Origin: Prevotella sp. KH2C16
GTDB lineage: Bacteria; Bacteroidota; Bacteroidia; Bacteroidales; Bacteroidaceae
Assembly: GCF_900113305.1 (NCBI RefSeq)
Contig: NZ_FOOW01000004.1
Location: 124,001 to 188,000 of the forward strand
DNA length: 64,000 nucleotides
Reading direction: 5' to 3'
Both the position numbers and the translations under genes were made by a program. How positions within the stretch are numbered: the first letter of the stretch is position 1; each line of letters opens with the position of its first letter. Shown here piece by piece: positions 1 to 64,000 of this stretch. The notes under the pieces were generated by a model that was not told the origin of the DNA, ran no database searches, and saw nothing but the letters and a program-made list of their open reading frames with translations.

Positions 1-861
1 GTCGGCACACTTGTCCATGTTCACGATGGCCTTGATGTCTCCTGTCTTCACTTCCATGACGATGGCTACTCCTACATTGCCATTGATAAGCTTGAGCTCG
101 TCGACGACGGCCTTCTCGGCAATGTCCTGGATGCTCATGTCGAGCGTGGTAACGATGTCCGACCCGTCGATAGGGGGCGTGTCGGTGATGCTGAGCCACT
201 TGTTCAAGACTTTCTGGCGGCGGATGATGCCGTCCTTGCCACGGAGAAGAGAGTCGTACTCCAGCTCCAGTCCTACGCGTCCCGTGTCTTTTTCGGCGAA
301 GATGCCGCCTACGGTGCGGTTGGCGGAGGAGCCGAAGGGATTTACGCGGGCGTTGAACTCCTCGACATGGAAGCCTCCCTTGTAAGGAGCCAGCCGGAAA
401 ACGGGGAGAGTCTTAACCTCGCTATAGGTGTTGTAGTCGACGCGCCTTCTCCATACGGGCCAGTTGCGGCCTTGCTCTTTGCGTCCCTCTTCCAAGTCCT
501 TGCGGAACTCCGCCATTGTCTTTTCCGGGAAAATCCGGTGCAGGCCGAGGCAGATGGAGTCGAGACTGGCCTCCCAGAGGGAGTCGTTCTTGGCCTCGCG
601 AAGTGCCTTGAAGTCCATGTAGAGCTTGTATTTGGGCAGCGACCCCGCCAGGAGTTCCCCGTCGCAGGAGTAGATGTTGCCGCGATTCGGCTTTGTAGGA
701 ACGCTGTCTCGTTTCACCCGGTCGGCCACTTTCATCCAGTAGTCGCGCTTCACGGTCATCAAATAGCCTGTCTTTGCGAGCACGATTCCTGCAAACAGCG
801 TTATCAGGATGGCGATGAGGCTGTAGCGGGGCATAATCTTTTTGTTGTCGAACTTGCTCAT
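1..861 (-). CDS. ftsI: Penicillin-binding protein 3 / FtsI-type transpeptidase (partial)
   Basis: Septal peptidoglycan transpeptidase of the divisome. Only about 287 N-terminal residues are in the window; the transpeptidase domain with its SxxK serine lies beyond the left edge. Visible are a short cytoplasmic start, one membrane helix (about residues 13-33, LIAILITLFAGIVLAKTGYL), and the PBP dimerisation region with RGNIYSCDGELLA, NPFGSSANRTVGG and GRVGLELEYDSLLRGKDG, all typical of class B PBPs. The ATG overlaps the stop of the preceding ftsL-like gene in an ATGA motif, so the genes are translationally coupled. Gene order mraZ-rsmH-ftsL-ftsI is the usual start of the division cluster. Confidence 0.93.
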   Translation of the reverse strand, partial: MSKFDNKKIMPRYSLIAILITLFAGIVLAKTGYLMTVKRDYWMKVADRVKRDSVPTKPNRGNIYSCDGELLAGSLPKYKLYMDFKALREAKNDSLWEASLDSICLGLHRIFPEKTMAEFRKDLEEGRKEQGRNWPVWRRRVDYNTYSEVKTLPVFRLAPYKGGFHVEEFNARVNPFGSSANRTVGGIFAEKDTGRVGLELEYDSLLRGKDGIIRRQKVLNKWLSITDTPPIDGSDIVTTLDMSIQDIAEKAVVDELKLINGNVGVAIVMEVKTGDIKAIVNMDKCAD

Positions 862-1349
862 TGTTCCGGTACTTGGATTTTATAAGGCGGCTCACTTGCG
901 ATGTGCAGCGTGCTGTCCTTGTTGTTTTTTAACATATCCATCACATTGCTTTGGCGGCTCATTTCCGTGAGTTGGCTGCCGCTTGAGAGGGCTTTGTACT
1001 TTGCGCTTTGAAGCTCCTGTTGCAAGTTGTCTATCTTGATAAGGTCCTGCTGGCAGCTATAGCGGTTGGAGGTGTAGATGATGAGGAAGAATCCGATGAG
1101 CAGGAAGAGCCATATCTGGTGGCGGATGGTGCTCGTGGTGAGTATGTCTCCGCCGAGGATTTTCCGCAGGGAGACGCGGCCCGAGATGATGGCGGCGTCG
1201 TCTTCGGTGGCCTGCTCTTCTATCACTTCCTGCAAGGTGGGTCCCTCGGGGTTAGTCTCCTTGGCCTCGGCCTTCTTTGCTTCCTTCACGATTTCGGGGT
1301 CGACGGTGAGCACGGCCTCGGTCTTTTTGTCTTTATCTTGTTCGTTCAT
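858..1349 (-). CDS. ftsL: FtsL-like divisome protein
   Basis: A 163-residue bitopic membrane protein in the position of ftsL. It has an acidic and lysine-rich cytoplasmic N-terminus of about 80 residues, one membrane helix (IWLFLLIGFFLIIYTSNRYS), then a periplasmic heptad-like segment (IKIDNLQQELQSAKYKALSS) consistent with the FtsL/FtsB coiled coil. FtsL sequences diverge strongly, so the call rests on topology and position between rsmH and ftsI rather than on motifs. It overlaps rsmH by 4 nt at its start and ftsI by 4 nt at its end. The N-terminal tail is longer than in E. coli FtsL; long tails are common in this phylum. Confidence 0.8.
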   Translation of the reverse strand: MNEQDKDKKTEAVLTVDPEIVKEAKKAEAKETNPEGPTLQEVIEEQATEDDAAIISGRVSLRKILGGDILTTSTIRHQIWLFLLIGFFLIIYTSNRYSCQQDLIKIDNLQQELQSAKYKALSSGSQLTEMSRQSNVMDMLKNNKDSTLHIASEPPYKIQVPEQ

Positions 1350-2260
1350 TTCTTTTCGGCTATTCTGAGTTTGGCACTGCGACTTCGTGGATTGCGCTCC
1401 TGTTCGTCGCTGTCCGGGACTATCACTTTGTTGTTTACGAGGGAGAACGGAGTCTCAAATCTCCCGAAAAAGTCTTGTCTGACCTTGCCTTCGCCGTTTC
1501 CCGTCTTCATGATGTTCTTTACGATTCGGTCTTCGAGCGAGTGGTAGGTGATGACGGAGAGGCGTCCGCCCGGGCTGAGGAGCCCCGTCGCGGCAAGCAG
1601 CATTTCCTTCAGGGCCTCCATTTCGTGGTTTACCTCAATGCGGAGCGCCTGAAAGAGCTTGGCCATGTCCTTCTTTTCGCGTTCCCGATGGAAGAGGCTT
1701 TCCACGGCGTTCATGAAGTCTTGCGTGGTCTCTATCTTCTTTTGCTGGCGGGTCTTGACAAGTGAGGCGGCGATTTTCCTGGAGTTTCTGAGTTCTCCAT
1801 ACAGATAGAAGATGCCGGCCAGCGACTCTTCGTCATATTCGTTCACAATGTCGGCCGCCGTTTTTCCGGCTCTCTTGTTCATCCGCATGTCGAGGGGAGC
1901 GTCGAAACGGAAGCTGAATCCGCGGGTCTCGTCATCAAAATGGTGGGACGATACGCCGAGGTCGGCGAGCAGCCCGTCTATTTTTTCCACTTCATAATAC
2001 CGCATCCAGTTTTTCAGGTAACGGAAGTTGCTGCGCACGAAGGTAAAGTTCGGAGCCGGCATGATGTTCCTTTCGGCATCCCCGTCCTGGTCGAAGCCGT
2101 AGAGGTGCCCCGTGCCGTCAAGTCGGGAGAGTATCTCCCGGGAATGGCCGCCGCCGCCGAAGGTTACATCCACATAGACTCCTCCGGGCCTGATGTCCAG
2201 CCCGTCTATGCTCTCCTTGAGGAGCACTGGCACATGATATGTCTCTGCGGTCTTTGTCAT
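1346..2260 (-). CDS. rsmH: 16S rRNA (cytosine1402-N4)-methyltransferase
   Basis: RsmH (MraW), the SAM-dependent enzyme that methylates C1402 in the decoding centre of 16S rRNA. The 304-residue length is normal. Motifs: YHVPVLLKESIDGL at the N-terminus, the SAM-binding GGGGHSREIL, LADLGVSSHHFDD, RGFSFRFDAPLDMRM, FQALRIEVNHE and the C-terminal YHSLEDRIVK, all hallmarks of the family. It lies 21 nt after mraZ and overlaps the next gene by 4 nt, so it belongs to the mraZ transcript and should be under MraZ control. Confidence 0.97.
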   Translation of the reverse strand: MTKTAETYHVPVLLKESIDGLDIRPGGVYVDVTFGGGGHSREILSRLDGTGHLYGFDQDGDAERNIMPAPNFTFVRSNFRYLKNWMRYYEVEKIDGLLADLGVSSHHFDDETRGFSFRFDAPLDMRMNKRAGKTAADIVNEYDEESLAGIFYLYGELRNSRKIAASLVKTRQQKKIETTQDFMNAVESLFHREREKKDMAKLFQALRIEVNHEMEALKEMLLAATGLLSPGGRLSVITYHSLEDRIVKNIMKTGNGEGKVRQDFFGRFETPFSLVNNKVIVPDSDEQERNPRSRSAKLRIAEKK

Positions 2261-2281
2261 TAGATGGATTTTGTTTTCTTG

Positions 2282-2752
2282 TTATTCTGCACTTCGGTCT
2301 TCCCCGTCGGCTTTGCTCATCACTTCCTCTATGGCCTCGCTGAAGCCGTCGGCGTCCATGAAGGCCTTGTCGGGCTCGTCATTCTGCCAGATTTCAATGG
2401 TGTCGTCCATCCCGACGAACTTTATTGCCTGGGCGATGGCCGCCATCTTCTGGTAGCGACGGGGTATCAGGAAGCGTCCGTTGCCGTCGAGGGTGAGGAT
2501 TTCCACATCCGACACGAACTGGCGGAAAATCTGCTGCTGCCTGGAATTCCAGCGGGAAAGACGGCTGCGGAGGATGTCGAGCTGTTCGTTCCATACCGAT
2601 TCGGGGTACAGGACGAGGCAAGGCTGGAAGATATCCTTCCTCAACACAAGCCGTTCCTCGCCCGCTGCCTGCAGCACCTTTCGAAAGACGGCCGGAAGAA
2701 ATGCCCTTCCCTTGGAGTCGGTTTTGGCCTCGATGTTTCCTATAAATCGCAT
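2282..2752 (-). CDS. mraZ: Transcriptional regulator MraZ
   Basis: MraZ, an AbrB/SpoVT-like swapped-hairpin DNA-binding protein that forms rings and controls its own division-cluster promoter. The 156-residue protein shows the two tandem MraZ repeats: IEAKTDSKGRAFLPAVFRK near the N-terminus and LDGNGRFLIPRRYQ near residue 90, each carrying the conserved D-x-(K/N)-GR-(x)-LP core. It is the first gene of the minus-strand cluster. Three phased boxes lie just upstream (separate entry), which strongly supports autoregulation. The ATG is the only start that keeps the first repeat intact. Confidence 0.95.
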   Translation of the reverse strand: MRFIGNIEAKTDSKGRAFLPAVFRKVLQAAGEERLVLRKDIFQPCLVLYPESVWNEQLDILRSRLSRWNSRQQQIFRQFVSDVEILTLDGNGRFLIPRRYQKMAAIAQAIKFVGMDDTIEIWQNDEPDKAFMDADGFSEAIEEVMSKADGEDRSAE

Positions 2753-2784
2753 GCGTTCCTAATTATAAAAGTTGATATCGATGC

Positions 2785-2827
2785 CAAAGTTATACATTTT
2801 TCCCCACATTCCACCACTTTTCTCCAC
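2785..2827 (-). promoter_or_regulatory. mraZ promoter with triple MraZ box
   Basis: On the minus strand three direct repeats starting GTGG (GTGGAGAAAA, GTGGTGGAAT, GTGGGGAAAA) follow one another at exactly 10-nt spacing (plus-strand CCAC at 2824-2827, 2814-2817, 2804-2807). They are followed by TAACTTTG (2792-2785), a perfect Bacteroidetes -7 box (TAnnTTTG). MraZ is known to bind short G-rich direct repeats at about one helical turn upstream of mraZ. The boxes occupy the place of the -33 element, so bound MraZ would block the polymerase. Confidence 0.85.
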
Positions 2828-3047
2828 AATTTTTTATCGCAAGGGGATAAAAAAGTGATTTCCGGGAAAACAAGTATGGGTGAAGCGGAAAGCTGGATGC
2901 GAGTAATTCTGTCGGGATAATTGGTAAAAATTAAATTAGGAAATTAGCTTTTCTGGAGACGGAAATGACCGTTTTTGATGCGAAAGACTGGGCTGGTGAG
3001 GCTGAAAAGTTGCGGTTTTTGCCCCGATTTCCTTGTTTTTTAGCTTC

Positions 3048-3150
3048 AAAAGGCCTCTTTTTGTCTTGCAGGAGGCGGCTTTTTGGCGACTAAAAGGCGG
3101 CTAAAAGCAGAGTAAAAGGCCGCTAAAAGCAATGTCGGAAGCCGCCTTTT
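3048..3150. repeat. 22-bp-period palindrome array A (5 units)
   Basis: Units begin at 3048, 3070, 3092, 3114 and 3136, always 22 bp apart. The best units read AAAAGGCGGCTAAAA and AAAAGGCCGCTAAAA; the last is the mirror-like CGGAAGCCGCCTTTT. The family consensus is close to the palindrome AAAAGGCSGCCTTTT with about 7 nt between units. AAAA tracts at 3092, 3103, 3114 and 3124 are spaced 10-11 bp, so they lie on one face of the helix. The array sits in the 750-bp divergent gap between mraZ and glsA; the rest of that gap shows only the two promoters. A possible degenerate sixth unit follows at 3158. Confidence 0.85.
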
Positions 3151-3471
3151 ACAACTCAACTGCCTGTTTTCAGGCCTTTCGAGTGGTTTTTGCGTTTCTG
3201 CCCGTTTTTGCTTCCGGCGGGCTTGTTGCGGCCAAAAAGCCCATGGATTTGCCGTGTTGTAAAATAAATTGGCCTGAATATACCGATGAGCTATACTGTT
3301 GAAAACTTGGGTGGGGAAGATCTTCGTCCGCAACTTCTGTGCCGGATTTTTTAGTGTAGGAATGCAATTCGGGAAATGCCGAAATATAAGGCTGTCGCCG
3401 CAAAATGAAACTAAATGTGAGGCAAAGGGATTTTTTTAGGATTATTTGCATTGTTTTTCGGTAACTTTTGT

Positions 3472-3479
3472 TATTTTTG
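3472..3479 (+). promoter_or_regulatory. glsA promoter -7 box
   Basis: TATTTTTG matches TAnnTTTG exactly and ends 23 nt before the glsA ATG. TTTG at 3445-3448 (23-nt spacing) or TTG at 3451 (18-nt) could serve as the -33 element. Confidence 0.6.
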
Positions 3480-3502
3480 CATGTAGTTAGTATACTACAC
3501 TT

Positions 3503-4348
3503 ATGAGTGAAGAGATTGAGAAAGCCATCAACATCGAAAAGATTTTAGCGAATAAAATGGGCGGCAAGGCAAAATTTGTGCCGGGTTTTGTCGTTAACTG
3601 GCTTAAGAAAATCGCACATGAAGACGAGGTCAATCAGTTTCTTTGGGAAAGTCGCGATGCCCAGGGAACGGAGTGGCTGACTCGCTGCGTGGACTATCTT
3701 CAGATGAAACTGACGATAGAGGGCATGGACAATCTGCCTGACAAGAATGACGGGAAGCTCTACACCTTCGTCTCCAACCACCCTTTGGGCGGGCAGGACG
3801 GCGTTGCGCTGGGAGCCATCATCGGCAGGCATTATGACGGAAGGTTCCGCTATCTGGTCAACGACCTGCTTCTCTATCTCCCGGGCCTCAGGCCCGTGAG
3901 CATCGGAATCAACAAGACGGGCAAGCAGGGGCGTGATTTTCCCCGGATGGTGGAGACTGGTTTCCAGAGCGACAACCATATGCTCATGTTTCCTGCAGGC
4001 CTGAACAGCCGGAAGAAAGACGGCGTCATCCGCGACCTTCCCTGGAAGAAGACCTTCATCTCGAAGTCGGTGGAATACCGTCGGGATGTGGTGCCCATTC
4101 ACTTCAGCGGCCGCAACAGCGACCGCTTCTACCGAATAGCCAACTTCAGCGACAGGTATGTGAGGAAAGTAAACATCGCCATGCTCTTCTTGGTGGACGA
4201 GATGTACCGGAATGTGGGCAAGAGCTTCACGGTTACCTTTGGCAAGCCCATCCCGTGGCAGACATTCGATAAGAGCAAGACGCCCGCCGAATGGGCGCAA
4301 TGGGTTGAAAGCAAGGTCTACGAACTTGATAAAGAAGCCGAAGCTTAA
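3503..4348 (+). CDS. glsA: Glycine-lipid O-acyltransferase (PlsC-like), GlsA
   Basis: A 281-residue PlsC/hemolysin-type acyltransferase. Motifs are FVSNHPLGGQDGVAL (acceptor/catalytic His), FPAGLNSRKKDGVIRDLPWKK (motif III-like), and VVPIHFSGRNSDRFYRIANF (motif IV region). It sits 19 nt before an OlsB-like GNAT gene; this pair matches glsA/glsB known from Bacteroides thetaiotaomicron, which make N-acyl-3-acyloxyacyl glycine lipids. By that model GlsB N-acylates glycine and this enzyme adds the second, ester-linked chain at the inner membrane. The His-Asp spacing (H-x5-D) is that of the OlsA/GlsA branch rather than the H-x4-D of PlsC. The substrate is inferred from the pairing. Confidence 0.8.
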   Translation: MSEEIEKAINIEKILANKMGGKAKFVPGFVVNWLKKIAHEDEVNQFLWESRDAQGTEWLTRCVDYLQMKLTIEGMDNLPDKNDGKLYTFVSNHPLGGQDGVALGAIIGRHYDGRFRYLVNDLLLYLPGLRPVSIGINKTGKQGRDFPRMVETGFQSDNHMLMFPAGLNSRKKDGVIRDLPWKKTFISKSVEYRRDVVPIHFSGRNSDRFYRIANFSDRYVRKVNIAMLFLVDEMYRNVGKSFTVTFGKPIPWQTFDKSKTPAEWAQWVESKVYELDKEAEA

Positions 4349-4367
4349 AGTATAAAGATTTCTGAAA

Positions 4368-5363
4368 ATGGAAGAGAAAATTATCCAACCGATTGACAGG
4401 GAGACCCTCAAGAGTGAGCTGACTCCCGACCGTCAGCTTCGTATGACGAATAAGAGTCATAACGAAATCTATGTCGTAACGGCCCGGCAGGCGCCCCATG
4501 TGATGGAGGAAATCGGGCGTCTCCGCGAAGAAGCCTTCCGCTCAGCGGGAGGAGGAACGGGAAAGTCGATGGATATCGACGAGTTCGATACCATGGAAAA
4601 CGGTTGCAAGCAGTTGATAGTCTGGAATCCGGAGTGCGACGAAATCATCGGCGGCTACCGCTATCTGTTCGGCTCTGACTGGAGGATAGACGAGCAGGGA
4701 CAGCCCATTCTGGCCACAAGCCACATGTTCCATTTCTCCGAAAAGTTCATGAAAGAGTATGCTCCCTATACTGTTGAGCTCGGGAGGAGTTTCGTCTCGC
4801 TGGAATATCAGAATGTAAGGAAGAACACGAAGAGCATTTTCGCCCTCGATAATCTTTGGGACGGACTTGGCGCACTGACCGTCTTGAACCCCAGCGTGAA
4901 GTATTTCTTCGGCAAGATGACCATGTATCCTTCGTATGTCCGTACGGGGCGGGACATGATTCTCTACTTCCTGAAGAAGCATTTCGACGACAAGGACCAT
5001 CTCATCGTGCCTCTGAAGCCCCTGGAACTGGAGACTCCGGAGGAGGACCTGGCGAGAATTTTCTGCGAGGATGACTTCAAGAAAGACTATCGGATATTGA
5101 ATTGTGAGATCCGGAAGCTTGGCTTCAACATCCCTCCGCTGGTGAATGCCTACATGGGACTGAGCCCCACGATGAAGCTCTTCGGCACGGCCATCAACTA
5201 TGGATTCGGCGATGTGGAGGAGACGGGCATCCTGATTGCGGTCGACGAGATATTGGAAGAAAAGCGTGTCCGACATATCGACAGCTTCATCAAGTCGCAT
5301 CCGGAAGCCCTGAAACTGACCAGCGGTGCCAACAATGTAATCTATCCCGACCCTAAACCATAA
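4368..5363 (+). CDS. glsB: Glycine-lipid N-acyltransferase (GNAT/OlsB-like), GlsB
   Basis: A 331-residue member of the OlsB-related GNAT family. Visible are the N-terminal core IGRLREEAFRSAGGGTGKSMDIDEFD, the family-typical YTVELGRSFVSLEYQ near residue 140, and GALTVLNPSVKYFFGKMTMYPSY. It is proposed to transfer an acyl chain to the amino group of glycine, the first step of glycine-lipid synthesis. It follows glsA by 19 nt without a promoter of its own, so the two form an operon, and ends at a bidirectional hairpin shared with dgt. Ornithine or another amino acid as acceptor cannot be excluded from sequence. Confidence 0.8.
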   Translation: MEEKIIQPIDRETLKSELTPDRQLRMTNKSHNEIYVVTARQAPHVMEEIGRLREEAFRSAGGGTGKSMDIDEFDTMENGCKQLIVWNPECDEIIGGYRYLFGSDWRIDEQGQPILATSHMFHFSEKFMKEYAPYTVELGRSFVSLEYQNVRKNTKSIFALDNLWDGLGALTVLNPSVKYFFGKMTMYPSYVRTGRDMILYFLKKHFDDKDHLIVPLKPLELETPEEDLARIFCEDDFKKDYRILNCEIRKLGFNIPPLVNAYMGLSPTMKLFGTAINYGFGDVEETGILIAVDEILEEKRVRHIDSFIKSHPEALKLTSGANNVIYPDPKP

Positions 5364-5395
5364 AGGAAGCCTCTTTTCCGGAAGGCTTTTCCTTT
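5362..5395. terminator. Bidirectional terminator between glsB and dgt
   Basis: Inverted repeat AAAGGAAGCCT ... AGGCTTTTCCTTT between two convergent genes, with A-rich and T-rich flanks on the two strands. Confidence 0.65.
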
Positions 5396-5415
5396 AAGAC
5401 GCGGCGGTCGCATCT

Positions 5416-6753
5416 TTATACGACGGGGAGTGATATCCCGCAGATTTTCTGGTAGATGTCGAGCGAATAGACATCCGTCATTCCGCTGATATAGTCTATT
5501 ACGGCCATGATGCGTGTCGGCAGGTTGTCGCTCTGGATGTCATACTGGCTGCTGAAACGCTTAATCAATTGCTGGGAATGGAACTTCTCCGGGTGTACGG
5601 CGGCCTCGACGAGGTTCTGCATCAAGGTTTCCATAATCTTATAACCTGACAGTTCCACATCCAGAACCAGTTTGCTCTGATAGATTTTCGTCTTCGAAAC
5701 CTCCTGACAATGCTTGTAGGCCTGTCGCGGCAGGTCGCTGATGTTTTTGATGAGGCTGCCCTCGAAGGTGCCTTCCAGTATTTCTTCTTCGTGCTCGACG
5801 AAAGCCTTCACGCATTCGGATTCCAGTTCTCCGACGACGCAGGCCCGCAGGTAGACCACCTGTTCATTCTCGTCCGTAACTCCTTCTTCCTCGATTCGTT
5901 TTAGGATATGTGCCCGGGATTCTTCGTCGAAGAAGCCAAGCAACAGATCTTTGGTTTCCTCGTATGAAATAATTTTAAGCTTATGGGAGTCTTCGATGTC
6001 CATGATCTCATAGCAGATGTCGTCGGCAGCCTCCATCAGATAGACCAGTGGGTGGCGTGCATACTGCAAGGGCTCTCCTGGGGAAGATTTGCAAATAATG
6101 CCCAATTCATCGGCAATTCTCTGGTAATCGGCTTCCTCTGAAGAGAAAAACCCGAATTTGCCGTGCTCGCCGGCAAGGGAGGAGGCAAAGGGGTACTTGA
6201 CGATGCTTGCCAGAGTTGAATAAGTCATGACAAAACCACCCTCTCTCCTGCCGTTGAAGCGGTGTGTCAGCAGACGGAAGGCGTTGGCGTTACCCTCGAA
6301 GTGCGTGATATCGTCCCAAAAGCGTGCGCTCACCTTTTCTTTCAGGGTCAGTCCCTCGCCCTCGGTAAAGAAGGTCTGGATGGCCTTCTCACCGCTATGC
6401 CCGAAGGGGGGATTGCCCAGATCGTGCGCAAGTCCTGCCGTCTGGACGATGGTTCCGATTTCTTCGAAGAGGGTTCCGCGGAGCTCCGGGTGCTTTTCAA
6501 TTAGTCGTCTGGCCACATCATCGCCCAGTGATTTGCCGAGCGAGGACACCTCGAGGGAGTGCGTAAGCCGGTTATGCACGAATACGCTGCCGGGAAGAGG
6601 AAACACCTGGGTTTTGTTTTGTAGTCTCCGGAACGGTGCCGAATAGATGAGTCGGTCGCTGTCGCGCTTGAATTCAGAGCGGTCGTCATGTCTCAGGGCA
6701 TGCTTCGTCTCCTGCCCGAACCGCTTGTTGGATATCAATTGTTGCCATTTCAT
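5416..6753 (-). CDS. dgt: dGTP triphosphohydrolase
   Basis: HD-domain dGTPase that splits dGTP into deoxyguanosine and triphosphate and so tunes the dNTP pool. The 445-residue protein has the family opening SAPFRRLQNKTQVFPLPG, the metal-binding NRLTHSLEVS, AHDLGNPPFGHSGE (the HD pair) and YLMEAADDICYEIMD carrying the last Asp. Its neighbour on the other side of the shared upstream gap is dut, another nucleotide-pool enzyme. A perfect -7 box ends only 4 nt before the ATG, so the message is predicted to be leaderless (separate entry). The N-terminus MKWQQLISNKRFG fits homologues, supporting this start. Confidence 0.95.
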   Translation of the reverse strand: MKWQQLISNKRFGQETKHALRHDDRSEFKRDSDRLIYSAPFRRLQNKTQVFPLPGSVFVHNRLTHSLEVSSLGKSLGDDVARRLIEKHPELRGTLFEEIGTIVQTAGLAHDLGNPPFGHSGEKAIQTFFTEGEGLTLKEKVSARFWDDITHFEGNANAFRLLTHRFNGRREGGFVMTYSTLASIVKYPFASSLAGEHGKFGFFSSEEADYQRIADELGIICKSSPGEPLQYARHPLVYLMEAADDICYEIMDIEDSHKLKIISYEETKDLLLGFFDEESRAHILKRIEEEGVTDENEQVVYLRACVVGELESECVKAFVEHEEEILEGTFEGSLIKNISDLPRQAYKHCQEVSKTKIYQSKLVLDVELSGYKIMETLMQNLVEAAVHPEKFHSQQLIKRFSSQYDIQSDNLPTRIMAVIDYISGMTDVYSLDIYQKICGISLPVV

Positions 6754-6757
6754 ATCG

Positions 6758-6765
6758 CAAAAGTA
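6758..6765 (-). promoter_or_regulatory. dgt -7 box implying a leaderless transcript
   Basis: Minus strand reads TACTTTTG-CGAT-ATG. Transcription in Bacteroidetes usually starts 5-7 nt after the TTTG, which falls at the start codon itself. Confidence 0.55.
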
Positions 6766-6829
6766 ATGTAATTTTGCCTAAATAGTCTCTTTTTATGTTG
6801 AAAAATTCAATTATCTGCGTAGAATTCAT

Positions 6830-6837
6830 TATTTTTG
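6830..6837 (+). promoter_or_regulatory. dut promoter -7 box
   Basis: TATTTTTG, 13 nt before the first ATG of dut, so the untranslated leader would be only a few nucleotides. Confidence 0.55.
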
Positions 6838-6850
6838 CACATTATTATAT

Positions 6851-7294
6851 ATGAGTATGATTCAGATAAAAGTTGTCAATAAGGGACATCAACAACTGCC
6901 TGCCTATGCTACGGAGCAAAGTGCCGGTATGGATATTCGTGCCAATCTTGACGAGCCGATAGTGCTCCGCCCGTTCGAGCGGAGGCTCATTCCGACGGGC
7001 TTGCATATTGCTCTGCCCGTAGGGTTTGAGGCTCAAGTCAGGCCTCGCAGCGGCTTGGCGCTGAAGCATGGGATAACCGTTCTTAATACACCGGGCACCA
7101 TTGATGCCGACTATCGCGGCGAGATAGGGGTCTGCTTGATAAACTTGTCGCAGGAGGACTTTGTTGTCAACGATGGCGAGCGCATTGCCCAGATGGTGAT
7201 TGCACGGCATGAGCAGGGTGAATTCACCGTGGTCGGCGAGCTTGAGGAAACCGAACGCGGGGAAGGCGGGTATGGTCATACGGGTGTAAAATAG
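6851..7294 (+). CDS. dut: dUTP diphosphatase
   Basis: Trimeric dUTPase (147 residues) that turns dUTP into dUMP and PPi. All five family motifs are present in order: [55 protein letters not shown] and the C-terminal P-loop-like [11 protein letters not shown] (usual form RG.GGFGSTG). An in-frame second ATG at 6857 would also give a complete enzyme. It heads a run of four plus-strand genes through the EnvC-like gene, but only 24 nt separate it from the TPR gene and no other promoter was seen. Confidence 0.96.
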
Positions 7295-7318
7295 AATTGT
7301 AAAATCAGCAAGAACATC

Positions 7319-9097
7319 TTGAAACTCAGAAATACACATATTGTCATTGCCTTGGCAGTCCTCATTCTGATGACGGCCGTGGCTCCTTCGTTTGCCAAGA
7401 AGAAGAGGACTGTCCCCCAAAAGGTGGTTGCGGGCAAGGCTCTCTCACGCGAGGAGCGGCGCCGTTATGACTATTTTTTCCTGGAAGCTGTCCGCCAGCA
7501 GAATGCCGGGAAATATTCCGCGGCCTTCGAGCTGTTGTCTCACTGCCTGAAGATAAACCCCAATGCGCCGGAGGCATATTACCTTCAGGCCATGTATTAT
7601 TCGGTCTTGAAACAAGACAGCCTTGCCTTGAGGAACCTTGAGAGGGCCGCTTCCCTGAATCCGGACAATTCTACTTATCTGGAGCGGCTGGCTCAATATT
7701 ATCTCAACGGGAAGGACTTTGACAAGGCTATCGCGGCGTATGAGCAGCTGGCCGGCCGCCATCGCGACCGTACGGATGTGCTGAATGTCCTTATAAACCT
7801 TTACCAACAGGCGAAGAACTACGACGGTATGCTCAACTGCATTAACCGGATAGAACAGCTTGAAGGCAGCAGCGAGGAAATAACTCTTTCCAAAATGCGT
7901 GTCTATGAGATGAAGGAAGACAACAAGTCGGCCTATAAAGTGCTGAAGTCTCTTTGCGACGAGCACCCTAACGACTTGACTTATAAGGTGATGATGGGCA
8001 ACTGGCTCATGCAGCACGGCAAGCAGAAGGAGGCCTATAAGATGTTCGTGGCTGCCCGGAAGATAGATGCCGACAATGATTATGTCCAGAGTTCGCTCTA
8101 CGATTACTATAATGCGGTGGGTGAGAAGGAGCGTGCCGCCGCCCTTCTGGAAAGCATCCTGATTAACCCGAACACGGAACCAAAGAGCAAGGTTACCCTG
8201 ATGCGCGGAGTGATTCAGGACAACGAGGCTCACGGAGGCGACAGTACGCAGGTGCTGAACCTTTTCCGCCTCATCCTCGGAAAGAACCCCACGGACAGCA
8301 CGATGTTAGAACTGGAAGTGGCATACAGGTCTCTGAAGAAGATGCCGGAGGACTCCATCAACGGCGGTCTCTATCGATTGCTGGCCATTCAGCCCGAGAA
8401 CGCCCAGGCTCGCCTTCAGCTGATACAGTCATATTGGGTGAAGGAAAAGTGGGATTCAGTCATCGTCCTGAGCAAGCCGGGTACGGAATATAATACCGAC
8501 GAACTGGTGTTCAGCTATTTTCTGGGAATAGCCTATTATCAGAAAAAGGACAACGACCATGCGCTCGAGGCGTTTCGGCAGGCCGTGAAGCGAACAACGA
8601 GCAAGAGCGATCCAGCCCTTGTGAGCGACTGCTACTCCATCATGGGCGAGATATACCATGAGAAAGGCATGATGGAGGAAACCTTTGCTGCCTATGACAG
8701 TTGTCTGCAGTGGAAGAGCGACCATGTGGGATGCCTGAACAACTATGCCTATTACTTGAGCGTGGAGAACCGCAACCTGCATAAGGCCGAGGAAATGAGC
8801 TATAAGACCATCAAGGCGGAACCGAAAAACTCCACCTTTTTGGATACCTACGCCTGGATTCTGTTCCAGCAGGAGCGGTATACTGAAGCGAAAATCTATA
8901 TCGAGCAAGCGGTGAAGAACGATACCGACAGCGTCCAGAGTCCGGTTATCTTGGAGCACGCGGGTGATATCTATTATAAGGCCAGCGATACCGCAAAGGC
9001 TCTCGACTACTGGAACCAGGCCCTCAAGGCGGGTAGCGAGAGCGTGGTATTGCCCAAGAAGATAAAACTGAAACAATATATCAAGGAAAATGAATAA
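7319..9097 (+). CDS. Exported tetratricopeptide-repeat protein
   Basis: A 592-residue periplasmic or lipid-free exported protein with a clear signal peptide (KLRNTHIVIALAVLILMTAVAPSFA) and about ten TPR units, for example NPNAPEAYYLQAMYYSVLKQD and LDTYAWILFQQERYTEAKIY. The start is a TTG codon: no ATG precedes the signal peptide, and the next ATG would cut into its hydrophobic core. It overlaps the DUF4292 lipoprotein gene by 8 nt. This TPR-DUF4292-EnvC order is a familiar Bacteroidetes arrangement, suggesting a role in envelope assembly as a scaffold; the partner is unknown. Confidence 0.85.
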   Translation: MKLRNTHIVIALAVLILMTAVAPSFAKKKRTVPQKVVAGKALSREERRRYDYFFLEAVRQQNAGKYSAAFELLSHCLKINPNAPEAYYLQAMYYSVLKQDSLALRNLERAASLNPDNSTYLERLAQYYLNGKDFDKAIAAYEQLAGRHRDRTDVLNVLINLYQQAKNYDGMLNCINRIEQLEGSSEEITLSKMRVYEMKEDNKSAYKVLKSLCDEHPNDLTYKVMMGNWLMQHGKQKEAYKMFVAARKIDADNDYVQSSLYDYYNAVGEKERAAALLESILINPNTEPKSKVTLMRGVIQDNEAHGGDSTQVLNLFRLILGKNPTDSTMLELEVAYRSLKKMPEDSINGGLYRLLAIQPENAQARLQLIQSYWVKEKWDSVIVLSKPGTEYNTDELVFSYFLGIAYYQKKDNDHALEAFRQAVKRTTSKSDPALVSDCYSIMGEIYHEKGMMEETFAAYDSCLQWKSDHVGCLNNYAYYLSVENRNLHKAEEMSYKTIKAEPKNSTFLDTYAWILFQQERYTEAKIYIEQAVKNDTDSVQSPVILEHAGDIYYKASDTAKALDYWNQALKAGSESVVLPKKIKLKQYIKENE

Positions 9098-9980
9098 GTC
9101 TATTTTAAAGATAACAGTAGTCGGCCTCGCCTTGCTTGTTGCCTCGTGTGGCACCAAGAAGGCCGTAGTAGGCAGCTCCGTACCGAAGACTCCGGCCGTT
9201 GCCAGGGGAGAGGGCAGCACCGCTTTGCAGGAGTTGGCGTTTGTCCAGATGGTTTCCGACCGGCAGCTTTACCAGAAGAACATCGTGGCCGACATGTCTT
9301 TCAACATTCGGGCGGGGTCGAAGAATATCACGGTTCCCGGTTCCGTACACATGCGCAAGGACGAGGTGGTGCGCCTCCAGCTGTTCATCCCGTTGCTGGG
9401 CAGCGAGGTCGGCCGGCTGGAGTTCACGCCGGATTATGTGCTCGTGGTCGACCGCATGCACAAGGAATATATCAAGGCCGATTATACGCAGCTGGACTTC
9501 CTGAAGGAGAACGGGCTCAACTTCTACAGCCTTCAGGCCCTTTTCTGGAATCAGCTGTTGCTTCCGGGAAACCAGAAGGTGGGTGAAGCCGACCTTCAGC
9601 AGTTCGATGCCGACCTCGCGAAGCAGGGTCCCATCGTCCCGGTGAGCCTGAAAAACGGGAAGATGACTTTCTTGTGGAATGCCGATAAGAACGACGGCCG
9701 CATTCTTTCGACCGTCGTAGAATATCTGAGTACCGCCCACGGCAAGTCGAGCCTTACTTGGAAATATTCCAATTTCCAGCCGGTGGGTGTCAAGCTGTTC
9801 CCTGCCTCGCAGGAGTTTACCTTCACCACGAATGCCGGCGGGAAACCGCAGACAGGCAAGGTAACCATCGACATGGATGCCATCCGCACCAACGACGACT
9901 GGGATTCGCAGTCTTCCGTCTCTCCGAAGTACAAGCGAGTGGAGGCAAAGGATGTGTTCGACAAAATCTTGAAAATGTAA
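9090..9980 (+). CDS. DUF4292 lipoprotein
   Basis: A 296-residue lipoprotein with signal peptide and lipobox LLVASC-GTKKA (Cys near residue 20). The body matches the DUF4292 family, which has a LolA/LolB-like half-barrel appearance: MSFNIRAGSKNITVPGSVHMRKDEVVRLQLF, then GRLEFTPDYVLVVDRMHKEY. Overlap with the TPR gene and direct abutment (stop then ATG) to the EnvC-like gene show one transcript. A role in carrying lipid or lipoprotein at the outer membrane is an inference from fold resemblance only. Confidence 0.82.
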   Translation: MNKSILKITVVGLALLVASCGTKKAVVGSSVPKTPAVARGEGSTALQELAFVQMVSDRQLYQKNIVADMSFNIRAGSKNITVPGSVHMRKDEVVRLQLFIPLLGSEVGRLEFTPDYVLVVDRMHKEYIKADYTQLDFLKENGLNFYSLQALFWNQLLLPGNQKVGEADLQQFDADLAKQGPIVPVSLKNGKMTFLWNADKNDGRILSTVVEYLSTAHGKSSLTWKYSNFQPVGVKLFPASQEFTFTTNAGGKPQTGKVTIDMDAIRTNDDWDSQSSVSPKYKRVEAKDVFDKILKM

Positions 9981-11609
9981 ATGAAACGACTGATTCTATT
10001 GATTCTTGTCCTTGCGTGTACCGTAGCAGTGCCTGCCCAGAAGAAAAGCACCGTAAGGAAGACTGCGCCGACAACCAGGACCACCCGAAAGAAGACGACC
10101 AGGGCCACTCCCAAGAAGAAAGGGAGGACGACGAGAAAGAAAACCACGGCCAAGAAACGGGATGCTTCTTACGGCAACAAGGAAATCAAGGGGCTGCAGA
10201 GTCAGCGTGCCGCGGTGCGTAAGAAGATTCGCCAACAAGAGCAGGCGCTCAAGGCAAACAAGGCCGATGTGCAGCAGAGGCTGAAGAATCTGCTCGTCAT
10301 CAACAGCGAGATCAGCGAGAAGCAGAAGTCCATCGACGGCATTCAGCAGGACATTTCGCATCTCGACAACAACATCGGCATCCTCCAAAGCCAGCTTAAA
10401 ACCCTCGAGGAACAGCTTCAGGATCGCAAGGCCAAGTATATCAAGTCGATGCGCTATATGGCCCGCCATCGCACCGTTCAGGACAAGTTGATGTTCGTTT
10501 TCTCGGCAAAGAGCCTCACGCAGATGTATCGCCGTATGCGTTTTGTGCGCGAATACGCGGCCTATCAGAAAGCACAGGGCGAGCTCGTAAAGGCCAAGCA
10601 GGAGCAGGTTACTGAGAAGCACAAGCAGCTTCAGACAGTGAAAGGCCAGAAGCACACCCTTCTCGCCAAGGACCAGAAGGCTCGTGCCGAATTGGAGGGA
10701 AAGCAGACGGAGCAGCAGGAGATGGTCAAAGGCCTTCAGAAACAGCAGAAGACCATCCAGCAGGTAATTGCCCGGCAACGGCAGAAAGACAATGAGTTGA
10801 ATGCGCAGATAGACCGTTTGATAGCCATCGAGGTGGCCAAGGCGAAGGCTCGGGCTGAGGCCGAGGCCAGGCGCAAGGCCGCTGAAGCTGCCGCGGCGGC
10901 AAAGAGGAAGGCCGAGGAGCTTGCCCGCAAGAAGGCCGAGGCGGAGGCTGCCGCAAGGGAGAATGCCCGCAGGATTGCCGCCGCCAAGGAGCGCGAGGCG
11001 CGCCTGAAGTCGGAGGCCGAGGCAGCTGCCAAGACGAATAATGCCGCTGCCAAGGCTCGGGCGGAGCAGGAGGCTCTGGAAGCCAGGGCCGACCGCGAGG
11101 CTGCCGAGCGTAAGGCAAAGGCCGATGCGGAGCGCAGCAAGAAAGAGATTGCCTCGGCCAAGAAGAAAGCCGACGAGGCTTCCGGCTACAGTTCTGCCGA
11201 CCGCATGCTGAGCGGAGGCTTTGCGGCGAACAAGGGCAGGCTGCCCATGCCTATCTCCGGGCGTTATAAAATAGTGAGCCACTTCGGGCAATACAGCGTG
11301 GAAGGCCTCAAGGGCATCACCCTCGACAACAAGGGTATCAACCTTCTCGGCAGTCCGGGAGCCGTGGCCCGCTCCATCTACGACGGCGAGGTGAGTGCCG
11401 TCATCCAATGGTCGGGCACCTATGTGGTGATGGTGCGCCACGGGGCTTACATCTCCGTATACTGCAACCTGAGCTCCGTAGCCGTGTCGAGAGGCATGAG
11501 GGTCTCCGCACGGCAGGCTCTGGGCAATGTGGGAAGCGACAATATCTTGCAGTTCCAGTTGCGCCGGGGCACGGCGAAGCTTAATCCCGAAGCGTGGCTG
11601 GGCCGATAG
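9981..11609 (+). CDS. EnvC-like murein hydrolase activator with degenerate LytM domain
   Basis: A 542-residue exported protein: signal peptide (LILLILVLACTVAVPAQ), a Lys/Arg/Thr-rich stretch to about residue 60, long coiled coil (about 65-275), an Ala/Lys/Glu-rich second coil (about 280-400), and a C-terminal LytM/peptidase M23-like domain (about 420-540). The layout is that of EnvC, which activates periplasmic amidases at division. The zinc ligands of active M23 enzymes are missing: the HxGxD region reads KGITLDNKGINL and the LHFEIR strand reads LQFQLRR, so it should not cut peptidoglycan itself. It starts the base after the previous stop codon. Codon use in the coil is strongly biased but in line with neighbours. 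Confidence 0.87.
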   Translation: MKRLILLILVLACTVAVPAQKKSTVRKTAPTTRTTRKKTTRATPKKKGRTTRKKTTAKKRDASYGNKEIKGLQSQRAAVRKKIRQQEQALKANKADVQQRLKNLLVINSEISEKQKSIDGIQQDISHLDNNIGILQSQLKTLEEQLQDRKAKYIKSMRYMARHRTVQDKLMFVFSAKSLTQMYRRMRFVREYAAYQKAQGELVKAKQEQVTEKHKQLQTVKGQKHTLLAKDQKARAELEGKQTEQQEMVKGLQKQQKTIQQVIARQRQKDNELNAQIDRLIAIEVAKAKARAEAEARRKAAEAAAAAKRKAEELARKKAEAEAAARENARRIAAAKEREARLKSEAEAAAKTNNAAAKARAEQEALEARADREAAERKAKADAERSKKEIASAKKKADEASGYSSADRMLSGGFAANKGRLPMPISGRYKIVSHFGQYSVEGLKGITLDNKGINLLGSPGAVARSIYDGEVSAVIQWSGTYVVMVRHGAYISVYCNLSSVAVSRGMRVSARQALGNVGSDNILQFQLRRGTAKLNPEAWLGR

Positions 11610-11646
11610 CCGGTGGGGGATTTCCCGTTCTCGGTGAGTCGTAAGT

Positions 11647-11693
11647 CGGCCTTTTGAGAGTGGAGTGATAGTTTTTCATTCTCCAAAAGGCCG
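11647..11693. terminator. Hairpin after the EnvC-like gene
   Basis: Stem CGGCCTTTTGAGAGT pairing with ATTCTCCAAAAGGCCG. It lacks a clean T-run, so it may be a weak terminator or a decayed part of the adjoining array B: its right arm falls on the 22-bp grid of that array (a unit-like segment at 11683). Confidence 0.45.
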
Positions 11694-11704
11694 TTAATTA
11701 CACA

Positions 11705-11767
11705 GTAAAATCTGAGAATTTACTTACTGAAATCTCAGATTTTACCTACTAAAGTCTTAGATTTTAC
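11705..11767. repeat. 22-bp-period palindrome array B (3 units)
   Basis: 19-nt units at 11705, 11727 and 11749: GTAAAATCTGAGAATTTAC, CTGAAATCTCAGATTTTAC and CTAAAGTCTTAGATTTTAC, each near-palindromic around the middle, with 3-nt spacers, exactly 22 bp apart. A hybrid unit (CCAAAAGGCCGTTAATTAC) lies one more period upstream at 11683. The array is in the gap between convergent genes. Confidence 0.88.
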
Positions 11768-11792
11768 ATCTCTGGTTGCCGTCGCCGATCTT

Positions 11793-12860
11793 TCAGAAAG
11801 CCAGTTCCTTGCAACCGAGCAGCTGCATATAGATGTCGAAGGCATGGTTGATTTCGCTCAGGCAGATGAACTCGTCGGCGGAGTGAGACCGCGCCGACTC
11901 GCCTGGCCCGAGCTTGAGCGACGGGAACGGCATGAGCGCCTGGTCGCTGAGCGTGGGCGAGCCGAAGGGTTTCAGGCCCATTTCCACGCATCTCCGCACC
12001 AGGGGGTGGCTTTCGGGAATGTGCGAGGAGCGGAGGTGGAAGGAGCGGGCCTTTACCTCCGACTTCAGGTGCCGGCGGATAAACTCGAACACCTCCTGGT
12101 TGTCATAGTATTCATTGGTGCGGATGTCGGCCACCATGCGGCATTCGTCGGGTATCACATTATGCTGCGTGCCGGCGCTGATCATGGTTACATTCATCAG
12201 CGTGGGGCCGAGCAGGGGGCTCACTCGCTCGAACCGGTAGCCGCGCATCCAGTTCAGGTCGTCGAGGGCTTCGTAGATGGCATTCCGCCCCTCGTTGCGG
12301 GCGGCATGGCCGCTCCTGCCCCTCGCCGTGATGTCGAGCACCATCAATCCCTTTTCCGCAATGGCCGGCTGCATGCCCGTGGGCTCGCCCACGATGGCCG
12401 CGTCAATCTTTGGCAGCAGGGGTAGGGCACGGCGGATGCCGTCGGTGCCCGACACTTCCTCCTCTGCTGATGCCAGATATACTAAGTTGTAGTTTCGTTC
12501 GAGGGGAAGAAGAGTCCTGAAAACCTGGAGGAGAGTTACGAGTCCTCCTCCGCAGTCGTTGCTCCCGAGGCCGTAGAGCCTGTCGCCTTCGATGGATGGC
12601 GTGAAGGGTGGCCGCTGCCAGCTGTCTACGGGCTTGACGGTGTCGATGTGCGCATTGAGCAGAAGGGTGGGACGCGAGGCCGTGAACCCGGGGTCGAGAG
12701 CCCACACATTGTTGGCCTCTCGGCGGGGAGTCAGCCCGTAGCTCTCCATCTGCCGTTGCATGATGTCTACCGCCTCGGCTTCCTGCCGGCTGACCGACGG
12801 CGTCGCAATGAGCTTTTTGAGGAGGCAGACAGCGTCTTTCTGGAATTCTTCTTTCGTCAT
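11793..12860 (-). CDS. M20 family deacetylase, ArgE-like
   Basis: A 355-residue zinc-dependent M20 peptidase/deacylase. Metal-site motifs are LLNAHIDTV, GSNDCGGGLVTLL, YLASAEEEVSG (catalytic Glu pair) and the C-terminal ARSHSADEF. Length and motifs fit ArgE-like acetylornithine/acetylcitrulline deacetylases; in Bacteroidetes this enzyme often acts on N-acetyl- or N-succinyl-citrulline in the modified arginine pathway. No arginine genes are nearby, so the substrate is uncertain (a DapE-type role is the alternative). The ATG at 12860 (MTKEEFQKD) is preferred over an upstream extension, as it lies 8 nt after a perfect -7 box. Confidence 0.85.
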   Translation of the reverse strand: MTKEEFQKDAVCLLKKLIATPSVSRQEAEAVDIMQRQMESYGLTPRREANNVWALDPGFTASRPTLLLNAHIDTVKPVDSWQRPPFTPSIEGDRLYGLGSNDCGGGLVTLLQVFRTLLPLERNYNLVYLASAEEEVSGTDGIRRALPLLPKIDAAIVGEPTGMQPAIAEKGLMVLDITARGRSGHAARNEGRNAIYEALDDLNWMRGYRFERVSPLLGPTLMNVTMISAGTQHNVIPDECRMVADIRTNEYYDNQEVFEFIRRHLKSEVKARSFHLRSSHIPESHPLVRRCVEMGLKPFGSPTLSDQALMPFPSLKLGPGESARSHSADEFICLSEINHAFDIYMQLLGCKELAF

Positions 12861-12868
12861 GTTAGGGG

Positions 12869-12876
12869 CAAATTTA
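12869..12876 (-). promoter_or_regulatory. -7 box of the M20 deacetylase gene
   Basis: Minus strand TAAATTTG followed 8 nt later by the ATG; predicted leader of at most a few nucleotides. Confidence 0.5.
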
Positions 12877-12918
12877 AGAAAAATTTCCAAATAATTTCTT
12901 ATTTTACAAAGATTTCTT

Positions 12919-12926
12919 TATCTTTG
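12919..12926 (+). promoter_or_regulatory. -7 box of the acyl-CoA ligase operon
   Basis: TATCTTTG, 24 nt before the ATG at 12951. Confidence 0.55.
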
Positions 12927-12950
12927 CAATAAACTAAAACAACAGAACTT

Positions 12951-14759
12951 ATGCAGACGAACAGTCATCTCTCGGTACTGATTCATGAGCAGGCCAAGAA
13001 GTACGGAAGCCGTTCAGCCCTTACCTTTCGCAGTTTCGGGAGTCTCAAGTGGAAGGATGTTTCATGGAAGCAGTTCTCCCTGAGGGTCATGCAGGTGAGC
13101 AACGCCATGCTCAATCTGGGCATCAAGCCGCAGGAAAACATAGCCGTGTTCTCGCAGAACTGCATCCACTATCTCTATACGGACTTCGGGGCTTATGGTG
13201 TCCGTGCCGTCTCCGTCCCCTTCTATGCCACCTGCAGCGAGCAGCAGATACAGTATATGATTAACGACGCGAAAGTCAGGTTTCTCTTCGTGGGCGAGCA
13301 GGAGCAGTATAACAAGGCGCACCGCATCTTCCCGTTGTGCCACACGCTGGAGCGTATCATCATCTTCGACAGCAGCGTGCGCATAAGCAGCCACGACCCT
13401 AATGCCCTTTATTTCGAAGACTTTATCCGTCTCGGCGAGGGGCTCCCGCGGCAGACGGAGGTGGAGAGGCGCTGGAAAGAGGCTTCCATGGACGATCTCT
13501 GCAACATTATCTATACGAGCGGAACGACGGGGGAGAGCAAGGGCGTCATGCTCACCTACGGCCAGTATTACGCCGCAATGGAGGCAAACCACAAGTGCGT
13601 GCCCGTTACGGAAAAGGATAAAGTCATCAATTTCCTGCCGTTCGCGCACATCTTTGAGCGGGGATGGACTTATCTGGCGCTGACCGTGGGCAGCCAGCTC
13701 ATCATCAACACCTATCCGAAGGAGATTCAGCAGAGCATGCGGGAGACCCATCCCACGAGCATGTCGTCGGTTCCCCGGTTCTGGGAAAAGGTGTATGTGG
13801 CCGTGAAGGATAGGATCGACCGTTCCAGCGGTTTCCAGCAGAGGATGTTCAAGCACGCCCTCGAAGTGGGTCGGAAGCATAACATCGAGTATCTTGCCAA
13901 CGGCAAGCGGCCTCCTCTGGGACTGGCATTGGAATACAAGGTCGTCAACAAGTCAATCCTCAGCCTGGTGCGCAAGCAGCTGGGACTTGACAATCCGAAT
14001 ATCTTTCCCACGGCCGGAGCGGCCGTCTCGCCGGAGGTGGAGCAGTTCGTCCATTCTATCGGCATCAATATGATCGTGGGCTATGGTCTCACCGAGAGCC
14101 TCGCGACGGTGTCGTGCGACCATCGGGACGAGCCTTACACCATCGGCTCCGTCGGCCGTCCGATAGAAGGAATACAGATTAAAATCGGTGAGAACGACGA
14201 GGTCTTGCTCAAAGGACCTACTATTACGCAGGGCTACTATCAGCGCGATGATATCAATAAGACGGCTTTTGATGCCGACGGATTCTTCCATACGGGCGAC
14301 GCAGGCTATATCAGGGACGGCGAACTGTTCCTCACGGAGCGCATCAAGGATCTCTTCAAGACCTCTAACGGCAAGTATATCGCTCCGCAGATGGTGGAGT
14401 CGATGTTGCTCGTAGACAAGTATATCGACCAGGTGGCAGTCATTGCCGACGAGCATAAGTTTGTTTCTGCCCTCATCGTGCCGGAATTCCGCCTGCTTGA
14501 GGAGTATGCCAAGAATGAGGGCGTCGAGTTCAATAATCGTGAAGATCTTTGTGCAAGCAAGAAGATTCAGGACATGCTGATGGACCGGATACAGACTCTG
14601 CAGCAGTCGTTGGCTCCTTATGAGCAGGTCAAGTGTATCAGTCTGTTGCCGCATCACTTTGCCATGGAGACAGGAGAACTGACGAATACGCTGAAATTGA
14701 AACGCGCGGTCATCTACAAGAACTATAAGGAGGTGATCGACAAGATGTATGAAGAATAA
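12951..14759 (+). CDS. Long-chain fatty acid--CoA ligase (AMP-binding)
   Basis: A 602-residue ANL-superfamily enzyme that activates fatty acids through an acyl-AMP. Motifs: IYTSGTTGESKGVMLTYG (P-loop), INFLPFAHIFERGWTY, VGYGLTESLATVSC, DGFFHTGDAGYIRDGELFLTERIKDLFKTSNGKYIAPQ split over the hinge region. It resembles the AMP-dependent synthetases of Bacteroides that recycle or import fatty acids for lipid synthesis. Its stop overlaps the prfB ATG by one base (TAATG), so both are cotranscribed. Confidence 0.93.
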   Translation: MQTNSHLSVLIHEQAKKYGSRSALTFRSFGSLKWKDVSWKQFSLRVMQVSNAMLNLGIKPQENIAVFSQNCIHYLYTDFGAYGVRAVSVPFYATCSEQQIQYMINDAKVRFLFVGEQEQYNKAHRIFPLCHTLERIIIFDSSVRISSHDPNALYFEDFIRLGEGLPRQTEVERRWKEASMDDLCNIIYTSGTTGESKGVMLTYGQYYAAMEANHKCVPVTEKDKVINFLPFAHIFERGWTYLALTVGSQLIINTYPKEIQQSMRETHPTSMSSVPRFWEKVYVAVKDRIDRSSGFQQRMFKHALEVGRKHNIEYLANGKRPPLGLALEYKVVNKSILSLVRKQLGLDNPNIFPTAGAAVSPEVEQFVHSIGINMIVGYGLTESLATVSCDHRDEPYTIGSVGRPIEGIQIKIGENDEVLLKGPTITQGYYQRDDINKTAFDADGFFHTGDAGYIRDGELFLTERIKDLFKTSNGKYIAPQMVESMLLVDKYIDQVAVIADEHKFVSALIVPEFRLLEEYAKNEGVEFNNREDLCASKKIQDMLMDRIQTLQQSLAPYEQVKCISLLPHHFAMETGELTNTLKLKRAVIYKNYKEVIDKMYEE

Positions 14760-15883
14760 TGATAACAAGTGATCAGTTGAAGGATGTGCTGGAGCGGGCC
14801 GAGGCGTTGAACCGCTATCTGAACATCGACCAGAAGAAAGTGGAATTCGAGGAAGAGCAGCTGCGCACCCAGGCACCCGACTTTTGGGAGGATCCCGTTC
14901 GGGCCCAGGAGCAGATGAAGAAAGTAAAGGGAATCGAGAAGTGGCTCGTCGGGTATAAGAATGTCCGTCAGTATGCTGACGAACTGCAGTTGGCATTCGA
15001 CTTCTACAAGGAAGATATGGTCTCGGAAGAGGAGGTGGATGCCGACTACGGAAAAGCTATCGAGGCCATCGAGGAGCTGGAATTGAAGAACATGCTGCGT
15101 CAGCAGGAAGACCCGATGGACGCTGTATTGAAGATAAACTCAGGTGCCGGCGGCACGGAGAGCCAGGACTGGGCCCAGATGTTGATGCGCATGTATCAGC
15201 GTTGGGGGGAGAGCCACGGCTATTCCGTAAAGATTACGGACATCCAGGAGGGTGATGAAGCCGGCATCAAGAGCGTTACCATGACCTTTGAGGGCGGCGA
15301 ATATGCCTACGGATACCTGAAGAGCGAGAACGGGGTGCACCGTCTGGTGCGCGTTTCTCCCTATAATGCGCAGGGCAAGCGGATGACCTCCTTTGCGAGC
15401 GTGTTCGTTTCCCCTCTCGTCGACGAGACCATCGAGGTGTATGTAGACCCGGCAAGAGTCAGCTGGGACACCTTCCGCTCCAGCGGTGCGGGCGGCCAGA
15501 ATGTGAACAAGGTGGAGTCGGGTGTTCGCCTCCGCTACATGTATCAGGATCCGGATACCGGCGAGGAGGAGGAAATCCTGATAGAGAATACCGAGACGCG
15601 CGACCAGCCTAAGAACAAGGCCAAGGCCATGCTGCTCCTGAAAAGTCAGCTGTATGACCGGGCAATGCAGAAGCGCTTGGCTGAAAAAGCCAAGATAGAA
15701 GCCGGTAAGAAGAAGATAGAATGGGGCAGCCAGATACGCAGCTATGTCTTCGACGACCGCCGGGTGAAGGACCATCGCACGAATTTCCAGACCTCGGATG
15801 TGGACGGAGTCATGGACGGCAAGATTGACGATTTCATCAAAGCCTACCTGATGGAGTTCCCGACGAATGATGACGAAGGATAA
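14759..15883 (+). CDS. prfB: Peptide chain release factor 2
   Basis: RF2 (374 residues), which reads UGA and UAA. The peptidyl-tRNA hydrolysis motif SGAGGQNVNKVESGVRL is intact. The codon-reading tripeptide, SPF in most RF2, is SPY here (VRVSPYNAQGKRMTSF). The frame is continuous from the ATG: the in-frame UGA and CUUUGA slip site that regulate prfB in many bacteria are absent, so this copy is not autoregulated by frameshifting. It overlaps the acyl-CoA ligase stop and is followed after 29 nt by a small membrane protein. Confidence 0.95.
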   Translation: MITSDQLKDVLERAEALNRYLNIDQKKVEFEEEQLRTQAPDFWEDPVRAQEQMKKVKGIEKWLVGYKNVRQYADELQLAFDFYKEDMVSEEEVDADYGKAIEAIEELELKNMLRQQEDPMDAVLKINSGAGGTESQDWAQMLMRMYQRWGESHGYSVKITDIQEGDEAGIKSVTMTFEGGEYAYGYLKSENGVHRLVRVSPYNAQGKRMTSFASVFVSPLVDETIEVYVDPARVSWDTFRSSGAGGQNVNKVESGVRLRYMYQDPDTGEEEEILIENTETRDQPKNKAKAMLLLKSQLYDRAMQKRLAEKAKIEAGKKKIEWGSQIRSYVFDDRRVKDHRTNFQTSDVDGVMDGKIDDFIKAYLMEFPTNDDEG

Positions 15884-15912
15884 ACAACTGAAAACCTAAA
15901 AATAATAAGACT

Positions 15913-16053
15913 ATGAGTGAAAGAAGTAAAGTCCGTCGCGCCCAGCGTGAGGCAAAGCAGGAGAAGCAGGCCAGGAAAGTGATTATGTGGATAGCAGGCT
16001 TCTTGGTTGTGTTTGCACTCTGCCTCTTGGTTTATGCAATTGCATTTATGTAA
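15913..16053 (+). CDS. Small single-helix membrane protein
   Basis: A 46-residue ORF: a basic N-terminus (MSERSKVRRAQREAKQEKQA) then one membrane helix (VIMWIAGFLVVFALCLLVYA). The TAA overlaps the ATG of the CYTH gene (TAATG). The amphipathic basic tail, clean helix, and tight packing between prfB and the CYTH gene argue that it is real. Function unknown. Confidence 0.7.
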   Translation: MSERSKVRRAQREAKQEKQARKVIMWIAGFLVVFALCLLVYAIAFM

Positions 16054-16559
16054 TGAGCGGGATGGAGACGGAACGCAAGTTCCTTGTTAAGAAAGGCGAT
16101 GCCTTTAAGTGCTCCGCCTTTTCAAGCAGTCATATCCAGCAGGGGTATATCCCCGCCGACGGGGCTACGGTAAGGGTTCGCATCCGCGACGGCAAGGCCT
16201 ATCTCACCATCAAGGAACATGCCTGTGAGGGCGGTTTGAGCCGCTATGAGTTTGAGAAGGAAATATCTCTTGACGAGGCGGAGCATCTCATGAAGCTGTG
16301 TAAGGGTGGCAGGATAGACAAGCGTCGCTATCTCGTGAAGAGCGAAGACGGCATTCACACTTTTGAGGTAGATGAGTTCTATGGCGACAACGAGGGCCTT
16401 GTGATGGCCGAAGTGGAACTGGAAGACGCGGCGGAAGCGTTTAAAAAGCCCGATTTCATCGGTCCGGAGGTTACAGGCGATCGCCGGTTCTACAATTCCT
16501 CGCTGCTTCGTTATCCTTTCATCCTTTGGAAAAATACCTTGCCAGAAGAATACCGATAG
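16053..16559 (+). CDS. CYTH domain protein (inorganic triphosphatase type)
   Basis: A 168-residue CYTH/TTM family protein. The defining ExExK signature is visible as METERKFLV, followed by VRVRIRDGKAYLTIK, SRYEFEKEI, IDKRRYLVK, FEVDEFYGDNEGLVMAEVELE and a final RRFYNSSL, giving the charged tunnel of acidic and basic strands. Bacterial members mostly hydrolyse tripolyphosphate or other triphosphates. Its last 41 bp overlap the 3' end of the convergent VanZ-like gene. Start could also be the second Met (16062). Confidence 0.88.
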   Translation: MSGMETERKFLVKKGDAFKCSAFSSSHIQQGYIPADGATVRVRIRDGKAYLTIKEHACEGGLSRYEFEKEISLDEAEHLMKLCKGGRIDKRRYLVKSEDGIHTFEVDEFYGDNEGLVMAEVELEDAAEAFKKPDFIGPEVTGDRRFYNSSLLRYPFILWKNTLPEEYR

Positions 16560-16911
16560 CCTGTCCTATGGCTACCCCGATTACATCAGCCAGAAAATCG
16601 AGCCATTCACCGCTTCTGGTGCCGTTCGTGCAAGTGGCCTGAACGATTTCAATGAGGCCTCCCATGAGGACGGGCGCAAGCAAAGTGAGCGGCCATATCC
16701 TCTTTCGGTCGATATGATCGTGGGCTTTGAGATATTCTGCCCATATGACAACGCAGAGCAGGCAGTACATTGCGATATGTGTCCATTTGTCTATCAGGCT
16801 GATGCGGCTTAGCGGATTTTCAGGCACAGGGACAAGGCAAAGTATCCAGATGACCACGACAATCAGGCATGAAAGAGGATATTTGATAACTAAATGGTAT
16901 AGATGAGACAT
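16519..16911 (-). CDS. VanZ-like membrane protein
   Basis: A 130-residue protein with about four membrane helices and the VanZ-family pattern PLSRISLIDKWTHIAMYCLL followed by GGLIEIVQ and GEWLDFLADVIGVAIG, where conserved charged residues lie at helix ends. VanZ confers low-level teicoplanin resistance in enterococci, but most relatives have no known role. The gene runs convergent to, and overlaps, the CYTH gene. A -7 box TATCTTTG at 16939-16932 supports the ATG at 16911. Confidence 0.82.
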   Translation of the reverse strand: MSHLYHLVIKYPLSCLIVVVIWILCLVPVPENPLSRISLIDKWTHIAMYCLLCVVIWAEYLKAHDHIDRKRIWPLTLLAPVLMGGLIEIVQATCTNGTRSGEWLDFLADVIGVAIGQAIGILLARYFSKG

Positions 16912-16931
16912 TTTTACTTTCAGTTTTAATG

Positions 16932-16959
16932 CAAAGATAAATATTTTTTTATACTTTTG
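16932..16959. promoter_or_regulatory. Divergent promoters of VanZ-like and NSS transporter genes
   Basis: Two perfect -7 boxes back to back: TATCTTTG on the minus strand (16939-16932) for vanZ, and TACTTTTG on the plus strand (16952-16959) for the NSS gene. Their upstream elements must overlap, so the two genes may compete for polymerase. Confidence 0.6.
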
Positions 16960-16986
16960 CAACATACAAGATTGAATATTGTTAGT

Positions 16987-18345
16987 ATGTCAGAGAAACG
17001 AAGTACTTTTGGAAGTCAGATAGGGATGATACTTGCCACTGCCGGTGGTGCTGTCGGACTGGGAAATGTCTGGCGGTTTCCTTATTTGGCGGGGGAGAAT
17101 GGCGGCGCGGCTTTCATGGTGATCTATCTGGGCTGCGTGCTGCTGTTAGGCGTCCCGTGCATGCTGTCGGAGTTCATCATCGGGCGTCATGGGGCATCCA
17201 ATACATTCCGGGCTTATTCGGAGGTGGGCAACGGAAGCGCATGGAAATATGTCGGGTTTCTCGGTGTTCTCACGGGTTTTCTGATTACGGGATATTATGC
17301 CGTGGTATCAGGATGGTGCATTCAGTATGTCTATGCATCGCTTTTGGGCGAATTGCATGGCAATGCCACCTATGTAGCCGGTTATTTTCAGGAGTTCTCG
17401 CAGAATCCCATTCGTCCGGTATTCTGGACGGTTTTCATCCTGCTGACAGCTCATTTCATCATTGTTCACGGCGTCCGTAGGGGCATAGAACGCTTCTCCA
17501 AGGTTATGATGCCTACTTTGGCGGTCTTGCTGGTAATCATCGTGGTGGCGTCTTGCCTGCTTCCGGACGGCAGGAAGGGGGTGGAATTTCTTCTTTTGCC
17601 CGACTTCTCGAAAGTAGACGGCAGCGTCTTCCTCAGTGCTCTGGGACAGTCATTCTATTCCCTGAGCATTGCAATGGGGTGTATCTGCACCTATGCATCC
17701 TACTTCAGCCGGCAGACCAATCTGCTGAAGTCGGCCGTCCAAGTGTCGTTAATCGACACCTTGATTGCCATAATGGCAGGTTTGATTATCTTTCCGGCGG
17801 CCTTTTCCGTAGGTGTGAACCCCGACAGCGGCCCTTCTCTGGTGTTCATTACCCTGCCGAATGTGTTTAATCAGGCCTTTTCGGGCATACCTTTCGCAGG
17901 GTGGCTCGTGGCCCTGATGTTCTATGCGTTGCTTTCGCTGGCGGCCTTGACCTCACTAATGTCGCTCCACGAGGTGAGTACGGCATTCTTCTATGAGGAG
18001 TTGCATATATCCCGTGAGAAAGGAGCCGTTATCGTTACGACTGCCACCTGTATCATCGGCGCACTCTGTTCGTTGTCGCTTGGGGCGGTAAAGGGGCTGT
18101 CGGTAGCCGGACTTCCATTGTTCGATCTTTTCGATTTTGTAACCGGGCAGATATTCCTTCCATTGGGAGGGTTCCTCACCTGTATCTTCGTAGGCTGGTA
18201 TGTGCCGAAGAAATTGCTGCATGACGAGTTTACGAACTGGAACACCTTGTCGGGAAAGCTCTTTGGCGCGTATCTCTTTCTGGTACGCTATGTCTGCCCC
18301 TTGGCGATTCTGGCGATTTTCCTTCATCAGCTCGAGGTAATCTAA
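16987..18345 (+). CDS. Sodium-dependent transporter, NSS/SNF family
   Basis: A 452-residue LeuT-fold transporter, probably for amino acids, driven by Na+. The hallmark first helix reads GMILATAGGAVGLGNVWRFPYLAGENGGAAF (shown here in two parts: LATAGGAVGLGNVWRFPY, then AGENGGAAF), with the unwound GLGN that binds Na+ and substrate. About 11 helices follow, fewer than the 12 of eukaryotic members and common for bacterial ones (MhsT/TnaT-like). Start ATG at 16987 (MSEKRSTFG) rather than an upstream in-frame Met that lies inside the -7 region. A remnant of a second NSS gene follows directly. Confidence 0.92.
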   Translation: MSEKRSTFGSQIGMILATAGGAVGLGNVWRFPYLAGENGGAAFMVIYLGCVLLLGVPCMLSEFIIGRHGASNTFRAYSEVGNGSAWKYVGFLGVLTGFLITGYYAVVSGWCIQYVYASLLGELHGNATYVAGYFQEFSQNPIRPVFWTVFILLTAHFIIVHGVRRGIERFSKVMMPTLAVLLVIIVVASCLLPDGRKGVEFLLLPDFSKVDGSVFLSALGQSFYSLSIAMGCICTYASYFSRQTNLLKSAVQVSLIDTLIAIMAGLIIFPAAFSVGVNPDSGPSLVFITLPNVFNQAFSGIPFAGWLVALMFYALLSLAALTSLMSLHEVSTAFFYEELHISREKGAVIVTTATCIIGALCSLSLGAVKGLSVAGLPLFDLFDFVTGQIFLPLGGFLTCIFVGWYVPKKLLHDEFTNWNTLSGKLFGAYLFLVRYVCPLAILAIFLHQLEVI

Positions 18346-18356
18346 ATGTATGGGCG

Positions 18357-18485
18357 ATGGCAGGCACGCGAGGCAGTTTTCAGACCGAGATGGGCGTAAT
18401 CCTTGCCACGGCAGGTTCTGCCGTGAGGTATGGCAGCCCTATTTGCATTGGCGCGGTGTTCCTGCACCAGTTTGGGCTCATCTAA
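18357..18485 (+). pseudogene. Internally deleted relic of a second NSS transporter
   Basis: A 42-codon ORF made of two pieces of an NSS transporter joined in frame. Residues 1-23 (MAGTRGSFQTEMGVILATAG then SAV) match the first helix start of such transporters; residues 24-42 (RYGSPICIGAVFLHQFGLI) match the extreme C-terminus, compare RYVCPLAILAIFLHQLEVI in the intact gene upstream. About 410 codons in between are gone and the frame still ends at the native stop. Tandem NSS genes occur in Bacteroidales, so this is best read as a deleted second copy; it differs enough from its neighbour not to be a recent duplication. Confidence 0.82.
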
Positions 18486-18497
18486 GATAGTGTAGCC

Positions 18498-19409
18498 ATG
18501 AAGTTCAAGGAATTCTTCTATTTCTCAAAGTCAGACCGGGCGGCATTGCTTGTGTTGCTGGCCGTGGGCATTCTCGCCTTTCTTTTAATCTATGGCATCG
18601 GACGGCTGAACGACAAGACCGACCCGGTATCAACCGACAGCCAGAACCTTCGAAAAATGCCGGTTTCATCGAGAAAACCCACCCGAAGCCGGGAGGCGCA
18701 GTATTATTATGCCGCTCCGGAGCGGAAAGAGGAACGATTCTCCTTCGACCCGAACACCGCAGACAGCACCCAGCTTCTTCGCTTGGGGCTGCAGCCTTGG
18801 CAGGTGCGTGCCATTTACCATTATCGGGCTAAAGGCGGCATCTTCCGCAAGAAAACTGATTTCGCCCGTCTCTACGGGCTTACGGTGAAGCAATATCGGG
18901 AGTTGGAGCCTTACATCAAGATTTCTTCCGACTATCTTCCTGCGGCGGAAGTCTATGCGGAAAAGAACAAAAAAGTGCCATTTCATCGGGATTCTATCCG
19001 ATTTCACGAGAAGTTCGGTCCTACCGAGCGCATCCTCTTGAACCGGGCCGACACCTCGCAACTGAAGAAAGTGCCGGGCATCGGAAGCTATTTTGCCCGC
19101 CAGGTGGTGAACTACAGGAATCGTCTGGGCGGCTTCTACAGCCTTGACCAGCTTGCCGAAATCGACGATTTCCCGATGGAATCGGTAAAATATATGATCC
19201 TCGACGCCGAAAGCATAAGGAAGATAAACCTCAACAAGCTCACCCTGAACCAGCTGAAGCGACATCCTTACATTAATTTCTATCAGGCTCGGGAAATCTG
19301 CGACTACCGCCGGCTGAAAGGCCCTTTGCGTAGTCTGGACGACTTGCGGCTACTGAAAGACTTTCCGCGGGAGGCCATCGAGAGGCTTCGTCCCTATGCG
19401 GAGTTCTGA
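18498..19409 (+). CDS. Membrane-anchored helix-hairpin-helix protein (ComEA-like)
   Basis: A 303-residue protein with one N-terminal membrane helix (AALLVLLAVGILAFLLIYGIG) and several ComEA-type HhH units: FDPNTADSTQLLRLGLQPWQ, LLNRADTSQLKKVPGIGSYF and INLNKLTLNQLKRHPYINFY. Such proteins bind double-stranded DNA without sequence preference, on the outer face of the inner membrane in competence systems. No other competence genes are nearby, so a role in DNA uptake is a family-based inference. It starts 12 nt after the NSS relic, possibly reading on from the transporter promoter. Confidence 0.85.
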   Translation: MKFKEFFYFSKSDRAALLVLLAVGILAFLLIYGIGRLNDKTDPVSTDSQNLRKMPVSSRKPTRSREAQYYYAAPERKEERFSFDPNTADSTQLLRLGLQPWQVRAIYHYRAKGGIFRKKTDFARLYGLTVKQYRELEPYIKISSDYLPAAEVYAEKNKKVPFHRDSIRFHEKFGPTERILLNRADTSQLKKVPGIGSYFARQVVNYRNRLGGFYSLDQLAEIDDFPMESVKYMILDAESIRKINLNKLTLNQLKRHPYINFYQAREICDYRRLKGPLRSLDDLRLLKDFPREAIERLRPYAEF

Positions 19410-19463
19410 ATTCTGCCGGCTTCTTGCCGCCTGGACAGATGCTGTCAGCGGCTTCCTATGGAA

Positions 19464-19568
19464 TAAAACAGGCTGTTTTGCAGTATAAAATAACCCATTT
19501 TATATTATAAAATAACTTATTTTACAATATAAAATAACTTATTTTAGTGAGTGAAATAACTTATTTTA
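19464..19568. repeat. 22-bp-period palindrome array C (5 units)
   Basis: 17-nt units at 19464, 19486, 19508, 19530 and 19552, exactly 22 bp apart. Units 3 and 4 are the same perfect palindrome, TAAAATAACTTATTTTA; unit 5 differs by one base. Unit 1 reads TAAAACAGGCTGTTTTG: both arms changed (TAA to CAG, TTA to CTG), so the pairing is kept. The array lies in the 366-bp gap between the HhH gene and the sigma factor promoter; nothing else is seen in this gap except the promoter. Confidence 0.92.
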
Positions 19569-19689
19569 CTTTAGTGATGGCTGTAGGAAGTATCAGGATA
19601 GGCCGTGCGGAGCCTGGTGTGTGAGGGTCGCCAGATGCGGAATGTGCTGTGGCAGTTTTTGCAATCCTGTAAAAATTTGATGTCAAAAA

Positions 19690-19720
19690 TTTGGCGGAAT
19701 CAATAAAATTACTACTTTTG
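19690..19720 (+). promoter_or_regulatory. Promoter of the ECF sigma factor gene
   Basis: TTTG (19690-19693) and TACTTTTG (19713-19720) separated by 19 nt: a textbook housekeeping Bacteroidetes promoter, 55 nt before the ATG. Confidence 0.75.
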
Positions 19721-19775
19721 CATATGCTTGTAATGTAGAACTTAAGATAAAACCGGATATAGTACAAAATTCTTT

Positions 19776-20348
19776 ATGTCCATAGGTGTCTCCGATAAAA
19801 TCATTTTGTCGGCCTTAAGTCAGGGAAACGAGGAGGCCTTCGACATGATCTTCGAGCAGTTGTACCCGAAGATGAAGGACTTTGCGACCCGCCTTTGCGG
19901 CAATGAGTACGATGCGGAAAACATCGTGCAGGATATCTTCATGCAGCTCTGGATTTATCGCGAGGGTCTCAGGAATGTGGAGAATCTCGACGGCTATGTG
20001 TTCATGATGGTGCGAAATGCCGGCCTGAACTTTCTCCGGAAGTCGCTCCGGCGTGAGTCGGTGCGGTTAGACGGCACCTTGCAGATTGCCGAAGAAGAGT
20101 CTGCGGGCGACACCTTATACTATAAAGAACTGGAGGCCATCATCGAGCAGGAAATCGGCAAGATGCCGCCTCAACGGCGCATGGTTTTCTCCATGAGCCG
20201 TATCGAGGGACTCTCGAATGCCGAGATTGCCGAGAAACTCGGCATCAGCAAGCGCACGGTGGAATCGCATATTTCTCTTGCACTACGCGATCTCAGACAA
20301 GTAATGCCTCTTATGTCGCTGCTGGCATTACTTGCCATGGTGAAATGA
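19776..20348 (+). CDS. ECF-type RNA polymerase sigma factor
   Basis: A 190-residue sigma-70 family protein with region 2 (FDMIFEQLYPKMKDFATRLC, YDAENIVQDIFMQLW) and region 4 (PPQRRMVFSMSRIEGLSNAE, EIAEKLGISKRTVESHISLA). It belongs to the Bacteroides-type ECF group that partners with FecR-like anti-sigma factors and SusC receptors carrying an STN domain. Followed by just such a FecR gene and the susC gene, it should switch on the N-glycan locus when the receptor senses substrate. Confidence 0.95.
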   Translation: MSIGVSDKIILSALSQGNEEAFDMIFEQLYPKMKDFATRLCGNEYDAENIVQDIFMQLWIYREGLRNVENLDGYVFMMVRNAGLNFLRKSLRRESVRLDGTLQIAEEESAGDTLYYKELEAIIEQEIGKMPPQRRMVFSMSRIEGLSNAEIAEKLGISKRTVESHISLALRDLRQVMPLMSLLALLAMVK

Positions 20349-20464
20349 AATGCCCCGTGGGCTGTCGCCGAAACCAGGAAACTGTTTTTTAACTTATATT
20401 AACCCGACATGCTTGCGTGTGGTTGCCCGCAATCATGTCTTTATAGTGTATTCTTAAACAGTTT

Positions 20465-21469
20465 ATGAACCTAACGGACCTTAGCCATATTATCAGGGAT
20501 TACTTTGACGGAATAACGCCAAAGAGCTATTCCGAGCGCATCAAGCGCTGGCTTCTGAGCGAGTCGCAGGAGGATGAGAAAAACGCGGTAATGAAGCAAA
20601 TATGGGATGGCCTGGAGCCCGAAGAGGTTGATACGGCAGGAGCCTTGCGCACATTCCGCGAGAATCGTCATGAGTATGAATGGAACCTGCACCGCAGAAG
20701 CCGCCTTGCCAAGACCCTTCGCTGGGCTGCCGTGTTGGCGCTTCCGATAATAGGAGCCGCGGCGGCATGGGTGTATTCCGGGAAGTATTATGAGCGCAAG
20801 CAGCTGGTGGAATTCTATGTTCCGGAGGGAAAGGTGGACTCGCTGATGCTTTCCGACGGCACGAAGGTAATCGTGAACTCAAAAACTACGATCCTGTATC
20901 CTTCGGCATTCAATATCCACGGCGGTCAGCGTGATGTGTTCCTGCTGGGCGAGGCTCACTTCAAGGTAGCTAAAGACGCATCCCGTCCCTTTGTAGTGCA
21001 CTCGGGAAAGTTGAATATCCAGGTGCTCGGGACGCAGTTCAATGTCAAGGCTTATTCCGACGAAGACCTTATCACGACGACTCTTGAGGAGGGACGCGTG
21101 AAGTTGTATGACGACAACTACAGCGAGACGATGAAGCCTAATGAGCAGATAGTCTACAGCCGTAATGACGGCCGTATGGCAAAGCATGTCGTAAAGGTCA
21201 GGGATTTCAACTGCTGGATGCTCGGAACCATGGTATTCAGGGAGCAGACCTTAGGCAGTATACTCAACGAACTGGGTAGCCGCTATGAAGTGGACTTCGT
21301 GGTTGACTCCTCCATAGACCTTTCCCAGAAGTATACGATGAACTTTACCAATAAGGAAACGATCAACGATGTGCTTCGCGTGCTTAGTCAATTGGCAAAT
21401 AACTTACATTATTATAAACAAGGTCAAACAATAAAACTCTTCAAGAGTAGAAAGGAGGACTCCCTATAA
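20465..21469 (+). CDS. FecR-type anti-sigma factor
   Basis: A 334-residue inner-membrane regulator: cytoplasmic sigma-binding N-terminal part (about 1-80), one membrane helix (LRWAAVLALPIIGAAAAWVY), a FecR domain (VPEGKVDSLMLSDGTKVIVN, FLLGEAHFKVAKD, VLGTQFNVKAYSDE) and the C-terminal domain that contacts the STN domain of the receptor. It holds the sigma factor until the SusC-like protein signals. Spacing from the sigma gene is 116 nt with no clear second promoter. Confidence 0.94.
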   Translation: MNLTDLSHIIRDYFDGITPKSYSERIKRWLLSESQEDEKNAVMKQIWDGLEPEEVDTAGALRTFRENRHEYEWNLHRRSRLAKTLRWAAVLALPIIGAAAAWVYSGKYYERKQLVEFYVPEGKVDSLMLSDGTKVIVNSKTTILYPSAFNIHGGQRDVFLLGEAHFKVAKDASRPFVVHSGKLNIQVLGTQFNVKAYSDEDLITTTLEEGRVKLYDDNYSETMKPNEQIVYSRNDGRMAKHVVKVRDFNCWMLGTMVFREQTLGSILNELGSRYEVDFVVDSSIDLSQKYTMNFTNKETINDVLRVLSQLANNLHYYKQGQTIKLFKSRKEDSL

Positions 21470-21544
21470 AAACACTACTGGATTCTTAACTACCAAACCT
21501 GAACTATTAGTGAACTCAACTAACTTTATTCTCATACAATTGTT

Positions 21545-24500
21545 ATGAAAACAAACATTATTAATTACCTTAAAGCAATAAAAGTGAAAAGAATTACCCT
21601 TCTTTTAGTTTTATTTCTTTCGATGTCTGTCAGCATGATGGGACAGAACCAGGTGGTGAAACTGGATAAGACAACTACCACCGTGCGCCAGCTTATCAGC
21701 GCCATCGAGAAACAAACTAACATGTCCGTAGACTACGGGCAGAACACCCTGAACCTTGCGAAGCAGGTGAAGGTAAACTCAAAATCAGAGAGGCTCGGCA
21801 CGCTGCTCGGCATGATGCTGAATGGTACGGGCTTGGAGTATTCCATCTCCGGGCGTCATATCATTATTACCAAGGCTGAGTCTCAGCAGACCCGTAAGCC
21901 GGGGCAGAAACAGATGGTGAAAGGTCGTGTGCTCGACGCTAATGGCGACCCTTTGATCGGTGTAACCGTAAAGGTGAAAGGTACGAACAACGCAACGGTA
22001 ACCGACATTGATGGTAACTATAGCATTAATACAGAACGCGGAGATATACTTGAGTACTCCTATGTCGGGTTTACAACCAAGGAAGCTCGTGCGAATGGCA
22101 CGCAAATCGACCAGACTCTGCTGGAGGATTCCAAGGAATTGAATGAGGTGGTCGTTACCGCCCTGGGCATCAAGCGTGAGCAGAAAGCATTGTCTTACAA
22201 TGTACAGCAGGTTGCGGGTGATGATCTCTCAATAAACAAAGATGCCAACTTCATCAATTCTCTGAATGGTAAAGTGGCCGGTGTGAACATCAATGCTTCA
22301 TCCTCTGGTGCCGGCGGCGCCTCCAAGGTGGTGATGCGTGGAACCCGTTCCATCATGCAGTCAAGCAATGTATTGTATGTCATCGACGGTATTCCAATGT
22401 TGAATACAGGCGGCGAAGGTTCTACGGAGTTCGGATCTTCCGGCACATCAGAGGGTATTGCCGACCTTAATTCCGAGGACATTGAGTCGATGTCGGTCTT
22501 GACAGGTGCTGCCGCGGCCGCTCTCTATGGCGAGAAGGCATCTAATGGTGCCATTGTAATCACCACCAAGAAAGGTAGTGCAGGCCATACGCAGTTCACC
22601 GTGTCCCAGAATACGGAGTTCTCCACGGCTTTCCGCACGCCTAAGTTCCAGAATAAGTATGGCACGGGCTCAAGCCTTCGCGACAGCGGCACCGAGTCTT
22701 ACAGCTGGGGAAGGCTGCTCAACGAGAGCAACTATATGGGATATGACCCGACAGACGACTACTTTAAGACAGGCATCATGACGACGGAAGCGTTCACCAT
22801 GTCTACGGGTACGGAGAAAAACCAGACCTTTTTCTCGGCAAGTGCCTTGAATTCAACTGGAATTGTTCCCAACAACAAATATAACCGTTATAACTTCACG
22901 GTGCGTAACACCACAAGTCTGCTGAACGATCGCATGACCCTTGATGTCGGCGCAAGCTATATCATACAGAACGACCGCAATATGACTAACCAGGGTGTAT
23001 ACAACAATCCGTTGGTAACAGCCTATCTTTATCCTCGTGGCAATGACTATCAGGACATGGCTATGTTCGAGCACTACGACACCACACGCAAGATCTATAC
23101 CCAGAACTGGAACGGGCTGATTAGCGAGCTGGTAGGGCAGAACCCTTATTGGATTAACTATCGTACGCCTCGTACGAACAGGAAGTATCGCTATATGCTG
23201 AACGCGGGTCTGTCGTATAAGTTCACCGACTGGCTGAGCCTCTCTGCCCGCATCCGTATCGACAACTCCACCAACACCTATGAGGAGAAGTTCTATGCCA
23301 CCACCAATATGACTCTTACGGGCAGTAGCAATGGTATGTATAACATTCAGAAGTCTGACAACAAGCAGACCTATGGCGATGTGATGGCCAATATCAATAA
23401 GCGCTTCTTCGAGGACAAGCTTTCGCTGGTTGCCAATGTCGGTGTGTCTCTCTCTGATATGAAGCAGAATCTGCTGGGCAATAGAGGTCCGTTGGACGAA
23501 AACCTTATTCCGAATGTATTCACCGTGGCACAGATAAACCGTGCCCGCCTCACGCCGGAGCAGTCGGGATTCCACGATCAGACCAAGTCTCTCTTTGCCA
23601 GTGTCGAACTGGGTTGGGCAAGTCAGTTCTATCTCACATTGACGGGTCGCAACGACTGGCCTTCCATGTTGGCGGGTCCCCATTCCAACAAATCCTCGTT
23701 CTTCTACCCTTCTGTCGGTGGTTCCTGGATTATTTCCGAAACTTTTGCCCTTCCGAAGGAGATTAATTATCTGAAGGCTCGTGCTTCGTTTGCATCAGTA
23801 GGTCTCTCATTCCCCCGTTGGTATGCGAATCCAAAGTACACTTGGGATGAGAACAAGAAGCAGTGGAGCAGCCAGACGACTTATCCTATGTATAACCTCA
23901 AACCGGAGCGCACGGACTCTTGGGAGTTTGGACTTCAGGCTCGTTTGTTCAAGCACTTCAACATCGACTTCACCTATTACACTACCAAGACCTATAACCA
24001 GACCTTCGATCCGAAGATCTCGGCGTCTTCCGGCTATAGCAAGATGTATATCCAGACAGGTGATGTAAGTAACCGCGGTGTAGAACTGGCAGTAGGCTAC
24101 AGCAATACATGGGGCGACTTCTCATGGTCTACCAACTATACGCTCAGCATGAACCGCAACAAGATCAACGAACTTGTTACGGGCTATGTACATCCAGAGA
24201 CAGGTACTTTGATTACGGTGGACAAGCTCGATGAGGGTGGTCTGGGTTCAGCCCATTTCATCTTGAAGAAAGGCGGCACCCTGGGCGACCTCTATTCGCT
24301 GGCTGATATCCAGCGCGACAGCAACGGCAAGGTGTATGTAGATGCCGACGGCAAGGTCTACAAGAATTCTAATGTGGAAGATGTCAAGCTGGGTTCTATC
24401 TTCCCGAAGAGCAACATGGCATGGCGCAACGACTTCTCTTGGAAAGGATTGAATCTTGGCTTCATGATTTCTGCTCGTTTCGGCGGTATCGTCTATTCTG

Positions 24501-24901
24501 CTACCCAGGCCAATCTTGACTATTACGGCGTGTCGGAAGCTACGGCCGATGCCCGCGACAAGGGATGGGTTTCCGTGAACGGGGAGCGAAACTATGTGAA
24601 CCCGGAAACATGGTATACGACAATTGGCGGCAGCGACGGAATTCCTCAGTATTATACATATAGTGCTACCAATGTGCGTTTACAGGAAGCAAGCTTGGGC
24701 TACACCTTCAAGAAAAACACCTTCTTCGGACTTGGAGATCTCACGGTGTCTCTCGTTGGCCGTAACCTGCTGTTGTTCTACTGTAAGGCTCCTTTCGATC
24801 CAGAGTCCACAGCTACTACCGGTAACTACTATCAGGGCATAGACAAGTTCATGACGCCAAGCACCAGAAACCTTGGTTTCAATATCAAACTCAAATTCTA
24901 A
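21545..24901 (+). CDS. SusC/RagA-type TonB-dependent glycan transporter with STN domain
   Basis: An 1118-residue outer-membrane importer. Order of parts: signal peptide (about 1-33), STN signalling domain (about 38-110, VRQLISAIEKQTNMSVDYGQ), carboxypeptidase-regulatory-like domain (about 125-205, VKGRVLDANGDPLIGVTVKV), plug with the SusC signature VVVTALGIKREQKALSYNVQ, then the 22-strand barrel ending GFNIKLKF. The STN domain links it to the FecR/sigma pair upstream. With the SusD-like lipoprotein it forms the lid-and-barrel pair that imports oligosaccharides. Genes downstream point to high-mannose N-glycan pieces as cargo. Confidence 0.96.
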   Translation: MKTNIINYLKAIKVKRITLLLVLFLSMSVSMMGQNQVVKLDKTTTTVRQLISAIEKQTNMSVDYGQNTLNLAKQVKVNSKSERLGTLLGMMLNGTGLEYSISGRHIIITKAESQQTRKPGQKQMVKGRVLDANGDPLIGVTVKVKGTNNATVTDIDGNYSINTERGDILEYSYVGFTTKEARANGTQIDQTLLEDSKELNEVVVTALGIKREQKALSYNVQQVAGDDLSINKDANFINSLNGKVAGVNINASSSGAGGASKVVMRGTRSIMQSSNVLYVIDGIPMLNTGGEGSTEFGSSGTSEGIADLNSEDIESMSVLTGAAAAALYGEKASNGAIVITTKKGSAGHTQFTVSQNTEFSTAFRTPKFQNKYGTGSSLRDSGTESYSWGRLLNESNYMGYDPTDDYFKTGIMTTEAFTMSTGTEKNQTFFSASALNSTGIVPNNKYNRYNFTVRNTTSLLNDRMTLDVGASYIIQNDRNMTNQGVYNNPLVTAYLYPRGNDYQDMAMFEHYDTTRKIYTQNWNGLISELVGQNPYWINYRTPRTNRKYRYMLNAGLSYKFTDWLSLSARIRIDNSTNTYEEKFYATTNMTLTGSSNGMYNIQKSDNKQTYGDVMANINKRFFEDKLSLVANVGVSLSDMKQNLLGNRGPLDENLIPNVFTVAQINRARLTPEQSGFHDQTKSLFASVELGWASQFYLTLTGRNDWPSMLAGPHSNKSSFFYPSVGGSWIISETFALPKEINYLKARASFASVGLSFPRWYANPKYTWDENKKQWSSQTTYPMYNLKPERTDSWEFGLQARLFKHFNIDFTYYTTKTYNQTFDPKISASSGYSKMYIQTGDVSNRGVELAVGYSNTWGDFSWSTNYTLSMNRNKINELVTGYVHPETGTLITVDKLDEGGLGSAHFILKKGGTLGDLYSLADIQRDSNGKVYVDADGKVYKNSNVEDVKLGSIFPKSNMAWRNDFSWKGLNLGFMISARFGGIVYSATQANLDYYGVSEATADARDKGWVSVNGERNYVNPETWYTTIGGSDGIPQYYTYSATNVRLQEASLGYTFKKNTFFGLGDLTVSLVGRNLLLFYCKAPFDPESTATTGNYYQGIDKFMTPSTRNLGFNIKLKF

Positions 24902-24912
24902 TGTGTGAAGCA

Positions 24913-26487
24913 ATGAAACAGATTAAAAATATTTTATTGGCAAGCCTGTCAGCAGTACTTTTGTCTACTTCTACAGGTTGTACTAACAGCTATGAGGAAT
25001 ATAACCAGGATCCTTATGCTGTTACCAAGGAAGAGATGCAGCGTGATGCTTATAGCTTGAGTTCCGCTCTTATCAATCTTGAAAGTTGGGTGATACCTAC
25101 TGATGTAAATGCAAATCAGTTTACGGAGTGTCTTTGCGGCGGTTCCTACGGAGGCTATATCTCTGATTCCAACCCAGGATTCTCCGGCAAGAACTTTGCC
25201 CAGTATAGTCCGGAAAACGGTTGGGATCGTGTTCTCTTCGAAGATTTCGTTCCTAAGCTCTTCATCTATAGCAATGAAGTGAACAATGTAACAGAGGATA
25301 TTGTTCCTCGTTCCGTCGCTCAGATTATAAAGGTTGCTGGTATCCATCGTGTAACTGATGCCTATGGCCCTATTCCTTATTCCAAGGTAGGTGCCGACGG
25401 CAAGATTACGGCTCCTTATGATTCACAGGAAGCAGTGTATGACTTGATGTTCGCACAGCTTGATAGCGCGATTACAAACCTGACAGCCAATCGCACCAAC
25501 GACTTCAGCCCCAAGGCCGACCATGTATATGGAGGCAAGGTGGAGAAGTGGATAAAGTTTGCCAATTCGCTGAAGCTCCGCCTGGCCATCCATATTGCCA
25601 AGGCAGCTCCTGCCAAGGCCAAGCAGAAGGCTGAAGAGGCCGTAAACCACGAGGTGGGCGTCATGACCGGCAACGAAGACAATGCGGAACTGACAGTATC
25701 CAGCACCAATCCTTTTTATGTTGTCATGCATGAGTATAATGGAGTAGAAAATAATCATGGAGACTCTCGTGTCGGGGCTGATATCATAAGCTATATGAAT
25801 GGTTACAAAGATCCTCGCCGCTCAGAAATGTTCACAGTATCCACTTTTGCAAATGCTACCAATGGTTTCCATGGTTTGCGTTCTGGTATTAATATTCCCG
25901 GCCAGGAAACTTCCAACATGTATTCCAACTACAAGGTGGCTACCGATTCCAAGCTTCTTTGGATGAATGCAGCCGAAGTGGCCTTCCTCCGTGCAGAGGG
26001 TGCTTTACGGGGCTGGAGCATGGGTAGTACCCCCAAGGAACTTTATGAGCAGGGCATTCGCCTCTCGTTCGGACAATGGGGTGTAAATGGCGTAGAGAAC
26101 TATTTGGCAGACCACACAAGCACTCCGGCTGTCTATACCGACCCGACTGGATCTAATTCCTATAATGGGACAGTTTCATCCATTACCATTGCATGGGACG
26201 ACAATGCCTCCACCGACAAGAACTTGGAGCGTATCATCACCCAGAAGTGGCTGGCCAACTTCCCATTGGGCCAAGAGGCATGGACAGAATATCGCCGTAC
26301 GGGCTATCCCAGGTTGATGCCGGTCGTGGTGAACAATAGCGGTGGTATTGTCAGCACGGAGCGTGGTGCCCGTCGCCTGTATTATCCACAGGAGGAGCGC
26401 ATCAATAACTATGATAATTATCTTCAGGGTGTGAGCCTGCTCGGCGGTTCAGACAATATGGCAACTGATGTGTGGCTGGCAAAGTAG
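24913..26487 (+). CDS. SusD/RagB-like glycan-binding lipoprotein
   Basis: A 524-residue surface lipoprotein. Signal peptide with lipobox LSTSTGC-TNSYEEY; then the SusD-type helical fold with its TPR-like pairs and the typical IIKVAGIHRVTDAYGPIPYS, KWIKFANSLKLRLAIH and LLWMNAAEVAFLRAEGAL. It caps the SusC barrel and binds the incoming glycan. The ATG at 24913 gives a good signal peptide; an in-frame Met four codons earlier overlaps the susC stop. It belongs to the SusD-like-2 branch, like the SusD of the B. thetaiotaomicron N-glycan locus. Confidence 0.94.
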   Translation: MKQIKNILLASLSAVLLSTSTGCTNSYEEYNQDPYAVTKEEMQRDAYSLSSALINLESWVIPTDVNANQFTECLCGGSYGGYISDSNPGFSGKNFAQYSPENGWDRVLFEDFVPKLFIYSNEVNNVTEDIVPRSVAQIIKVAGIHRVTDAYGPIPYSKVGADGKITAPYDSQEAVYDLMFAQLDSAITNLTANRTNDFSPKADHVYGGKVEKWIKFANSLKLRLAIHIAKAAPAKAKQKAEEAVNHEVGVMTGNEDNAELTVSSTNPFYVVMHEYNGVENNHGDSRVGADIISYMNGYKDPRRSEMFTVSTFANATNGFHGLRSGINIPGQETSNMYSNYKVATDSKLLWMNAAEVAFLRAEGALRGWSMGSTPKELYEQGIRLSFGQWGVNGVENYLADHTSTPAVYTDPTGSNSYNGTVSSITIAWDDNASTDKNLERIITQKWLANFPLGQEAWTEYRRTGYPRLMPVVVNNSGGIVSTERGARRLYYPQEERINNYDNYLQGVSLLGGSDNMATDVWLAK

Positions 26488-26520
26488 AGATTATGGATTT
26501 AAGATTAAAGACTATATAAG

Positions 26521-27564
26521 ATGAAACATATAATTAAGAATATAGCATATTCAATGGCCTGCCTTGCTGTTGCTTTCTTCATGGCAAGTTGTGATACGGA
26601 TATTGAATCTGTTGAGATCAATGAGCCGGGCATCAATACTCAGAATGCCGAGCTCTATGCCTCTTATCTGACCAGTCTGAAGGCCTATAAGGCCGGCGCG
26701 CACAAGGCGGTGTTCGGTTGGTTCGACAACAGCGTAAGGAATCCGGCCTCGCAAGGACAGAGCATAGTTGCCGTTCCTGACAGTCTGGACTTTCTTGTGC
26801 TGGGCAGCCCGATGAACCTGAATGACCGGGAGATGCAAGAACTCGCCCTGCTTAAAGAGCAGAAAGGTACTAAGGCTCTCTGTGAAATCAGTTATACCGC
26901 TATCAAGAATGCCTATGATGCAGAGAAGCAGGCATTCGAGGAAAACAAGGAAAACGCTGGGATTGCTTTTCCAAAGAACTTCCAGACATACCTTGTTGAT
27001 ACGGTTGCTGACCGCCTTTCCCTCTGTGAGCGGTATGGTTACGACGGTGTGGTGATGGGCTTTACCGCTAAGGTCAAGATTTATATGACTGAGGAAGAGA
27101 AGGCTGAAGCCCTGGCACTTGAGAACGATATTCTTGGAATTGCCAAGGACTGGAAGGAGCGTCATGCTGACAAGATGCTCGTGCTCTCCGGTAAGCCACA
27201 GAATGTAGAGGACAAGAGCGTATTCGACCTCGCAAGCTATATCATCATCCCATGTGAGGAAGCGGCCAATCAGGGTGGAGTGGTCTACAACTTTAACAAG
27301 GCTGCCGTAGACGGCGTACCTACTGAAAAGTTCGTCCCGCTTGTCTCCCTCTATTCTCTCGATAGCTCTGACACCAAGACGGGTTTCTGGGGCGACCAGT
27401 ATGCCGCTATAGGCGCAGCCCGATTCTGTGCTGCTGACCATAATTCGTTTGATGTGGCAGGTTTGGCTCTTAATAACATACAGAATGATTACTATCATGC
27501 CAACTTCGTCTATCCGGTAGTGCGTCAGGCCATCTCGATCGTTAATCCAACTGTTAAAAACTAA
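26521..27564 (+). CDS. Catalytically inactive GH18-like surface glycan-binding lipoprotein
   Basis: A 347-residue lipoprotein (lipobox VAFFMASC-DTD) with a GH18-type TIM-barrel pattern: VFGWFDNS, LDFLVLGSPM, and RYGYDGVVMGFT, which is the position of the DGxxDxE active site. Here the sequence is D175-G-V-V-M-G-F-T182: the acid/base Glu and the two key Asp residues downstream are gone. It therefore probably binds rather than cuts the glycan, like the inactive GH18 surface proteins of Bacteroides N-glycan loci. Direct neighbours are SusD and the DUF1735-LamG protein. Confidence 0.82.
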   Translation: MKHIIKNIAYSMACLAVAFFMASCDTDIESVEINEPGINTQNAELYASYLTSLKAYKAGAHKAVFGWFDNSVRNPASQGQSIVAVPDSLDFLVLGSPMNLNDREMQELALLKEQKGTKALCEISYTAIKNAYDAEKQAFEENKENAGIAFPKNFQTYLVDTVADRLSLCERYGYDGVVMGFTAKVKIYMTEEEKAEALALENDILGIAKDWKERHADKMLVLSGKPQNVEDKSVFDLASYIIIPCEEAANQGGVVYNFNKAAVDGVPTEKFVPLVSLYSLDSSDTKTGFWGDQYAAIGAARFCAADHNSFDVAGLALNNIQNDYYHANFVYPVVRQAISIVNPTVKN

Positions 27565-27570
27565 ACTGAA

Positions 27571-28716
27571 ATGAAGAAGATATTTAAATATTTGCCTCTT
27601 TTGGCTGCTGCATTCCTGATGACGGCTTGCCAAAGTGATAAGGAAGAGGATTTCGGTAACAAAGCGTTTATCGATGCCCCCTCCATGTCTTCCGAGACAA
27701 TTGTAAAGGGCGGAACAGATGATATCGTTAAAACACTTACGATTGCGACTTCTCGCCCTGCAGAGAAGGACATCAAGGCACAAGCCGTGGTTGACAAGTC
27801 TCTCGTAGAAACCTATAATAAGGCTTACTATGCTAATGCAATCCTGCTCCCGGAGGAGTATTATGAGATTACTGAGTCGAACATGGCAATCGACGCAGGC
27901 AGCGTGAAGAGTACAGAAGCATCTATCACTTTCAAGGGTGTCGGTGCGCTCGATCGTAGTCTTGTGTATGTCCTTCCTGTAAAGGTTCAGACATCAGACA
28001 TAGAACTGCTTTCTTCCGCGAAGAATTACTATTATGTATTTAGGGCTGGTGCCCTCATCAATGTCGTTGCGGATATTCAGGATAATTATCTCGAGATCTT
28101 CCCGTGGAAGAACACAGGCAGGGTAAGTGGTATGCGACAGATTACGATGGAGGCTCTTATCTATCCCCGTGAATTCGGCCAGCTGATTTCTACGGTAATG
28201 GGTATCGAGGGCGCCTTCCTGATGCGTATCGGCGATGCTGGTGTCCCCGACAACCAGATTCAGATAGCTACATCCAGTGGTAACTTTACCGATGCCAAGC
28301 TGCAGTTGCAGACAAATAAGTGGCAGCATGTGGCACTCACTTACGACAGGGACAACGGTGAGATGAAGGTGTACATCGACGGCCATTTGATGGCAGAGGG
28401 TACATCCCGCGCTTCCATCAATATCATCGGTAATGGAACCGACCGTAACTTCCTCGTGGGCAAGTCTTATGAGGACGGCCGCGACTTGAATGGCTGTATT
28501 TCGGAGGCTCGTGTATGGGATGTAGTCCGTACGGCTGATGAGATTGCCAATAGCATCTATACCGTCGATCCTACAAGTCCAGGGCTTATTGCTTACTGGA
28601 AGTTCGATGATTTGTCTACCTATACTGTGAAGGACTACTCTGGGAATGGCAATGATCTTACTGCTAAGCGTGCCCAGCTCACTTGGAAGAATGTTTCATT
28701 GCCGGCAGCAAATTAA
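27571..28716 (+). CDS. DUF1735 and LamG domain lipoprotein
   Basis: A 381-residue lipoprotein (lipobox AAFLMTAC-QSDKE). The N-terminal part (about 25-160) is a DUF1735/BT3987-N type beta-sandwich (TIATSRPAEKDIKAQAVVDK, LLPEEYYEITESNMAIDAGS). The C-terminal part (about 185-380) is a LamG/concanavalin-like lectin fold (LQTNKWQHVALTYDRDNGEM, KVYIDGHLMAEGTS, LNGCISEARVWDVVRT, LIAYWKFDD). It is likely a second surface glycan-binding protein of the locus. It starts 6 nt after the preceding stop. Confidence 0.85.
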   Translation: MKKIFKYLPLLAAAFLMTACQSDKEEDFGNKAFIDAPSMSSETIVKGGTDDIVKTLTIATSRPAEKDIKAQAVVDKSLVETYNKAYYANAILLPEEYYEITESNMAIDAGSVKSTEASITFKGVGALDRSLVYVLPVKVQTSDIELLSSAKNYYYVFRAGALINVVADIQDNYLEIFPWKNTGRVSGMRQITMEALIYPREFGQLISTVMGIEGAFLMRIGDAGVPDNQIQIATSSGNFTDAKLQLQTNKWQHVALTYDRDNGEMKVYIDGHLMAEGTSRASINIIGNGTDRNFLVGKSYEDGRDLNGCISEARVWDVVRTADEIANSIYTVDPTSPGLIAYWKFDDLSTYTVKDYSGNGNDLTAKRAQLTWKNVSLPAAN

Positions 28717-28750
28717 TTTTTGAATGCACAAAAAGAAAATAAAAGAAACT

Positions 28751-30097
28751 ATGAACTTAAATAATATTAAGACATTGGCGTTTGCCCTGCTGGCATCCGG
28801 CTTTATGGCCTCTTGCTCAGAGTCTATTGATGTTGCGGGAGTGAGCGAAGGCCAATATCAGAAGCCAGCCAACAGGCTTGCCTTCCTTACGGATAAATAT
28901 GGTCTTAGTAACCAAGACTCGTTGATATTCAATGAGGAAGGGTCTACAGATTTCTATGTGAATGTTACCGATGCATCTGCAAATGCACAGACCTATACCA
29001 TCGTCTACGATGCTACGGCACTGAATAACTATAACATGGCCCATGGCACAAGTTTCGAGGCTCTCCCGGAGGCTCTCGTAACCATTGAAGGCACGGCTAC
29101 CGTAGCTGCCGGAGCCCAGCAGAGTGATGCTGTGAAGGTTAGCTATAAAAGTGCTGACAACCTCGAGAAGAACGGCGTCTATGCGATTCCCTTGAAGGTT
29201 ACGGGTGCCGATGCACAGACCTCTCAAGACAAGGGCGAGTTCGTGCTCTTCGTACGCGACATTACCAAGATGCCCAATTGCCACAAGGACAACGGCCTGC
29301 AGGTGATTTCCTGTATGGAGGTAAACGATGACAATCCGTTGTACAACCTCTGCTTCACCCTCGAGAACAGCGGCAAGTACTTCTTCGACCAGGTAATCCT
29401 CTTCTCGGGTAACATCAACTATAACTCCGAGACCCAGGAAGTCTATAATTACAACAACGAGAATGTTTCTCATCTGTTGGAATACAAGGAGAAGTATCTC
29501 GAGCCCCTGCAGCAGAAAGGCATGAAGGTTATCCTTGGTATCCTGGGTAACCATGACCGTTCGGCCGTGACCAACCTGAACGACGAGGCTTGCAAGCACT
29601 TTGCTGCCGATCTGAAGGCTGTCTGCGAGGCTTACGATCTCGATGGAATTTTCTTCGATGATGAGTATTCTTCGCCGGGCAACTATCCGGGTTTCGTGTC
29701 TTACAACAACTTCGCCCGGTTGGCCTATGAGTGCAAGATGGCGATGCCGGACAAGCTCATGGAAGCTTATGTCTATAGCGGAACAAGTAGTTGTGCCCAG
29801 GTAAATGGTATACAGCCTATCGACTATGCTGTCCATGACTACGGCGGCTCTTACGATGTGAGTTCCAACTATCCAGGTCTTGACAAGAAGGGGATGATTC
29901 TCAACTCCATGGAGTTTGCTCGTGGGCGTTACTCAAACAAGAGTTCCTTCGAGAAAATCAAGAACAACGGCTACGGTGGCACCATGATTTTCTCGCTTGG
30001 ACCGTCGAAGACCCGCATGACTTACATGAACTATGTTGCTCAGGCTTTCTATGGCGAGAATGTGATTCAGACCGGAACTTATGCGAAAGATTGGTAA
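28751..30097 (+). CDS. GH18 endo-beta-N-acetylglucosaminidase lipoprotein
   Basis: A 448-residue surface enzyme: lipobox ASGFMASC-SES, an N-terminal DUF1735-type domain (about 30-155), then a GH18 barrel. The catalytic motif is complete: YDLDGIFFDDEY, with D298, D303 and acid/base E305. It resembles EndoBT-3987 and other EndoF/EndoH-type enzymes that cut between the two GlcNAc residues of N-glycans and free high-mannose oligosaccharides for import. This gene identifies the substrate class of the locus. The ATG at 28751 is chosen because it precedes the signal peptide directly. Confidence 0.9.
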   Translation: MNLNNIKTLAFALLASGFMASCSESIDVAGVSEGQYQKPANRLAFLTDKYGLSNQDSLIFNEEGSTDFYVNVTDASANAQTYTIVYDATALNNYNMAHGTSFEALPEALVTIEGTATVAAGAQQSDAVKVSYKSADNLEKNGVYAIPLKVTGADAQTSQDKGEFVLFVRDITKMPNCHKDNGLQVISCMEVNDDNPLYNLCFTLENSGKYFFDQVILFSGNINYNSETQEVYNYNNENVSHLLEYKEKYLEPLQQKGMKVILGILGNHDRSAVTNLNDEACKHFAADLKAVCEAYDLDGIFFDDEYSSPGNYPGFVSYNNFARLAYECKMAMPDKLMEAYVYSGTSSCAQVNGIQPIDYAVHDYGGSYDVSSNYPGLDKKGMILNSMEFARGRYSNKSSFEKIKNNGYGGTMIFSLGPSKTRMTYMNYVAQAFYGENVIQTGTYAKDW

Positions 30098-30119
30098 ACT
30101 GATTGAAAAAAGACGAGAA

Positions 30120-31088
30120 ATGAAAGCAAAATATTTATTTTCAGCAATGATGTCGATCGCTCTTACATTCGCTTTCACCGCATGTAGCGATGACGACAAT
30201 AACGAGGTGATTCCCGCCCCCAATCCGGTAGAGAAGAGTGAATTGGCCTTTGATGTAGACACGCTCGAGGTCGGTGTGCACGAGACAGCAACCTTCACCA
30301 TCACCAGCGGTGCCGGCGACTATAAGATCATCAACGAGAATCCGGCCATTGCCTCCGGTACCGTGGAGGGCAATGTGGTTACCGTAACTTCCGAGGCCAA
30401 GGGCATTACGGGGCTGGTGGTCTCTGATGCCAAGGGTGGTTACAAGCGCGTTTTAATCAAGTCTATGTATATGAGGCTGGTTACGGATAAGGAAGAGGTT
30501 GCCGTCGGCATGAAGCTCGGCCACTCTGACGGTGTGGCGTCTTTCGATGTAACGGAGGGCAATGGCTCCTATACGGCGATGTCGGCTGATGAGAGCATCG
30601 CCAAGATCAAGTCTATCGACGACAAGACCATCACGGTGCAGGGCGTTGCAGAAGGCTCCACCACCATCACCATTACCGATATGATGGGTCTCCAGAAGAC
30701 CGTTAAGGTAACCGTTGAGACAACTACCATCCCTTACACCGACGAGGAGAAGGCTAAAATCATGGAGGGAACCGTCAATACGGCTGTCTTTGATGGTAAC
30801 ACCTCTTACTCTTGGGGTACTTGGAAGGCGAATGAGACTGCAAGTCCGAAGATTGTCTGGGACTACTATGGCTACTACAGTCTCAAGGTAGACTGGCAGG
30901 GAGACTTCACCGTTGGCAAAAAGACTGGCGGTAAGGTTTACTACAAGTTCTCCTGGGGCGGACAGGAAACCGTGCTTGATGTAGATGTAGAAGTGCTTAA
31001 GAACGACGGTTCCCGCATCTGGGGCATCATGTCGACCATCAAGGATGGCAACTACCTTGCCTACGGATACTTCTCGGTAGGTCTGTAA
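30120..31088 (+). CDS. Lipoprotein with Ig-like (Big2/BACON-type) repeats
   Basis: A 322-residue lipoprotein (lipobox LTFAFTAC-SDDDNNE). Two tandem bacterial Ig-like repeats: about 35-115 (LEVGVHETATFTITSGAGDY) and about 120-205 (FDVTEGNGSYTAMSADESIA, TVQGVAEGSTTITITDMMG), then a unique C-terminal beta domain rich in Trp and Tyr (YSWGTWKANETASPKIVWDY). Last gene of the N-glycan locus; probably a surface spacer or carbohydrate-binding protein. No family-level function is known to me. Confidence 0.8.
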   Translation: MKAKYLFSAMMSIALTFAFTACSDDDNNEVIPAPNPVEKSELAFDVDTLEVGVHETATFTITSGAGDYKIINENPAIASGTVEGNVVTVTSEAKGITGLVVSDAKGGYKRVLIKSMYMRLVTDKEEVAVGMKLGHSDGVASFDVTEGNGSYTAMSADESIAKIKSIDDKTITVQGVAEGSTTITITDMMGLQKTVKVTVETTTIPYTDEEKAKIMEGTVNTAVFDGNTSYSWGTWKANETASPKIVWDYYGYYSLKVDWQGDFTVGKKTGGKVYYKFSWGGQETVLDVDVEVLKNDGSRIWGIMSTIKDGNYLAYGYFSVGL

Positions 31089-31144
31089 TCCCTCATGAAA
31101 GCATATCCTGAAGGCGATTGCTTTTAGGTTTGTTTGTTAGTATC

Positions 31145-31175
31145 AGGGGGCGGTCTCGTTGAAAGGCTGCCCCCT
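31145..31175 (+). terminator. Possible terminator of the N-glycan locus
   Basis: AGGGGGC ... GCCCCCT separated by 17 nt, followed by only a short T-rich stretch. Weak. Confidence 0.35.
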
Positions 31176-31273
31176 TCCTCGTGTTCGTCTGCCGATGGGA
31201 AATGGGCGGATGAGGTCTTTGCGGGGGCTGTTGGCGGGGCTGTCTGCCGCCGCCGGCAATGTAGTCTGCTGCC

Positions 31274-31376
31274 CATAATGGCATTACTCGCAGCTTGTAA
31301 GGGTATTACACGCCGTGTGTAATCCTGTTACACGCTGCTTGTAATGATGTTACAAGCCGTTTGTAATTTCCGTATA
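31274..31376. repeat. 22-bp-period palindrome array D (5 units)
   Basis: Units of the form TGTAA-n5-TTACA at 31274 (degenerate: CATAA/TTACT), 31296, 31318, 31340 and 31362 (right arm decayed), always 22 bp apart. The strongest is GCTTGTAATGATGTTACAAG, with 7-bp perfect arms GCTTGTAA/TTACAAGC. The 5-nt centres differ freely (GGGTA, TCCTG, TGATG) while the arms are kept. It lies in the 459-bp gap between convergent genes; apart from the two terminators, nothing else is seen there. Confidence 0.9.
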
Positions 31377-31486
31377 TATGCCCCTCGTGAATCAGGGAGA
31401 CAGCTGCCAGGAGGGTTGCTTGTGAGCGGGGCTGGTCTTGGCGTCTGCTTTTTCTTGTCCGGAAAGCATGAAGCATGGATATAAAA

Positions 31487-31516
31487 AATCCTCCTCGCCT
31501 TGCGGGGAGGAGGATT
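31487..31516 (-). terminator. Terminator of the TonB/lipoprotein operon
   Basis: Minus strand stem AATCCTCCTCCCC ... GGCGAGGAGGATT with a GCAA-type tetraloop, followed by TTTTTT: a strong intrinsic terminator. Confidence 0.8.
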
Positions 31517-31547
31517 GTGAGTGTAAGCCTGACGGCATTTCCGGCTT

Positions 31548-32564
31548 TTACAGCCAGTAGCCTTCTTCGGAATGTCCCTTTTTCTTGTAAACAAAGTTCA
31601 CATATTCCTCCAAGGCCTCCTGCCATTTAAGATTGAAGGCATCCATCAGATTATAGATGAGATTATTGCTCGCGTCGTCGAGTTTGCCCTCAGAGATGGT
31701 GCTTAAGTCGGTGTCTTCGTCTATTGTCGGATCCATATTGCTGGTATCGTCGCGGTCCATATAGATTACGAAAGGTATCGTGTAGTCGATGTCGAAGGTG
31801 CCGTTCTGATACAGGCGGTTGTCGGGTGCATAGTAAGGACTGGTCTTGTCTCCGTCAAGGAACTTCGACTTGTAGCCGTGGTAGAGCTTGATGCGCATGT
31901 CAAACTCCTTGCGGGTCTTGAGGAATCGCAGCACGCCCTTGAATCCCGTGGGACTTTTCTTGCCGATGAGCTTGGCTCCTTCCTTGGTGGTCTTATTCCA
32001 TGGGTCGGTGTCGCAGTATAGGTAGTCGAAGAGTTTCTGGGTCTGCTGGTCGTCTACTTCTTCCTTACCGCGTGGCAGGGTCTTGACATTCTCCGCCATG
32101 AAGAAGTGCTGGTGAATCTTGCGCTGGTCTTCCGTCTGGAACTGGTCGGTAATTTCCTTGCCTGCCGCATTGTAGTATTTGATGAAGAGCAGGTAGATGG
32201 GAGCGGGCCTACCGTCGTACCAGGGTGCTTTCTGAACATAGAATTTCTTTTGTCCCTCGTTGCCGAACTCCCATTTCTTGGTGGCCGGGTTCAGTTGCCA
32301 GATAATCTTCTGCACGCTCTTGATGTGCTTGGCCTCGGTGTCGGGGTTCTGATGAGGGCCTCCGTGTTCCTGTATATCACCCCATTGTGCATGCAGGTGG
32401 CAGTCCACGAGGATAAGCTCCACCTTGGCAGGATCTTCGTGCAGCTTGTTCTTGGTTTCATCTACCGGCTTCTGGGGATCGTCGCTACATGCTGTAAAAC
32501 CGAATGTGAGCAATGCTCCGCAAAGAAGCATGAGTGCTTTGGTCTTGATTGTCTTTGTTTTCAT
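31548..32564 (-). CDS. Histidine-containing lipoprotein of a TonB receptor locus
   Basis: A 338-residue lipoprotein (lipobox LLTFGFTAC-SDDPQ). Near residue 45 it carries LILVDCHLHAQWGDIQEHGG, a cluster of His, Cys and Asp that could bind metal; a second His pair is in RKIHQHFFMAENVK. I do not recognise the family with certainty. It follows the TonB receptor gene on the same strand, so it may hand the ligand to the receptor at the surface, as HmuY does for heme, or receive it inside. The upstream extension of the frame (to 32714) has no signal peptide and overlaps the receptor, so the ATG at 32564 is used. Confidence 0.75.
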   Translation of the reverse strand: MKTKTIKTKALMLLCGALLTFGFTACSDDPQKPVDETKNKLHEDPAKVELILVDCHLHAQWGDIQEHGGPHQNPDTEAKHIKSVQKIIWQLNPATKKWEFGNEGQKKFYVQKAPWYDGRPAPIYLLFIKYYNAAGKEITDQFQTEDQRKIHQHFFMAENVKTLPRGKEEVDDQQTQKLFDYLYCDTDPWNKTTKEGAKLIGKKSPTGFKGVLRFLKTRKEFDMRIKLYHGYKSKFLDGDKTSPYYAPDNRLYQNGTFDIDYTIPFVIYMDRDDTSNMDPTIDEDTDLSTISEGKLDDASNNLIYNLMDAFNLKWQEALEEYVNFVYKKKGHSEEGYWL

Positions 32565-32661
32565 CTTTGATAATTTTAAAGGGTTGTTTTGTTCTCTTTT
32601 TGTTTTGATTACTGTTGCTTTTGAAATGTTTTGAGTTGATTGTCGTTTCTTGCAAGGGGCG

Positions 32662-34794
32662 TCAGAATGTCCAGTTGAGGTTGAGGCGTATGTCGCGCCC
32701 CATGTCGTGGGCATAGTATCGTGCCCGGTTGGTATATTCCTTGTATTCCTTGTTCAGCAAGTTGTCGGCTGCCAGCATGGCAGAGAGTTTCTGCCGCCCT
32801 TTGAGGGGAAAGCTGATGCCGGCTTCCATGCCGAAGAGATGATAGGCCGGGGGCGTGTAGCTGATAAGGTCGGTGGCAGGGTTGAACCTGTTCTGCTTGG
32901 CTGTGAATCGGTGCTTGAGCGTAATCCAGGGCTCGTGGTTGCCGGGGCATTCGGGTTTCCAGGTGAGTTCGCTGCTCACCCGTGCCGACGGGATGTAGGG
33001 CAGATAGTTGCCCGAGGGGCGCTCGTTGGCCCAGATGAGGGCGGCCAGGCAGTGGTATTCAATCCAGTCGACGGGCTTTATATGCAGGTCGGCGTCGATG
33101 CCTCGGAAGAAGGCTCTGGTCTGCTTGTAGCGGAAGGTGGGGTAAGCGCCTGATATGACGACCGTGGTTTCGTGGGTGGGCTCATCGTAGATGTAGTTGT
33201 CTATCCATTGCAGGAATGCGTCGATGGTAGCTTCGAATCGCTGCGACCTGTATCTCAGGGAGGTTATCCACTTGTAGCTGCGCTCGGAGTTCATGGTGGA
33301 GTCGCCTATGGTGAACATGCCCGAGCCCAGCTCGTTGCCGTTGCTGTAAAGCTCGTATACATGAGGAGCTCGCCAGGCCAGACCGAAATTGGAAACCACG
33401 GACAGGTGGCGGGTGGCCTGATAGCGGCCTCCGAGGCTGTAGGTGAAGTTGCCGAATGAGCGGCTTCCCCCGTAGAAGTTGCCCGTCCAGTCGTATCCTG
33501 CGGCCTTGGTGTGCTGTCCGTCAAACCTGATGCCCAGCTCCGCTCCCCATCGGTCGCGGCTGTACTTCTGTATGGCATATGCCCCGAGAGTGGTCTCCGT
33601 GTAGTTTGGAATCACGGGCACCACGCCCGTGCCCGCTTGACTGTGGTTTTCCGTGTAGGCAAAGTCGGCTCCCGCCTCCGTGCCCCATGCCCCGTAGGCA
33701 GTCTTCCACTTCAGACTGTTCTGCAGGGAGTTGAGATGCAGGCTTACGGCGGGGATATTAGAGTGGTTCATGCGGCGGATTCGGTTCTCGGTGCGCTTGT
33801 CGTTTTGGTAGGTCAGCTGGTAGGTCAGCCGTCCCGTTTTGCCAAAGTCATATGCCGCCTTTGCGATGGCCGTGTGGTGCGTGATGTGCTGGTGCGGGTG
33901 GTCGATGTGCCGGCTGAAAGGGTCGGTTTCTATGGGCTGTCCCAGTTCAATGCGCTTTTTCAGCACATCCTCGCTGCCCATCTGCGCACTTGGCATGATG
34001 CCCAGTTTCTGATCGAATAGGCTGTAGTAGGTCTCCAGGCTGAGGCGTCCGTGGCGATAGCCGGTGTTCAGGGAGAAATCGCCTTCCTTCATGCCCGTAT
34101 TATTGAGCAGGTAACGGGCCGTCTTGCGGTCGCCGCCGTTGCTGTAGGTGCCCTGCAGTCTCCATGCAATGTCCCTGCAGAAGGACAGGGTGCCTTCGAT
34201 GTTGCCCGAGAGGGAGTAGCGCTTGCCGTTGGTTCCATAGAGCGAGGTAAGCGAACCGCTGATGTATTCTTGCCCGAAAGGAAGTTCCCGTCGTTCCATC
34301 ACGATGATTCCGCCCAGGGCCTCGGCACCGTATTTCACGGACTCTGCGCCTTTCACCACCTCAATGGTCGACGAGCTGTTCTGGTCTACCTCGGGGGCAT
34401 GGTCGGCTCCCCATTGTTGTCCGGTGAGCCGTGCGCCCTGGTTGATAGTCAGGATACGGTTGCCGTACATGCCTTGAATCACGGGCTTGGCGATAACGGT
34501 GCCTGTCTGTATGGAACTTACTCCGCTCACATTCTCGAGCATCGAGGCCAGCGACTTTCCCAGACAGCGGTGGATGGTTGCGTTGTCGATCTGCGCACTC
34601 ACGCTATTGGCACTAACTGTGGTGCGTCGTGTCTGCACGACCACTTCGTCGAGACTGACGGAGTCTTTGATGATGGTATTTTTCTTTCTTGCCTTCTGTC
34701 GTGTCTGACTTTGTGCAAAGGCCGGCACAGGAACTGACAACAGCACGGATGCCAGTGCCAGAAGCATGATCATGCAATGTTTCTGTAGATTCAT
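32662..34794 (-). CDS. TonB-dependent outer-membrane receptor, probably metal-related
   Basis: A 710-residue receptor: signal peptide to about 28, TonB box region (SVSLDEVVVQ), plug domain (KSLASMLENVSGVSSIQTGT, IQGMYGNRILTINQGARLTG), barrel, and C-terminal strand ending LNLNWTF. It is not a SusC: no carboxypeptidase-like domain and much shorter. An extracellular segment around residues 290-305 is packed with His (RHIDHPHQHITHH), like the zinc-binding loop of ZnuD-type receptors. With the small Cys/His membrane protein upstream and the His-containing lipoprotein downstream, zinc or another transition metal is the likely cargo; this is inference. Confidence 0.88.
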   Translation of the reverse strand: MNLQKHCMIMLLALASVLLSVPVPAFAQSQTRQKARKKNTIIKDSVSLDEVVVQTRRTTVSANSVSAQIDNATIHRCLGKSLASMLENVSGVSSIQTGTVIAKPVIQGMYGNRILTINQGARLTGQQWGADHAPEVDQNSSSTIEVVKGAESVKYGAEALGGIIVMERRELPFGQEYISGSLTSLYGTNGKRYSLSGNIEGTLSFCRDIAWRLQGTYSNGGDRKTARYLLNNTGMKEGDFSLNTGYRHGRLSLETYYSLFDQKLGIMPSAQMGSEDVLKKRIELGQPIETDPFSRHIDHPHQHITHHTAIAKAAYDFGKTGRLTYQLTYQNDKRTENRIRRMNHSNIPAVSLHLNSLQNSLKWKTAYGAWGTEAGADFAYTENHSQAGTGVVPVIPNYTETTLGAYAIQKYSRDRWGAELGIRFDGQHTKAAGYDWTGNFYGGSRSFGNFTYSLGGRYQATRHLSVVSNFGLAWRAPHVYELYSNGNELGSGMFTIGDSTMNSERSYKWITSLRYRSQRFEATIDAFLQWIDNYIYDEPTHETTVVISGAYPTFRYKQTRAFFRGIDADLHIKPVDWIEYHCLAALIWANERPSGNYLPYIPSARVSSELTWKPECPGNHEPWITLKHRFTAKQNRFNPATDLISYTPPAYHLFGMEAGISFPLKGRQKLSAMLAADNLLNKEYKEYTNRARYYAHDMGRDIRLNLNWTF

Positions 34795-34979
34795 GTCTCA
34801 ATGAATAATAATGGTATGGCAGACTGCGGACGGTTTCCGTCTTGGTCGGTCATAATATAATAAGATGTGTGATTGTGCTGTCGTCGCTATCTTTTACGGC
34901 AGTCTACGGCATAATTTCCTTTCCGGAAAGTAAGCGTGGACATGCCGGAAACATAGAGTCGGCAGATAGGGATGCGGGC

Positions 34980-35300
34980 TTAGCCCATTGTTGGCGGTGC
35001 ATGAGCGTTTATCGAGCCAACATGTCGATAGACGATTTGCGGTGAGAATGTCAGGAAATGCACCAGCGTAACGGTTATCACGGGGATGAAAGCCGCTACC
35101 TTTATGGCTGCCGACTCGTACATGACGAAGTTGCAGATGTAGCAGTTTTCTCCGATGGAAGCGTGGTGGCTGGTGTTAGCCTGTTCTGTTTCTACTATAG
35201 AATATGTGTGGAAATGAAAATCCTTGGCGACAAGAACCATGGTGAATGTCAGTAGTAACATCCATGCGTAGAATATCCTTATGGTCTTTCTTGTCTTCAC
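34980..35300 (-). CDS. Small membrane protein with Cys-x2-Cys motif upstream of the TonB receptor
   Basis: A 106-residue protein with a first membrane helix (IFYAWMLLLTFTMVLVA), a short periplasmic part with HFHTY and ENCYICNF (C-x2-C), and a second helix (AFIPVITVTLVHFLTF). Small proteins of this shape are often found before TonB receptors in Bacteroidetes. The Cys and His residues fit metal sensing or binding. It precedes the receptor by 185 nt on the same strand. Function unknown. Confidence 0.68.
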   Translation of the reverse strand: MKTRKTIRIFYAWMLLLTFTMVLVAKDFHFHTYSIVETEQANTSHHASIGENCYICNFVMYESAAIKVAAFIPVITVTLVHFLTFSPQIVYRHVGSINAHAPPTMG

Positions 35301-35333
35301 TCGAGTTATATTCCTGCCTTTTTTCGTAGTATA

Positions 35334-35353
35334 TGGCCTGCTATGATAGGCCA
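35334..35353. promoter_or_regulatory. Inverted repeat upstream of the metal-related locus
   Basis: TGGCCT-8 nt-AGGCCA, 33 bp before the ATG of the small Cys-x2-Cys protein. Could be an operator. The rest of the 356-bp gap to the tRNA-Pro terminator shows no other element. Confidence 0.3.
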
Positions 35354-35620
35354 GTCTTGCATTTTATTGTGCATGCGAAGGTAAGAAGAAAAACTGTAAG
35401 AAGCGTGAGGGTGTAGGCTTCAGGACCGTTTTTTTAATGTTTTTTAGGAGCCCGTAACGCTTATTTCCATTTTCGGCCTTGTCCGAAGAATGTTTCCGGG
35501 TTAGGAGCGAAAGTAGCAAAAAAACGCTTCTTTGGGGTGCAGGAAGAAAACTTTGTGCCCATTAGAGGGAAGCGAGAGGGCGTCTTTTCTTAGAATGGAC
35601 CGTTGTCGCCATGAACGAAA

Positions 35621-35645
35621 AAAGGGAATGCCGAACATTCCCTTT
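35621..35645 (-). terminator. Terminator of tRNA-Pro
   Basis: Perfect stem AAAGGGAATG-ccgaa-CATTCCCTTT; on the minus strand it ends in TTTTTT, directly after the tRNA. Confidence 0.85.
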
Positions 35646-35657
35646 GCTTGCTATCAG

Positions 35658-35731
35658 TCGGGATGACCAGACTCGAACTGGCGACCCCTTCGTCCCGAAC
35701 GAAGTACGCTACCAACTGCGCTACATCCCGA
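35658..35731 (-). tRNA. tRNA-Pro(CGG)
   Basis: 74 nt with acceptor stem TCGGGAT/ATCCCGA, D arm AGCGCAGTTGGTAGCG, anticodon stem CTTCG/CGAAG around loop TTCGGGA (anticodon CGG, 35695-35697 on the plus strand), T arm CCAG-TTCGAGT-CTGG. No CCA is encoded. A -7 box TATCTTTG (35748-35741) lies 10 nt upstream. Confidence 0.95.
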
Positions 35732-35788
35732 TTGCGGGTGCAAAGATACGGTAAAAATATGAAACGAGGGAATTTTTACAGGGAAAAA

Positions 35789-35820
35789 TTTGCAGATTCG
35801 GCTTTAAAAGCGTATCTTTG
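35789..35820 (+). promoter_or_regulatory. tRNA-Phe promoter
   Basis: TTTG (35789-35792) and TATCTTTG (35813-35820) with 20-nt spacing, 18 nt before the tRNA. Confidence 0.7.
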
Positions 35821-35838
35821 CATTGCTTTTTCGCATTT

Positions 35839-35911
35839 GGTACCTTAGCTCAGGTGGTAGAGCAATGGACTGAAAATCCATGTGTCCTTGGTTCAACTCC
35901 AAGAGGTACCA
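35839..35911 (+). tRNA. tRNA-Phe(GAA)
   Basis: 73 nt: acceptor GGTACCT/AGGTACC plus discriminator A, D arm TAGCTCAGGTGGTAGAGC, anticodon stem ATGGA/TCCAT around loop CTGAAAA (GAA at 35872-35874), T arm CTTGG-TTCAACT-CCAAG. No CCA is encoded. The next gene starts 15 nt downstream with no promoter or terminator between. Confidence 0.96.
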
Positions 35912-35926
35912 CACATATTAGCCTTT

Positions 35927-38119
35927 ATGAGAAAGTTTACAAGATTCTTCCTGATTATTCTTATTGCCCTTTTTCCTATGCTGTCGAGAGGGCAGATGGT
36001 GCTGGTGAAAGACGGCAAGGCCAAGGCGTGCATCGTCTTGGCTGATCAGACTGCCGAAACCCGGCAGGCTGCCGAGTTGCTGAACAAGTTTGTCGGGCGC
36101 ATTTCGGGTGTGCAGCTGCCTTTGGTGCCGTCGTCTAAAGTACGGCGAAACGGGGTATTCATTGGCGGCAAGAGTGCAGGGTTGCCTTCTGATGGTTACC
36201 AGATAGCGTGCCATGGCGGCTCACTGCTCATTACTTCGGGCGGCGGCCGGGGTGCTGTCTATGGCGTAGTGGCCTTGCTGGAGCAGTATATGGGCGTGAA
36301 CTATTGGGCTTATGAAGCCTACGACTGTCCTCGCTGCCCGACCATCAGCTTGCCTGCGATACAGCTGCAAGACGCTCCGGCCTTCCGTTTCCGCCAGACC
36401 TTCAGCTATGGGAACGACGACCCCGACTACATATTATGGTATAGGTTGAACAACCAGAGCGAGGTGTTTGCCTCTAATCTCTGGGTGCACACCTTCAACC
36501 AGATACTTCCGGCCTCGGTATATGGTGCGAGCCACCCGGAATATTACTCTTTCCTCAACGGTCAGCGGCGGCCGGGAGCACATAGCCAGTGGTGCCTTAC
36601 GAATCCGGAGGTCTTCGAGCTGGCTTGTCAGAAGATAGACTCCATCTTCAAGGCGAATCCGGGAAAAACGATGATCAGCGTGAGCCAGAACGATGGCAAC
36701 AACACCTATTGCCAGTGCGAGGCATGCCGTGCGGTGGACGAATACGAGGGTTCGCCCTCAGGTAACCTCATCCGCTTCCTCAACAAGCTGGCGAAACGCT
36801 TCCCCGACAAACAGTTCTCCACGCTTGCTTATCTCTACAGCATGCACCCGCCGAAGCATGTGAAGCCCCTGCCCAATGTCAACATCATGCTCTGCGACAT
36901 CGACTGCAAGCGCGAGGTGCCGCTCACGGACAATGCATCAGGCCGCGACTTCATGCGTGCCCTTGAGGGTTGGGGACGCATCTCGGACAATATCTTCGTG
37001 TGGGACTATGGGATTAACTTTGATAACATGATTGCTCCTTTCCCCAACTTCCATATCCTGCAGAAGAATCTGCAGCTTTTCAAGAAAAACCATGCTACGA
37101 TGATCTTCGAGCAGGTCAACGGGCAGCGGGGCACCGACTTTTCGGAAATGCGTGCCTATATGCTCGGCAAGCTGATGTGGAATCCCAGTCTCAACGCCGA
37201 TTCGCTGATGCAGGTTTTCCTCAACGGCTATTATGGCCGGGCGGGCAAGTATCTCTATGAGTATCAGAAAATACTACAGGGGGCTCTGCTGGCCTCGAAT
37301 ACAGACCTCTGGATTTATGATTCGCCCGTCTCCCACAAGGCTGGTATGCTCAACGAGCATTGCATGGCGGTGTATCAGGAACTTTTCGACAAGGCCGAGG
37401 CTTCCGTGCGCGACGACAGCGTGCACCTCGCAAGGGTGCAGATAGCCCGTCTGCCCATACAGTATAGCGAACTCGAGATAGCCCGCACGCAGACCGGACT
37501 CGACAAGGCTGCCGTGGAGCGTAAGCTCGAGACCTTCCGCGAGCGCTGTGCGAGGTATCATATCACCCGCCTCAACGAGCGCAATAATCTCGTGGACGAT
37601 TACTGTCGGCTTTACAAGGAACGCTTTCTGCCTCATGCCAACAGCAACAAGGCGGCGGGTGCCAAGGTACTGTGGAATCATGCGCCGGCCGCCCGCTACC
37701 GGCCTATTGCCGATAAGGCTCTCACCGACGGACTGTATGGTGGGGCGTCGTATGTGGAGAGCTGGGTAGGATGGGAAGGTGAGGATGCCGACTTCGTGCT
37801 GGACATGGGCGAGAAGAAGACCTTCAGCAGCGTTACGACCGATTTCCTGATGCAGTCGGGGGCATGGGTGCTGCTTCCCAAGAGCGTAAGCTACAGCTAT
37901 TCTCAGGACGGCAAGACCTTCACCAATCTGGGCTCTTGTGAGTTTGCGGAAGACCGAGATCTCAGCATCAGGTTCGTCCCAGGAGAGGTGAGAGTGTCGT
38001 CTCCCGTTACGGCTCGGTATATCCGCGTGGTGGTAAAGACCATCGGCCTATGTCCCTCGTGGCATTACGGGGTGGGTCATCCGGCATGGTTTTTCCTCGA
38101 CGAAGTGAAGGTGGAATGA
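35927..38119 (+). CDS. Exported DUF4838 protein with C-terminal F5/8-type (discoidin-like) domain
   Basis: A 730-residue exported protein with signal peptide (LIILIALFPMLSRG). The N-terminal part (about 25-130) resembles the alpha-glucuronidase-type small domain; the middle (about 170-470) is DUF4838, a TIM-barrel-like region with QWCLTNPEVFELAC, SVSQNDGNNTYCQCEACRAV and NVNIMLCDIDCKREVPL; the C-terminal part (about 600-730) is a galactose-binding/F5/8C-like sandwich (YVESWVGWEGEDADFVLDMG, PVTARYIRVVVKTIG). DUF4838 proteins are taken as glycoside hydrolases of unproven specificity. The ATG at 35927 follows tRNA-Phe by 15 nt, so mRNA may be released by tRNA processing. Confidence 0.85.
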   Translation: MRKFTRFFLIILIALFPMLSRGQMVLVKDGKAKACIVLADQTAETRQAAELLNKFVGRISGVQLPLVPSSKVRRNGVFIGGKSAGLPSDGYQIACHGGSLLITSGGGRGAVYGVVALLEQYMGVNYWAYEAYDCPRCPTISLPAIQLQDAPAFRFRQTFSYGNDDPDYILWYRLNNQSEVFASNLWVHTFNQILPASVYGASHPEYYSFLNGQRRPGAHSQWCLTNPEVFELACQKIDSIFKANPGKTMISVSQNDGNNTYCQCEACRAVDEYEGSPSGNLIRFLNKLAKRFPDKQFSTLAYLYSMHPPKHVKPLPNVNIMLCDIDCKREVPLTDNASGRDFMRALEGWGRISDNIFVWDYGINFDNMIAPFPNFHILQKNLQLFKKNHATMIFEQVNGQRGTDFSEMRAYMLGKLMWNPSLNADSLMQVFLNGYYGRAGKYLYEYQKILQGALLASNTDLWIYDSPVSHKAGMLNEHCMAVYQELFDKAEASVRDDSVHLARVQIARLPIQYSELEIARTQTGLDKAAVERKLETFRERCARYHITRLNERNNLVDDYCRLYKERFLPHANSNKAAGAKVLWNHAPAARYRPIADKALTDGLYGGASYVESWVGWEGEDADFVLDMGEKKTFSSVTTDFLMQSGAWVLLPKSVSYSYSQDGKTFTNLGSCEFAEDRDLSIRFVPGEVRVSSPVTARYIRVVVKTIGLCPSWHYGVGHPAWFFLDEVKVE

Positions 38120-38144
38120 TTCGGTATAAGCTCGAAAGTAAAAG

Positions 38145-38195
38145 AAACGGGGAATCCCATATGCAATATTGATTGCATGTGAGATTCCCCGCTTT
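38145..38195. terminator. Bidirectional terminator after DUF4838 and DUF362 genes
   Basis: Long hairpin: ACGGGGAATC-cCATATGCAAT pairing with ATTGCATGTG-AGATTCCCCG, between convergent genes, with A-run on the left and CTTT on the right. Confidence 0.8.
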
Positions 38196-38210
38196 AAGTA
38201 TTGGCTCTGG

Positions 38211-39296
38211 TTATTTCCCCGTTGTTACGAAAGGTTTGAGGTTTTTCACAGCCTCCGCGACGGTGATTTCCTTGCCTCCGTTGTCAAGATCGATGAGCTT
38301 GTAACGGTTGTTGCCCATGCCGAGCTCCTTCATATAAGAGAGTTGGCGCAGTCCGTGGCGGGTCTCGATGCGCTCCACCATGGCCTTGTGCTCATCTGCC
38401 GTCATAGCATAAATCAGGTCTACGCACGCCTGGTCGATGGCGAGGATGTCGGTGGAGGAGAGGATTCCCACATTCGGAGTTACCACGGGCTCGGCAGCGA
38501 CGCCCTCGCAGTCGCAGGAAACCGACATGTTGCGCATCACATTCACATAGGTTACATGCTTGCCGAAGAAGTCGATGACCGACTTGGTAGACTCTGTCAT
38601 GCGCTCCATGAACTCCTCTTCCTTGATGTCCCACTGGTCGTCTTGTCCGGGCGTGGTATGTATCCATGCCTTTCCGATGCGCCCGTCGGCACATCCGATG
38701 CCTATATTCTTGTTGGAACCACCGAATCCTCCCTGTGTATGACCTTTGAAATGAGTGAGCGCAACCATAGAGTTATAGTTCTTTAAGTGGCTTCCCACCG
38801 ACATCTTCTTAAACCATTTGCCGCCTTTTACGGGAAGGGTTACTGTGTCTTCCTCGTCCATGATGTCTACGGGACAGAATGTCCAGCCGTTCACCTTCAG
38901 GGTTTCACGATGCTTGTCGGTGGTATAGCGGTCGCCTTCATAGTAGGTGTTGGTCTCGATGATGTTGCCGCCCTTGATGTCTTTCTCCATGAGTGCCTTC
39001 ACCCATTCACGCGGAATGATGTTGGGGCCGTGCGGTTCGCCGGTGTGAAGCTTTACTCCCACTTTCCCGGTAATATTTCCGTTCACCTTCTCATAGGCCG
39101 CGATGAGGCCCTCGGCAGAGAGTTTACGAGTGAAATAAACCACCGATTCACCACCGGTGCGCTCCTCGTAGGGTACATACTTGTTGCCGTCAGTACCGGC
39201 AACGGGCTTTTCTTCCGCGGTTTTCTTAGATCCGCAGCTTATCAGCATACTGTTACACATGGCAAGTAGGATTAAGCATTTGATGATAGTTTTCAT
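38211..39296 (-). CDS. DUF362 domain lipoprotein
   Basis: A 361-residue protein with lipobox CNSMLISC-GSKKT followed by a DUF362 domain: VGVKLHTGEPHGPNIIPREW, GGNIIETNTYYEGDRYTT, VALTHFKGHTQGGFGGSNKN, MSVSCDCEGVAAEPVVTPNV and ILSSTDILAIDQACVDLIYA. DUF362 proteins often accompany Fe-S domains; here no CxxCxxC cluster is present, only the single CDC. Its biochemical role is unknown. A -7 box TATATTTG at 39344-39337 gives a leader of about 35 nt. Confidence 0.87.
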   Translation of the reverse strand: MKTIIKCLILLAMCNSMLISCGSKKTAEEKPVAGTDGNKYVPYEERTGGESVVYFTRKLSAEGLIAAYEKVNGNITGKVGVKLHTGEPHGPNIIPREWVKALMEKDIKGGNIIETNTYYEGDRYTTDKHRETLKVNGWTFCPVDIMDEEDTVTLPVKGGKWFKKMSVGSHLKNYNSMVALTHFKGHTQGGFGGSNKNIGIGCADGRIGKAWIHTTPGQDDQWDIKEEEFMERMTESTKSVIDFFGKHVTYVNVMRNMSVSCDCEGVAAEPVVTPNVGILSSTDILAIDQACVDLIYAMTADEHKAMVERIETRHGLRQLSYMKELGMGNNRYKLIDLDNGGKEITVAEAVKNLKPFVTTGK

Positions 39297-39498
39297 AATT
39301 TGTTCGTTTGATAGTTGGCATTTCGTTTTCCTGACACAAATATAAGTATTTTTCTTGAAATATATAAGTCTGTGTAATAAGAAAAAGTAATTTTGGTAAT
39401 TATTGAGAGAATACGGGTAAATAAGCCATGTGGGAATTATTCCACCCCGCCTTCGGAATTTACTGAAGACAGGGAGGGCAATCTGTTTTCCGGGCCTC

Positions 39499-40806
39499 TT
39501 AGAGAATTTCCGGCAGCTGGAACAGTTTGATGCCGTTACTTCCTTTCAGGAGGATGTAATGGTCGCTGACGGGATTGGCCGCAATGGCAGCCTTCACCTC
39601 TTCCACATCCTTGAACTTGCGGAAGTCGCACTGGGTCTTCATGAACTCTTCGCCCACCAGCCATACCTGTTTCAGGGAGGTGGACTTCAGGTAGTCCACT
39701 ATTCTCTGATGCTCTTCCTGCGAGGCTTCTCCCAGCTCACGCATGTCGCCGAGGATGGCCATCTTGTGGTTCACCTGCATCAATGCGAAGTTTTTCAGTG
39801 CGGCCAGCATGCTCGTGGGGTTGGCGTTGTATGCGTCTACGATGAGTTTGTTGTGAGCTGTCCGGGTGAGTTGGCTGCGGTTGTTGCTGGGAACATAGTT
39901 CTCCAGGGCGTGCTTGATCTGGTCCGGCGTTACTCCGAAGTGCAGCCCTACGGTGATGGCAGCGAGCATGTTGTTGAGGTTGTAGGCTCCGATGAGATGT
40001 GTCTGGATTTCCTGCGGAGCGATGCCGCTTGCCTGCCAGGTGAATCTCAGGAAGGGATTGCACCCCGTAACTTCTCCTTTCACCTCAGCCTCTGTGGTCT
40101 TGTCGGCCGAATATCTCTCGATGGCAGCAAACCTTCTCTTGGCCGCCATGTCAGCTAAATGCGGATTGCCGGCATCGAGGAAGAGCAGGCATTGGTGGAA
40201 TTCGAGGTAGTCGTAGAGCTCGCCCTTGGTCTTTTTCACGCCGTCAAACGAGCCGAAACCCTCCAGATGAGCCATCCCCACATTCGTAATCAGTCCGCAG
40301 GTGGGCTCCACATAGTCCACGAGCACCTTGATGTCGCCGGGGTGGGAGGCACCCATCTCGATGACGGCGATGTCGTGCTCTTTCCGGATTTGCAGCAAAG
40401 TCCTGGGCACACCCACATCGTTGTTGAAGTTTCCCTCGGTGTGGAGCACGCTGAATTTCTCTGCCAGCACGGCGGAGAGCAGTTCCTTGGTCGTGGTCTT
40501 GCCGTTCGTGCCGGTGATGCCGATGACGGGGATGCGGAACTGGCGGCGGTGTTCTCGGGCAAGCTCCTTGTAGGTGGTGAGGCAGTCGGCCGTGAGAATA
40601 TATCGAGGGTCGTCGTCTTTGTAGTATTCGGGCTCGTCCACGACGGCATAGGCACATCCCTTGTCGAGTGCCGACTGTGCGAATTTGTTGCCGTCGAAAG
40701 AAGCACCCTTCAGGGCGATGAATATACTCCCCTCGGGACACTCGCGGCTGTCAGTCGTTACCACGGGGTGTTTCTCATAAAGCTGATACAGCTGTTCGAT
40801 TTCCAT
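39499..40806 (-). CDS. murF: UDP-N-acetylmuramoyl-tripeptide--D-alanyl-D-alanine ligase
   Basis: MurF adds D-Ala-D-Ala to the UDP-MurNAc-tripeptide, the last cytoplasmic step of precursor synthesis. The 435-residue protein has the N-terminal TTDSRECPEGSIFIALKG, the ATP loop GITGTNGKTTTKEL, EMGASHPGDI, LITNVGMAHLEGFGS, NLNNMLAAITVG and VDAYNANPTSMLAAL. It stands alone outside the division cluster, as usual in Bacteroidales. The ATG at 40806 (MEIEQLYQLYEKHP) matches the usual start; 45 upstream in-frame codons are not needed. The ddl gene that makes its dipeptide substrate is at 55.9 kb. Confidence 0.96.
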   Translation of the reverse strand: MEIEQLYQLYEKHPVVTTDSRECPEGSIFIALKGASFDGNKFAQSALDKGCAYAVVDEPEYYKDDDPRYILTADCLTTYKELAREHRRQFRIPVIGITGTNGKTTTKELLSAVLAEKFSVLHTEGNFNNDVGVPRTLLQIRKEHDIAVIEMGASHPGDIKVLVDYVEPTCGLITNVGMAHLEGFGSFDGVKKTKGELYDYLEFHQCLLFLDAGNPHLADMAAKRRFAAIERYSADKTTEAEVKGEVTGCNPFLRFTWQASGIAPQEIQTHLIGAYNLNNMLAAITVGLHFGVTPDQIKHALENYVPSNNRSQLTRTAHNKLIVDAYNANPTSMLAALKNFALMQVNHKMAILGDMRELGEASQEEHQRIVDYLKSTSLKQVWLVGEEFMKTQCDFRKFKDVEEVKAAIAANPVSDHYILLKGSNGIKLFQLPEIL

Positions 40807-41134
40807 TTTGTCTGTTTGAATTTGCTGCAAACTTACTAAAAATATTCTGAACGGCGGGCGGAAGAAGCGGAAAAGTGAATCTAAATCTTTCATATCGGCG
40901 GCAAGGGGAAGGAGTTGCTGCCGGAGGACGGGGAGGAACAATTGGTGAAGGAAAAAAGGATTCGTTTGTTGAATTCATTTTACAAAACACTATTCGTTGT
41001 GTCAAGAATCGCTTGCATAACGCCTTGCGGGATGCGGCAACTCCGATGGACGGGGCAAAACAGCCCTATTTTTGCGGAGTTCTAAACATGTGGGAATCAG
41101 AGGCTTGTGGATTCGTTGCCGTTTCGGGAGGATT

Positions 41135-41260
41135 GAAAAGCCATTAAAAGCCGTATAAAAGGCGGTTTTTTAGGGCGGCAGAAAGCGGCAAGAAGACAGG
41201 TAAAAGGCCGCTGGAAGGGAGACAGATAGCCGTTAACAGCCGTGTAAAAGGTGGCCTTTT
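41135..41260. repeat. 22-bp-period palindrome array E (6 units)
   Basis: 15-nt units at 41135, 41157, 41180, 41202, 41224 and 41246; steps are 22, 23, 22, 22, 22. The last is the clearest, AAAAGGTGGCCTTTT; others include AAAAGGCGGTTTTTT, AAAAGGCCGCTGGAA and AGATAGCCGTTAACA. Same AAAAGGC family as arrays A and F. It lies in the 693-bp divergent gap between murF and folP, where I see no gene; the remaining sequence holds the folP promoter and nothing else recognisable. Confidence 0.85.
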
Positions 41261-41482
41261 GCGATTCCGGGAGTTGTTTTCCATGATTTCGGAGAGCATT
41301 TCCTTGCTGAAAGCCAAAAACATTTTGTAATGGTTTTGGAAAGAATATATTTTACATAGAACAATGTTTTCTTCTTCTCCGGCTCTTTTTTAAGAAATGC
41401 GTCTGTGAGGAATCATTGCGTGAAGTGTGGGTGCAAAAATGAAAAAAATGTGTCAGGAGTGCCGGAAGCGAGATATTTTTAG

Positions 41483-41490
41483 TATATTTG
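41483..41490 (+). promoter_or_regulatory. folP -7 box with very short leader
   Basis: TATATTTG followed 9 nt later by the ATG at 41500, leaving room for only about 2-4 nt of leader. Confidence 0.55.
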
Positions 41491-41499
41491 CGAGTGATT

Positions 41500-42291
41500 A
41501 TGGAATATACGATAAATGTGAACGGCAGATTGCTGTCGTTGTCGAAGCCTGTGGTAATGGGTATCCTGAATGCCACACCTGACTCTTTTTATGCGGCTAG
41601 TCGCGTGCAGACCGAGGAGGCTGTCATGGCACGGGCGAGACAGATTCTCGACGAGGGTGCGGAGATAATAGATGTAGGAGCGTGCTCCACGAGGCCTGGC
41701 GGCGAGGTGGCCACAGAGCAGGAGGAAATGCGGCGGATGCGCACGGCGCTCGCGGCAATCCGAAAGGTTGCGCCGGAGGCGGTCGTTTCGGTAGACACCT
41801 TCCGCCCCGAGGTGGCTCGCATGGCCATCGACGAGTTTGGAGCAGGCATCATCAACGATGTCTCCGAGGGTGAGGATCCCGCCATGTTCCCGCTGGTGGC
41901 CGGGAAAGGCGTGGCCTACATCCTGATGTCCCTTAAGCCCAACCTGCACGATATGCTCATCGCGATGGCACGGGAGGTGCAGCAATTGCGCGACCTCGGC
42001 CAGAAAGACATCATCCTCGACCCGGGTTTCGGGTTCGGAAAGACGATGGAAGAGAACTTCGCCCTGCTCCGCGAGATGGACAAGATGCAGGTGATGGACC
42101 TGCCGCTGCTGGTGGGCATCTCCCGCAAACGCATGATTCACCAGACGCTCGGCATAACTCCCGACGAGGCGCTCAACGGCACCACCGTTCTCAACACCAT
42201 CTCCCTGATGAAGGGAGCGTCGATTCTGCGGGTGCATGATGTGAAGGAAGCCGTTCAGGCTGTTAAGCTATTCAATCACTTAAATCCATAA
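41500..42291 (+). CDS. folP: Dihydropteroate synthase
   Basis: DHPS joins p-aminobenzoate to dihydropterin pyrophosphate in folate synthesis and is the sulfonamide target. The 263-residue protein has VMGILNATPDSFY, IIDVGACSTRPGGEVATEQE, VSVDTFRPEVAR, GAGIINDVSEGED, IILDPGFGFGKTMEENF, LPLLVGISRKRMI and RVHDVKEA at the end. The family's usual DSFSDGG reads DSFYAAS here, a variation also seen in other Bacteroidales. It is followed by cdaA after 33 nt, a pairing conserved in the phylum. Confidence 0.95.
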   Translation: MEYTINVNGRLLSLSKPVVMGILNATPDSFYAASRVQTEEAVMARARQILDEGAEIIDVGACSTRPGGEVATEQEEMRRMRTALAAIRKVAPEAVVSVDTFRPEVARMAIDEFGAGIINDVSEGEDPAMFPLVAGKGVAYILMSLKPNLHDMLIAMAREVQQLRDLGQKDIILDPGFGFGKTMEENFALLREMDKMQVMDLPLLVGISRKRMIHQTLGITPDEALNGTTVLNTISLMKGASILRVHDVKEAVQAVKLFNHLNP

Positions 42292-42324
42292 AAAGGACCT
42301 CCCTCCGAGGGAGAAGAGACGCTT

Positions 42325-43101
42325 ATGTTTTTCGACTTTGGCATAAAAGACATTATCGACATCATCCTTGTCGCCCTGTTGCTCTACTACATCTATCGCC
42401 TGATGAAGGAGAGCCGGTCGCTGAATGTGTTCATCGGCATCATGGTCTTCGTCGTGGTATGGCTCTTCGTGAGCTATGTACTGGAGATGAAGCTGCTGGG
42501 TTCCATCCTCGACAAGCTGGTGAGTGTGGGTGTTATTGCCCTCATCGTACTGTTTCAGGAGGAGATACGCAAGTTCCTTTACAACCTCGGAGCTCATCGC
42601 CGCTTCAAGAGTGTGTTCAAGTTCTTCGCCTCGAAAGGCGGGAAGCCGGAGAGGGAGGACAAGGAGACCATCATGCCCATTGTGCTGGCGTGCATGAGCA
42701 TGTCGAAGAGCAAGGTGGGCGCCCTTGTCGTCATCGAGCGCGTTACGCCCCTTGATGACATCGTGGAGACGGGCGACATCATCGACGCGAGCATCAACCA
42801 GCGGCTCATCGAGAACATCTTCTTCAAGAACTCGCCACTGCACGACGGGGCGATGATCATCTCGAAGAAGCGCATCAAGGCTGCCGGATGCATCCTGCCG
42901 GTGTCTCACAGTCTTGACATTCCTAAGGAGTTGGGACTCCGCCACCGTGCGGCGATGGGCATCTCGCAGACTTCCGATGCCATAGCCGTGGTGGTCTCCG
43001 AAGAGACGGGCCGCATCAGCGTGGCCGTGAAGGGGGAGTTCCGCCTGCGTCTTTCCGCCGAGGAACTGGAAAGCATCCTTGCCAAGGAAATGCAGGGGTG
43101 A
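42325..43101 (+). CDS. cdaA: Diadenylate cyclase CdaA
   Basis: Makes the second messenger c-di-AMP from two ATP. The 258-residue membrane enzyme has three N-terminal helices (about 8-85: IIDIILVALLLYYIYRLM, VFIGIMVFVVVWLFVSYVL, LVSVGVIALIVLFQEEIR) and a DAC domain with the catalytic HDGAMII and GLRHRAAMG. c-di-AMP controls potassium, osmotic balance and wall homeostasis. Cotranscribed with folP. A CdaR partner gene is not seen here. Confidence 0.95.
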   Translation: MFFDFGIKDIIDIILVALLLYYIYRLMKESRSLNVFIGIMVFVVVWLFVSYVLEMKLLGSILDKLVSVGVIALIVLFQEEIRKFLYNLGAHRRFKSVFKFFASKGGKPEREDKETIMPIVLACMSMSKSKVGALVVIERVTPLDDIVETGDIIDASINQRLIENIFFKNSPLHDGAMIISKKRIKAAGCILPVSHSLDIPKELGLRHRAAMGISQTSDAIAVVVSEETGRISVAVKGEFRLRLSAEELESILAKEMQG

Positions 43102-43158
43102 TCGTCGGATTTATGAAAAATTAAACTTCATACCACGGACAAAGTCGATTTAAATTCG

Positions 43159-43166
43159 TAATTTTG
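43159..43166 (+). promoter_or_regulatory. pta promoter -7 box
   Basis: TAATTTTG, 63 nt before the pta ATG. Confidence 0.55.
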
Positions 43167-43229
43167 CAAACTGAAAATAGCAATTCTGGTATTTTATACC
43201 TTTAAACATATCACTTTTTTATTATAGCT

Positions 43230-44279
43230 ATGAATTTATTAGAGCAAGTTGTAGCGCGCGCGAAGACAGACAAGCAGCGCATCGTACTCCCGGAAGCAGA
43301 AGAGGAGCGCACATTAAGGGCGGCCGACAAGGTGTTGGCTGATGACATTGCCGACTTGATTCTTATTGGCAACCCTGCCAATATCGACAAGAAAGCCGGA
43401 GAATGGGGACTGAAGAACATCGGAAAGGCGACCATCGTGGATCCCCTGAACTGTGCGAAGTCCGAGGAATATGCGGCTCTCCTGGCGGAACTGCGCAAGA
43501 ATAAGGGCATGACATTGGAGCAGGCTCGTGAGCTCGTTACGAAGAACAACCTCTATCTGGGCTGTATGATCATTAAGACGGGGGATGCCGACGGGCAGAT
43601 TTCCGGTGCCCTGAGCACCACGGGCGACACGCTCCGTCCGGCCTTGCAGATTATCAAGTGCGCTCCGGGCATCACCTGCGTGAGCGGTGCAATGTTGCTC
43701 ATCACCGATCGCAAGGAGTATGGCGAGGATGGAATCGTCGTCATGGGCGACGTGGCCGTAACTCCCAATCCTACCGCCGAGCAACTTGCGCAGATAGCCT
43801 ATACGACGGCTCAGACGGCAAAGAGCGTTGCAGGCTTCAAGGATGTTCGTGTGGCCATGTTAAGTTTCTCGACGAAAGGAAGTGCCAAGGATGCCATCGA
43901 CAAGGCTACGGGCAAGAGCGTGTACATCATAGACAAGGTGCTGGAGGGCACCAGGCTGGCGCAGGAGCAGTATCCTGACCTGCAGGTGGACGGCGAGTTG
44001 CAGGCCGACGCAGCACTCGTGCCCTCCGTGGGAGCGACGAAAGCTCCCGGAAGCCACATCGCCGGGAAGGCAAATGTCCTCATCGTACCCAACCTCGAGG
44101 TGGGCAACATCGGCTATAAGCTGGTACAGCGACTGGGAGGCGTAACGGCCATAGGCCCCATTCTACAGGGCATTGCCCGCCCGGTGAACGACTTGAGCCG
44201 TGGATGCTCGGTAGAAGACATCTATTACATGGTGGCCATCACCGCCTGTCAGGCACAGGATGCCAAGGCGCAAGGATGA
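43230..44279 (+). CDS. pta: Phosphate acetyltransferase
   Basis: Converts acetyl-CoA and phosphate to acetyl phosphate. The 349-residue, single-domain form has RIVLPEAEEERTLRAADKVL, LGCMIIKTGDADGQISGALS, TRPALQ-like TLRPALQIIK, FSTKGSAKD and the C-terminal NVLIVPNLEVGNIGYKLVQR. It lacks the N-terminal regulatory DRTGG part of the long enterobacterial enzyme. With ackA 46 nt downstream it forms the ATP-yielding acetate pathway. Confidence 0.96.
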   Translation: MNLLEQVVARAKTDKQRIVLPEAEEERTLRAADKVLADDIADLILIGNPANIDKKAGEWGLKNIGKATIVDPLNCAKSEEYAALLAELRKNKGMTLEQARELVTKNNLYLGCMIIKTGDADGQISGALSTTGDTLRPALQIIKCAPGITCVSGAMLLITDRKEYGEDGIVVMGDVAVTPNPTAEQLAQIAYTTAQTAKSVAGFKDVRVAMLSFSTKGSAKDAIDKATGKSVYIIDKVLEGTRLAQEQYPDLQVDGELQADAALVPSVGATKAPGSHIAGKANVLIVPNLEVGNIGYKLVQRLGGVTAIGPILQGIARPVNDLSRGCSVEDIYYMVAITACQAQDAKAQG

Positions 44280-44325
44280 AAGATTATAGATTAAAGATTA
44301 AGGAATAAATAAGATTTAAGAAGAA

Positions 44326-45531
44326 ATGAAGATACTTGTACTGAACTGTGGAAGTTCATCCATCAAATATAAGTTGTATGACATGGCCGACGAGAGCGTG
44401 CTCGCACAGGGCGGCGTGGAGCGTATCGGCCTCGACGAGGCCTTTATCAAGGTGAACCTTGACAACGGGGAGAAACGCCGTATCATGGCAGATCTGCCCA
44501 CGCACAAGGAGGGCGTGGCCTTGGTCTTCAAGGTGTTGCTCGACCCGGAGATAGGAGCCATCAAGAGTCTCGACGAGATTGACGCCGTAGGCCACCGCAT
44601 CGTGCAGGGCGGCGACTTGTTCGAGAAGAGCTGCATCGTAACGCCCGAGGTGGAGAAGGGCATCGAGAGCCTGATCGACCTTGCGCCCGTCCACAATGCC
44701 GGACACCTTCGCGGCATCCGCGCCGTGAACGCCCTGATGCCCGAGGTGCCGCAGGTAACGGTGTTCGACAACGCCTTCCACAGCACCATGCCCGACTATG
44801 CATATCTCTATGCCGTGCCTTACGAGCTCTACGAGAAGTATCATGTGCGCCGCTACGGCTTCCACGGCACCTCTCATCGCTATGTGTCGCAGCGCGTGTG
44901 CGACTTCCTCGGCGTGGACATCAAGACCCAGAAGATCATCACCTGCCATATCGGTAACGGGGCTTCGGTGGCTGCCGTGAAATATGGCAAGGTCATCGAC
45001 ACCTCCATGGGGCTCACCCCGCTGGCCGGCCTGATGATGGGCAGCCGTTCCGGCGACATCGACCCCTCAGCCGTAACCTATCTGATGGGTAAGCTCGGCA
45101 AGGCTCCGCAGGAAATGGCCGAATTCCTCAACAAGGAGAGCGGCGTGCTCGGCATCACGGGTATATCAAGTGATATGCGCGAGATTGAGAATGCCGACCG
45201 AGAGGGAAACAAGCGTGCCCATCTGGCCCTGCAGATGTATAGCTATAGAATCAAGAAGTATATCGGTGCCTATGCGGCAGCCATGAACGGTGTAGACATC
45301 ATCGTCTTCACCGCCGGCGTGGGCGAGAATCAGGAAGGCATGCGTTGGGATTCCTGCTCGGGACTCGACTATCTGGGCGTGAAGATGGACCGCGAGCGCA
45401 ACCATGTGCGCGGAAAGGAGCAGGTTCTGTCGACCGACGACTCCAAGGTGAAGGTCGTGCTGATACCCACGGACGAGGAAATCGTCATTGCACGAGACAC
45501 CGTCGAGCTCGTGAAAGGCCTGAAAAACTAA
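44326..45531 (+). CDS. ackA: Acetate kinase
   Basis: Makes ATP and acetate from acetyl phosphate and ADP. The 401-residue protein has the phosphate-binding start VLNCGSSSIKYKLYD, GHRIVQGGD, the catalytic VFDNAFHSTMPDYAYLYAVP, RYGFHGTSHRYV, CHIGNGASVAAVKYGKVIDT, MGSRSGDIDPS and FTAGVGEN. It forms an operon with pta and ends at a strong terminator. Confidence 0.97.
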   Translation: MKILVLNCGSSSIKYKLYDMADESVLAQGGVERIGLDEAFIKVNLDNGEKRRIMADLPTHKEGVALVFKVLLDPEIGAIKSLDEIDAVGHRIVQGGDLFEKSCIVTPEVEKGIESLIDLAPVHNAGHLRGIRAVNALMPEVPQVTVFDNAFHSTMPDYAYLYAVPYELYEKYHVRRYGFHGTSHRYVSQRVCDFLGVDIKTQKIITCHIGNGASVAAVKYGKVIDTSMGLTPLAGLMMGSRSGDIDPSAVTYLMGKLGKAPQEMAEFLNKESGVLGITGISSDMREIENADREGNKRAHLALQMYSYRIKKYIGAYAAAMNGVDIIVFTAGVGENQEGMRWDSCSGLDYLGVKMDRERNHVRGKEQVLSTDDSKVKVVLIPTDEEIVIARDTVELVKGLKN

Positions 45532-45580
45532 GCGTGAGGGCCGTCGTCCCGACATAGGGATGTCGCAGACCCTATATGAA

Positions 45581-45626
45581 AGAGGGCAAGCCAGAAGATG
45601 AATCCTGGCTTGCCCTCTTGCTTTTT
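45581..45626 (+). terminator. Terminator of pta-ackA
   Basis: Perfect 14-bp stem AGAGGGCAAGCCAG / CTGGCTTGCCCTCT followed by TGCTTTTTG. Confidence 0.85.
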
Positions 45627-45640
45627 GCCGTCTTCCGTCC

Positions 45641-45706
45641 GACAATCTCGGCGATTTTGTGCGACGAAATCGCCGAATTTGTCCTACGATTTCGGCGAGA
45701 TTGTCA
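45641..45706. repeat. 22-bp-period palindrome array G (3 units)
   Basis: Units at 45641, 45663 and 45685, exactly 22 bp apart: GACAATCTCGGCGATTTTGT, GACGAAATCGCCGAATTTGT and TACGATTTCGGCGAGATTGT. Besides each unit being near-palindromic, the whole array mirrors itself: its first 10 bases (GACAATCTCG) are the complement of its last (CGAGATTGTC). The third unit runs into the stop codon of fucP (45704-45706). Same sequence family as array H. Confidence 0.9.
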
Positions 45707-47014
45707 TTCTGGAAGCGGTTTCCTTTCCCTCCTCAGCTGCCTTACGGCATAGGTAAACACCACGCAGAAGCAGACGAGGGGCAACACATAGGAGACATTC
45801 ACGGCAGGATGGCCGAGGATAACCCCTTGGTCTATGATGGTTCCTTGTAGCGGCGGCATGACGGCTCCGCCGACAATTGCCATGACGAGGAACGCCGCCC
45901 CGAGGCTCGCGTCCTGGTTGTCTACATGCTCGAGGGCGATTCCATAGATGGTGGGGAACATCAGCGACATGAAGATGCTGATGCCTACGAGGCTGTAGAG
46001 TCCTGCCATTCCTACGATGCAGATGGCTCCTATGGTACATATTCCTGCGCCCACAGCGAAGATGGCGAGCAGCTTCCGCGTGTTCACATACTTCATCAAG
46101 GCCGTAGCGAGGAATCTTCCGCAGAGGAAGAACACCATCGCCACGATGTTGTACATCTGTGCCGTGGCCTTGTTGATGCCGAGGTTGTCGGCATACTGGA
46201 TGATGAAAGTCCACACCATGATCTGCGCTGCGACATAGAACATCTGTGTGAATACTCCCTCGCGATACGCCGGGTTGTGCCATAGATTCCGCAGGGTGGT
46301 TTTGGTGCTGTTGGTGTGAGTTTCCTTGGAATAGTCAGTCTTTGGGACCTTTATGAATATGAAGACAACCAATACCAGCAAGACCACCAGCCCGATGACT
46401 ACATACGGATTGCGTATTACCGCCAGGTCGTGGAGGCGGATGCCGGCTTTCTCGGCCGCGGAGAGCGTCGGGAAGATGATTTCTCCCGCCGCGTCGCGCT
46501 TATCGGAGATAAGGTTAGGAAGCACGATGAGTGAGGCTACGCTCATGCCCATCAGCGACCCCATGGGATTGAAGGCCTGTGCGAAGTTGAGGCGGCGCGT
46601 GGATGTCTCCTTGGAACCCAGCGAGAGCACGAAGGGATTGGCCGTGGTCTCGAGGAAGGCGAGCCCGAATGTCAGGATATAGAGGGAAATGCAGAAGAAC
46701 GAGAACTGCTGATAGATGGCCGCGGGGATGAACATGAATGCCCCGAAGGCATAGAGGCTGAGCCCCAGGATGATGCCGCTCTTGTAGCTATACTTGCGGA
46801 TGAACAGGGCTGCCGGTATGGCCATGGTGAAATAGCCGCCGTAGAAGGCAAACTGGACGAGCGATGCCTTGGCCGCGGAAATCTCCATTACGGTCTGGAA
46901 TGCGGCAACCATGGGGTTGGTAATATCGTTTGCGAAGCCCCAAAGGGCAAACAACGAGGTCAGCAGGATGAAAATGAAAAGGTATCTCTTCTCTACGACT
47001 TTCTTCTTTTCCAT
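45704..47014 (-). CDS. fucP: L-fucose:proton symporter FucP-type
   Basis: A 436-residue MFS sugar transporter of the FucP/GluP branch with 12 helices. Markers: LFALWGFANDITNPMVAAFQ, VQFAFYGGYFTMAIPAALF, LAFLETTANPFVLSLGSKET, RRLNFAQAFNPMGSLMG and FMSLMFPTIYGIALEHV. It is placed 107 nt after fucI on the same strand, which identifies fucose as cargo; by sequence alone glucose/galactose would also be possible. Its 3' end overlaps array G. Confidence 0.9.
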   Translation of the reverse strand: MEKKKVVEKRYLFIFILLTSLFALWGFANDITNPMVAAFQTVMEISAAKASLVQFAFYGGYFTMAIPAALFIRKYSYKSGIILGLSLYAFGAFMFIPAAIYQQFSFFCISLYILTFGLAFLETTANPFVLSLGSKETSTRRLNFAQAFNPMGSLMGMSVASLIVLPNLISDKRDAAGEIIFPTLSAAEKAGIRLHDLAVIRNPYVVIGLVVLLVLVVFIFIKVPKTDYSKETHTNSTKTTLRNLWHNPAYREGVFTQMFYVAAQIMVWTFIIQYADNLGINKATAQMYNIVAMVFFLCGRFLATALMKYVNTRKLLAIFAVGAGICTIGAICIVGMAGLYSLVGISIFMSLMFPTIYGIALEHVDNQDASLGAAFLVMAIVGGAVMPPLQGTIIDQGVILGHPAVNVSYVLPLVCFCVVFTYAVRQLRRERKPLPE

Positions 47015-47050
47015 AAATCAGGATGGTTCTCTTTGTAGTTTTTTATAAAC

Positions 47051-47100
47051 TCAATCCCCATCCCTCTTCCTCGTAGGAGAGGAAGAGGCTGCGGGGTTGA
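47051..47100 (-). repeat. Long hairpin between fucI and fucP
   Basis: Minus strand: TCAACCCC-GCAG-CCTCTTCCTC, loop TCCTAC, then GAGGAAGAGG-GATG-GGGATTGA. A 50-nt near-perfect imperfect stem within an operon, resembling REP-type elements; it may stabilise or attenuate the transcript before fucP. Confidence 0.6.
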
Positions 47101-47121
47101 AATGGTTATCAGGTCTGTCGG

Positions 47122-48894
47122 TTATTTGTAGATAGGCCCGAAGTTCTGGCATGCCCTGTAGTCGGCGCCTTCCTTGTCCATGCCGAATGCGTTCCATGCC
47201 GAAGGGCGGAAGATGGCTTTGTCTTCCACATTGTGCATGCAGACAGGGATGCGGAGCATCGAGGCGAGTGTGATGAGGTCGGCTCCGATATGCCCGTAGG
47301 TAATGGCTCCGTGGTTGGCACCCCAGTTGTTCATCACCGAGTAGACATCCTTGAAGGCATCCTTCGTGGCATCCGTGCGCGGTGTAAACCATGTGGTAGG
47401 CCATGTCGGGTCGGTGCGCTTGTCCAGGATGTCGTGGATTTCCGGGTCGATATTGACCACCCAGCCCTCGGCGAGCTGCAGCACGGGGCCGAGGCCGTCG
47501 ACGATGTTCACACGGATCATGGTTGCGGGGAACTCTCCCTTAGACAGGAAGTGGACGCTGAAGCCGCCTCCGCGGAAGTAGTCGCGGTCGGCCGGCATCC
47601 ACTGGGTATGCTCCAGACAGCGTTTCTCGTCTTCCTCGGTAACCTCCCAGAAGGGTTTCATGACGGGATTACCTGCTGAATCCTGACATTGACCTGATCC
47701 GTCCATGGTCGTTGCGCCGGAGTTAATAAGGTGAATGATGCCGTTGCGGGCTGTGCCGGTCAGTTCTTTACCCGTAACTCTCTTCACGGCTTCGGGACTC
47801 CAGTAGGTTCTTACATCGGAGAAAATCATCGGCTGGTTGGTGAGCAGATATCCGAGCAGCATGGCGGTGCCGTTGAGCGTGTCGTTCTCAGTAGCGAGGA
47901 TGGAAGGCTCACGCCGCCCGTTCCAGTCGAAAGTGGTGTTGAGGAGGGTCTCGGTAAAGTCGCCGTTGGGCATCCAGTCCGTCCATTGGCGCTGTCCCTG
48001 GAATCCTCCGGCAATGGCATGGTGGCCGAGTGCCTCCTCCTTGAATCCCATCTCGCGGAGCTTCGGGTTGCCATGGTAGAGGTCGTTGACAATGAGCGTC
48101 ATCTTGACAACGAACTCCCAGTCCTTCTCTTTCTCCTCGCGGGTCTTCTGTTTCTCGGCCCGGTTCTTGTCCCATCCCTCGTTGGGTTTGATGTATTTAT
48201 TTACCCAGGCCATGGCTTTCTCGTACTCTTCGTGGTCGTAGATGCCGAGATCCATGCGGCGGAGAATCTCTACCTCGTCGACGCTTTCCGTCCTCATGCC
48301 GAGATATTTCTGGAAGAAATCGGTGTTGATGATACTTCCGGCAATGCCCATCGTTACGCTGCCGATCGACAGGTAGGACTGGCCGCGCATCTCGCCGACA
48401 GCCACGGCGGCACGGGCGAAGCGCAGCAGCTTCTCCTCTACATCGGCTGGAATCGTGTTGTCCTCTATGTCCTGTACATCATGTCCGTAGATGCCGTAGG
48501 CGGGAAGGCCCTTCTGGGAATAGCCAGCCAATACCGCTGCGAGGTAGACAGCTCCCGGGCGCTCGGTCCCGTTGAAGCCCCAGACGGCCTTAGGCCAGTG
48601 CGGATTCATGTCCATTGTTTCCGCTCCGTAGCACCAGCAGGAAGTTACGGAGATGGTGGCGCATACTCCTGCCGCCTCAAACTTCTCCGCACAGGCGGCC
48701 GATTCGGCGACGCGGCCGATGGTACCGTCGGCAATTACACATTGAACGGGTGTCCCGTCGCGATATTTCAATCTACTTGAAATCAGGTCAGCAACGGCAT
48801 GAGCCAGATTCATGGTCTTGTCTTCAAGACTTTCACGAACGCCTCCTTGACGACCGTCAATGATGGGGCGTATTCCAATCTTTGGATAATTCAT
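47122..48894 (-). CDS. fucI: L-fucose isomerase
   Basis: Turns L-fucose into L-fuculose with a Mn2+ centre. The 590-residue length is that of FucI. Motifs: [79 protein letters not shown]-type [15 protein letters not shown], and [20 protein letters not shown]. The kinase and aldolase (fucK, fucA) are not in the window. Two -7 boxes lie upstream (TATTTTTG and TATATTTG, 48949-48933). Confidence 0.96.
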
Positions 48895-48988
48895 ATTCTA
48901 TGGTATATTTAAAGTTTAATAAATTGTCAGCGCAAATATAGCAAAAATATCGGGAGAACGATACAGATTAATCTTTTTTAAGCCAAGC

Positions 48989-49684
48989 CTATCTGTATTT
49001 TTCTATGATGGGGACGACGAGTCTTTCCATTATCTCATATCCTTTCTCGTTGGGATGCACGCCGTCGCCGGTATAGTCAGGATTCATTTCCTGGCCGTTT
49101 TCCGACAGCATGGGCGTGAAATAGTCTACATACGGAATCCTGTTCTTTGCCGCATACTCCTTGACTCGTGCGTTCAGGTGGCGTATCTTGTCCATAGAGC
49201 CCGTTATGCTCTTTCTCCATCCGAACTGTTTTGCTGGCAGGCAGGAGGTGAGGATAACCTTGATTTTGTGAAGCTTGGCAAGCTCTATGAGCGTCTGGAT
49301 GTTTCCGAAGGTGAGCTCTTCGTCGTATTTCCCGCTGTTTTCAGCGATGTCATTGGTGCCGTAATTCAGCACCATGATCTTCGGGCGGAGGTTGATGACA
49401 TCCTCGCGGATGCGGAGAAGGAAGTGGTAGGTGGTCTGCCCGCTGATTCCGCGGCCGATATAGTTGTGCTCTTTAAAGAAGTCCGGGCGTTTCTTAGCCC
49501 ATCCCTCGGTGATGGAATTGCCAAGGAATACGACCCTTTTTTCGTTTTTTGCGGGCAGTCCCAATTGGGCATTGTCTCTCCGGTAGCGGTTGGTAGTGTT
49601 GGCGGTCTCTTCTTGCGCCGAGCCGCATAATGGCATTGACAAAAGCAATGCGAGGATGATTAGCTGTTTCAAGGTCGTTTTCAT
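48989..49684 (-). CDS. Exported SGNH/GDSL hydrolase
   Basis: A 231-residue exported esterase of the SGNH family. Signal peptide (LIILALLLSMPLCGSA), then block I VVFLGNSITEGW (Ser nucleophile; GNS in place of GDS), block II GISGQTTYHFLLR, block III LNYGTNDIAEN, and block V YTGDGVHPNEKGYEIM with the catalytic Asp/His. Such enzymes deacetylate sugars or cleave esters; the substrate is not clear. It follows lpxH by 33 nt on the same strand. Confidence 0.9.
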   Translation of the reverse strand: MKTTLKQLIILALLLSMPLCGSAQEETANTTNRYRRDNAQLGLPAKNEKRVVFLGNSITEGWAKKRPDFFKEHNYIGRGISGQTTYHFLLRIREDVINLRPKIMVLNYGTNDIAENSGKYDEELTFGNIQTLIELAKLHKIKVILTSCLPAKQFGWRKSITGSMDKIRHLNARVKEYAAKNRIPYVDYFTPMLSENGQEMNPDYTGDGVHPNEKGYEIMERLVVPIIEKYR

Positions 49685-49717
49685 GGTTCTTGTGATTAGT
49701 TTGGTGTCAGGGTTTTG

Positions 49718-50539
49718 TCAGGGTCGGCTCTCGCCTTCTACATACTCTTCGAGGAACATGTGCTCTCCGTCGAAGACCGCATAGGTGAATTGCCATATCC
49801 AATCACCAAGGATAAGCATGCGCGCTTTCCGTGAAAGGTCAAGGTCGAGCTCAATATGTCGGTGTCCGTAGATAAAGTAATCCACATCAGGATGTGTCTG
49901 CATATACTCCTTGGTGAAGCGGACGAGATATTCCTTGTCTTCTCCCATGTAGGGCACTTCTTTGCCGTCGGCGCGCTTCAGGCGACTGTGCTTTGCCCAG
50001 TTGAGCCCCAACTGCATTCCCCACCACGGGTGGAAGAAGTTCAGGAGGCGTTGGCAACCCCGGTTGTGGAACGCTTTCCTGAGAAACTTGAACCTGGCAT
50101 CAGGGTCTCCGAGACCGTCGCCGTGGGCGAGGAAGAACACCTTGTCGTAGATTTCGGTGGTGATGGGGGCGCGATGGAGGATGACTCCGCACTCCTTTTC
50201 CAGATACCCGTAGGTCCAGATATCATGGTTCCCGGTGAAATAATGCACTTCCACCCCCATGTCCGTAAGTTCCGAAAGCTTGCCCAGAAAGCGGGTGTGG
50301 CCCTTCGGAACGACATATTTATATTCATCCCAGAAGTCGAACATGTCGCCCAGCAGATAGATGGCCGCGGCCTTGTATTTGATGCTGTCAAGGAAGCGGA
50401 CTAACCGGCGCTCCTGCGTCCGGGGGTGCTCTATGGCCAGCGAGCCGAGGTGCGCATCGGAGAGGAAGTAGACGAACTTCGCCTCTTCGCGGTTCTGGCT
50501 TGTTGCCGTTGCGGTCTCTGTTTGTGGGTGGGTTGGCAT
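49718..50539 (-). CDS. lpxH: UDP-2,3-diacylglucosamine diphosphatase, LpxH-type
   Basis: A 273-residue calcineurin-like phosphoesterase that makes lipid X from UDP-diacylglucosamine in lipid A synthesis. Metal motifs are complete: FLSDAHLGSL, LLGDMFDFWDEY, YFTGNHDIWTYG, FLAHGDGLG and FIYGHRHIEL. The FDFW and GDGLGD signatures are those of LpxH rather than of other phosphoesterases. The N-terminus is extended by about 20 polar residues. Confidence 0.9.
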   Translation of the reverse strand: MPTHPQTETATATSQNREEAKFVYFLSDAHLGSLAIEHPRTQERRLVRFLDSIKYKAAAIYLLGDMFDFWDEYKYVVPKGHTRFLGKLSELTDMGVEVHYFTGNHDIWTYGYLEKECGVILHRAPITTEIYDKVFFLAHGDGLGDPDARFKFLRKAFHNRGCQRLLNFFHPWWGMQLGLNWAKHSRLKRADGKEVPYMGEDKEYLVRFTKEYMQTHPDVDYFIYGHRHIELDLDLSRKARMLILGDWIWQFTYAVFDGEHMFLEEYVEGESRP

Positions 50540-50629
50540 AATGCTTTGTTTGTTTTTATATTTTATGCTGCCTGCGGAGCCATTTCCCGCTTCATGGGAG
50601 TTGGGAAAGGGGGAGTGCTTGTCGTTTTC

Positions 50630-50950
50630 TCAGTCGAAGCCGAGTTCCACTCGTGCCTCTTCGCTCATCATACTCTGATCCCAGGCAGGCTCGAATACGA
50701 GGTTTACATTGGCGCCCTTCACTTCTTCGAGGCTCTCCACCTTGGTTCGCACATCCTCCAGGATGAAGTCGGCAGCAGGGCACGAGGGCGCGGTGAAGGT
50801 CATGTCGAGGTCCACGGTGTGGTCATCTTTTACATCAATCTTATAGATCATCCCCAGGTTCCATATGTCTACGGGAATCTCGGGGTCATAGACGGTTTTC
50901 AGCACATCCACGATTCGTTCCTCCGTCCGGGTCTTTTCTTCTTGGGTCAT
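50630..50950 (-). CDS. MIP18/DUF59 family Fe-S assembly protein
   Basis: A 106-residue MIP18-like protein: RIVDVLKTVYDPEIPVDIWN, LGMIYKIDVKDDHTVDLDMT, FTAPSCPAADFILEDV with the conserved Cys, and VNLVFEPAWDQSMMSEEAR. Relatives (SufT, PaaD-like) help load or mature Fe-S proteins. Start is the ATG at 50950 (MTQEEKTR); the longer frame is non-conserved leader. A -7 box TATATTTG (51041-51034) supports a separate promoter. Confidence 0.88.
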   Translation of the reverse strand: MTQEEKTRTEERIVDVLKTVYDPEIPVDIWNLGMIYKIDVKDDHTVDLDMTFTAPSCPAADFILEDVRTKVESLEEVKGANVNLVFEPAWDQSMMSEEARVELGFD

Positions 50951-51146
50951 ATTGTTTATATTTTCTGCAAAAACAGCACAAACGAAGACAGAGGAAACTT
51001 GTTTCCAGTCTGCCGAGTGCATGTTATTTTCTGCAAATATACTAAATATTCTTCTAAATGCATAATATCTGCCGAATGTTTTTATGCCGGTTAGCAAACA
51101 GAAGACGGCCGAATGCCCACAGCCGTCAGTTTTTCGGAGGGAGCCG

Positions 51147-51833
51147 TCAGAGCCTTCCGCTTTCCCGGTAGCTATAGTATTTGCCGTCGGTAACGATGAT
51201 GTGGTCGAGGAAATATATCCGCATGGTCTCCGACGCGGCCTTGATGCGCTGGGTGAGGCGGTCGTCCTGCGTGCTGGGAACGGCGTTGTTGCTCGGATGA
51301 TTGTGCGCCAGGGCGAGTATGGTGGCGTTGCAGAGGAGGGCTTCCTTCATGATGAGGCGCACATCCACCGCCGTCTCGCTGATGCCCCCATGGCTGAGCT
51401 TTACGGCTTTGATGAGTTTGTAGGCCTGGTTCATCAGCAATATCCACGACTCCTCCACATCCAGATCCTGCATCTTGGGGTGCATGAACTCGTAGATGGC
51501 CACGGGCGACCCCAAGTCGGGTCGTTCTTCGGCTCTCGAGCCTTGGCGTCGCTTGCCGAGTTCGCAGGCCGCGAGGATGGTAACGGCCTTTGCGGGACCC
51601 ATACCCTTGTATTTCTCGAGGTCCTGGATCGACATCTTCCCGAGGGTGTTCAGGTTGTTCTTGCAGTCGCCGAGCACCTCCTTCATGAGGTCGACGGCAC
51701 TTTGCTGCGGCGACCCCGACCCTATCAGGATGGCAAGAAGTTCGGCGTTGGAGAGGTTCTCTGCCCCGATGCGCATGAGTTTTTCCCGCGGCCGGTCTTC
51801 CTCAGCCCATTGGTTGATATTGAGTTTTCCCAT
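51147..51833 (-). CDS. radC: RadC-family JAMM protein
   Basis: A 228-residue RadC: N-terminal HhH-type part (LMRIGAENLSNAELLAILIG, KYKGMGPAKAVTILAACELG) and a JAB1/MPN-like metalloprotease domain with the zinc motif HNHPSNNAVPSTQDD. The function in the cell is not established despite the old link to DNA repair. Start ATG at 51833 (MGKLNINQWAEEDRPREKL) is 13 nt after the upstream glycosyltransferase stop, so they are cotranscribed. Confidence 0.95.
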   Translation of the reverse strand: MGKLNINQWAEEDRPREKLMRIGAENLSNAELLAILIGSGSPQQSAVDLMKEVLGDCKNNLNTLGKMSIQDLEKYKGMGPAKAVTILAACELGKRRQGSRAEERPDLGSPVAIYEFMHPKMQDLDVEESWILLMNQAYKLIKAVKLSHGGISETAVDVRLIMKEALLCNATILALAHNHPSNNAVPSTQDDRLTQRIKAASETMRIYFLDHIIVTDGKYYSYRESGRL

Positions 51834-51846
51834 TGGTTGCGACTCC

Positions 51847-52896
51847 TTATTTATAAAAAGTCTTCTCAAAGGCATGAAACTCGTCTTTCCCCAGAACCAT
51901 GCGCTTCCAGCTGGCTGCAATAAATCCGCAACCGTATCCTGTCAGTTGGATGAACGAGGAGACAATGCTCATGGCTCCAATCTTGATGCTTCGGTTCCGG
52001 ATAGACGAGTCGATGAAGATGAGGAGTGAATAAAGCAGGATGGGAATGACGCTGATTTCCATGCACGCGAACCCGAAAGCCCCCTGCATGTGCGTGTAGC
52101 CGAAGAAATAGTTTACTGCTCCCAAGGGAAAGAGCAGTGCCAGTAAGCCTACTCCGACGGTGAAGACCATGGGGAGCAGATGCACCAGTTTCAGGCTCTC
52201 GGGATACTTCATGTATAGGTTAATGCGGGCGATGCCGCTGTTGTAGACTTGCCGCCAGAACTTGCGGAAGTCGGTGCGGCGTTTGTGGTAGACCCATGCG
52301 TCTGGAAACAGGCGACACTTGCAGCCGGCCTTGAAGATGCGGATGGAGAAGTCGATGTCCTCGCCGAAGCGCATTTTGGAGAATCCCCCGAGCCGCTGAT
52401 ACACCTCTTTCTTGACGCCCATGTTGAAGGAACGGGGATAGAACTTGTCCAGTTTCTTCTTTCCGCCGCGGATTCCGCCGGTGGTGAAGAAGCTCGTCAT
52501 GGAGTAGGAAATGGCCTTCTGGATGTCGGAGAACGACTCATGGGCGCGGTCGGGCCCTCCGAAGGCGTCGCTGTCGGCATCGGTCAGTTCCTTGTCTACG
52601 GCCTGGAGATAGCCCTCCGGAACCACGACATCGGAATCCAGGATGACGAGCCACTCGCCCTGTGCATGCTCCGCACCATAGTTGCGGCTCTGTCCGGGCC
52701 CGCTGTTGTCCTTGAAATAGTAGTGGATGTCCAGCTTGCCGGCATATTTCTCGCAGACTTCCCTGCAGGGATTTGCCGACCCGTCTTCCACGATGATGAC
52801 CTCGAAGTCGCGGCTTTGCTGTCGGGTGAGGCTCTCGAGAAGCTCTTCCACCTCGTCGGGACGGTTGTAGACGGGAACGATGAAGCTGTATTTCAT
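51847..52896 (-). CDS. Family 2 glycosyltransferase, membrane-attached
   Basis: A 349-residue GT2 enzyme. GT-A domain in the N-terminal 240 residues: FIVPVYNRPDEVEELLESL, VIIVEDGSANPC, ILDSDVVVPEGYL (DxD), DAFGGPDRAHES and MRFGEDIDFSIRIFKAGCKC (ED acceptor motif). Two to three membrane helices follow (LVHLLPMVFTVGVGLLALLF and further). It may add sugars to an envelope glycan; no neighbouring glycan cluster identifies the product. ATG at 52896 (MKYSFIVPVYN) is the natural start. Confidence 0.9.
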   Translation of the reverse strand: MKYSFIVPVYNRPDEVEELLESLTRQQSRDFEVIIVEDGSANPCREVCEKYAGKLDIHYYFKDNSGPGQSRNYGAEHAQGEWLVILDSDVVVPEGYLQAVDKELTDADSDAFGGPDRAHESFSDIQKAISYSMTSFFTTGGIRGGKKKLDKFYPRSFNMGVKKEVYQRLGGFSKMRFGEDIDFSIRIFKAGCKCRLFPDAWVYHKRRTDFRKFWRQVYNSGIARINLYMKYPESLKLVHLLPMVFTVGVGLLALLFPLGAVNYFFGYTHMQGAFGFACMEISVIPILLYSLLIFIDSSIRNRSIKIGAMSIVSSFIQLTGYGCGFIAASWKRMVLGKDEFHAFEKTFYK

Positions 52897-52942
52897 TTCT
52901 ATATTAGAAGCGTGCAGGATTTCAAAAGGCAATTAGAAGAAT

Positions 52943-53008
52943 GACAAAATCGGCGAAATCGTGCGACAAAATCGCCGATTTCGTCAGTCAATCTCGCCGA
53001 TTTTTTTA
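52943..53008. repeat. 22-bp-period palindrome array H (3 units)
   Basis: Units at 52943, 52965 and 52987, exactly 22 bp apart: GACAAAATCGGCGAAATCGT, GACAAAATCGCCGATTTCGT and GTCAATCTCGCCGATTTTTT. The middle unit is nearly a perfect palindrome (AAATCGCCGATTT core). It shares its sequence family with array G, 7 kb away. It lies in the 140-bp gap between efp and the glycosyltransferase gene and ends in a T-run on the plus strand. Confidence 0.9.
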
Positions 53009-53036
53009 TGTAGAAGACGGCTTTCTATGGCTGCGC

Positions 53037-53603
53037 CTATTCGTTTACGCGACCCAGATAGCTGCCGTCGCGGGTGTCAATCTGGATAGTCTCGCCCTCG
53101 TTGATGAACAGCGGCACGCGCACTTCGGCACCGGTCTCGAGAGTGGCAGGCTTCGTGGCGTTGGTGGCCGTGTTGCCCTTGACGCCCGGTTCACTGTGAA
53201 CGATCTTCAGGTTGGTCTTTATCGGCATCTCGGCAGACAGGATCGTGCCGTCGGAAGTGTCGGTAACGATTTCCACGATGTCGCCCTCTTTCATGAATTC
53301 CACTCCCGTAATCTGGTGGCGGGCAACGGGAATCTGCTCAAAAGTCTCCTGATTCATGAAGATAAGTCCCGACGGATCCTCGTAAAGATACTGGTAAGGA
53401 CGACGCTCCACACGCACATCGTCGAGCTTGAAACCTACCTGGAAGGTGCGGTCGAGCACGCGACCGTCGGCCACATTCTTCAACTTGGTGTTCATTACGG
53501 TGTTGCCTTTGCCCGGCTTCCGGTGCTGAAAGTCGATGCAAACCCAAATTCCCCCATCCATGCGGATGCAGGTCCCTTTCTTGATTTCCTGTGAATTAAT
53601 CAT
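53037..53603 (-). CDS. efp: Elongation factor P
   Basis: EF-P (188 residues) rescues ribosomes stalled on polyproline. N-terminal KOW-like domain with the loop DFQHRKPGKGNT, whose Lys after PG is the site modified in many bacteria; then OB domains with MNQETFEQIPVARHQI, and the C-terminal signature KGNTATNATKPATLETGAEV. Normal length. -7 box TAACTTTG (53669-53662) about 58 nt upstream. Confidence 0.96.
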   Translation of the reverse strand: MINSQEIKKGTCIRMDGGIWVCIDFQHRKPGKGNTVMNTKLKNVADGRVLDRTFQVGFKLDDVRVERRPYQYLYEDPSGLIFMNQETFEQIPVARHQITGVEFMKEGDIVEIVTDTSDGTILSAEMPIKTNLKIVHSEPGVKGNTATNATKPATLETGAEVRVPLFINEGETIQIDTRDGSYLGRVNE

Positions 53604-53720
53604 TGTAAATATCTGATATTGTTTGTTTATTAATCGTCGTAATTACTCTCGGATTCGGTTGCAAAGTTACTATATTTTTATAAAAAAACATCCTTTTCAT
53701 GGTGAAATTTCGCATAATTC

Positions 53721-53751
53721 TTTGTTAATTCGAAAATTATGTGTACTTTTG
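53721..53751 (+). promoter_or_regulatory. rpmH promoter
   Basis: TTTG (53721-53724) and TACTTTTG (53744-53751) with 19-nt spacing, giving a leader of about 70 nt. Confidence 0.75.
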
Positions 53752-53827
53752 CAACCCAAAAAGGAGTGAACTCGTCGATAGGGTTGACCGTTCTTAGAAT
53801 AATAATGAATAATAAATAGATAGGACA

Positions 53828-53983
53828 ATGAAAAGAACATTTCAGCCACACAACCGCCGCCGCGTGAACAAGCATGGTTTCCGCGAGAGAATGGCAACGA
53901 AGAATGGCCGTCGTGTATTGGCATCCCGCCGTGCCCGTGGCCGCAAGAAGTTGACTGTTTCTGATGAGCACCACGGCAAGTAA
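53828..53983 (+). CDS. rpmH: 50S ribosomal protein L34
   Basis: A 51-residue, highly basic protein: [38 protein letters not shown] and RKKLTVS, the L34 signature in full. It has its own promoter and terminator. The usual partner rnpA is not adjacent. The C-terminal DEHHGK tail is longer than in E. coli. Confidence 0.98.
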
Positions 53984-54013
53984 ACTGCTGTTGCTTCTCC
54001 AAAAAATCAGTTA

Positions 54014-54069
54014 AAACAGAAAGAAGTAAAGGCTAATCTTTGCTTCTTTCTGTTTTTTTATTATCTTTG
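54014..54069 (+). terminator. rpmH terminator overlapping the next promoter
   Basis: Stem AAACAGAAAGAAG / CTTCTTTCTGTTT followed by TTTTT. The -33 TTTG (54039-54042) of the downstream operon lies in the loop and its -7 box TATCTTTG (54062-54069) directly after the T-run, 19 nt apart. Confidence 0.8.
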
Positions 54070-54088
54070 TGCTCAAAAAGAGGAAGGA

Positions 54089-54805
54089 ATGAAGGCTTCT
54101 GAATTTGTTCGGAAAATCATGAGCGGCTATCTCTGGGCCAACCTGGCTGCCATGGCTCTGGTGGTGATCCTGCTGGGGCTGGGCGTTAGGTTCGGCATCG
54201 ACCTCTACACCCATCACGGCGAGGAGATAGTGGTTCCGGATATCCGCCATAAGGCTTTCTCCGATGCGAGCAGCGTTCTGGAGGATGTGGGGCTGAAAGT
54301 GGTGGTGAAGGATACGGGCTATGTGAAGACCCTTCCCCCCGACTGCATTCTGGAGCAGGCTCCTGCAGCGGGGGAAAAGGTGAAGTCGGGCCGTATCGTA
54401 TATGTTACCATCAACTCGCCGCATACGCCGACATTGACGCTTCCGGATGTCATAGATAACAGCTCCCTCCGCGAGGCCATGGCCAAATTGACCTCGATGG
54501 GATTCAAGCTCGGGCCTCCGGAATATATAGCCGGCGAGAAAGACTGGGTGTATGGCATCACCGTGAAGGGACGCCATGTGGTTGCCGGCGACAGGATTTC
54601 CGTCGAGGAGACGCTGGTAATACAGGTGGGAAACGGGCTGAGGGATGCCGCTGACTCCGTGGACTACATCGACCCTGTCTATCCTGAGGAAATGGAAGAG
54701 GCAGAGGAAGGTGAGGTCGACGAGTTTGAGGAGGTGAAGGCTCCGCCCGCTGCAGAGCCGCCCGCCGAGAAACCTACTGCCGAAAAGAAAGGGTCAGGCG
54801 AATGA
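54089..54805 (+). CDS. Membrane-anchored PASTA-domain protein
   Basis: A 238-residue protein with one N-terminal helix (LWANLAAMALVVILLGLGV) and two PASTA domains: about 46-110 (VVPDIRHKAFSDASSVLEDV ... VTINS) and about 115-190 (LTLPDVIDNSSLREAMAKLT ... VIQVGNG). The tail is acidic and Pro/Glu-rich. PASTA domains bind peptidoglycan or muropeptides; here they are not fused to a kinase or PBP. It overlaps rluD by 4 nt and is two genes from ddl, so a wall-sensing role is plausible. Confidence 0.87.
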   Translation: MKASEFVRKIMSGYLWANLAAMALVVILLGLGVRFGIDLYTHHGEEIVVPDIRHKAFSDASSVLEDVGLKVVVKDTGYVKTLPPDCILEQAPAAGEKVKSGRIVYVTINSPHTPTLTLPDVIDNSSLREAMAKLTSMGFKLGPPEYIAGEKDWVYGITVKGRHVVAGDRISVEETLVIQVGNGLRDAADSVDYIDPVYPEEMEEAEEGEVDEFEEVKAPPAAEPPAEKPTAEKKGSGE

Positions 54806-55869
54806 CAGACTATATAGAAGACATAGACGACCTTGACGACGACGGGCAGCAGCTCTATGAGCACTTCCGGTTTGTAGTGGACGAGGGGCAAAATCCCATT
54901 CGCATCGACAAGTATATGTCGGAGAAGATGCAGCATTCCAGCCGTAACCGGATACAGCAGGCTGCCGACGCGGGTTTCATCCATGTGAACGACAAGCCTG
55001 TGAAAAGCAACTACAAGGTGCGTCCCGGCGATGTCATCACCTTGATGCTCGACCGTCCGAAGCATGACAATACCATCGTGGCAGAGGATATTCCGCTCGA
55101 TGTGGTTTATGAAGACGAGGAAGTGATGGTGATTAATAAGCCTGCCGGACTGGTCGTGCACCCGGGAGCCGGCAACTTCCACGGCACCTTGATCAATGCC
55201 ATAGCCTGGCATTTGAGGGATTTACCCTCGTTTGATGCCAACGATCCCGAGGTGGGGCTGGTGCATCGCATCGATAAGGATACCAGTGGGCTGCTTCTAA
55301 TAGCCAAGACCCCGGATGCCAAGACGGCGCTGGGGCTCCAGTTCTTCAACAAGACCACCCATCGTAGTTATGCCGCCCTGGTATGGGGAAACTTCACGGA
55401 AGAGGAAGGGACGATAGAAGGCAACATTGCCCGCGACCCTAAGGACCGTCTCCGCATGAAGGTGTTTTCTCCGGAATCGGGGATTGGGAAACCTGCGATT
55501 ACCCATTACCGGGTCATCGAACGCTTTGGATATGTAACGCTCGTGGAATGCATTCTTGAGACGGGGCGCACTCATCAGATCCGTGCGCACATGAAGCAGA
55601 TAGGGCATCCGCTTTTCGGCGATGAGCGCTATGGCGGCACAGAGATACTCCGTGGCAACCGGAGTTCCACCTATAAGGCGTTCATCCAGAACTGTTTTAA
55701 AATCTGTCCCCGCCAGGCCTTGCATGCCCGAACCTTGGGATTCGTGCATCCAAAGAGTGGCAACCAGATGGACTTTACCTCTGAATTGCCGGAGGAAATG
55801 GCCCGACTGATAGAGAAATGGCGTGTCTACATCAACGGCACGACGAACGATACATTTGAAGAAAACTAA
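54802..55869 (+). CDS. rluD: 23S rRNA pseudouridine synthase, RluD-type
   Basis: A 355-residue RluA-family enzyme: N-terminal S4 domain (RIDKYMSEKMQHSSRNRIQQ, GFIHVNDKPVKSNYKVRPGD), then the catalytic HRIDKDTSGLLLIAKT with the active-site Asp, VNKPAGL-like VINKPAGLVVHPG, and the C-terminal RTHQIRAHMKQIGHPLFGDE, HARTLGFVHP. RluD modifies helix 69 of 23S rRNA. Coupled to the PASTA gene by ATGA overlap. Confidence 0.94.
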   Translation: MTDYIEDIDDLDDDGQQLYEHFRFVVDEGQNPIRIDKYMSEKMQHSSRNRIQQAADAGFIHVNDKPVKSNYKVRPGDVITLMLDRPKHDNTIVAEDIPLDVVYEDEEVMVINKPAGLVVHPGAGNFHGTLINAIAWHLRDLPSFDANDPEVGLVHRIDKDTSGLLLIAKTPDAKTALGLQFFNKTTHRSYAALVWGNFTEEEGTIEGNIARDPKDRLRMKVFSPESGIGKPAITHYRVIERFGYVTLVECILETGRTHQIRAHMKQIGHPLFGDERYGGTEILRGNRSSTYKAFIQNCFKICPRQALHARTLGFVHPKSGNQMDFTSELPEEMARLIEKWRVYINGTTNDTFEEN

Positions 55870-55877
55870 TATTGTAT

Positions 55878-56873
55878 ATGGAAAATTTCAAGAGAAACAT
55901 AGCTATTGTCTGTGGGGGAGACTCCTCGGAGCATGATGTGAGCATGCGTTCGGCCGAAGGCTTGTATTCATTCTTCGACAAGGAGAGATACAATGTCTAC
56001 ATCGTCGATGTGAAAGGCGTGGACTGGCATGTAGAGCTTGCAGGTCGGAGTAACATCAAGGTTGACAAAAACGACTTTTCTTTCGTCTTGGACGGGAAAG
56101 CTGTCGTGTTCGACTATGCCTATATCACCATCCACGGCACTCCCGGAGAGAACGGCATGATGCAGGGTTACTTCGACATGCTGCATGTGCCTTATTCCAC
56201 GAGCGGCGTCCTGGTGGAAGCCATGACCTTTGATAAATATGTGCTAAACAATTATCTCCGCGGGTTCGGAGTTCGCGTCGCAGACAGCATCCTGCTTCGC
56301 CGGGGAGAGGAATATGATGAGGGTGAGATAGAAAGACGCATTGGCATGCCCTGCTTCGTGAAGCCGGCAGCCGATGGGTCGAGTTTCGGCGTCTCGAAAG
56401 TGAAGAACGCCGACCAACTCGCGCCGGCGCTGCGAGTTGCCTTTATGGAAAGCGACGAGGTGATGGTAGAACGCTATATGGAAGGAACGGAAATCTCCAT
56501 CGGCTGCTACAAGACCAAGGAGAAGAGCGTGGTTTTCCCCGCAACGGAGGTGGTTACATCCAATGAATTCTTCGACTATGACGCGAAATACAATGGTCAG
56601 GTTCAGGAAATCACGCCTGCCCGCATAGCTCCGGAGACCGCCAAGGCCGTTGCCGAGGAGACCAGTCGCATCTACGACATCCTGCATTGCAATGGGATTA
56701 TCCGCATAGACTATATCATCACGAAGGATGTCGACGGCAAGGATCAGGTGAACATGCTGGAAATCAACACCACGCCGGGTATGACCGCCACCAGCTTCAT
56801 CCCCCAACAGGTGCGTGCGGCAGGTCTGGACATCAAGCAGGTGCTTACGGAAATCGTTGAAAATCAATTCTAA
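55878..56873 (+). CDS. ddl: D-alanine--D-alanine ligase
   Basis: Makes the dipeptide used by MurF. The 331-residue ATP-grasp enzyme has IAIVCGGDSSEHDVSMRSAE, HGTPGENGMMQGYFDMLHVP, CFVKPAADGSSFGVSKVK, MEGTEISIGCYK, IRIDYII and MLEINTTPGMTATSFIPQQ. The active-site loop has Tyr (YFDMLHVPYST), the D-Ala rather than D-Lac type. ATG at 55878 is used; a TTG two codons upstream is unlikely. Confidence 0.95.
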   Translation: MENFKRNIAIVCGGDSSEHDVSMRSAEGLYSFFDKERYNVYIVDVKGVDWHVELAGRSNIKVDKNDFSFVLDGKAVVFDYAYITIHGTPGENGMMQGYFDMLHVPYSTSGVLVEAMTFDKYVLNNYLRGFGVRVADSILLRRGEEYDEGEIERRIGMPCFVKPAADGSSFGVSKVKNADQLAPALRVAFMESDEVMVERYMEGTEISIGCYKTKEKSVVFPATEVVTSNEFFDYDAKYNGQVQEITPARIAPETAKAVAEETSRIYDILHCNGIIRIDYIITKDVDGKDQVNMLEINTTPGMTATSFIPQQVRAAGLDIKQVLTEIVENQF

Positions 56874-56881
56874 TACAGGCT

Positions 56882-58030
56882 ATGAATATACCAGAGAAGT
56901 TTGACTCTATCCGTCCGTTTGAGCCGGAGGAGTTGCCGGAAGTCTACGACAGACTGCTTCAGAACGGGCAGTTCTGCCAGGTCGTGAAGTATTTCTATCC
57001 GCAGGTGCCCCTCGAAATGGTGGCCCGGAAGATGAAAGGATGCAAGTCTTCTCTGGAATTCCAGCTGGCTTTTTGCTACGACATCATAAAGAATCTGCTG
57101 GAGAAAGCCAGTCTGGGGTGTGATTTCAACAGCTCGGTGCTGGATGTAACAAGGCGTTTCACCTTTATCAGCAACCATCGCGACATAGTCCTTGACTCGG
57201 CGATTCTCGACGTGCTGCTCTTCGACGCGGGTTTCAAGACCACTTGTGAGATTGCCATTGGCGACAATCTGCTCTCGTTACCGTGGGTGAAAGACCTGGT
57301 CAGGGTCAACAAGTCGTTCATCGTGGAGCGCGATCTCCCGATGCGCGAGATGCTGATGGCGAGCAGGCGGCTGTCTGAATACATGCACTTTGTCATCGGG
57401 GAGAAGAACGACAATGTCTGGATTGCGCAGCGCGAAGGCCGTGCGAAGGACAGTAACGACCGCACCCAGGAGGCCGTCTTGAAGATGATGACGATGGGCG
57501 GAACGGGCTCCTTGGCCGACCGCCTCGTCCAATTGCACCTTGTTCCCTTGTCTATCAGCTATGAATTTGACCCTTGCGACTATCTCAAGGCAAAGGAATT
57601 CCAGCAGCGTCGCGACATTGTGGGGTGGAAGAAGGGACCGCAGGACGACCTCGTGAGCATGCAAACGGGCATCATGGGCTTCAAGGGGCACATCCATTAT
57701 CATGCTGCTCCCTGCATAGACGACTTTCTCCGCAGCCTTGATCCTGACCTGCCGAAAAATGATTTCTATCGTGTGGTGGCGGAGCATATCGACCAGGAGA
57801 TACATCGCAACTACCGCCTCTATCCGGTGAACTATCTGGCAATGGACCTGCTGGCTGCCAATCATGAGCATGCCGCCTATTATTCGGAAGCTGACAAGGC
57901 GCAATTCGAGCAGTATCTGGCTGCCCAGATGGCGAAGATAGACCTCGAAAACAAAGACGAAGCCTTCCTCCGGGAGCGCATGTTGACGATGTATGCCAAC
58001 CCTGCCATAAACCATCTGGCCGCACAATGA
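56882..58030 (+). CDS. PlsC-like acyltransferase family protein
   Basis: A 382-residue protein with acyltransferase motifs: FISNHRDIVLDSAILDVLLF (motif I-like, with H-x5-D), IVERDLPMREML, WIAQREGRAKDSNDRTQEAV (motif III region) and LVPLSISYEFDPCDYLKA (motif IV). It probably adds an acyl chain to a glycerol-phosphate type acceptor at the membrane. It is longer than standard PlsC and has an N-terminal helical region of about 100 residues. It starts 8 nt after ddl and overlaps the NigD-like gene by 4 nt. Confidence 0.82.
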   Translation: MNIPEKFDSIRPFEPEELPEVYDRLLQNGQFCQVVKYFYPQVPLEMVARKMKGCKSSLEFQLAFCYDIIKNLLEKASLGCDFNSSVLDVTRRFTFISNHRDIVLDSAILDVLLFDAGFKTTCEIAIGDNLLSLPWVKDLVRVNKSFIVERDLPMREMLMASRRLSEYMHFVIGEKNDNVWIAQREGRAKDSNDRTQEAVLKMMTMGGTGSLADRLVQLHLVPLSISYEFDPCDYLKAKEFQQRRDIVGWKKGPQDDLVSMQTGIMGFKGHIHYHAAPCIDDFLRSLDPDLPKNDFYRVVAEHIDQEIHRNYRLYPVNYLAMDLLAANHEHAAYYSEADKAQFEQYLAAQMAKIDLENKDEAFLRERMLTMYANPAINHLAAQ

Positions 58031-58686
58031 AGCTTCTCCGTCTCTTTCTGATGGTCTTGCCTCTCTTTGTAAGTTGTTCCAATGAGGGCTATGAGACGGG
58101 AGACGGCTCCTACTCGTATGTGAGAGCCGACTTCGTGGAGGCTCATACGGTGGCGAAAGGGGAGTTTGACAGTGCCATTACGGACGAAGATGAGCGTCTC
58201 GAACTTAACCCTCATGCCATAGGAGAATGGGCTTTGACGGCGGATTCCACTTACCGTGCCCTCCTATATTATAAAAAGGAGGAGGCTGTCGGGCAGGCTG
58301 TTCCCGTCCAGATAGTCCAGGTACTTACCGTAAGATATGCCGATACCTCTCGGCCGGACACGCTGAAGACCGACCCCGTTACCTTCCAGAGCCTGTGGAA
58401 AAGCAAGAATGGGAAATACCTGAACATCGGTCTTTATGTGAAGACGGGACAGGACGGGGAGATGCGCTATGGGCTCCAGACCCTTGGAATACGAAAGGAT
58501 AGCGTGGTCCTGGCGGCCGATGGTACTCGTCAGGTGTATATTTCGCTCACCCACAATCAGAACAATGTGCCCCAGTATTATTCTTCCCGTGCCTATTTGA
58601 GCCTTCCTCTGCAGGGAGAGGATAGGTCGTCAGCATTTCATGTTACCATCAATACCTATAAGGGGCGTGTGGAAAAAGATGTGTGA
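58027..58686 (+). CDS. NigD-like lipoprotein
   Basis: A 219-residue lipoprotein (lipobox LPLFVSC-SNEGYETGDGSYSY). The opening YVRADFVEAHTV and a beta-rich body (VPVQIVQVLTVRYAD, GKYLNIGLYVKTG, RQVYISLTHNQNNVPQYYSS) match the NigD-like family, named for a protein in a Bacteroides bacteriocin locus but widespread without bacteriocins. No toxin genes are near. Last gene of the PASTA-ddl operon. Confidence 0.82.
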   Translation: MKLLRLFLMVLPLFVSCSNEGYETGDGSYSYVRADFVEAHTVAKGEFDSAITDEDERLELNPHAIGEWALTADSTYRALLYYKKEEAVGQAVPVQIVQVLTVRYADTSRPDTLKTDPVTFQSLWKSKNGKYLNIGLYVKTGQDGEMRYGLQTLGIRKDSVVLAADGTRQVYISLTHNQNNVPQYYSSRAYLSLPLQGEDRSSAFHVTINTYKGRVEKDV

Positions 58687-58727
58687 AGAGCATTGCGGAT
58701 TTTCCTAAAGACTTTTTGCCCTCTTGT

Positions 58728-58808
58728 CGGAGACGGCTTTTTATCATGTAAGAGGCCGTTAGAAGCCGAGCTTTTAGCCGCCTTTTGCAGGATAGAAGAC
58801 GGCCTTTT
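58728..58808. repeat. 22-bp-period palindrome array F (4 units)
   Basis: 15-nt units at 58728, 58750, 58772 and 58794, 22 bp apart: CGGAGACGGCTTTTT, AAGAGGCCGTTAGAA, TTTTAGCCGCCTTTT and AGAAGACGGCCTTTT. AAAAGGC family, as in arrays A and E, but more decayed. It lies between the NigD-like gene and the promoter of the Rid/chorismatase-like gene. Confidence 0.75.
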
Positions 58809-58852
58809 GCAAAGTACCCTCTTTGCTGCCTGAAAATTATCAGTTGCTGGTG

Positions 58853-58883
58853 TTGTAGAGGTGGGATAAAATTGCTAACTTTG
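58853..58883 (+). promoter_or_regulatory. Promoter of the Rid/chorismatase-like gene
   Basis: TTG at 58853-58855 and TAACTTTG at 58876-58883. It sets the transcript start after 58885, ruling out the longer in-frame extension that begins at 58785. Confidence 0.65.
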
Positions 58884-58931
58884 CAGCTGGCCTGTCGAAA
58901 TGATAAGGCAGCCGACGAATTTATTAATCTG

Positions 58932-59969
58932 ATGAATAAATATTTTGTGGTAGCACCGGTGAGCCGCGGTTCCTTTGCCGACCAGATAGACGAGGTATAT
59001 CGGTCCGTGGCTCAGATAGAAGCTGACGCTGTCGTGAATGGTTGTCATTTGCAATATGCCAAGGTGGCTTTAAGCGATGTACAGAATCAGTATGACGAGC
59101 TGACAGGCTCACGGTTATATGAAGATTATCTCTCTCGATTGGCATTGACAGTGGTTGAACAGCCGCCGTTATGCGGATCGAAGATAAGTGTGTTGCTGAA
59201 GGTTAGTGATGAGACTGACGATTTCCTTTTCTTCAGCATGCGTCTTACGGCGGAGGAATGCAAGGGGCAGACATCGCATATGCAGGCTGTGTTACTCTTC
59301 CGTAAGGTAATAAGCCTACTCGGCGAGCGGCATCTGACATTGCTCGACAACTGTTTGCGCACATGGATTTATGTGGCCGACATCGACATAAACTATGCAG
59401 GAGTGGTGAAGGCACGCAATGACATCTTCAGCGATCAGGGATTGTCGGCCGCCACGCATTTCATTGCCAGTACGGGCATCGGCGGCTATTCGCAGACGCG
59501 CGAGGCATGCGTGGCAATCGACTTTCTCATTGGTCCGGACGCGAGAGGGAGCGACATGAAGTATCTGCATGCGCCCGACCACCTCAATCCGGCACATGAA
59601 TACGGCGTGGCTTTTGAGCGTGGCACGCGGCTGTCGACGCCCTTCGGGCAGACATTCTTCATCTCGGGCACGGCCAGCATCGATACCAATGGGCAGGTGA
59701 TGTTTCAGGGCGATGTACTCCGACAGGCCGACCGTCTGCTGGAGAACATCCAAAGCCTATTGCGCGACGGAGGTGCTGACTTGCAGGATGTGCAGTATTT
59801 CATGGTCTACCTTCGTGATGCGGCCGACTATGAGCGCATTGACAGCTATATGAAGGAACACTTCCCCGACACTCCCTGCATGATTGTCAATGCCAAGGTG
59901 TGTCGTCCGGAGTGGCTTGTCGAGATGGAGTGTATAGCGAGAAAAGGCAATAGCACCATGGAGGCATGA
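58932..59969 (+). CDS. Rid-superfamily protein resembling FkbO/Hyg5-type chorismatases
   Basis: A 345-residue protein. The C-terminal third is a YjgF/Rid-like fold (FGQTFFISGTASIDTNGQVM, GGADLQDVQYFMVYLRDAAD, PEWLVEMECIA). The middle has the pattern RTWIYVADIDINYAGVVKAR followed by FIASTGIGG, close to the R-x-W-x-Y ... ASTGIG arrangement of FkbO/Hyg5/XanB2 chorismatases, which turn chorismate into hydroxybenzoate-type products. No aryl-polyene or aromatic pathway genes are adjacent, so the substrate is open. It may equally be a two-domain Rid protein of other function. Confidence 0.6.
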   Translation: MNKYFVVAPVSRGSFADQIDEVYRSVAQIEADAVVNGCHLQYAKVALSDVQNQYDELTGSRLYEDYLSRLALTVVEQPPLCGSKISVLLKVSDETDDFLFFSMRLTAEECKGQTSHMQAVLLFRKVISLLGERHLTLLDNCLRTWIYVADIDINYAGVVKARNDIFSDQGLSAATHFIASTGIGGYSQTREACVAIDFLIGPDARGSDMKYLHAPDHLNPAHEYGVAFERGTRLSTPFGQTFFISGTASIDTNGQVMFQGDVLRQADRLLENIQSLLRDGGADLQDVQYFMVYLRDAADYERIDSYMKEHFPDTPCMIVNAKVCRPEWLVEMECIARKGNSTMEA

Positions 59970-60019
59970 TTGGCAGGGGAGGCATCGCTGGTCCGCCAAT
60001 CGCGAAAAGTTATAAAAGA

Positions 60020-60060
60020 AAGGCGCAGAAGACAGTTCCCATGACTGCTTTCTGCGCCTT
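60020..60060. terminator. Bidirectional terminator before tdh-like gene
   Basis: Stem AAGGCGCAGAA-gaCAGT / ACTG-ctTTCTGCGCCTT between convergent genes. Confidence 0.75.
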
Positions 60061-60094
60061 GTCGTTTATGTCGATGCGTATTTGGTGCCGCTGC

Positions 60095-61054
60095 TTACTT
60101 CTTGCCGAGCTTTACGGCCAGGTGTTCGAGCATGTCCCGGGTCATGGTGTCGAGGTCGTAGGTGGGTTTCCAGTCCCATTCCTGACGGGCGCAGGTGTCG
60201 TCCATGATGTCCGGCCAGCTCTCGGCGATACCTTGTTTCAGAGGATCTACATCGTAGACCATCTCAAAGTCAGGCTTGTATTTTCTGATGGATTGATAGA
60301 CTGTCTCCGGGCCGAAGCTAAGGGATGCAATGTTGAAACCGTTGTGATGAACGAGTCGGGTGGGGTCGGCCTCCATCAGCATGATGCTTGCGTTGAGTGC
60401 GTCGGGCATGTAGATCATGTCCATCCGTGTTCCCTCCTTGATGGGGCAGGTGAACTTTTCGCCTCGTGTAGCATAGTAATAGATGTCTACGGCATAGTCA
60501 GTGGTGCCTCCTCCGGGAGGAGTTACATAGGAGATGACACCCGGAAAGCGCACGGAACGCGTGTCTACGCCATACTTGTGGAAGTAATAATCACTCAGGA
60601 GCTCGGTCGTTACCTTTGTAACGCCATACATCGTCGTAGGCCGCTGGATGGTGTCCTGAGGGGTATGGTCGTGAGGCGTGCTCGGTCCGAAGCTTCCGAT
60701 GGAGCTCGGAGTGAACACGGCGCAGTGGTTTTCACGGGCTACTTCGAGGATGTTCCATAGTCCGTCGATGCCGATTTTCCATGCCAGGCGAGGCTTTGAC
60801 TCGGCTACTACCGAAAGTAGGGCGGCAAGATTGTAGATCGTGTCAATGTCGTAGCGCTTTACAACATCGGAAATCATTTCGGCATTCGTAACATCAGCTT
60901 CTGCCGAAGGCCCCGATTCCAGAAGCTCGCCCTTGGGTTCCGCCCCCTTGATAAAGCCTGCTACCACATGCTCGTTACCATACCTGTTCCTTAATTCTCT
61001 GGTTAATTCAGAACCAATCTGACCGGTCGAGCCGATCACCAAGATATTTTTCAT
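60095..61054 (-). CDS. L-threonine 3-dehydrogenase, SDR type
   Basis: A 319-residue NAD-binding epimerase-like protein with ILVIGSTGQIGSEL (Rossmann), SSIGSFGPSTPHDHTPQDTI and YGVTK (catalytic Tyr-x3-Lys), then RFPGVISYVTPPGGGTTDYA, the mark of the short-chain threonine dehydrogenases. It makes 2-amino-3-ketobutyrate from threonine. The divergent kbl gene encodes the next enzyme, which supports this over a sugar epimerase. Confidence 0.9.
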   Translation of the reverse strand: MKNILVIGSTGQIGSELTRELRNRYGNEHVVAGFIKGAEPKGELLESGPSAEADVTNAEMISDVVKRYDIDTIYNLAALLSVVAESKPRLAWKIGIDGLWNILEVARENHCAVFTPSSIGSFGPSTPHDHTPQDTIQRPTTMYGVTKVTTELLSDYYFHKYGVDTRSVRFPGVISYVTPPGGGTTDYAVDIYYYATRGEKFTCPIKEGTRMDMIYMPDALNASIMLMEADPTRLVHHNGFNIASLSFGPETVYQSIRKYKPDFEMVYDVDPLKQGIAESWPDIMDDTCARQEWDWKPTYDLDTMTRDMLEHLAVKLGKK

Positions 61055-61239
61055 ACTATTGTACTAAAGTTGTTTTTACTTCAGGAATGCAAAATAACGA
61101 ATTTTTTTCCAGATTCAATCAATCTTTGAGGTTAAAAATAGGAATTCCGCTCGTTGTTTTAAAAAAAATAACACAAAACAATAGGTTATGTAGAAAATAA
61201 TGAGTTACTTTGCATCAGGCAATTTTAAAATCTAATGTT

Positions 61240-62427
61240 ATGTACGGAAAAATTAAAGAACATCTTGGCAATGCCTTGACAGAACTGAAGAAAGCTGGTC
61301 TATACAAGGAAGAACGCATTATCGAAAGTCCGCAGGGAGCAGCCATTCAGGTAAAGGGAAAGGAAGTGCTCAACTTTTGTGCGAACAACTATCTGGGACT
61401 TTCCAATAACCCGAGAGTGATTGAGGGCTCCAAGAAAATGATGGACAGGCGCGGCTTCGGCATGTCGTCCGTGCGCTTCATCTGCGGCACCCAGGACATC
61501 CACAAGCAGCTCGAGGCCGTCATTTCAGGGTATTTCCATACTGAGGACACCATTCTCTATGCTGCTTGCTTTGACGCAAACGGCGGTCTCTTCGGCTCTT
61601 TCCTCACCGAGGAAGATGCCATCATCTCCGACGCATTGAACCATGCCTCCATCATCGACGGCGTGCGCCTCTGCAAGGCAAAGCGCTATCGCTATGCCAA
61701 TGCCGACATGGCCGAGCTGGAGAAATGTCTGCAGGAGGCTCAGGCACAGCGTTTCCGCATCATCTGCACGGACGGCGTGTTCTCCATGGACGGCAATGTG
61801 GCTCCTGTCGACAAGATTTGCGACCTTGCGGAGAAGTATGACGCTCTCGTAATGGTCGACGAGTCTCACTCGGCAGGCGTCGTCGGGGCTACCGGCCACG
61901 GCGTGAGCGAGCTGACGGACACCTATGGCCGCGTGGACATCTATACCGGAACGCTGGGCAAGTCGTTCGGAGGAGCTCTCGGAGGGTTCACCACCGGGCG
62001 CAAGGAAATCATCGACATGCTCCGCCAGAGCAGCCGTCCTTACCTGTTCTCCAACTCTCTGGCTCCCGGCATTATCGGCGCCAGCCTCGAGGTCTTCAAG
62101 ATGCTGAAGGAGAACAACGACATCCACGACCGTCTCGTGGAGAATGTGAACTACTTCCGCGACAAGATGATGGCGGCCGGATTCGACATCAAGCCCACCC
62201 AGAGCGCCATCTGCGCCGTGATGCTTTATGATGCTCCGCTGTCGCAGAAGTATGCCAACCGCCTGTTGGAGGAGGGCATCTATGTAACGGGCTTCTACTA
62301 TCCCGTGGTGCCGAAGGGCGAGGCCCGCATCCGCGTTCAGATTTCCGCGGCCCACACACGGGAGCAGCTCGACAAGTGCGTCGCTGCCTTCATCAAGGTG
62401 GGCAAAGAGCTCGGTGTCATCAAATAA
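61240..62427 (+). CDS. kbl: Glycine C-acetyltransferase (2-amino-3-ketobutyrate CoA ligase)
   Basis: PLP enzyme that splits 2-amino-3-ketobutyrate with CoA into glycine and acetyl-CoA. The 395-residue length equals that of the family. Motifs: VLNFCANNYLGLSNNPRVIE, GFGMSSVRFICGTQDIHKQL, MVDESHSAGVVGATGHG and the PLP lysine in TGTLGKSFGGALGG. ATG at 61240 (MYGKIKEHLG) matches homologues. Divergent from the threonine dehydrogenase gene across a 185-bp gap that must hold both promoters. Confidence 0.97.
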   Translation: MYGKIKEHLGNALTELKKAGLYKEERIIESPQGAAIQVKGKEVLNFCANNYLGLSNNPRVIEGSKKMMDRRGFGMSSVRFICGTQDIHKQLEAVISGYFHTEDTILYAACFDANGGLFGSFLTEEDAIISDALNHASIIDGVRLCKAKRYRYANADMAELEKCLQEAQAQRFRIICTDGVFSMDGNVAPVDKICDLAEKYDALVMVDESHSAGVVGATGHGVSELTDTYGRVDIYTGTLGKSFGGALGGFTTGRKEIIDMLRQSSRPYLFSNSLAPGIIGASLEVFKMLKENNDIHDRLVENVNYFRDKMMAAGFDIKPTQSAICAVMLYDAPLSQKYANRLLEEGIYVTGFYYPVVPKGEARIRVQISAAHTREQLDKCVAAFIKVGKELGVIK

Positions 62428-62446
62428 TGTGTTTTTTAACATGGAT

Positions 62447-62482
62447 AGGCCGCCAAGTCATTCAGGCTTGACGGCCTTTTTG
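62447..62482 (+). terminator. kbl terminator
   Basis: Stem AGGCCGCCAAG / CTTGACGGCCT followed by TTTTTG. Confidence 0.8.
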
Positions 62483-62515
62483 TAAAGTTCTCACCCTTTA
62501 AGTTGTTTTCTCTGC

Positions 62516-62863
62516 ATGTTGATAGTAATGCTGTTAATGCTGGTTGTGCTCGTTCTCTTGCTGGTCCTGATTTCCGGCCGCAACCAAGAAGTGCCCGTAG
62601 TGCTTACGCTTTTCTGCCTCATTCCTTTGGCTATTACGCCCGGCTTGCTGTTTATGAGTATCTTTTTCTTCGATGATCCCAATGCCGGTTGGGGTGCCTA
62701 TGCGGCCTTCTTCGCGGTAAACAGCTACCCGTTTCTCATCTTGGCCGCCATGTTCTGGTCTTTCCGGCTCTACCGGCAGGGACGGCATGGCTGGGCTTGG
62801 GTGCCTCCGGCAGTCTTCCACGGGGTCAATCTCTGTTTCCTGGTATGGCTGTTCGTGAACTGA
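62516..62863 (+). CDS. Small hypothetical membrane protein
   Basis: A 115-residue protein with three to four membrane helices (IVMLLMLVVLVLLLVLISG, VVLTLFCLIPLAITPGLLFM, AAFFAVNSYPFLILAAMFW, VFHGVNLCFLVWLFV). Aromatic-rich at the ends. I do not recognise a family. No -7 box was seen immediately upstream; read-through from kbl is hindered by the terminator. Confidence 0.6.
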   Translation: MLIVMLLMLVVLVLLLVLISGRNQEVPVVLTLFCLIPLAITPGLLFMSIFFFDDPNAGWGAYAAFFAVNSYPFLILAAMFWSFRLYRQGRHGWAWVPPAVFHGVNLCFLVWLFVN

Positions 62864-62988
62864 CGAGGCGCATGCAACTGCCCTGAACGGGCTCTTCCAG
62901 AGATATGAAAATCATGATTTTCTGCCGCAAATACTTGCCAATGTGCCGGGAAAAACTTATATTTGCCCATAAATCGAAGCCTGTGAAC

Positions 62989-64000
62989 ATGCGGAAAACC
63001 ATCTTTGGAATACTCCTTTTGCTGTCCCTTGCCCTATGGGGAGTGCCGGTCAGGGGACAAGGTCTGCACCAGATCATCGACAGCTTGAACCGCCGCAGCG
63101 TGTATTCCACCTACTGGGACAACGGCTGGGGCGGCCTGGTGCCTGAGTGGGTTTACCAAGACCTGCTGGGGCACATGGCACCCATTAAAACACTTATTGC
63201 CATCGTGAAACAGCAGAACTTCTCGCCGCCCCTGCGCCTCTCGGCCATGTGGGCGCTCATAGACCAAAAGTTGCCGGTGTGTAAGGCCGTCGTGCTGTAT
63301 AATATGAATGATTCGTCCCTCGTTACGGTGCAGTCGGCCGATGTCATCTATGGCGACTATACCCAGAATCTATATATAGAATGGTTGATGCAGGGACGCA
63401 GCGAGGGCTGGGTGAGCGCTGCCGACTCGATGCAGATAGACTCCGCGGCACTCTGTTCGCCCGTCGCCGCCCGGCTGGATTACACCCGCCGACTGCTCCA
63501 TCGGCTGCCGCCGGGACTGCCGGAATATGAGCAGCGGGTGCGCCAACTGTATGTAAGAGAGCACATCGCGGAGGCCTTGCCGCTGCTGGCCAGCTATCGT
63601 CGTGAGGCCGACAAGCCGCTCATCCTGACCGCTCTCAGGCAATATGCCCAAGGGTTGGATAAAAAAGGTGCACAGGCTGGCCGCAAAGGCCACACCAATG
63701 AGGCGCTGCTGGCCGTGAGAAACTGGCCCGACGAGGCGTTCAAGACCACGCTGCTTGCCATTCGCGACTACGAGGTGCGTCGCAAGTACTATGACTATGC
63801 CCGCATCAAATACCTCTTCGAGGCACTCATGGCCTACGACAGCCCGTGGGCCTATCGGCAGATAGATCTCACGCTGCGTAAGAATAGGAAGAACGACTAT
63901 TACCGCGAGTATTTCCATTCGGCCATGAAGAAGCATTATAATGCTCGCTATCAACGCCTGCTTGACAAGTGGCCGTATAAGCCATGGAATGATTTCGGCG
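62989..64000 (+). CDS. Exported protein of unknown function (partial)
   Basis: At least 337 residues, running off the right edge. Signal peptide (IFGILLLLSLALWGVPVRGQ), then a helical region with repeated pairs such as LPPGLPEYEQRVRQLYVREH and AYRQIDLTLRKNRKNDYYRE. I do not recognise the family. A -7 box TATATTTG at 62960 region lies about 21 nt before the ATG. Composition is like its neighbours. Confidence 0.75.
   Translation, partial: MRKTIFGILLLLSLALWGVPVRGQGLHQIIDSLNRRSVYSTYWDNGWGGLVPEWVYQDLLGHMAPIKTLIAIVKQQNFSPPLRLSAMWALIDQKLPVCKAVVLYNMNDSSLVTVQSADVIYGDYTQNLYIEWLMQGRSEGWVSAADSMQIDSAALCSPVAARLDYTRRLLHRLPPGLPEYEQRVRQLYVREHIAEALPLLASYRREADKPLILTALRQYAQGLDKKGAQAGRKGHTNEALLAVRNWPDEAFKTTLLAIRDYEVRRKYYDYARIKYLFEALMAYDSPWAYRQIDLTLRKNRKNDYYREYFHSAMKKHYNARYQRLLDKWPYKPWNDFG

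Follow-up and report, generated by a model that had tools for sequence, protein, structure and literature searches.

Three described systems come closest to the repeats treated here. BIME/REP elements, as presented in PMC1525189, consist of intergenic palindromic units arranged in mosaics and frequent in convergent gaps, and binding of gyrase, IHF, and DNA polymerase I is reported there for REPs; end tags of the GTAG/CGTC type are described for REPs in PMC3733652. The BOX elements of Streptococcus pneumoniae are intergenic and dispersed, with boxA and boxC as ends and a variable number of tandem boxB modules between them (PMC3049150). Within the Bacteroidales, the BrickBuilt MITE of Porphyromonas gingivalis combines tandem short repeats with dispersal. 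According to the accessible portion of PMC4596501, in which the word "palindrom" does not occur, it is built from a 23-nt repeat of one consensus and has IS-like terminal inverted repeats. For a strict 22-bp pitch together with exchangeable words, no description was found in searches of open-licence PubMed Central papers.

The stretch analyzed here (the window) covers 64 kb of the 3.22 Mb genome of Prevotella sp. KH2C16. On direct reading, its array at 19464-19568 consists of five 17-bp palindromes at an exact pitch of 22 bp, separated by 5-bp spacers which read, in order, CAGTA, TATTA, CAATA, and GTGAG (Table 1). Such a composition of 17-bp palindromes and 5-bp spacers places identical half-sites at every 22 bp and inverted half-sites at every 11 bp. 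Over the five units, 36 of 40 pairs are matched; since the best of 200 local window shuffles reached 26, the array is not a product of chance. In total the window holds five clear 22-bp lattices, this one included, plus a weaker sixth. Tandem Repeats Finder reported 22-bp arrays at five places of the window, and palindrome triples appeared at period 22 (8 centres) and at its sub-harmonic 33 (4 centres), with none at any other period scanned between 15 and 40.

Table 1. Units and neighboring lattice slots of the array and the further 22-bp lattices of the window
Feature	Position	Strand	Description
Weaker 22-bp array	3034..3158	.	AAAAGGC..GCNNTTTT type, family F; pairs 6, 5, 2, 2, 4 of 8
Three-unit lattice	11706..11766	.	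word TAAAATCT.AGATTTTA, between convergent genes
Left lattice slot	19442..19458	.	CTGTCAGCGGCTTCCTA, centre 19450, 22 bp ahead of unit 1 centre
Unit 1	19464..19480	.	TAAAACAGGCTGTTTTG, pairs 7/8, odd word of the array
Unit 2	19486..19502	.	TAAAATAACCCATTTTA, pairs 6/8, one-sided change
Unit 3	19508..19524	.	TAAAATAACTTATTTTA, pairs 8/8
Unit 4	19530..19546	.	TAAAATAACTTATTTTA, pairs 8/8
Unit 5	19552..19568	.	TGAAATAACTTATTTTA, pairs 7/8, one-sided change
Right lattice slot	19574..19590	.	GTGATGGCTGTAGGAAG, centre 19582
Four-unit lattice	31284..31366	.	TTACA..TGTAA, family B
Three-unit lattice	45643..45703	.	family D (CAAAATCG type)
Three-unit lattice	52945..53005	.	family D

With moderate confidence, we interpret the array as one copy of BIME/BOX-like mosaic boundary elements, putatively bound at the DNA level by a phased dimeric protein. 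Several observations stand behind this reading: the pitch is exactly 22 bp with free spacers and conserved arms, each genome has several words, the arrays favor convergent gaps and the 3' ends of genes, at least one family has been dispersed in whole copies, and two species carry lattices in corresponding gaps, for the most part with other words.

The array is far from singular in its genome. A census covering 841 kb of KH2C16 yielded 65 palindromic arrays (74 with direct arrays included), which were sorted by degenerate half-site motifs into six word families, namely D (CAAAATCG type, 26 arrays), C (GTTTC, 11), B (TTACA, 10), F (AAAAGGC, 7), A (TAAAATAA, 6), and E (TTACC, 5). When the window and 400 kb of contig C15 were scanned for palindromes, period 22 gave 31 arrays, and no non-harmonic period gave more than one. 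When palindromy was ignored, a lag-22 direct-repeat scan found 58 arrays in 597 kb of KH2C16 (other lags from 15 to 33 at most 4) and 30 arrays in 280 kb of G186, the nearest relative sampled (81% complete; other lags at most 3). Palindromic were 53 of these 58 and all 30, respectively. The same pitch was obtained with no array detector involved: same-strand copies of AAAATCG formed 36 pairs at 22 bp and none at other distances from 14 to 30, and the counts at 22 bp versus elsewhere were 32 vs 2 for GTTTCA, 35 vs 4 for CAAAAT, and 14 vs 2 for TTACCA. Same-strand half-site copies were nearly absent at 20, 21, 23, or 24 bp, and inverted copies of 6-mer half-site words lay 11 bp apart. A weak word, AAAAGA in G186, was noisier, with 10 pairs at 22 bp and 5 at 21 bp.

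Conservation is distributed unevenly along the repeat. Adjacent units agree in their arms at 0.68-0.90 in KH2C16 and 0.55-0.92 in G186, and at the spacer middle at 0.25 and 0.36, respectively, which places the spacers near saturation at a fixed length. As a neutral tandem repeat would be expected to decay in length and not in its letters alone, arrays of fixed length look like the outcome of selection on half-sites and pitch. Inspected by eye, window units of four families (B, C, E, and F; e.g., 31284-31366) tend to have A-R-Y as the inner three half-site letters beside the centre, with examples such as AGC, AAC, and AAT appearing regardless of the outer word.

In respect to genomic place, 94 of the 109 palindromic arrays from KH2C16 and G186 were intergenic and 15 overlapped a called ORF, the gene calls being crude (longest non-overlapping ORFs). 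The intergenic arrays were found in 36 convergent, 50 co-directional, and 8 divergent gaps. Compared with 280 background gaps of at least 150 bp (62 convergent, 155 co-directional, 63 divergent), this is an enrichment in convergent gaps (36/94 vs 62/280, p 0.003) and a depletion in divergent ones (8/94 vs 63/280, p 0.002); promoters are avoided. Within co-directional gaps, the upstream stop was the closer one for 37 of 50 arrays (median 50.5 vs 129 bp, p 0.0002). This 3'-end preference could reflect mere tolerance of insertion at gene ends.

The elements are organized as mosaics. A palindrome of another word with at least 6 of 8 pairs stood exactly one slot past a run of like units in 12 of 146 cases, compared with a total of 11 for 20 other offsets, and B (TTACA) and E (TTACC) words alternate within single arrays. 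On contig C24 of KH2C16, at about 19014-19120 (joined coordinates), TTACC and TTACA units are seen to alternate with every unit on the 22-bp lattice. Degenerate labels gave 9 of 65 and 8 of 43 mixed arrays, a count in which at least the entry oC15 127515 is doubtful and several entries take caps as the second word. These caps are a motif shared between arrays of KH2C16, with an outward consensus resembling NNCNGNAAGCNGCNTTTTG, which occupies the next lattice slot at array ends. Its GC.GC (flank columns 12, 13, 15, and 16) carries 0.51-0.82 bits and is centred 22 bp past the last unit, as derived from 120 flanks of 60 arrays in five families; families A and E contribute few, with 5 and 3 arrays, respectively. 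In G186, 18 flanks of 9 arrays show the related cap AC.GC..TTTAC. At the array under study, the left slot agrees with the cap motif GCNGCTT, and the right slot is a weak fit. Between the caps, cores mostly comprise 2-5 units (2 to 4 in pattern-matched cores, 5 in the window array). Three units are present in 26 of 29 family-D arrays, and their variants follow a recognizable order in many copies. The cores of these 26 copies share a mean identity of 0.76, reaching up to 0.95, against 0.33 in the 50-bp flanks; family D is one dispersed element that has spread as whole copies.

Together with the caps common to several families and with sites that are insertion-tolerant places, such similar D copies in unrelated flanks would also be left by functionless minisatellites or MITE-like non-autonomous elements that owe their 22 bp to common descent and were spread by some transposase. 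We consider this origin rather unlikely, since it does not fit spacers that are saturated yet fixed in length between arms that are still alike, nor unrelated words in exact phase. It is further weakened by two missing hallmarks. Long terminal inverted repeats were not found, the flank-to-flank stem scoring 14.0 vs 13.4 between arrays (sd 3.7) and the short cap motif being all that flanks have in common. A search for the RAYT Y1 transposase (PF01797) gave no match in the KH2C16 genome and was positive in 6 of 14 control genomes, which also rules against a RAYT/REP origin of the Prevotella arrays. For one gap with an array in KH2C16 only, the flanks align too poorly with G186 for a boundary to be visible.

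Two features of BIME/REP elements are found in the Prevotella arrays: intergenic palindromes at 3' ends and in convergent gaps, and more than one unit type per element. Unlike BIME/REP elements, they have 17-bp units that keep strictly to a 22-bp lattice, and each genome has several unrelated words, which vary by species; the GTAG/CGTC tags were not noticed as a common feature. The likeness to BOX, compared by its description, lies in the modular plan, as distinct ends surround variable tandem modules here as well, with a cap common to five families at the next slot. In difference to the BOX modules, the Prevotella modules are palindromes spaced at 22 bp, their word changes from one element to the next, and the caps share the lattice. 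Identity with BrickBuilt was rejected based on the period of 22 and palindromic units of other words, as opposed to its published 23-nt consensus.

Extension toward relatives started from the gene beside the window array, which encodes a helix-hairpin-helix protein and is present in 281 of 299 genus genomes sampled; its relatives are titled Prevotella, Hoylesella, Xylanibacter, Segatella, and Hallella, among others. A strict palindromic scan of 80 relative loci (1.41 Mb) detected 22 arrays at period 22 in 18 loci and 0-3 at other non-harmonic periods, with words including TTCCCA..TGGGAA, TATATGGGCCATATA, and GGAAC..GTTCC. The same scan of 20 further genus regions gave 6 arrays in 5 regions, one of these being from the nearest relative. 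Relatives thus keep the 22-bp lattice, and the words differ between elements and species. By direct-repeat detection, 25 of the 90 lag-22 arrays of the genus set were non-palindromic, and other lags gave 5-31 arrays. Other genera of the family, sampled with 397 kb, had 15 direct arrays at lag 22 compared with 11 at lag 21, and the strict palindromic scan at 22 was passed by none; no lag-22 array was seen in the 395 kb that represented other families of the phylum. Direct 22-bp arrays without an obvious palindrome were seen in other genera at locus L199 from 14877 onward and at locus L212 at 527 and 16082, for example with TATATATGGCTACCGTGGTGAG repeated. The pitch may therefore be more widespread than the palindromic plan.

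Array positions are partly shared between KH2C16 and G186. Among 36 gaps matched between KH2C16 and G186, arrays were present in both species in 6, in one only in 2 and 3, and in neither in 25 (p 0.001); for gaps of at least 100 bp these numbers were 6, 1 and 1, and 19 (p 0.0002). Two of the 6 shared gaps hold F-type words in both species, which leaves 4 with outright different words. The gap of 11706..11766, for instance, also contains a lattice of another word in G186, and in the gap of 45643-45703 CAAAATCG.CGATTTTG in KH2C16 stands against CAAACTGG.CCAGTTTG in G186. Distant sharing is rare: across 80 more distant loci, 284 gaps corresponded to gene pairs of the window, and 9 of these gaps hold an array.

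The surroundings of the array differ between the two genomes. About 16 kb at 19776-35300 are extra in KH2C16 relative to G186 and encode, among others, an ECF sigma factor, FecR, a SusD-like protein, and a BT1044-type GH18. On one side of the window array is the helix-hairpin-helix gene and on the other this extra stretch, the far end of which adjoins divergent tRNA genes at 35658-35730 (-) and 35839-35911 (+). In G186, a tRNA follows directly after the helix-hairpin-helix gene, and then a gene matching 35882-38119 of the window. A phage or plasmid origin of the repeats was considered and rejected. Three viral contigs carry related words, two of them the exact family-D word and one a pair of TTCCCA units; scanned with the array detector, two of the three gave no array, and the remaining one gave a weak repeat that does not match. 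The window array had no plasmid match at E 0.001.

Within the array, unit 1 had attracted attention in the sequence-only reading, which saw TAA replaced by CAG in the left arm and TTA by CTG in the right arm compared with units 3 and 4, and attributed this either to selection on symmetry or to a mechanism writing both arms. That two different symmetric motifs stand in one array is correct, both words being read at the 22-bp phase. The swap is symmetric in both arms as claimed; pairing is not fully intact, as the outermost T/G pair is broken. If two CAG-type half-sites are placed at random among ten, they fall into the same unit in 5 of 45 ways (0.11), so that the matched change alone is weak evidence. 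The unit 1 word AAAACRGNCYGTTTT occurs 3 times in the KH2C16 genome, and its type is found in 4 of 12 inspected arrays of G186. Writing of both arms is consequently not needed, and a different unit on the same lattice appears to be the simpler account. AAAATAANTTATTTT has 9 occurrences in the KH2C16 genome and 0 in the 81% complete G186.

A compensatory history is the core of another alternative, by which unit 1 arose via paired mutations kept for base pairing in a hairpin of RNA or single-stranded DNA. Unit 1 itself would fit, as would the symmetry of one well-defined word group. TTAC[A/C]-N7-[T/G]GTAA has 47 matches in 841 kb, all on a 22-bp lattice, and in 46 of them the arms are matched (34 A/T, 12 C/G), the remaining one being C/T. 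In the two arrays mixing TTACA and TTACC words, all 7 scored units are arm-matched, and the sole mismatched unit belongs to a third array. Symmetry belongs to the word, which supports the sequence-only reading in part; covariation within units does not accompany it. On arrays detected by lag 22 only, arm agreement in variable columns was 0.589 vs 0.590 shuffled for KH2C16, 0.572 vs 0.549 (sd 0.016) for G186, and 0.554 vs 0.570 for the genus, which leaves the proposed compensatory change without excess over shuffles. A threshold-conditioned test gave z values of -1.10, +0.43, and -1.89 for the same sets. An apparent covariation on palindrome-detected arrays of KH2C16 (arm positions 3-8; intra 0.712, inter 0.541, null 0.547) was rejected, because detection and extension select for palindromy and the excess is removed in both the conditioned and the palindromy-blind test. 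Free drift of one arm, which the sequence-only reading had named as contradicting its view if seen in sister strains, was encountered in sister arrays instead: at the tested letter, one arm is mismatched in 3 of 14 family-A and 26 of 60 family-D units, and one-sided changes are also present in units 2 and 5 of the window array.

Base pairing at the RNA level would additionally predict a wobble bias. Read in transcript direction, mismatched pairs in co-directional gaps showed none (34 G.T, 42 A.C), and over all contexts the numbers were 114 and 107. Convergent gaps, where the transcript strand is not assignable, had more G.T (44) than A.C (26), as a hairpin would have it. Predicted RNA folding of three window arrays beat shuffles on both strands (z -3.7 to -5.5). 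Since any run of inverted repeats folds in this way, strong folds are expected, and the arrays may still have a role as RNA. A chain of RNA hairpins needs no exact pitch, whereas the 22-bp pitch is almost exceptionless, and Rfam at gathering score returned two tRNAs only in the window and no family at the arrays. Altogether, hairpin-driven evolution of the units is improbable. Equally hard to sustain is phased curved DNA, in which A/T runs per 11 bp bend the helix and mark supercoil apices between convergent genes with no word-specific protein: the 11-bp alternation, the convergent preference, and AAA/TTT in the arms of many words would agree with it, but several words lack A-tracts (TTACC..GGTAA, TTCCCA..TGGGAA, TCAGTGA..TCTCTGA) and curvature needs no conserved word within an array.

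For the preferred reading as protein-bound boundary elements, each unit would serve as an operator, read either by one dimeric DNA-binding protein or by one of several paralogues that differ in their half-site words, and adjacent units may be filled cooperatively on one helix face. Such an assembly could form a boundary between transcription units, whether as a roadblock to transcription, as an insulator, or as a topology element. Elements might exchange their cores by recombining in the caps that they share, and a foreign word like that of unit 1 would then come to stand on the lattice with no paired mutation involved. A more far-reaching version, which we offer tentatively as a possibility on the doubtful side, regards this as an element class defined by spacing: pitch, palindromic plan, caps, and often place persist, the 17-bp words are exchangeable and would be read by fast-diverging paralogous homodimers, and cores would be swapped in place via the caps, giving rise to a two-word array.

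As a general caution, symmetric variants inside arrays need not mean compensatory mutation. If our reading is true, dense intergenic elements extend throughout a large bacterial lineage of the gut, mouth, and rumen, and their fixed pitch combined with changing words would represent a natural experiment on DNA-binding specificity. It would in turn also inform how bacteria separate adjacent transcription units.
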